In this document: positions 1 to 20,233 of the stretch, piece by piece
How the letters are laid out: each line of letters opens with the position of its first letter
Position numbering within the stretch: the stretch's first letter is position 1
Origin: a virus
Length of the DNA: 20,233 bases
IMG/VR virus record: IMGVR_UViG_3300032397_000100
Span: 1-20,233 of that record
Direction: 5' to 3' (one strand)
Program-made: the position numbers and the translations under genes
Notes under the pieces: model-generated
Database searches by the model: none
What the model saw: only the letters and a program-made list of their open reading frames with translations
What the model was told of the DNA's origin: nothing

Positions 1-1544
1 TCGGCGTTGTTCTTAATTGACTCTTTAGTGTCGATCAAGTCTTCGATGTTAGCGAGCAAGCAGCCTGTAGTGTATGCATCAACTAATGCTGGGTTGCTCG
101 TTAACGGTACCAGCTGATAGACATCAGTCAGAGGATCCAGATGATAGATCTTGAACTTCGGTACTTGATTTAACGTAGTTTTCGTTGTCTGAAGCTCGCT
201 CTCAAGCTCGATATTAACTTCGATGATTGCACGAGTAGCTTGAGGATAACGCGCTATGTCCGCTTTCTTTAGCGTGCTGACATGAACCCAATAGTTGTTT
301 AAAGACCAATCGCTGATTCCTCCGACTTCAATGACGTAATATTCTGGGTCAGCGGCTTTGTTATATGACGGAAGGTCAATCTGATCTACGTTACTAGCTG
401 TCCAATAGTAGTCTTTAAAGTTTAAGAACTTATCACGGTTGACAAGAGTACCTGACGTGTCATACTTTACGTAGCTTGTTGTGGCTGGTGGGTTCTCATG
501 CCAAACATTGACTAGGTCGAAGCTCGCACCGTTAAACCTTTTAAACCAAAGCAACTCGTCATCATCAGGGAGAAAAGTACCTATTCCGAAGATTGTGTCA
601 TTGTTCTCGTCACGTTGAATTCGTCGTTGAATATCATCATCTATCGGGTAATCTGTGCTCTCGTTGTAATAGACGAGAGCTGATGAGTAACCTGTGTGAG
701 CGCCGTCGTGATAGTAGAGATCAAACAGCGGAGGTTGATTTCTGAAATGCTTCTCAACTATGTAAAGCGTGCCGCTATCAGAGGGAGTTCCGTTATCCGT
801 GTAAGTGCTAAGCTTAACATCTATAGCATACTCGATGATCGGAAGCTTAGCAGCTTTAAGGTCTGAGAAGCTAAGCACCTCAGCATGAGTGTCAATAAAC
901 GCTAACACGTCATTACGATGAACCCATAAGTTCAGCAAAGACCAATCAGACCATGTCGTGAGAGGAGGATACGGCGCGATCGGCTCGTTGCTCAAGTCAC
1001 GCTCACCGCGAGCAATCACATAATATTCTAAGCTATAGGTCAGGTTCGAACGATTCGCGGCAGCTTGAATCGACAAGATATCTGGTAAACCTAAGTCGCT
1101 AAAGTCAATTGACGGGTTATCTTTGATCCAGGTTCCTACCCAGAAGTACTCGCTAAAGTTTGAAAACTTATCTAAGTCAATAGGCGGAGCGAAGTTAAAC
1201 CCTGTCGAGCTTAACCACGAGGCAAAGTCATCATACGGCACACCTAACAACACAAGCCGTTGCACAAGCTCAGCCCAAGAGATAGCTCGCTCTTCAGTAG
1301 CATGCTTAGCATATGCTACCGGGGCTAACTGATTGATCTTCCTCTCGAGATCTCGTTCTACTATGTAGATGTCATCCGTTGCGCGATCTAACGAGTTCGG
1401 GTCACCTACAAAGCCGTAGAGAATTTCAGACTCGTCTTTCGACAGATGTCTGTTAAAGAGAGCACGTAAAAAAGTGTCGAGAGTCTTGTCTCGGTACCGT
1501 TTTGGAAGGAGATTTGCTAGGTCAAGATTGCCGTTCTGTGCCAT
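1..1544 (-). CDS. Partial repeat-containing phage structural (baseplate-region) protein, at least 514 aa
   Basis: The frame is open from ATG at 1544 to the left edge, so the C-terminus is missing. The protein begins MAQNGNLDLANLLPKRYRDK. It contains a duplicated domain of about 200 residues. In copy 1, DKFSNFSEYFW (about 125-135) is followed by EYYVI (173-177), SDWSLLNLWVH (199-209), a PIIEYAIDVKL strand and an NQPPLFDLYYHD segment. Copy 2 has DKFLNFKDYYW (371-381), EYYVI (400-404), SDWSLNNYWVH (411-421), AIIEVNIELES and NQVPKFKIYHLD. It lies directly downstream of gp6 and a 157-aa gene, which is where gp7 sits in T4, but I see no specific gp7 signature. The aromatic-rich beta repeats suggest a large baseplate or tail-side structural protein. 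The start is preceded by AGG-containing sequence with unusual spacing. Confidence 0.75.
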   Translation of the reverse strand, partial: MAQNGNLDLANLLPKRYRDKTLDTFLRALFNRHLSKDESEILYGFVGDPNSLDRATDDIYIVERDLERKINQLAPVAYAKHATEERAISWAELVQRLVLLGVPYDDFASWLSSTGFNFAPPIDLDKFSNFSEYFWVGTWIKDNPSIDFSDLGLPDILSIQAAANRSNLTYSLEYYVIARGERDLSNEPIAPYPPLTTWSDWSLLNLWVHRNDVLAFIDTHAEVLSFSDLKAAKLPIIEYAIDVKLSTYTDNGTPSDSGTLYIVEKHFRNQPPLFDLYYHDGAHTGYSSALVYYNESTDYPIDDDIQRRIQRDENNDTIFGIGTFLPDDDELLWFKRFNGASFDLVNVWHENPPATTSYVKYDTSGTLVNRDKFLNFKDYYWTASNVDQIDLPSYNKAADPEYYVIEVGGISDWSLNNYWVHVSTLKKADIARYPQATRAIIEVNIELESELQTTKTTLNQVPKFKIYHLDPLTDVYQLVPLTSNPALVDAYTTGCLLANIEDLIDTKESIKNNA

Positions 1545-1548
1545 AGAC

Positions 1549-1557
1549 CTATTTACC
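1549..1557 (-). promoter_or_regulatory. Weak TAAATAG late-promoter-like box
   Basis: Minus-strand GGTAAATAG sits a few bases upstream of the ATG at 1544. It resembles the TAAATA boxes at 7090-7098 and 13530-13538. A T4-type start site about 6 bases downstream would fall on the start codon itself, so this may be chance or may only overlap the ribosome binding site. Confidence 0.2.
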
Positions 1558-1586
1558 TAGTATGCTTATGCCGCCGGAAACGACTG

Positions 1587-2060
1587 CTATAAATCTAGAC
1601 CACCTCGAATAGATGCATATAGCTTACTTGAATTATCAAACAGCTTTTTCATGTCAATTATCTCATCATCTTTAAGCTTATGCCAAACGTCCTTTTCAGC
1701 CATTTTTTCAAACCTGACAACGGTTCCAGCTGGGCTGATCTTCATGCCCATGATGTGCCGCTGCCAGTGTTGTAAGTGCGTGACAACAAACAAGACGTTC
1801 CATATACAGCCAGAATAGAAAACTTTATCTTTGATATGATAGACCATCTCAATTGTCTCCGGAGACAAGTCAATCTCGAACGGCCGTAAACCGTCAGGTC
1901 TTTTATAGGCATGTGCTTGAAGCCTGAAGTTCTTCTTAACATTTAAGAAAATATCATCAAGCACAAACTTGTTAAAAGTCAGCTCATTGCCGTTTTTGAG
2001 GATATGGTCTAAGACATCTAGATCAACAACGCCTTCGAACTTTAAAAGCTCAAGCTTCAT
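1587..2060 (-). CDS. Unknown 157-aa protein between gp6 and the repeat protein
   Basis: The ORF starts with ATG overlapping the gp6 stop (ATGA at 2057-2060), so translation is probably coupled to gp6. The protein (MKLELLKFEGVVDLDVLDHI) is soluble, of mixed alpha/beta character, with a central Trp/Cys/His-containing stretch (SGCIWNVLFVVTHLQHWQRH) and a Lys/Asp-rich C-terminal helix. No signal peptide or membrane segment is visible. I do not recognise the family. Its place inside the baseplate wedge cluster makes a small structural or assembly role in the wedge the best guess, but that rests on context alone. The coding frame is supported by tight packing: 4-base overlap upstream and about 40 bases to the next gene. 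Confidence 0.8.
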   Translation of the reverse strand: MKLELLKFEGVVDLDVLDHILKNGNELTFNKFVLDDIFLNVKKNFRLQAHAYKRPDGLRPFEIDLSPETIEMVYHIKDKVFYSGCIWNVLFVVTHLQHWQRHIMGMKISPAGTVVRFEKMAEKDVWHKLKDDEIIDMKKLFDNSSKLYASIRGGLDL

Positions 2061-5000
2061 GGCTTCTGACGAAGCGTGACGTGATCAATGCCTCCGATGA
2101 CCATGATATCTTTAAGCTCAGCCGCTGACATGAAAATCTCGTCTGGTGCTGAGCGAACATAAAGCAAGTCACCAAACCAGTTGTTAGGAAACTCAGGCAC
2201 CAGCACGACAGACAACAAGTGAGGGGCTAAGCTCTTGTGAATCACAGCGCTAAGTTCGGTGCCGTAAAAGTCTTGTGCGAAGTCCCAGTTTTCGATGCTA
2301 AAGTAAGCATTGATGATGTCTAAGACCTTGACACGAAGCTGTCCTTCAGTCAACTTCGAGCTAGGTGCTTTGACTAGCTTTAGCTTAGCACGTAGTTCGG
2401 GAACAGCTTTGTCACCGAAGAGCAGCTTGATCTTAGCTGGATGAAGCACTACGGTGTCTGAGATCATCTTGCTCTCAAGCAAGGTTCGATAAGATGTGCG
2501 TAGCTCGAACGGTGTCGGAGGCACAGGTTCAAGAGCTGTGATGCCTCGTAAGTAATCAGCCATCCGTGAGTAATATCCGCGAGTCAGCACGAACATGTCT
2601 ACCAAGTTTGACGTAGACGGGTCAATCATGTTCTCGTTAGGCGCATAATGTAACCACAAAAAGTCTAAGTCATCACGACCTAGCTTACGCACGTATATCC
2701 CTGACTCGTCATTGGTGTACTCGAGAGTCTCGAGATAAACTGTTGTCGGGATCGGTGTCAAGTCTCCAGTCTCTTGGTTCTTTGAGAAGTAAACATATCC
2801 GCTATCACCTATAAAGTCAAGAAACTGAAACGGCGCAGCAGGTCTACCGTCACCTGAATAGTAGTCTGAGCTTACATCAGACGGAGAGATCAGCAGCGAG
2901 TTGTAGTTGATCTCGCCGCTATTGAACCTTGTAGGGCCTACAACAAAATAAGCTTGATCGGTGCCCAGCGGTGTTCCTGTCGAGCTTAAGTTTGACTTTA
3001 AGAGCTTGACTAGGTCATGAACTCTCTTCTTGGTGTCCGGATCAACGATATAAGATTCTTCGTTGTACCAAAACTTTGTAGTAGGGCTCTCTATGATCAG
3101 CTGGAAATTTCTACGAGTCAGCCGCCAATAGCTTACATTACCGTCGACATCATCAACGCGCTGCACGATCAAGACCCAGCTCGCAATCTCATCATTTACA
3201 TCATATGCTAATGTTTCAGCATCAGGAGAGAGGATAGACTCATCGATCAGCTCAAAGACACCGGTCAAGTTTTTCTTGTAAATTGTCGGTTCGAGCAAGA
3301 ACGTGATTCCGCTCTCGATCACTGTGATGATGAAAGCATCACCGATGTATAAGGCTGTTGACAAAGCCGCAGGCGGGAAATCAATGATGAAGCTGATCAA
3401 ACCATTGTCATACGGGGTTCCTACTGTCCCGCCTGATTGAATCCCGCTGTGAGAGCCAAAGACCGAGAAAGTTCCTAACGTCGCGTCTACGATCTCAATG
3501 GTCCATGTTTCTTCTTCGGCAACTCCTTGCGTGATGTCGGCTGAAGTCAAGAGGTCAGGGGACGAAATTGTTAGAACAGAAGCTGAGTTGATCACAAGCT
3601 CAGAAGCAAACGAACGATCTGGCTTAAAGCGAATGCCAAACCTCATCTGACGTGTCGCGGCTTCTTGCACGCCAGAGACATATCCAGGTAAAGGCACAGG
3701 CGTGTAAATGTTGCTCGCTACGGTGACCATCTGGATGTTAGCATCATAGACCCGTTGGTCTGTGTCTTCGTTAACTACGCCGTAGTACGTCTTAGGTGAC
3801 GTGCCGGTAGTAAAATCAGGTCCGAGCGAGACTAGGTAGTCAGGTTCTCCGTACCAATGACGATCAAGAGCTCCTTGAATCAAAGTCTTCTCTTGAAGAG
3901 GGAAGCCGTTGATTTCTTGTTCCACGTCTTCGATGAACTTAGTCCTCGGTCGAATGTAAGCGAGGTTTAACGGTGATGCTGACTCATAAAATGCATAGAC
4001 CAAGAGGTTATAGATTCCTGGATCACTCAAAGCTGGCTCGAGAAGCTCGTCAATAAGGCTTCTCGAAGAGAGCGTTGAAGTCTCAGCTGTCTGGCTGATG
4101 TCATAGTACATGCGCGAGTCATCGCCAAAAACCTTGACGTTCTGATACGCTCCTGACGCGTCATTCCACTCGATGTACTTAGGTTGGCCTGCAAAAGTCC
4201 TGTTGACGGCTTTAAGCCTCAAGATCGATGAGTCTTGAAGCATGTATGAGTTGTAGTCTTGCCCATTGACCATCCGGTCTTGGGCATAATACACAGCAGG
4301 CGCTGCGCTGCGAATATGCTCGATGTCTTCAGACGGCGCTGAATTTTGAAGAGCCGAGACTAGTGAAACTGATAGCGTGCAAGTCTCTCTGTTTCCTTGC
4401 TTTGAGGTGTATGCAAATGTCAACGCTTGGTTCATGAGCAGCTCTTTAGAGACTGTCATACCACCGCTGTCTGAGCTACGAACCCAAAGGTTGAAGAACC
4501 CGACTGGGATCTCGGAAAAATCACCAGAACCGAAGACGACTCGGATGCTGTCGTTCTCGAGGGTTTCAACCTCGTACTTCTTCATGCTCTTTAATGTGTT
4601 GAATGCTAGGTTCTGTCCGTTAATGTTCTGGACGATATCCCACTCAGCTAAGAGCTCTTGTGCCTCTGATACCTCTTGCAACCACACGTCAACATCATTG
4701 ACTCCTGGCACAGCGATATCTAAGATTCGATTCGGTAGAGGAGCATCAAACGCGAACTGAGTTTTCTTAAGAGTTCCCTGCTTGATGAACATCATAAAGC
4801 CGGTCATGCTTGATCCGTCACCGAAGCCGTCGTCACCGTAAAGGATTGAAAAATAATTTCTTGGGTTCGGGCTACGTTCAAAGACGCCGTTCTCATCGAT
4901 GTCTGAAGGCACAAGCTCAAACGGTGTCTGTGCTCCGTTAACATTAAGCTTGATAGGTAACGTGCCATTGACAAATGAAGTAGCATTAGCATCAACCTCA

Positions 5001-5563
5001 AGCACGTTCGAAAGCTCATATTGTTGAAAGACCGTGTCATCGACTTGCATAGATTTGTACGGATCACCGAACGATTTTGTTATTAAGCGATTCATCACTA
5101 GCTGAAATTGTTCACGCCAAAGAGAGTTGCTAGGATCAGCCCACTTGATGACACGGTTAGCTAACGAGTTACCTTGTGAGTCACGTACATCCTCTGACAC
5201 AGAGACTGATGTAACCTTGACTAGACCACGAAGCGGCAAGTTACGTGAAGCTGTGTATGAGATGAGCTTCGCTAGGCGAAGGATGCTTTGCTTGCGCTGA
5301 GCCGTAGGCATGAGGTTTTCATGCGCGGTCATGTCAACACGGTAAGAATGCTGTTCAGCTACGTATGAGAAGAGCTCGATCAGCGCGATAAGCTGGCTTG
5401 ACTCGATGTAGTCGTTGAAGTTCTCAGGATAGTTGAGCTTTAAGTAGTCGAGCAGAGACTGCTTGACCGAGTCATAGTCATATGCTGTAAAGTTGACTTG
5501 CTCGAAAGCTTTATAGACTCGATCCCAAGTCTCTGCAACGTAAAGAAGCTTATTCGTCGTCAT
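2057..5563 (-). CDS. 6: Baseplate wedge protein, gp6-like, oversized (1168 aa)
   Basis: The N-terminal 120 residues match the gp6 pattern: 'LLDYLKLNYPENFNDYIESS', then LIALIELFSYVAEQHSYRVDM, then a helix ending in a LISYTASRNLPLRG-type segment. In T4, gp6 is a wedge protein that forms the inner baseplate ring with gp25 and gp53. The C-terminus (about 1040-1168) resembles the gp6 dimerisation domain: a KIKLLFG strand, LRVKVLDIINAYF, and a final IFMSAAELKDIMVIGGIDHV. T4 gp6 is 660 aa, so about 500 residues are extra. Part of the extra is a beta domain at about 685-750 with ETWTIEIVDATLGTFSVFGS, YDNGLISFII and YIGDAFIITV. The start has GGAAG 8 bases upstream and overlaps the end of the 42-aa gene. 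It lies three genes downstream of the late-type promoter at 7090-7098. Confidence 0.9.
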   Translation of the reverse strand: MTTNKLLYVAETWDRVYKAFEQVNFTAYDYDSVKQSLLDYLKLNYPENFNDYIESSQLIALIELFSYVAEQHSYRVDMTAHENLMPTAQRKQSILRLAKLISYTASRNLPLRGLVKVTSVSVSEDVRDSQGNSLANRVIKWADPSNSLWREQFQLVMNRLITKSFGDPYKSMQVDDTVFQQYELSNVLEVDANATSFVNGTLPIKLNVNGAQTPFELVPSDIDENGVFERSPNPRNYFSILYGDDGFGDGSSMTGFMMFIKQGTLKKTQFAFDAPLPNRILDIAVPGVNDVDVWLQEVSEAQELLAEWDIVQNINGQNLAFNTLKSMKKYEVETLENDSIRVVFGSGDFSEIPVGFFNLWVRSSDSGGMTVSKELLMNQALTFAYTSKQGNRETCTLSVSLVSALQNSAPSEDIEHIRSAAPAVYYAQDRMVNGQDYNSYMLQDSSILRLKAVNRTFAGQPKYIEWNDASGAYQNVKVFGDDSRMYYDISQTAETSTLSSRSLIDELLEPALSDPGIYNLLVYAFYESASPLNLAYIRPRTKFIEDVEQEINGFPLQEKTLIQGALDRHWYGEPDYLVSLGPDFTTGTSPKTYYGVVNEDTDQRVYDANIQMVTVASNIYTPVPLPGYVSGVQEAATRQMRFGIRFKPDRSFASELVINSASVLTISSPDLLTSADITQGVAEEETWTIEIVDATLGTFSVFGSHSGIQSGGTVGTPYDNGLISFIIDFPPAALSTALYIGDAFIITVIESGITFLLEPTIYKKNLTGVFELIDESILSPDAETLAYDVNDEIASWVLIVQRVDDVDGNVSYWRLTRRNFQLIIESPTTKFWYNEESYIVDPDTKKRVHDLVKLLKSNLSSTGTPLGTDQAYFVVGPTRFNSGEINYNSLLISPSDVSSDYYSGDGRPAAPFQFLDFIGDSGYVYFSKNQETGDLTPIPTTVYLETLEYTNDESGIYVRKLGRDDLDFLWLHYAPNENMIDPSTSNLVDMFVLTRGYYSRMADYLRGITALEPVPPTPFELRTSYRTLLESKMISDTVVLHPAKIKLLFGDKAVPELRAKLKLVKAPSSKLTEGQLRVKVLDIINAYFSIENWDFAQDFYGTELSAVIHKSLAPHLLSVVLVPEFPNNWFGDLLYVRSAPDEIFMSAAELKDIMVIGGIDHVTLRQKP

Positions 5564-5678
5564 GGTGTTTCTTCCAGTTTGGTCCAGCAGTCGAATGCAG
5601 CACCAAAGCGCCGAGCACGGTGCACGTGAAGAAGAACATTATTGAGAACGGTAACCACACCAAGCTAGCAGGTTTCAT
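5550..5678 (-). CDS. Small one-helix membrane protein, 42 aa
   Basis: This short ORF lies between gp25 and gp6. Its ATG at 5678 overlaps the gp25 stop codon (ATGA), a GGGGAG run lies 3 bases upstream, and its TAA lies just inside the gp6 coding start. The product begins MKPASLVWLPFSIMFF and continues with a hydrophobic stretch through about residue 27 (TCTVLGALVL), then a polar tail ending WKKHHDDE. One transmembrane helix is evident, with the charged tail probably cytoplasmic. The stop-start overlaps on both sides argue for real translation. Function is unknown. Position within a late operon would fit a small holin-like or membrane-associated protein, but nothing in the sequence proves that. 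Confidence 0.6.
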   Translation of the reverse strand: MKPASLVWLPFSIMFFFTCTVLGALVLHSTAGPNWKKHHDDE

Positions 5679-6049
5679 CGGCTCCCCACTTCTATGTAGA
5701 GGTCTTCGACCACGTTAAATTCTTTGTATCTTACTTTAGCTGAAGCTATCAAAGCATTCTTGTCTTTTGCAACGATGATGTCTAGCGCGAGCATCTCGAC
5801 TCGCGGATCATGCTCGATGACAGTTGTCACGTCTTCACGAATCACTTCCTCCGTCTCGCTGTCATTAGGTTCAAACACCAAGAGCGGAATCCTCGTGCCA
5901 TAAGTAGGCATGTTAAGACGTTCGCCACGAATGGTAAAAATCTCATTCATCAAGTCTTCTTGAATGCACTTGACATCATAGATTCCAAAGCCGCCGCCCT
6001 TCTCTTCGTAGCTTCGTGTCGAGAAACCTCGGTAATAGATTTTTTTCAT
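5675..6049 (-). CDS. 25: Baseplate wedge protein gp25
   Basis: The 124-aa product has the full gp25-like fold signature. It shows an N-terminal GFGIYDVKCIQEDLMNEIFT region, a conserved RGERLNMPTYGTRIPLLVF block (about 41-59), and the EHDPRVEM motif (about 79-86), followed by VRYKEFNVVEDLYIEV. In T4-type baseplates gp25 is the wedge component that contacts gp6 and gp53 and starts sheath assembly; homologues occur in all contractile injection systems. The length is close to T4 gp25 (132 aa). Its ATG overlaps the stop of the preceding 332-aa gene (ATGA), and its own stop overlaps the start of the 42-aa gene. Confidence 0.95.
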   Translation of the reverse strand: MKKIYYRGFSTRSYEEKGGGFGIYDVKCIQEDLMNEIFTIRGERLNMPTYGTRIPLLVFEPNDSETEEVIREDVTTVIEHDPRVEMLALDIIVAKDKNALIASAKVRYKEFNVVEDLYIEVGSR

Positions 6050-7044
6050 TTGCGAGCTTTAGCCAAGAGAGCGATGCGAGCACGTTCTTTTAGCTTGTTA
6101 GTAACAACGCTTTTATAGTCAGCTTCTAAGTCTGTGATTCGTTTCGGGTTCACGTCGATGATTTCGTTTGCGAGAGCTTCGTCAACATCGACATTCAGTT
6201 TGGTTAACCAGCTAAGGCCTGCAAACGCGCCGATCTTAACAGCTAGCTCAGACGAGATGTATTCGCTTAAGTCAACTTCATGAAATCCTACGACACGGCT
6301 TGCTGCTGCTTCCCACGCGCTGTCTAAGTCTCCTGACACGTTAAAGATATGATCGACGATGCGTTTTACTGAAGCATGATCATCTTTGATCATGTCTATC
6401 AAGTGTCGAGTAATAGCGAATTCTTTAGTCCCGGTTATGGTTATGTCGACCAAATGATGAGGATCAAATGTTTTAATGATGTCTTCTTCCAAGAAAGCTA
6501 CACCGATACGGTGCTTTTTCGCTGTAGCAACAAAAGCATCTTGTAGCTTTGAAGTCAACTTGTGATAACCGAATGTCTGTGCAAACCACCGTTTGAACTC
6601 ATAAGTGTCAAGAGCTTGCTCAGTTCGACCGCGCTTGTGATGTACATTCTTGATCAAGCTGGTGACTTTCTTTTCAATCATCTCAGGATCAATGTCATCA
6701 TATTTGACAGCTGAGAACACGCCGTTCTTCTTAGCATCAGCTTCGAAGATATCATACAGCTTCGGGTAAGATTCACAGAGCGATCGTACCTCTTGCGGCA
6801 AGATGTGCATGTCTTTAAGACCTATAAACTGCTTAGAGTCAAAGTTGAAACGCATAGCTTTATAGTTTCCCTGGCCGCTTTTTTCACGATCGATGAAGTA
6901 ACATCTTGTCCCGTACTTATACGGTTGATAGTTTTCATCATCGAAGAACACATAGTTGAAGAACTTGACCGCATGCTTAGTCTTAGCTTCGATCACGCGA
7001 AGCTCATTAGTGTCAATGTGAACGGTAGCATCTTTTGACGCCAT
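6046..7044 (-). CDS. Unknown 332-aa protein between the spike and gp25
   Basis: I do not recognise this protein. It is soluble and charged, with an N-terminal beta-rich part (about 10-70, including FFDDENYQPYKYGTRCYF) and a mostly helical, Lys-rich remainder ending KERARIALLAKARK. The frame is open up to an ATG at 7083, but the late-type box CATAAATAG at 7090-7098 would start transcription at about 7084, making that ATG leaderless. I therefore prefer ATG at 7044 (MASKDATVHIDT), which has GTGAGGAC immediately upstream, although that spacing is short. The stop overlaps the gp25 start. Being first behind an internal late promoter and coupled to gp25, it may be a baseplate or baseplate-assembly protein; that is inference from position. 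Confidence 0.75.
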   Translation of the reverse strand: MASKDATVHIDTNELRVIEAKTKHAVKFFNYVFFDDENYQPYKYGTRCYFIDREKSGQGNYKAMRFNFDSKQFIGLKDMHILPQEVRSLCESYPKLYDIFEADAKKNGVFSAVKYDDIDPEMIEKKVTSLIKNVHHKRGRTEQALDTYEFKRWFAQTFGYHKLTSKLQDAFVATAKKHRIGVAFLEEDIIKTFDPHHLVDITITGTKEFAITRHLIDMIKDDHASVKRIVDHIFNVSGDLDSAWEAAASRVVGFHEVDLSEYISSELAVKIGAFAGLSWLTKLNVDVDEALANEIIDVNPKRITDLEADYKSVVTNKLKERARIALLAKARK

Positions 7045-7089
7045 GTCCTCACGAAAAGTTAAGAGCTCGCAGATTAAAGTCATGATAAG

Positions 7090-7098
7090 CTATTTATG
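7090..7098 (-). promoter_or_regulatory. Late-type promoter box CATAAATAG
   Basis: Minus-strand CATAAATAG in the 25-base gap between the spike gene and the 332-aa gene. T4 late promoters consist of a single TATAAATA-like element read by gp55, and a gp55 gene is present at 13637. Transcription would start close to 7084 and cover the 332-aa gene, gp25, the 42-aa gene and gp6. Confidence 0.55.
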
Positions 7099-7108
7099 AC
7101 ATGGAGCA

Positions 7109-8740
7109 TTAGCCTTGATACTTCTTGTTTCTAGGAGTCTTGCATTTTTCTTCATCTTCGTCTCGAATATAAGGTGTTGACTCATGCAAGGGGACAATCA
7201 TCTTCGCTTTGATCTCGTCAAACTCAATCTCACCTATCTCTTCAGCCGCTTCAGCCATGTCAGCGCCTCTAGCACCTCCAGCCGGGGAGCCGCCTGGATC
7301 GGTGTCTGATTGTTGAATAGGGTTGTCAGCATAGAGGCTCATCTCATCACCAGATGCGTTCAAGCTCTTGCCCTTGAGGTTTAAAGTGCCGTCAGCTTCA
7401 ACATTGACATCGTCGCCTTTGATGTTGACAGCTGAACCTTCGATATTGATCCCGTCACCTGCTGCTTTAAAGTCAATGCTCTCGTTAGATGACAGCTTGA
7501 CGTTGCTTGACATCGAACGAATCTCGATGTTTTCTTGAGCTGTCATCTTGATGAAACTCTCGTCTGAACGAAGCTCTATCCCTTCGCTTGAGTGAAAATG
7601 AATCTTGCTTGTTTCAGAGCCGCCTTCTTCAGCATAGTCTCTCACATATCCTAGAGGTTGACCGCTGTAAGGAGGTTTATGACATTCAGCTGACTCAGGA
7701 ATTGCATCTCCTATCTCACCGTTTATAGTCTTAAGATGTAAGTCGCGAGAAGCCGTCAGCTTGATGTTAGCGTGAGTAGAGAGCATCTCGATGTTAAGCT
7801 TACCTTGGATCTTGACAGCTCGCTCTTCAGACTGGATGTTGACCCTCTTCTTCGCGACGATGTTGATGTTCTCATCAGAGTAGAGGTTGATGTCATTTTC
7901 AGAGTGTATGTTAAACTTCGAAGCTGTGTAGAAGTAGATCTTGCCGCTACCTTCATCTATCTCGATCCAGTTGCGTCCCTTCGCGGTCGAGATGTAGATT
8001 CGCTCATTAGTGTCATCGAGGATGATCTGGTTACCTTCTGTCGTGCGGATCCTTGTTCGACAGTATTCATCGATGTCAGACATCAAGATGTAGTGTTTCC
8101 CAGGTGTCGTGATCGAGTACATCTGAGAGTCAGCTTTCTCTGGCTCTAACGGTTTTGGAAAGTATCCGTTGTCTGTAGGCTTGACCTTGTTCTTGTTTGA
8201 CGGGTGAGAGACTGAACGCTCATATGAACCTCTCGTGCGATAATGAGGATCATCCTTGTAAAGCCCAGCTTCAGTCTGATTGACTTTGTAAGTATCGAAC
8301 TCATTTTGACCGTAGAAACCTGATTCATCTATCTCAGTCTTCATCCCGTCATCATCTATGCCAGCAGGTAATGTTCGATTATGCTCAGGCATGAACATGC
8401 ACCCGATAAAAAATCTATTTTCAGGATTACCGTCAAGAAAACCTATGATGATCTGAGCCCCGTTTTTAGGAATCGCCCACATCCCATAAGCAGAGATTCC
8501 TGCAACTTCTGTTTGCTCTCGCCCTATCTTAAAGTTTGCTGTTGTGCCGCCGAACGGAGAAACATACCAAGCCCACGGTAAGTCTTCTACCTTAAAGTCT
8601 TCTGAGTCAATCGAAGGACAAAAAGCTTGTACTCGACCATGATGAGCAGGATCAGCATTATTTTTCACGATACCGACAGTCATGAACAGCTGCTGACCGT
8701 AGGTAGAAATACCTTGGGCTTTTTTGTTTAGCTCTTTCAT
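7109..8740 (-). CDS. 5: Baseplate central spike, gp5-like without lysozyme domain (543 aa)
   Basis: Residues about 15-125 form the gp5/VgrG OB-fold: MTVGIVKNNADPAHHGRVQAF, then WAWYVSPFGG and GMWAIPKNGAQIIIGFLDGN. Residues about 210-340 and 375-470 are a beta-helix with short repeated strands such as FNIHSENDINLYSDENINI, GIELRSDES and INIEGSAVNIKGDDVNVEAD. A Gly-rich linker (about 481-492) precedes a tail with PLHESTPYIRDED. In T4, gp5 carries a lysozyme domain between OB-fold and helix; here only about 80 non-catalytic residues fill that place. The protein would form the trimeric membrane-piercing needle on the gp27 hub. Its ATG overlaps the stop of the gp27-like gene. Confidence 0.9.
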   Translation of the reverse strand: MKELNKKAQGISTYGQQLFMTVGIVKNNADPAHHGRVQAFCPSIDSEDFKVEDLPWAWYVSPFGGTTANFKIGREQTEVAGISAYGMWAIPKNGAQIIIGFLDGNPENRFFIGCMFMPEHNRTLPAGIDDDGMKTEIDESGFYGQNEFDTYKVNQTEAGLYKDDPHYRTRGSYERSVSHPSNKNKVKPTDNGYFPKPLEPEKADSQMYSITTPGKHYILMSDIDEYCRTRIRTTEGNQIILDDTNERIYISTAKGRNWIEIDEGSGKIYFYTASKFNIHSENDINLYSDENINIVAKKRVNIQSEERAVKIQGKLNIEMLSTHANIKLTASRDLHLKTINGEIGDAIPESAECHKPPYSGQPLGYVRDYAEEGGSETSKIHFHSSEGIELRSDESFIKMTAQENIEIRSMSSNVKLSSNESIDFKAAGDGINIEGSAVNIKGDDVNVEADGTLNLKGKSLNASGDEMSLYADNPIQQSDTDPGGSPAGGARGADMAEAAEEIGEIEFDEIKAKMIVPLHESTPYIRDEDEEKCKTPRNKKYQG

Positions 8741-10371
8741 GAAGGATCTTTATATGTGAGAGTGATCAGCTGTTCAAATTTTCCGCCGGAGAAGACATTT
8801 GTCACTGTGTAAAGCAAGTAATACCCGGTGTAGTAAAACTGCCTACGTTGGCCAAAATCATCTAGCATGAAGGTGTTGACTTTAACCCAAACTCCGCCTG
8901 TCGTGTTAAACATGTCTTTTGACCCGTCAGGATACGGGGTGCATAAGTCGAGGATGCCTTTATGTCCTCTGATTCTCATCGTCTGCTGAGGATGTACAGA
9001 TCCACGAAAGTTTGCAAATGTATCATATGCCATCCTCATAGACGGTACGTCTTTGACGAGCAGCATGTTGAGACCCATCCTCTCTACCAGAGGATTTGTA
9101 GCTAAGTAAGCTATATCACCTTCAAGAGCCTCTATGAAATTTTTCATAGGTTTCAAGCTGATGATCTTCGGGCGCGTGATGTCTTCGTGTACTACATCAT
9201 TAACATATGCTTCTGGCTTATAAGTCTGGAGCGTCGAACCAAAGTTGACGTTATAGTCAGTGCCAAAGTCTGTGTCAGTAGCCATCCAATTGATCAATGT
9301 CGGGAATGCTACCTCATAATCAATGATGTCAACGTTTTTACCTGCACCTGCAAAATAATAGTCAAAGACAAACTCATGTTCAGCTCCGCCTTTATAGACT
9401 TTGATGTCAAATACTATCTCTACCTCGCCGTCTTTTTTATAAACCCTGGGTATGATAACAGGCATCCAAGCGCCAGGATGTAGTTGTTTTGCATAAGCTT
9501 CTTTTGAAGCACCGATCATGCTATTGACTTCTGATGAACGAGTAAGGATGTCAAAGATGAACTCACCGATCTCTTTCTTAGAGTCAAATGTCAACTTCTT
9601 TTTATCATCTGGCGCAAATGAGTTCTTAAAAATTACATCTAACTCACCTCCTATCTCAGAATCTAAGAGGATAGTGTACTTAAAAGGTCTCGCATTATTA
9701 TGGTTACATAAACGATTTGTATAAGTTTCATCATAATTTTCTTGAAGCTTTGTTTGAAGTAAACCGATGGCTTCTTGAACGGTGTTTGCCTCAAAAGACA
9801 TATTTTTGTCTGTAAAAGCAAAGTTCATCTGTGAACCGCGAGGACCGTTACGAGTCGCAGCTAGCGAGCTCTCCATCGCTAGCTTCATGTTGTATATCGA
9901 ACCGATATGATTAACTGTTGAGCTAAGATCATACAACGTACCTGCGATGAGATTGCTGTACATTGTTTGAATCGTGTTGTCAGGATATCGTCCTACAAAG
10001 ATAGGTTTCAAGACAAAGATCAAGCTTGAAAAGTCTTTAATGTCATACATTCCTCTGAGAGCTTGAATCTTTTCCATGAATCCGAAGCCACCAGGTTCCG
10101 TTACAACCAAGTCACATACTCCGTAAGGAACTAAAACTTGAGTTCTCGAAGTCATGTTACATGATGCTGTATATCTTACATTGTCAATGACTTGGTGCGC
10201 GTCTTTCCTGGTGTTGATAAGCAGTGTTCCGTTCGGCGACCAACGCGTTGTTTTAGCATTCGCGTCACTGCCGTCTAGCTCTAGCAAGACATTCCAGTCT
10301 TTATGAGCATGCAGCTCAAAGTGATAGGTATATGTTACAAACCTATCAAGGGGGTTGGCTGGTGTCGCCAT
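8737..10371 (-). CDS. 27: Baseplate hub protein, gp27-like (544 aa)
   Basis: The C-terminal region reads GGVWVKVNTFMLDD, then FYYTGYYLLYTVTNVFSGGKF and EQLITLTY. That is the strand pattern of gp27/gpD/gp44-type hub proteins, in which the last tube-like domain ends with a 'Y-x-V-x-x-V-x-H/F-x-x-x-G-x-F' segment. The gene is directly upstream of and coupled to the gp5-like spike, the conserved hub-spike order. At 544 aa it is longer than T4 gp27 (391 aa). A central region (about 230-350) rich in Lys/Glu beta strands may account for the extra length. The start has GAGG 8 bases upstream, and the gp53 stop is only 1 base away. I infer that it forms the trimeric hub linking tail tube and spike. Confidence 0.75.
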   Translation of the reverse strand: MATPANPLDRFVTYTYHFELHAHKDWNVLLELDGSDANAKTTRWSPNGTLLINTRKDAHQVIDNVRYTASCNMTSRTQVLVPYGVCDLVVTEPGGFGFMEKIQALRGMYDIKDFSSLIFVLKPIFVGRYPDNTIQTMYSNLIAGTLYDLSSTVNHIGSIYNMKLAMESSLAATRNGPRGSQMNFAFTDKNMSFEANTVQEAIGLLQTKLQENYDETYTNRLCNHNNARPFKYTILLDSEIGGELDVIFKNSFAPDDKKKLTFDSKKEIGEFIFDILTRSSEVNSMIGASKEAYAKQLHPGAWMPVIIPRVYKKDGEVEIVFDIKVYKGGAEHEFVFDYYFAGAGKNVDIIDYEVAFPTLINWMATDTDFGTDYNVNFGSTLQTYKPEAYVNDVVHEDITRPKIISLKPMKNFIEALEGDIAYLATNPLVERMGLNMLLVKDVPSMRMAYDTFANFRGSVHPQQTMRIRGHKGILDLCTPYPDGSKDMFNTTGGVWVKVNTFMLDDFGQRRQFYYTGYYLLYTVTNVFSGGKFEQLITLTYKDPS

Positions 10372-10372
10372 G

Positions 10373-10738
10373 TTAAAGCCTCATCGAGGGAACACCGCCT
10401 ACAGTTGACGGGTCAACTTTGTAATAGCTGTCAACTTTTGATTGAGTCGGGATGAGAAGCTCTCTACCTGCAATCAGCTCAGATGCTGGATCCAAGATTC
10501 CGTTGTATTGACAGATGATCCACCAAAAACCTACATCACCGTAAAAAGCATATGAGAGAAGGTCTGGACGTCCTACATATTTTTCTTCCATCACATAAAG
10601 CAAGTCTGAAGTATCTTGGAGAACTGTTCTTTTGTTCCACCACTCTAAAAACTTGGCTGAAATTTCAGTAGCCCCACCTCTAACATACCTGCCGTTTTTC
10701 TCATTATAAGTTGAGTTTTTAATTGTCTGATCTGTCAT
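10373..10738 (-). CDS. 53: Baseplate wedge protein gp53
   Basis: This 121-aa product carries the gp53 core: a WWNKRTVLQDTSDLLYVMEEKYVGRPDLLS stretch, then YAFYGDVGFWWIICQYNGI, LDPASELIAGRELLIPT. The FWWIICQYNGI-then-GRELLIPT pattern is LysM-like and typical of gp53 homologues. In T4, gp53 clamps the gp6-gp25-gp7 inner ring. The frame extends to a GTG at 10747, but ATG at 10738 has AGGTGG five bases upstream and lies one base after the stop of the preceding gene, so it is the likelier start. T4 gp53 is 196 aa, so this is a short version. Confidence 0.85.
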   Translation of the reverse strand: MTDQTIKNSTYNEKNGRYVRGGATEISAKFLEWWNKRTVLQDTSDLLYVMEEKYVGRPDLLSYAFYGDVGFWWIICQYNGILDPASELIAGRELLIPTQSKVDSYYKVDPSTVGGVPSMRL

Positions 10739-10739
10739 C

Positions 10740-11645
10740 TTAACCACCTACAATCGAAGGAGGAGGAAGTCCGCTCGAACGAGCGAATGAGTCTACGACT
10801 GTGTTAGAAACCGGCAGCGAAGGTGCAGGTGCCTGCAAAGGAGGACCAAGCGTTGGGCCGATACCAGAAACAAAAGGATTTCCTGTTGTAGGAAGCTGAG
10901 CCGTGACTTCTACAACCTCTGCGCTGTTATAGCTTGCTACAGACGAGCTGGCGTTCGCGACCAAAGCTAAACCTAAATCTATAGGGTTGTTGACAGCCTG
11001 GTTAAGAATATTTGCGATACCAGTGATGATAGGAACAACAGGCATCGTGATGTTTGCGATAGACAACGGATCAGCGGTAGTTCTTGCGTTGCCAAAATCT
11101 GTCCAAAAGGCTCCGCTGATGCCAGGCCCGCCTCCTCCTTTAAATGCTCCTCCTCCTGAAGCTGAAAGTCTCCAAGCGCCACCTGTAACTTGAGACGCGC
11201 TATAAACTTCATCAAGCTCTAATGAAAGCTGACCGATGATCGGCATAGCTTGTCCTGCTTGCCAGATGTAATCAACTTCGTCAGGGAAGTTCCACCCATA
11301 GCTTCTTAGAACACACTGTCTACCGTGAATGTTGTTATGCCTAAAAGCATAAATTTTTAAGATAGGTGGAGTAGCTCCTGTAAATCCAAAGTCTGGAAGT
11401 AACCACTTTCTAGCAAGGTCAAGGTAGCCTGCATTTGCTTGTGCTTCGAGAGGAGTTCGTGAAACGAGCTTTCCTTGAATACCCCATTTCCGGCCGTCCG
11501 TGTTACGATATGCAATAATAGAAGTAGGAAGATGAACTATGTTAAAACCTTCATAGTTTGCATTGCGTGACTCATTCAACGGTGATGACGCTTCGAAAAC
11601 AATCTGACCTCCAGGTCCTTTGATTTTTATCTTGTAGCTGCTCAT
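10740..11645 (-). CDS. Tail-tube initiator/cap protein, gp48/gp54-like
   Basis: The 301-aa product has a core (about 45-155) with RTPLEAQANAGYLDLARKWLLPDFG, then PPILKIYAFRHNNIHGRQCVLRSYGW and MPIIGQLSLELDEVY. This resembles the tube-fold end of T4 gp48/gp54, where a strand ending in xxLxxxEI/LDEV follows an 'xxxGPCQI-like' strand. These proteins sit between baseplate hub and first tail-tube ring. After residue 165 it turns into a Gly/Ala/Pro-rich, low-complexity tail (GGGAFKGGGGPGISG, then PPLQAPAPSLPVSNT), which may be flexible. Gene order next to gp53 and the hub supports a baseplate role. The assignment to gp48 rather than gp54 cannot be made from sight. Confidence 0.55.
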   Translation of the reverse strand: MSSYKIKIKGPGGQIVFEASSPLNESRNANYEGFNIVHLPTSIIAYRNTDGRKWGIQGKLVSRTPLEAQANAGYLDLARKWLLPDFGFTGATPPILKIYAFRHNNIHGRQCVLRSYGWNFPDEVDYIWQAGQAMPIIGQLSLELDEVYSASQVTGGAWRLSASGGGAFKGGGGPGISGAFWTDFGNARTTADPLSIANITMPVVPIITGIANILNQAVNNPIDLGLALVANASSSVASYNSAEVVEVTAQLPTTGNPFVSGIGPTLGPPLQAPAPSLPVSNTVVDSFARSSGLPPPSIVGG

Positions 11646-12787
11646 GCTGTTCTCTTAGGTTGTGCTCTCTTGTAAGGCACGCTAAATTGGTCAATTGCCA
11701 GAGGAAGGATAGGGCCTCGAGCGATCAAGGTGTTTTGCTCAGTTGCTTCTGTGACAAAGTTTCCAAACTCATCATGCAGCTGCTCTTCGTAGATAGGCTC
11801 AGAACCGTTTGTCTTTCGTTTGATGCCGTTCGGTTCAGCTGGGTCATATATGATGATGTCATCAGCATAAAAAGGACCGCGTGTCACGTCATTAAGCTCG
11901 AAGCCGTAGTAGTCTTTCACATAAAGCTGGTTGTTAGTCATGTCATCGAGCGATGACACCTCATTAACCATGACACCGGTGTTATGCGGTGGATTATTCT
12001 GTTTGCTGTTTGAAACTGTCTTTGGCAAGCTAGCGTGTCCTAAGTAATCATATGTCCACGCCAAAGGCTTGCTGTTCTCGTCAAACTGCTGACGCCAAAG
12101 TTCTGTTCCTGAGCGAGACCCGCTAGGCAAGAGCCTCGAACCGTTAAACACAGTTCGCGTTGTTTGAACTGTGTCACCTGTGACGATGTCTGTGAGGCTG
12201 ACTGGTGCGGTGCCGATCGTAGGTGTCGCGGTAGCGAGCAAGTCAAGCACGTCTTGCCAAGGTACTAGCTTATACGACGGTAGAAACCTAAAGACGATGT
12301 ATTGCTCATAAAAGTTAACAGGTGCTAAAGCTGAATACCCTCCTGTGCTTCCTGAAGTAGGACCGGTCGCTAATGATTGAACTTCAAACGAGAATGCATC
12401 AACTACCCGAAGCACTTTCAAACGAGCTTCAGGGGTTGTAGTGTTGTAGATGTCTACCACGTCTCCTACATGAAGATGATGATGCACCGTGTCTGTCAGC
12501 ACGATCTTGTTAACCGTGCGCACCCAGGGCACGACACGTGCTGGTCGGCGCTGATCAGACGGGCGACCTTCATCTTTGTAGATGCCGATCAAGATTCGTC
12601 GGCCGTTCCGAGTCCAAATTTTCGCGCCTAGCTCAGGAACAGGAGCTATCACCGAGTCACAAGCATAGTCTGAGTTATTGTTCGGCCTGTAAACTAAGCA
12701 GAAGCTAGGAATGACAAAGTCCTCTCGCCACATCGAGTACACGTCATAGCCTGGGTCAAACGGTTGATCAAGCCCTGGCGAGCTCAT
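11642..12787 (-). CDS. Unknown baseplate-cluster structural protein with HLHVGD beta domain (381 aa)
   Basis: The protein is beta-rich, with many Pro, Tyr and Asp residues and no membrane segment. Residues about 88-140 contain VNKIVLTDTVHHHLHVGDVVDIYN followed by ARLKVLRVVDAFSFEVQS. This is the 'H-x-L-x-V-G-D ... V-x-x-V ... F-x-V' beta module that recurs in phage tail and fibre proteins. The rest is not recognisable. It starts with ATG overlapping the stop of the nucleotidyltransferase gene and ends overlapping the start of the gp48/54-like gene, so it is translationally coupled on both sides. A structural role in baseplate or tail is inferred from operon position and composition. An AAGG lies about 9 bases upstream of the start. 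Confidence 0.7.
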   Translation of the reverse strand: MSSPGLDQPFDPGYDVYSMWREDFVIPSFCLVYRPNNNSDYACDSVIAPVPELGAKIWTRNGRRILIGIYKDEGRPSDQRRPARVVPWVRTVNKIVLTDTVHHHLHVGDVVDIYNTTTPEARLKVLRVVDAFSFEVQSLATGPTSGSTGGYSALAPVNFYEQYIVFRFLPSYKLVPWQDVLDLLATATPTIGTAPVSLTDIVTGDTVQTTRTVFNGSRLLPSGSRSGTELWRQQFDENSKPLAWTYDYLGHASLPKTVSNSKQNNPPHNTGVMVNEVSSLDDMTNNQLYVKDYYGFELNDVTRGPFYADDIIIYDPAEPNGIKRKTNGSEPIYEEQLHDEFGNFVTEATEQNTLIARGPILPLAIDQFSVPYKRAQPKRTA

Positions 12788-13479
12788 GCTTTGAGGCCTT
12801 TAGGTTTCGGTTTCTTTACTTGGTTTAGCTTGCTAAAGAGCATCTCAGCGATGGTCTCGTCATATTTTCCAAAGAACTCTTTAAACAATGACTTGACCCT
12901 GTCATCATTTTCAGCCTCAGCCGCTTTGATCAAGGCTTCACGAACTTTCGTGCCTGAGAGATGACCGACATGAGAGTCAGAGACAACGTAGTACATCGTG
13001 CCGTTAATCTCGTCATTGACAGCAAATAAGTCAGGGCTCTCTTTCTCAAACGACGCAGGCTTGCCTTGCTTGGTAGTAGGATAACGTTCAAAGTACTTTG
13101 AGCTACGATAACGATCAAGGTCTTTTGACCCTACTACCATGATACAGACAGTCGGGCCTTTGTACAAGTTGAGAATCTCAACTGGGCTGAATGTCGGGTT
13201 CTTGCACTGTACTACATGATCACTATCAATGTCATACAACCTGACCATCACCTCTTTACGTTCTTCGAACGTTAGAGGTGAAACATCACCTTTAGCCGGG
13301 TCAAAGTTAGTCTTGTTTGATGTAGCAATCCAAACGGATTCTGAGCCAAAAGCTTTACATAAACGTTTGTAAACTGTATAGTGGCCACGATGAAATGGTT
13401 GAAATCTTCCTCCATAGATGACGGCAGGAAGCTTTCGTTCAAGCTTTTCGAGCAGCTGTTTGATCAACCTTGATGACAC
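12784..13479 (-). CDS. Cytidylyltransferase-like nucleotidyltransferase (NMN adenylyltransferase type)
   Basis: This 231-aa protein has the HxGH-type nucleotidyltransferase signature GGRFQPFHRGH (about 22-32), which binds the triphosphate nucleotide, and a C-terminal LSGTKVREAL segment (about 174-183) equivalent to the ISSTxxR motif. Family members join a nucleotide to a phosphorylated partner with release of pyrophosphate, for example NMN adenylyltransferases in NAD synthesis. The true substrate here cannot be read from sequence. The start is GTG with GAGG five bases upstream. It is the first gene behind the late-type promoter at 13530-13538 and the head of the baseplate operon, an odd place for a metabolic enzyme. 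Lys/Pro-rich C-terminus (KKPKPKGLKA). Confidence 0.85.
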   Translation of the reverse strand: MSSRLIKQLLEKLERKLPAVIYGGRFQPFHRGHYTVYKRLCKAFGSESVWIATSNKTNFDPAKGDVSPLTFEERKEVMVRLYDIDSDHVVQCKNPTFSPVEILNLYKGPTVCIMVVGSKDLDRYRSSKYFERYPTTKQGKPASFEKESPDLFAVNDEINGTMYYVVSDSHVGHLSGTKVREALIKAAEAENDDRVKSLFKEFFGKYDETIAEMLFSKLNQVKKPKPKGLKA

Positions 13480-13500
13480 GCCAACCTCGCTTTTGCTAGA

Positions 13501-13509
13501 CCTAAATAG
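13501..13509 (+). promoter_or_regulatory. Late-like box CCTAAATAG facing gp55
   Basis: Plus-strand CCTAAATAG carries the same TAAATAG core as the minus-strand late boxes. Transcription would begin near 13515 and run through the gp55 leader. It could let gp55 reinforce its own expression, but one short motif is weak evidence. Confidence 0.25.
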
Positions 13510-13529
13510 ATCTGGATTCTTGTCTCGGT

Positions 13530-13538
13530 CTATTTATC
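13530..13538 (-). promoter_or_regulatory. Late-type promoter box GATAAATAG for the structural operon
   Basis: Minus-strand GATAAATAG lies about 50 bases upstream of the nucleotidyltransferase GTG. It shares ATAAATAG with the box at 7090-7098. Transcription would begin near 13524, leaving a leader of about 45 bases that contains the GAGG ribosome binding site. It fits T4-type gp55-dependent late promoters. Confidence 0.55.
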
Positions 13539-13557
13539 GTAGCCCGGCAAGGCTAAA

Positions 13558-13586
13558 TTTACCTCCTCTGATGATGATGATATAGT
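13558..13586 (+). promoter_or_regulatory. Host sigma70-type promoter for gp55
   Basis: TTTACC (13558-13563), a 17-base spacer, then TATAGT (13581-13586). Expected start near 13593, about 45 bases before the gp55 start codon. The transcript carries an AGGAGG at 13612-13617 and an AGGA at 13627-13630; the latter has proper spacing to the TTG. Confidence 0.5.
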
Positions 13587-13636
13587 CAATAACATCTCCA
13601 CAGCCAACAGGAGGCTAACGTAACCTAGGAATACGA

Positions 13637-14290
13637 TTGTCAATCTCCCCTCTAAACCAAAAGCGACAGAAGAACTTAGATGTACCTGAAGTAACAGCTA
13701 AATATTACTTGACGAACTCAAAGCTCTTGCCTGAGGTCATCAAGTCAAAAGCAGAATGTAAGATCAGCTCACAGCTCGCTGAGATGCTGATGCTCCTCAC
13801 GAAGCGTTATGCTTCAAGGCCTGCTTTTTCTGGCTATACTTTCAGGGACGACATGGTCGCTGAAGCTTTAGCTGATCTTTGTAAGAACGCGCTCAAGTTC
13901 AACCCAGAGCGGTCTGACAACCCGTTCGCGTTCTACACTTCTTGTATCCACAACTCGTTCTTAGGCTTCCTCAACGTTGAGAAGAAGCATAGGAAGATCC
14001 GTGATCAGCTGTTGGTTGACATCGGTGAGAATCCAAGCTTCAACTTCCAAGAAGAGTACAAAGAGCAGCTTCGAGAGGGTGGGATGAAAGAAGAGTTTGA
14101 CCAGCTCAGCGCCGACATCATCGAAGCGCGTGAGCGAAAAGCCCGCGAGGACGCCCAAGCCGCAGCAGACGCTGCCGCGAAGACCGCCTTGGCACTGCTG
14201 ACGTTTGACGAGTCAGCGGTTATCCGCATATCAGACGAAGTTAAACTTGAAGAAACCAAAGGAGCTGAAGAGGCTGGCCCTCTTTACTGA
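13637..14290 (+). CDS. 55: Late-transcription sigma factor, gp55-like
   Basis: The 217-aa product matches T4 gp55 in its sigma region 2-like core (about 40-127): KRYASRPAFSGYTFRDDMVAE, then NALKFNPERSDNPFAFYTSC and NSFLGFLNVEKKHRKIRDQL. T4 has FNFSGYTQSWKQEMIADG and [24 protein letters not shown] at the same place. gp55 redirects host RNA polymerase to TATAAATA late promoters and, in T4, touches the sliding clamp through its C-terminus. Here the C-terminus has an Ala/Glu-rich helix (about 160-187) absent from T4, and a short hydrophobic end (GPLY) in place of T4's SLDFLY. The start is TTG with AGGA seven bases upstream. It overlaps the gp47 start. Confidence 0.88.
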   Translation: MSISPLNQKRQKNLDVPEVTAKYYLTNSKLLPEVIKSKAECKISSQLAEMLMLLTKRYASRPAFSGYTFRDDMVAEALADLCKNALKFNPERSDNPFAFYTSCIHNSFLGFLNVEKKHRKIRDQLLVDIGENPSFNFQEEYKEQLREGGMKEEFDQLSADIIEARERKAREDAQAAADAAAKTALALLTFDESAVIRISDEVKLEETKGAEEAGPLY

Positions 14291-15332
14291 TATACACTTC
14301 GGTCGTAGAGGGAATCAACGACAACACAACCAAGATTGTCTTGATTTTATCGAATGGTTTTGTCAGCAAGTAGCGCTCGACGGTGATGTCACACATGTCG
14401 CTTTCTTGGGGGACTGGTTTGAGAGCCGGTCGGCGATCAACATCGAGACGATGGACTTCTCATACAAGGGTCTCCAGCTCTTAGACAAGCTAGGGCTACC
14501 TATCTTCTTTGATGTCGGCAACCACGATCTTCACAGGCGCACTACACGTGACGTTCATTCTGTCCGGATGTTCAACGAAGTTGAGAACATCACAGTCATC
14601 GAGAAGCCGACCGTCATCGACGGTTGCCTCTTCACACCGTACCTCTTTGATCACGAGTATGATTCGCTGACTCAGTACAATGATCTTCAAGCGTGGTTCG
14701 GTCATTTTGAGTTCAAGGATTTCTTCATCACGGGTTATAACACGTTGATGGACAAAGGACCAAGCCACAAGATGTTTCCAGGCCCGAAGAAGATCTTCTC
14801 TGGCCACTTTCACAAGCGGCAACAAAAAGACAACGTTGTCTACATCGGCAACTCTTTCCCGATGGACTTTGGAGACGCAGCTGATAACAAGCGAGGGGCT
14901 GCTTTCTATGACACAGAAACAGACGTGGTCAGCTTTGTTGACTGGACTGACTGTCCGAAGTATGCGAAGACGTTGCTTAGCCGTGTCCTCGATGACAACT
15001 GGGAACCAGTACCTAAGTTGAAGGTCAAGTGCATCGTGGACACAGACATCTCATACAGCGATGCTCAAGACTTACGTGAAGCGTTGATCAAGACCTATGA
15101 CTTGCGTGACTTCATCCTCGAAGAGGACCGCGAAGCGAAGCAAGGGTTGCTCGAAGGTGACACGTCTCGTGTCACCGAGCAGGACACAGAGTACACAGAC
15201 ATCGATGACTTGGTAGTCAAGCAGCTCGAAGTCGCGCTGAAGGATGATGCTTTCAAAGGCAAGTATGACATCCAAGTGTTGATTGATACATACAAAAGCT
15301 TGAAGGTCGAGACAGGTGCCAAGGATGAGTAA
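14247..15332 (+). CDS. 47: Recombination endonuclease subunit gp47 (Mre11/SbcD-like)
   Basis: The protein shows all metallophosphoesterase motifs of the Mre11/SbcD/gp47 family: FTDIHFG (D-x-H), FLGDWFES (GD), DVGNHDLHRR (GNHD), WFGHFEF (GH) and FSGHFHKRQ (GHxH). With gp46 it forms the complex that resects DNA ends for recombination-dependent replication. The GD motif has Glu where T4 has Asp (GDIFD). The frame is open to TTG at 14205, deep inside gp55 and without a ribosome binding site. TTG at 14247 (residues LKKPKELKRL) places the first motif at about residue 15, closer to T4, with a weak GAAG upstream. No ATG is available, so the start is uncertain. The 361-aa length is close to T4 (339). 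Confidence 0.9.
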   Translation: MKKPKELKRLALFTDIHFGRRGNQRQHNQDCLDFIEWFCQQVALDGDVTHVAFLGDWFESRSAINIETMDFSYKGLQLLDKLGLPIFFDVGNHDLHRRTTRDVHSVRMFNEVENITVIEKPTVIDGCLFTPYLFDHEYDSLTQYNDLQAWFGHFEFKDFFITGYNTLMDKGPSHKMFPGPKKIFSGHFHKRQQKDNVVYIGNSFPMDFGDAADNKRGAAFYDTETDVVSFVDWTDCPKYAKTLLSRVLDDNWEPVPKLKVKCIVDTDISYSDAQDLREALIKTYDLRDFILEEDREAKQGLLEGDTSRVTEQDTEYTDIDDLVVKQLEVALKDDAFKGKYDIQVLIDTYKSLKVETGAKDE

Positions 15333-15555
15333 GCTGATCGAGATGAAACCGTATCGACAGCAAAAGCAGTGGTTGACACCAGAGCTTCTACACAGTGCAC
15401 CTAGCGCTAAGTTTTGCAAGTGGATCATGAAAGACGGAGCACAGCTCGAACATCCTAGAGGTGGTCCACTTACTTGGGTTCAATGCCCGCATGAAGGCGT
15501 GACTGATGTACGACGAGTCGATGATAAGTGGTGCTGGTTCATAGATGAAGCATAA
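15325..15555 (+). CDS. Unknown 76-aa protein between gp47 and gp46
   Basis: ATG at 15325 overlaps the end of gp47; an in-frame GTG at 15316 is possible. CAGG about eight bases upstream is a plausible ribosome binding site. The product (MSKLIEMKPYRQQKQW...) is small, with five Trp and three Cys residues and a QCPHEGVTDVRRVDDKWCWF end. I do not recognise it. It sits within a co-transcribed pair that in T4 also has small genes between 47 and 46, so a minor or accessory role is plausible. The gene ends five bases before the gp46 ATG. Confidence 0.65.
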   Translation: MSKLIEMKPYRQQKQWLTPELLHSAPSAKFCKWIMKDGAQLEHPRGGPLTWVQCPHEGVTDVRRVDDKWCWFIDEA

Positions 15556-15560
15556 TAACA

Positions 15561-17465
15561 ATGAGTGATCTTACTTTCAAGTCGCTGACTTTTCAAAACT
15601 TCATGTCCTTCGGGAACGTACCGGTCATGATCAGCTTTGAGAAACCAGGGACTTGCTTCATCACAGGCGAGAACTTAGATGACGGCGGCTCGTCAGGTGC
15701 AGGTAAGACCACGCTGATCAACGCGCTGTCATACGTGCTATTTGACAAGGTGCCTGACAAGATCTCAAAAGAACGGCTGATCAACCGCACGAACAAGGAC
15801 GAGAAGAAGACCGTCATGGAGGTCACTCTCAACCTGACCAAAGGTGGGGATGAGTACCTCATCAAGCGGTTTCGAGGACAAGAGACCGGTTACAAGCTGA
15901 TCCACGTCAACCACCCTGAAGAAGCCGACAAGGACATCACGAACGCAGGTGGGTTCAACTCTTCTGTCGAAGAGTTGATCGGGTTCTCATATGAGCTCTT
16001 CAAACAGATCATCCTCTTCAACGGAAACTCTGCACCGTTTCTAAGCTTGCCAGTAGGTGACCAACGCGACCTGATCGAAGAGCTGCTTAAGATCACCTTG
16101 CTCTCGCGCAAGGCTGAAGCGCTGAAGAAGCTCATCACGACCATTGACCAAAATATCAAGATTCAAGAGGCTTTGGTCGCGCAACAAAAAGTTCAGCTTG
16201 AGAAGCAGAAGAAGCAGGTGCAAGAAGCCGAAGGACGTGTCGTGGCGTGGGAGGATGGGCATGAAAACCGGTTGAACGACGAACGTGCAAAGCTTGCTCA
16301 AATCGAAGCCGTAGACTTCGAGGCTGAAGAGCAGCGGCACGCGGAGCTGGCCGAGTTAAATGTAGCACACATCGAAGCCACTTCCGCGCTTCAGCTTATT
16401 GAGAACCAGAAGCGAGCGAAGAACAGCGAACTGCTTCAGTTTCCGAAGAAGACAGAGCTAGCGCTGCTGAAGTCTACATACACAGAACAGCAACGCGACC
16501 ATGTAAAAGTCATCACTGAGCTAAAACATCTACGAGACGCCAAGTGTCCGTACTGCTTACAGAAGTTCGCTGATGCGAAGACGAAAATCAAGGACCTTGA
16601 GAGCAAGCAAGCGAGCCTCGACGAGTCTAATAAGACTGCCGTGACAGGCATCGCTGAATGTGAGCAAGCTGAAGTTGACTACAACGCTAAAGTCACAACT
16701 GAGCTGACCGCTATCATAGATGAGCTTAAGGCTAAGCAAGCTGAGCTCGACGCGCTAAACAGCGCTGCTAAAGAGCTAAAGAGAACGCTCGCTTATCCTG
16801 ATTTGAAGAGCGCGCTCGCAGCGAAGAACGCGAAAGCGATGTTGATCGCGAACATCTCAACGGTCGAAGCGGAGGCTAACCCGCACGTAGACGCTCTCGA
16901 GACTTTGTTAGCGAGCGGTGACTCGAAGGTTGACACGGCTGAGCTTGACTCGATAGTACGCTTGAAGGAGCACTATCAGCTTCTCCTCAAGCTCCTAACC
17001 GACAAGAACTCGTTCATCCGCAAGGCTATCATCAGCAAGACCTTGCCGTTCCTCAACAAGCGGATCGCGTTCTACACCGAACGCTTAGGTTTGCCGCACG
17101 TAGTCAAGTTTCAGCCTGACATGAGCTGCGAGATCACACAGTACGGTCGAGACCTCGATCACGGTAACTTGTCAAACGGGCAGAAGAAGCGACTGAACCT
17201 CTCGCTCTGCTTCGCCTTCCGAGACGCGCTGACCTACTTGCACTCAAAGGTCAACGTGCTCTTCACAGATGAGATCGACGGCGGCTCGCTCGATGAGCAG
17301 TCTGTTAACCTAATGATCGGCTTGCTGAAGCATAAGGCATGGGATGACGCGATCGGCATCTACATCATCTCGCATCGGCCAGAGTTTGACGGTCGGTGTG
17401 ACCGCAACGTGGTAGTCCGGCTCGAAGGTGGGTTCTCGACCATCATCGAGCAAGCGGAGGATTGA
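15561..17465 (+). CDS. 46: Recombination endonuclease subunit gp46 (Rad50/SbcC-like)
   Basis: The 634-aa ATPase has Rad50 architecture. Walker A is at about 43-51 (GSSGAGKTT), preceded by an unusual acidic/Gly insert (ENLDDGG). A long coiled coil (about 185-480) is broken by a CPYC zinc hook at 329-332. The C-terminal half has the ABC signature LSNGQKKR (537-544), Walker B VLFTDEIDGGS (566-575) with the following D-loop, and the H-loop IISHRPEF (His605). It pairs with gp47 to resect DNA ends. T4 gp46 is 560 aa, so the coiled coil is somewhat longer. The upstream ribosome binding site is weak, suggesting coupling to the preceding gene. The stop overlaps the next gene (TGATG). Confidence 0.93.
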   Translation: MSDLTFKSLTFQNFMSFGNVPVMISFEKPGTCFITGENLDDGGSSGAGKTTLINALSYVLFDKVPDKISKERLINRTNKDEKKTVMEVTLNLTKGGDEYLIKRFRGQETGYKLIHVNHPEEADKDITNAGGFNSSVEELIGFSYELFKQIILFNGNSAPFLSLPVGDQRDLIEELLKITLLSRKAEALKKLITTIDQNIKIQEALVAQQKVQLEKQKKQVQEAEGRVVAWEDGHENRLNDERAKLAQIEAVDFEAEEQRHAELAELNVAHIEATSALQLIENQKRAKNSELLQFPKKTELALLKSTYTEQQRDHVKVITELKHLRDAKCPYCLQKFADAKTKIKDLESKQASLDESNKTAVTGIAECEQAEVDYNAKVTTELTAIIDELKAKQAELDALNSAAKELKRTLAYPDLKSALAAKNAKAMLIANISTVEAEANPHVDALETLLASGDSKVDTAELDSIVRLKEHYQLLLKLLTDKNSFIRKAIISKTLPFLNKRIAFYTERLGLPHVVKFQPDMSCEITQYGRDLDHGNLSNGQKKRLNLSLCFAFRDALTYLHSKVNVLFTDEIDGGSLDEQSVNLMIGLLKHKAWDDAIGIYIISHRPEFDGRCDRNVVVRLEGGFSTIIEQAED

Positions 17466-17758
17466 TGAGGCCTAGCCGTCCAGGTGAAGTAATCTGCAAG
17501 TGTAGCGTGTATCGCTTCCCCCATAAGCAGTTCGGCGGACGATGCACGCTTCTTCGTTGGGTCGCGACTTTCTTCAGCGAACGTCACAGAGTATGCGACG
17601 ATTGCATCAATTACGTAGAACATGAATGTCAGTGCGTGACTGGAGTTGAACAACCTACTCACTGTCCTGAGCTTAGGAGCTACATCAGCTTCGAAGAGAT
17701 CAAGCTGAACGGCGAGGCTAGGCTCATGATGGAGCGGTCAACGAAGAGCTATAAATGA
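17465..17758 (+). CDS. Cys-rich small protein, possible zinc-binding (97 aa)
   Basis: ATG at 17465 overlaps the gp46 stop, with GGAGG four bases upstream. The product has eight Cys and several His: C11-x-C13, H20, C27, C44-x2-C47, H53, C55-x-C57, H66 and C67. This density suggests one or two structural zinc sites. Arg-rich stretches nearby (FSERHRVCDDC) could bind nucleic acid. I do not recognise the family. It is the last gene of the gp55-gp47-gp46 run, so a role with recombination or replication is possible. Its final codons (SYK, stop) lie inside a 13-base sequence repeated at 18325-18337, and overlap the 3' end of the opposing gene by 10 bases. Confidence 0.65.
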   Translation: MRPSRPGEVICKCSVYRFPHKQFGGRCTLLRWVATFFSERHRVCDDCINYVEHECQCVTGVEQPTHCPELRSYISFEEIKLNGEARLMMERSTKSYK

Positions 17759-17759
17759 T
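17747..17759 (+). repeat. Left copy of 13-base direct repeat AGCTATAAATGAT
   Basis: AGCTATAAATGAT is identical to 18325-18337. The match extends left as ACGAAG (17741-17746 against 18318-18323), with one extra C in the right copy. The two copies bracket the AT-rich minus-strand gene, and the left copy contains the stop codons of both convergent genes. It includes TATAAATG, close to a T4 late promoter. Confidence 0.7.
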
Positions 17760-18270
17760 CGTCGGGAATGGTAGCTTGATGGCGCATTGACTTTCTATAT
17801 TCAACATCTGCATCGCTCAACCTTTTGTCTATCTTTTCTTTTTTCTCAAGCTGATCAAAGTAGGATATGACATCCTTATAGCTAGTAGCATCAAAACCTT
17901 TCAAATTTACGTATGCTATTTGTAATTTCTGTATTAGATGCATTGATTCTTTGGCCCACGCGCTGTGGTCGCCGGTGTCTTTAGATTTTAATTTTGCTTT
18001 CGCAAACTCATTAAGTTCATTAACTGCTATCTTGAGTAGCTCTTTTCGATCTGCGGTTTCTGTCGCTTTGAAAAGAGCCCTGCATGTCTTTATAATCACG
18101 TAAAAGTCTTTGTTGCTAATATCCAGATCTTTAAGAAAGTCTTTAACATTTTTCCTAAAATTCTCTGGGCTCACAGTCTTCATGTAAGTCGGGTTAAAGG
18201 ACTTGATTGCTAAAATTTCGCTAAGAGGTACTTTGATACCAGCTAGTTGACGAATGCGATCGATATCCAT
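17749..18270 (-). CDS. Unknown AT-rich 173-aa protein, possible inserted cargo gene
   Basis: Start chosen at ATG 18270 (MDIDRIRQLAGIKV) with AAGGG seven bases upstream. An upstream ATG at 18297 lies at the expected transcript start of the late-like box at 18298-18305 and lacks a binding site. The product is helical, Lys/Asp-rich and soluble, with no known motif that I can see. Its base composition differs sharply from neighbours: 17821-17880 has 19 G+C of 60, while 17401-17460 in gp46 has 37 of 60. It is the only minus-strand gene between two plus-strand runs, and is bracketed by direct repeats. These features suggest later acquisition. Function unknown. Confidence 0.7.
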   Translation of the reverse strand: MDIDRIRQLAGIKVPLSEILAIKSFNPTYMKTVSPENFRKNVKDFLKDLDISNKDFYVIIKTCRALFKATETADRKELLKIAVNELNEFAKAKLKSKDTGDHSAWAKESMHLIQKLQIAYVNLKGFDATSYKDVISYFDQLEKKEKIDKRLSDADVEYRKSMRHQATIPDDHL

Positions 18271-18297
18271 GATAAACCCTTTAGAGTTGCTGTGCAT

Positions 18298-18305
18298 TAT
18301 TTAAT
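18298..18305 (-). promoter_or_regulatory. Late-like promoter box ATTAAATA
   Basis: Minus-strand ATTAAATA lies about 28 bases upstream of the 173-aa gene start at 18270. A start about 6 bases downstream (near 18292) would give a short leader with AAGGG. It gives the gene its own late promoter against the surrounding transcription. Confidence 0.35.
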
Positions 18306-18324
18306 GGGTGATGAGTTACGAAGC

Positions 18325-18337
18325 AGCTATAAATGAT
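18325..18337 (+). repeat. Right copy of 13-base direct repeat AGCTATAAATGAT
   Basis: Identical to 17747-17759. Here it lies in non-coding DNA 23 bases upstream of the 87-aa gene, so this copy is well placed to act as a TATAAATG late-type promoter. Confidence 0.7.
18327..18335 (+). promoter_or_regulatory. Late-type promoter box CTATAAATG
   Basis: Plus-strand CTATAAATG matches seven of eight bases of T4's TATAAATA. A start about 6 bases downstream leaves a short leader that carries AGGAG (18348-18352), seven bases before the ATG at 18360. It would drive the 87-aa, 212-aa and 123-aa genes. Confidence 0.45.
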
Positions 18338-18359
18338 TCTATAGCATAGGAGATTCCAT

Positions 18360-18623
18360 ATGAAAAACGTCACATCAGCATTCCTCGACAAGGTTCCAGG
18401 CGACATCGCAGACGCCATCTTAGTCGAACAAGCATCAGCCGCTATGACAGAAAAACTCGCAAAGGTCCGAGACGAGAAGGGTCGAAGTGGGTGGCACAAG
18501 CCTTCTTGCTCGACCGATGACTTGATGTCTAAGCTGCTCGCAAAGGTGGAGGAGGGAGACATGGTCGACGTGATGAACTATGCTGCCATGATCTATGTGC
18601 GTAACGAGCTCTACAGTTCATGA
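18360..18623 (+). CDS. Conserved phage protein of GW-x-x-x-x-C type, 87 aa
   Basis: ATG at 18360 has a good AGGAG seven bases upstream. The central part reads KGRSGWHKPSCSTDDLMSKLL followed by EEGDMVDVMNYAAMIYVR. This is the 'GR-x-GW ... C ... L-x-x-L-x-x-H/K-V-x-x-GD-x-x-DV-x-N-x-x-M' pattern that I recall from many small phage proteins, some annotated near MazG-like or dATP/dGTP pyrophosphohydrolase proteins. The biochemical role of the pattern is not established to my knowledge. The stop overlaps the start of the next gene (ATGA), so it is coupled to the nuclease candidate. Confidence 0.75.
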   Translation: MKNVTSAFLDKVPGDIADAILVEQASAAMTEKLAKVRDEKGRSGWHKPSCSTDDLMSKLLAKVEEGDMVDVMNYAAMIYVRNELYSS

Positions 18624-19258
18624 GCTCCCCGGAACTTACTGAAGTTCGAACCGTAGAACCGGTCGACGAAGAGAAACCGCGCAAGAAAGCTGTCAACGGC
18701 AAAGCGAAAGGTTCAGGCTTTGAAAACACGATCGCGAAGCTCTTGTCAGCAAAGTTCACGCCTCTTGAGTTCAGGCGCTCACAGTCATCAGGCGCTATCC
18801 TCGGTGGGCAAAATCACGTGTTCTTGCACAAGTTCTCTGACCACGCAAAGGCGCTGTTCATCGGCGATGTAGTGCCGACTAATGAGGCTGATGTAGCCAG
18901 AGATGAAGGCTGGAGGTTTCGCTTCACGCTCGAGTGCAAGTTTTACAAAGACGTAGACACTCTTAGCCAGCTCTTTAAGAACCCGCAAGTGACCGCGTGG
19001 TATGAGCAAGCTAGGATCGATGCCGCGAAGATCCCAGACAAGCTTCCGCTTCTCATCTTTAAGTTCAACCACACTCACGTGTTTTGCGCGTCCGATGCTG
19101 AGCTGACAGAACCTCCTAAAGCTTGTACTACCATCATTAGAATGTGGTACAATAGTAAAGAAGGAGAGCGAAGGTCAATCTACATCATGCTTCTCGATGA
19201 AGTGCTAAGAGACTTAAGCTGGTTAAAAACTGACGTACCTAAAGGGATCCTCTCATGA
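18620..19258 (+). CDS. PD-(D/E)XK nuclease candidate, resolvase-like (212 aa)
   Basis: The protein has the ordered PD-(D/E)XK motifs: KGSGFENTIAKLL with Glu35, FIGDVVP with Asp83, TLECKFYK with Glu105-x-Lys107, and an AWYEQARIDA helix with Gln130. RRSQSSGA before the Asp strand is similar to the substrate loop of phage and archaeal resolvase-type members. Such enzymes cut DNA using a metal ion; Holliday-junction resolvases and repair nucleases belong here. The N-terminus (about 1-27) is charged and probably disordered. Location after the gp46/gp47 run suggests a DNA-branch or end-processing role, perhaps in place of T4 endonuclease VII, which I do not see in the window. Substrate is unproven. 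Confidence 0.7.
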   Translation: MSSPELTEVRTVEPVDEEKPRKKAVNGKAKGSGFENTIAKLLSAKFTPLEFRRSQSSGAILGGQNHVFLHKFSDHAKALFIGDVVPTNEADVARDEGWRFRFTLECKFYKDVDTLSQLFKNPQVTAWYEQARIDAAKIPDKLPLLIFKFNHTHVFCASDAELTEPPKACTTIIRMWYNSKEGERRSIYIMLLDEVLRDLSWLKTDVPKGILS

Positions 19259-19626
19259 ACGCGAAGAAAGCGAAGCAGCTGCGAAAGGTGCTTAGGCAGG
19301 TTGAAGCTGCTCAGAAGGCTGAAGGAAAAGACGTAACGCATCTCGCGTACATCGAGAACGAGAACAACCGCAAGTACACGATGGTACCTAAAGCTTTCAA
19401 CCCGCTAGCTCCTAAGCCAGAAGGTGAGGCTGATTCAGAGCCGAAGCTCGAGCGAGTACAGATCGCGCCTGGCACGATCAGGGTCGCTCCAAACACGATG
19501 CGTGGGTTCTATCATATGTTAAAGGGAGCAAGAGTAGGAAAGAACCTGTCTAAGCAAGGCAGCACGACTACGACAGCTGGGTCAGGCGGTGCTACGGCTA
19601 CCACTAAGACTGTTACGCAATTTTAA
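19255..19626 (+). CDS. Small basic phage protein, 123 aa, unknown
   Basis: ATG overlaps the stop of the nuclease gene (ATGA). The N-terminus MNAKKAKQLRKVLRQ is strongly basic and helical. The middle (KYTMVPKAFNPLAPKPEGEAD) is Pro-rich. After residue 80, GFYHMLKGARVGKNL is followed by a Ser/Thr/Gly/Ala-rich tail (TTTTAGSGGATATTKT). The MNAKKAKxLRK opening recurs in small phage proteins of unknown function as far as I recall. Basic charge suggests nucleic-acid contact, but that is inference. It ends the plus-strand run; the promoter at 19627-19655 begins at its stop codon. Confidence 0.7.
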   Translation: MNAKKAKQLRKVLRQVEAAQKAEGKDVTHLAYIENENNRKYTMVPKAFNPLAPKPEGEADSEPKLERVQIAPGTIRVAPNTMRGFYHMLKGARVGKNLSKQGSTTTTAGSGGATATTKTVTQF

Positions 19627-19655
19627 TTTACATTCTTAAAAAAAATCGGTACAAT
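19627..19655 (+). promoter_or_regulatory. Strong sigma70-type promoter with A-tract spacer
   Basis: TTTACA (19627-19632), exactly 17 bases, TACAAT (19650-19655). The spacer contains a run of eight A. Expected start near 19662. No ORF with a start codon and binding site follows on the plus strand, and the next genes are on the minus strand. This is the best host-type promoter seen in the window. Confidence 0.6.
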
Positions 19656-19711
19656 GCCAAGGTAGTCTCGGAAAACTTTTGACTGCTCCTGTGTGATGTA
19701 AGACGAGCTCC

Positions 19712-19727
19712 CGCCCCTGGCGGGGCG
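19712..19727. terminator. GC-rich stem-loop CGCCCC-TGGC-GGGGCG
   Basis: A perfect 6-bp all-GC stem with a 4-base loop. It lies in the convergent gap between the 123-aa gene and the gp51-like gene, next to a second palindrome. No U-tract follows on either strand, so it may slow polymerase or protect RNA ends rather than be a classic terminator. Confidence 0.45.
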
Positions 19728-19730
19728 AGT

Positions 19731-19748
19731 GGCGGCGGATCCGCCGCC
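19731..19748. terminator. Perfect 18-base palindrome GGCGGCGGATCCGCCGCC
   Basis: Fully self-complementary; as RNA it forms a 7-bp stem with a GATC loop. It starts three bases after the minus-strand gp51-like stop codon, where a 3' end structure would be expected, and is followed on the plus strand by AATTTA only. Together with the hairpin at 19712 it could act on both strands. Confidence 0.5.
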
Positions 19749-19751
19749 AAT

Positions 19752-19988
19752 TTACCAGAATACCGGCACCTGCTTCTTCAGCAGCTCGCCGACCTCCTTG
19801 AAGCGCTTGTTGAGAAACTCAACAGCCTTCTCCCGCTCGATGGGTGTCATCGCCCACATGTCATCTCGTGACAGCGAGCCTCTAAAGTAATACTGAAGTT
19901 GAAAAAGCGTGTCGATCAACACTTCGTTGTCTCGGGCGAACGAGTTGATGACCTGTGCGATAATCTGTTGGTCATGAGTCCCGATCAC
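19752..19988 (-). CDS. Small baseplate-hub assembly protein, gp51-like
   Basis: The 78-aa product starts with GTG overlapping the stop of the gp26-like gene (GTGA). It reads LIDTLFQLQYYFRGSLSRDDMWAMTPIEREKAVEFL, then an NKRFKEVGELLKKQ helix. The 'YY-x-x-G-x-S-x-x-D-x-W/Y-x-M-x-x-x-E-R' pattern resembles the small gp51 or tail-assembly-chaperone proteins encoded next to gp26 in T4-type phages. In T4, gp51 helps hub assembly without staying in the particle. The product is much shorter than T4 gp51 (249 aa), and similarity is by pattern only, so the name is tentative. The stop lies right before the palindrome. Confidence 0.5.
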   Translation of the reverse strand: MIGTHDQQIIAQVINSFARDNEVLIDTLFQLQYYFRGSLSRDDMWAMTPIEREKAVEFLNKRFKEVGELLKKQVPVFW

Positions 19989-20233
19989 CCGAAGAAAAAA
20001 TTTATCGGATCAAGCTCCAAGTTATGAACATATTCAGCTTGGCAGTCTTTACATCTAAGCTTTGCTTTGAACTCATAACCCCACACGTCTGTCTTCTTTA
20101 CGCCATCATAAAGCTCGTTTAAGATCGGCTTTGTCAGCGCGCGTAACCATTGACCGATTTGTTTTTGGTCAGCCACGATCACGTGTGTCCCTTCAGCTGT
20201 GTCTGTCTCTACATTCTTGATCACAGACAGGAG
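19985..20233 (-). CDS. Baseplate hub protein, gp26-like, C-terminal part (cut by window edge)
   Basis: The frame is open to the right edge. A GTG at 20224 exists, but the frame continues upstream (LLS), and family members are about 200 aa, so only the C-terminus is probably visible. It contains a helical part (KQIGQWLRALTKPILNELYD), then WGYEFKAKLRCKDCQAEYVH and LELDPINFFFG. The 'W-G ... F-x-x-x-x-x-C-x-x-C ... L-x-P-x-x-F-F' ending is characteristic of T4 gp26-type hub proteins. Its partner gene downstream is coupled by GTGA. Confidence 0.6.
   Translation of the reverse strand, partial: LLSVIKNVETDTAEGTHVIVADQKQIGQWLRALTKPILNELYDGVKKTDVWGYEFKAKLRCKDCQAEYVHNLELDPINFFFG

Follow-up and report, generated by a model that had tools for sequence, protein, structure and literature searches.

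A gene with late-like codon usage between direct repeats at the gp46–rusA junction of a jumbo T4-like phage and its putative capsid-targeting sequence

Introduction

The window analyzed here, a stretch of 20,233 bp that makes up a whole IMG/VR record and is a fragment of a larger genome, derives from a jumbo T4-like phage and raises a question at one locus (Table 1): how did a lone minus-strand gene come to lie among plus-strand genes, and what does its 173-aa product do? The plus-strand genes encode a gp55-like late sigma factor (phrog_234), a 375-aa protein at the gp47 position, gp46, a Cys-rich protein, an 87-aa protein and a RusA-like protein. The reading that we favor, and that we judge to be evenly poised, is that a late virion-class gene inserted at the leader of the rusA operon with duplication of ∼19 bp of target, and that its product is a capsid-targeted internal head protein.

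Table 1. Features of the locus and its surroundings (window coordinates)
Feature	Coordinates	Strand	Remarks
T4-like structural run	1–13479	−	
gp46-like recombination endonuclease subunit	15561–17465	+	phrog_77 E 3e-88; left anchor of the variable junction
Cys-rich 98-aa gene	17462–17758	+	PHROG 5016 family; phrog_5016 E 6e-16
Repeat copy 1, ACGAAG-AGCTATAAATGAT	17741–17759	+	not in promoter position
173-aa open reading frame, orphan	17749–18270	−	lone minus-strand gene between plus-strand genes
Shine–Dalgarno AAAGGG of the 173-aa gene	18277–18282	−	6 nt upstream
Candidate late promoter TTAAATA	18298–18304	−	27 nt before the start of the 173-aa gene; differs from ATAAATA at one base
Repeat copy 2, ACGAAGCAGCTATAAATGAT	18318–18337	+	position of the relatives' rusA-operon late promoter
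87-aa gene	18360–18623	+	PHROG 8298 family; phrog_8298 E 8e-20
RusA-like/PDDEXK_15 resolvase gene	18620–19258	+	phrog_244 E 7e-17; PF24608 E 9e-21

The gp46–rusA junction and the composition of the gene

Judged by gp46, the nearest cultured phages (∼30% identity) are jumbo phages, PA5oct, Atu_ph07 and XacN1 among them. The nearer relatives are all uncultured: L003/G001, L009/G002 (360 kb), L010/G003, and the overlapping pair L011/G004 and L012/G005, which seems to represent a single type of phage. They are distant from the window, with rusA products at most 61% identical. In L003, L009 and L010, rusA begins 60–110 nt after gp46 with no Cys-rich, 173-aa or 87-aa gene between them, and in L012 the junction is occupied by two other genes of ∼190 aa each. 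The junction therefore appears to gain and lose genes.

The initial annotation had suggested looking in related phages for a site that has just one ACGAAG-AGCTATAAATGAT and lacks the gene. No such site was found, and these relatives are also without the Cys-rich and 87-aa genes. Because no relative carries those flanking genes without the 173-aa cargo, we infer, rather than observe, that the gene was inserted here and not lost elsewhere. The absence of the Cys-rich and 87-aa genes from the relatives is read from ORF tables of the junction; a search with the phrog_5016 and phrog_8298 profiles gave no match in the relatives, but cannot show absence because the control genomes gave none either. 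Pseudomonas phage AN14 has a gene with a phrog_8298-like domain immediately next to a phrog_5016-like gene, the latter assigned from its position and from homologues in related phages. Despite the reversed order relative to the window, this arrangement fits the Cys-rich and 87-aa genes having been neighbors before the 173-aa gene arrived.

A strong contrast in composition had also been pointed out, with 19 of 60 G+C at 17821–17880 against 37 of 60 at 17401–17460. These counts are exact but selective, as an equally low stretch occurs elsewhere in the window: the 173-aa gene is 37.5% G+C, and the lowest 522-nt stretch outside it, within the structural gene at 9311, is 36.6%. The low-G+C segment is estimated to span 17786–18367 (start CI 17616–17834, end CI 18313–18453), limits that are compatible with the repeats as its borders. 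Scored per codon, the gene reaches −1.11 under the minus-strand late/structural model, beside −0.98 to −1.09 for the minus-strand late genes under their own model, and under the plus-strand model its score of −1.31 is poorer than that of any other gene. By this measure it resembles the late genes of this or a similar phage. We rejected low G+C as a mark of foreign origin because late structural genes of the phage itself show similarly low G+C and a codon usage close to that of the 173-aa gene.

The N-terminal tag of the 173-aa protein

Searches of phages (tblastn), IMG/VR, GTDB contigs, the five related records, Pfam, PHROGs and the PDB gave no usable homologue of the 173-aa protein; PDB matches to PBP1 at E 0.008 were judged to be noise from helical composition. 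A single-sequence AlphaFold model is all-helical, with low confidence (pLDDT 56). As these searches found no homologue of the body of the protein, its proposed function rests on the 18-residue N-terminus. This segment, MDIDRIRQLAGIKVPLSE, fits a tag of the form MDhxRhR[EQ]LAG followed by [LIVM]xE, and LSE at residues 16–18 is a candidate prohead-protease site. In T4, L/I-x-E is the sequence behind which gp21 cleaves, and the peptides at the N-termini of the internal proteins are capsid-targeting sequences (PMC9026906).

We scanned 2.9 million viral contigs with the pattern MDhxRhR[EQ]LAG and obtained 13 matches on 11 other contigs, some of them near-duplicates, whereas a scrambled control with the same residues (LAG changed to ALG) matched 0 contigs. 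The matches open ORFs of 57–152 aa, most with a ribosome-binding site, and nearly all are plausible gene starts; the one in L050, inside a longer frame, is doubtful. A [LIVM]xE site falls within residues 11–20 in 10 of 11 tagged proteins, a set that includes the 173-aa protein itself and that of G004, compared with 13% of 572 background proteins. For the strict [LI]xE the figures are 7 of 11 and 10%. In L056 and L057/L059 the tagged genes adjoin those for the portal and the head maturation protease. G002 and G004 each have a LAGI/LAGL-tagged gene placed between the protease gene, which it follows immediately, and the scaffold-like and major head protein genes. The tagged genes in L049, L051/L055, L053 and L054/L058 lie outside head modules. 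A scan of the PA5oct genome found no LAG tag. From these N-terminal features, packaging of the 173-aa protein in the phage head seems probable.

The tag might instead be coincidental, or have another role, in an inserted accessory gene with a different function such as host takeover or anti-defence. In favor of this, no homologue of the protein was found, the junction of L012 is filled by accessory genes, and several tagged genes adjoin RNR, exonuclease or helicase genes and not head genes. However, all but one of the tagged proteins also have a protease-like site, and the tag is linked to head operons in four lineages, so that we consider this explanation unlikely, though one to be kept seriously in view.

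A packaged 173-aa protein would resemble IPI, IPII and IPIII of T4, being small and accessory and having an L/I-x-E site downstream of a short N-terminal peptide. Both the lineage-shared N-terminal peptide and the L/I-x-E site behind it, as expected of internal head proteins, are present as motif matches. One tag can also stand on unrelated bodies, as in the T4 internal proteins: L051 (4703–5144, minus strand) and L055 (4327–4768, minus strand) carry a tandem pair of small genes whose 20-aa tags are nearly the same (MDI[DN]RMRQLAGVQEQQVTEA), whereas the rest of the two proteins, of 57 and 87 aa, is unrelated. In contrast, the tag MDhxRhR[EQ]LAG bears no resemblance to the T4 tag and the bodies have no sequence similarity. 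Pfam, PHROGs, the PDB and phages yielded no usable match to known internal proteins, but even among the T4 internal proteins the mature parts are strongly diverged (PMC9026906), and so we describe the 173-aa protein as one that would work like a T4-type internal head protein and do not file it as a member of that class.

The two repeat copies and late promoters

As the initial annotation had described, the minus-strand gene is bracketed by a 13-base identical direct repeat, AGCTATAAATGAT, at 17747–17759 and 18325–18337, both on the plus strand and spaced 578 bp apart. ACGAAG lies 5′ of each copy (17741–17746 and 18318–18323) with an indel of one base, an extra C after the second. A count of the 13-mer over the 20,233-bp record, which had been proposed as a check, returned only these two exact copies, and none further with up to two mismatches (0.48 expected).

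The two copies differ in their setting. The two convergent genes both terminate in copy 1 (plus strand SYK*, minus strand DHL*), a point that the initial annotation did not make: the final codons of the Cys-rich gene, AGC TAT AAA TGA, lie within it (TGA at 17756–17758), as does the TAG of the 173-aa gene (17749–17751, minus strand), and no plus-strand gene is close downstream. Copy 2 is situated 24 nt before the 87-aa gene, as a promoter would be.

As with T4-type late promoters (TATAAATA, sigma gp55), the lineage uses a characteristic word, ATAAATA, and the window has a gp55-like gene. In G002, ATAAATA is the top word, found 46 times at 15–45 nt upstream of predicted starts where 2.6 are expected; in the lineage it lies mostly 20–40 nt before the start codon, and it stands just upstream of rusA in L009 and L010. 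Both repeat copies, in contrast, read ATAAATG, with G in place of the last A of the consensus, and this word occurs 0 times at 15–45 nt upstream of starts in G002 (0.6 expected). Neither copy provides ATAAATA 15–45 nt before a start. The proposal that the repeats double as late promoters is thereby narrowed to copy 2 at best, on account of its position, and is not supported for copy 1, because the word of the lineage is ATAAATA and copy 1 is out of promoter position. The TTAAATA on the minus strand is a weak candidate for the 173-aa gene's own promoter, the enrichment of that word being slight (1 versus 0.3 expected).

Copy 2 and the leader that follows align to the gp46–rusA leader of L010 (window CTATAAATGATT-CTATAGCATAGGAG, L010 CTATAAAT-ATTCCCATATCATAGGAG; p about 1e-5), the promoter word being ATAAATA in L010 and ATAAATG in the window; the match to the L009 leader was not significant. 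Because of this alignment, copy 2 is most likely the rusA operon's own leader with an altered promoter word, and copy 1 a copy derived from it. In L003, the sequence AGCTAGTAAATA looks similar to the repeat, but this likeness was rejected as not significant (p 0.1).

Could the two copies be independent functional elements, such as a pair of late promoters or of leaders that share a sequence preference, and the gene never have been inserted into a duplicated target? Their TATAAAT core is promoter-like and A/T-rich, and copy 2 is similar to a relative's leader. We nevertheless regard this as improbable, given that copy 1 overlaps two stop codons with no plus-strand gene nearby, that the likeness reaches beyond the core to ACGAAG, and that G002 does not use ATAAATG as a promoter word.

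When the 100-nt flanks on either side of the 173-aa gene were aligned locally, the score was 34, whereas 300 dinucleotide shuffles had a mean of 15.1 and a maximum of 23 (p 1.8e-5 from a Gumbel fit); p rose to 2e-3 when gaps and mismatches were penalized less. Because the gene had been selected in the initial annotation for its repeat, ∼20 gene flanks were in effect inspected, and the repeat withstands this correction under the first scoring and is marginal under the looser one. The likeness of the flanks is beyond chance, and the repeat case is a single one. That it is a chance repeat, picked out post hoc beside an ordinary orphan gene, is very improbable, even though a 13-mer pair within 1 kb is not rare somewhere in 20 kb and the looser scoring is less decisive, since the observed score lies well above every shuffle and a single gene is closely bracketed, with a clean joined site.

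A possible route of insertion

Under the favored reading, insertion of a gene for an internal head protein, a virion-class gene would have entered the variable gp46–rusA junction at the rusA-operon leader and duplicated ∼19 bp of target. Copy 2 would retain the promoter region of the operon, and copy 1 would be a scar that supplies the stops of both convergent genes. Unlike a transposon or homing endonuclease insertion with target duplication, the unit encodes no transposase or endonuclease, and searches of Pfam, PHROGs and the PDB found no transposase or homing endonuclease domain in the 173-aa protein. Short-homology recombination would suffice in a phage that has gp46/gp47-type recombination. 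The minus-strand gene would be transcribed late, MDIDRIRQLAGIKVPLSE would act as a capsid-targeting sequence that brings the protein into the prohead core, and the prohead protease would cleave it after LSE; the cleaved protein would be kept in the head with the DNA and then ejected into the host, as the T4 internal proteins are. Of the earlier idea that the cargo entered by recombination at a late-promoter sequence, insertion survives as the best reading, with the gene absent from the relatives and the junction variable, but the promoter role of copy 1 does not.

The locus resembles the PeSL cassettes of T4-type phages (Arbiol 2010; Comeau 2014, both cited through PMC4503421) in having repeated regulatory DNA at the joint beside an exchanged gene. 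It differs in that its repeat is late-type and not an early promoter, has no stem-loop, occurs in one instance and points against the strand of the cargo. We found no early promoter/stem-loop or promoter/terminator pair of the PeSL type at the repeats (RNA fold z −0.8 and 0.5), and the analogy with such modules that had been drawn earlier is not borne out.

A broader proposal is that late promoter-leaders serve in this jumbo-phage lineage as recombination joints for the exchange of tagged internal head-cargo genes. Outside the window it would draw on two consecutive MKL-tagged genes of G002 with a 24-nt identical block around ATAAATA (L032), set in an array of genes whose products are alike at both ends and differ in the middle, and we think it a long way from probable. 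In a general test of promoters as joints in G002, neighboring ATAAATA sites had hardly any sequence in common outside the core (mean run 8.0 versus 7.7 in far pairs), the sole exception being this 24-nt block. If the favored reading is correct, a second type of capsid-targeting sequence exists that is recognizable by sequence alone, the injected proteins of uncultured T4-like phages could be listed by means of the tag, and the locus shows one such cargo gene with the scar of its insertion still present at the leader of an operon. The case is one of gene gain in a known phage type and not a new system.

Other features of the relatives and the window

In the relatives, the late promoter of the rusA-like gene lies inside a 10–12-bp inverted repeat (L009 7932–7977, L010 7123–7167, L037 318–392), with the Shine–Dalgarno sequence in the 3′ arm in L009 and L010 or just past the arm in L037; the RNA folds of the L009 and L010 leaders have z of −5.7 and −5.8. 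This layout around the rusA promoter is absent from the window. The product of T4 gene 49 is likewise a resolvase. The relatives' layout is that of T4 genes e, soc and 49, of whose transcripts only the late ones are translated well (PMC3014915). At the head maturation protease gene of G004 (L037 9857–9908), ATAAATA lies within 14-bp inverted arms and the Shine–Dalgarno sequence in the 3′ arm.

Several G002 genes (L032 1–3900, L031 11901 and L017 6908, all minus strand) encode proteins that all begin with MKLKE[IL]LxE and differ in the middle, several of them also having the C-terminus EEYAKL in common; they are possibly a second set of capsid-targeted cargo. A cytidylyltransferase-like gene, possibly of the NadM type, lies between the structural run and the gp55 gene of the window (12784–13479, minus strand) and is also found in L003 and L009. 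Finally, two strong G+C-rich hairpins lie between convergent genes at 19705–19755 of the window, one of them with the perfect palindrome GGCGGCGGATCCGCCGCC (fold z −2.9), and possibly form a two-way terminator.
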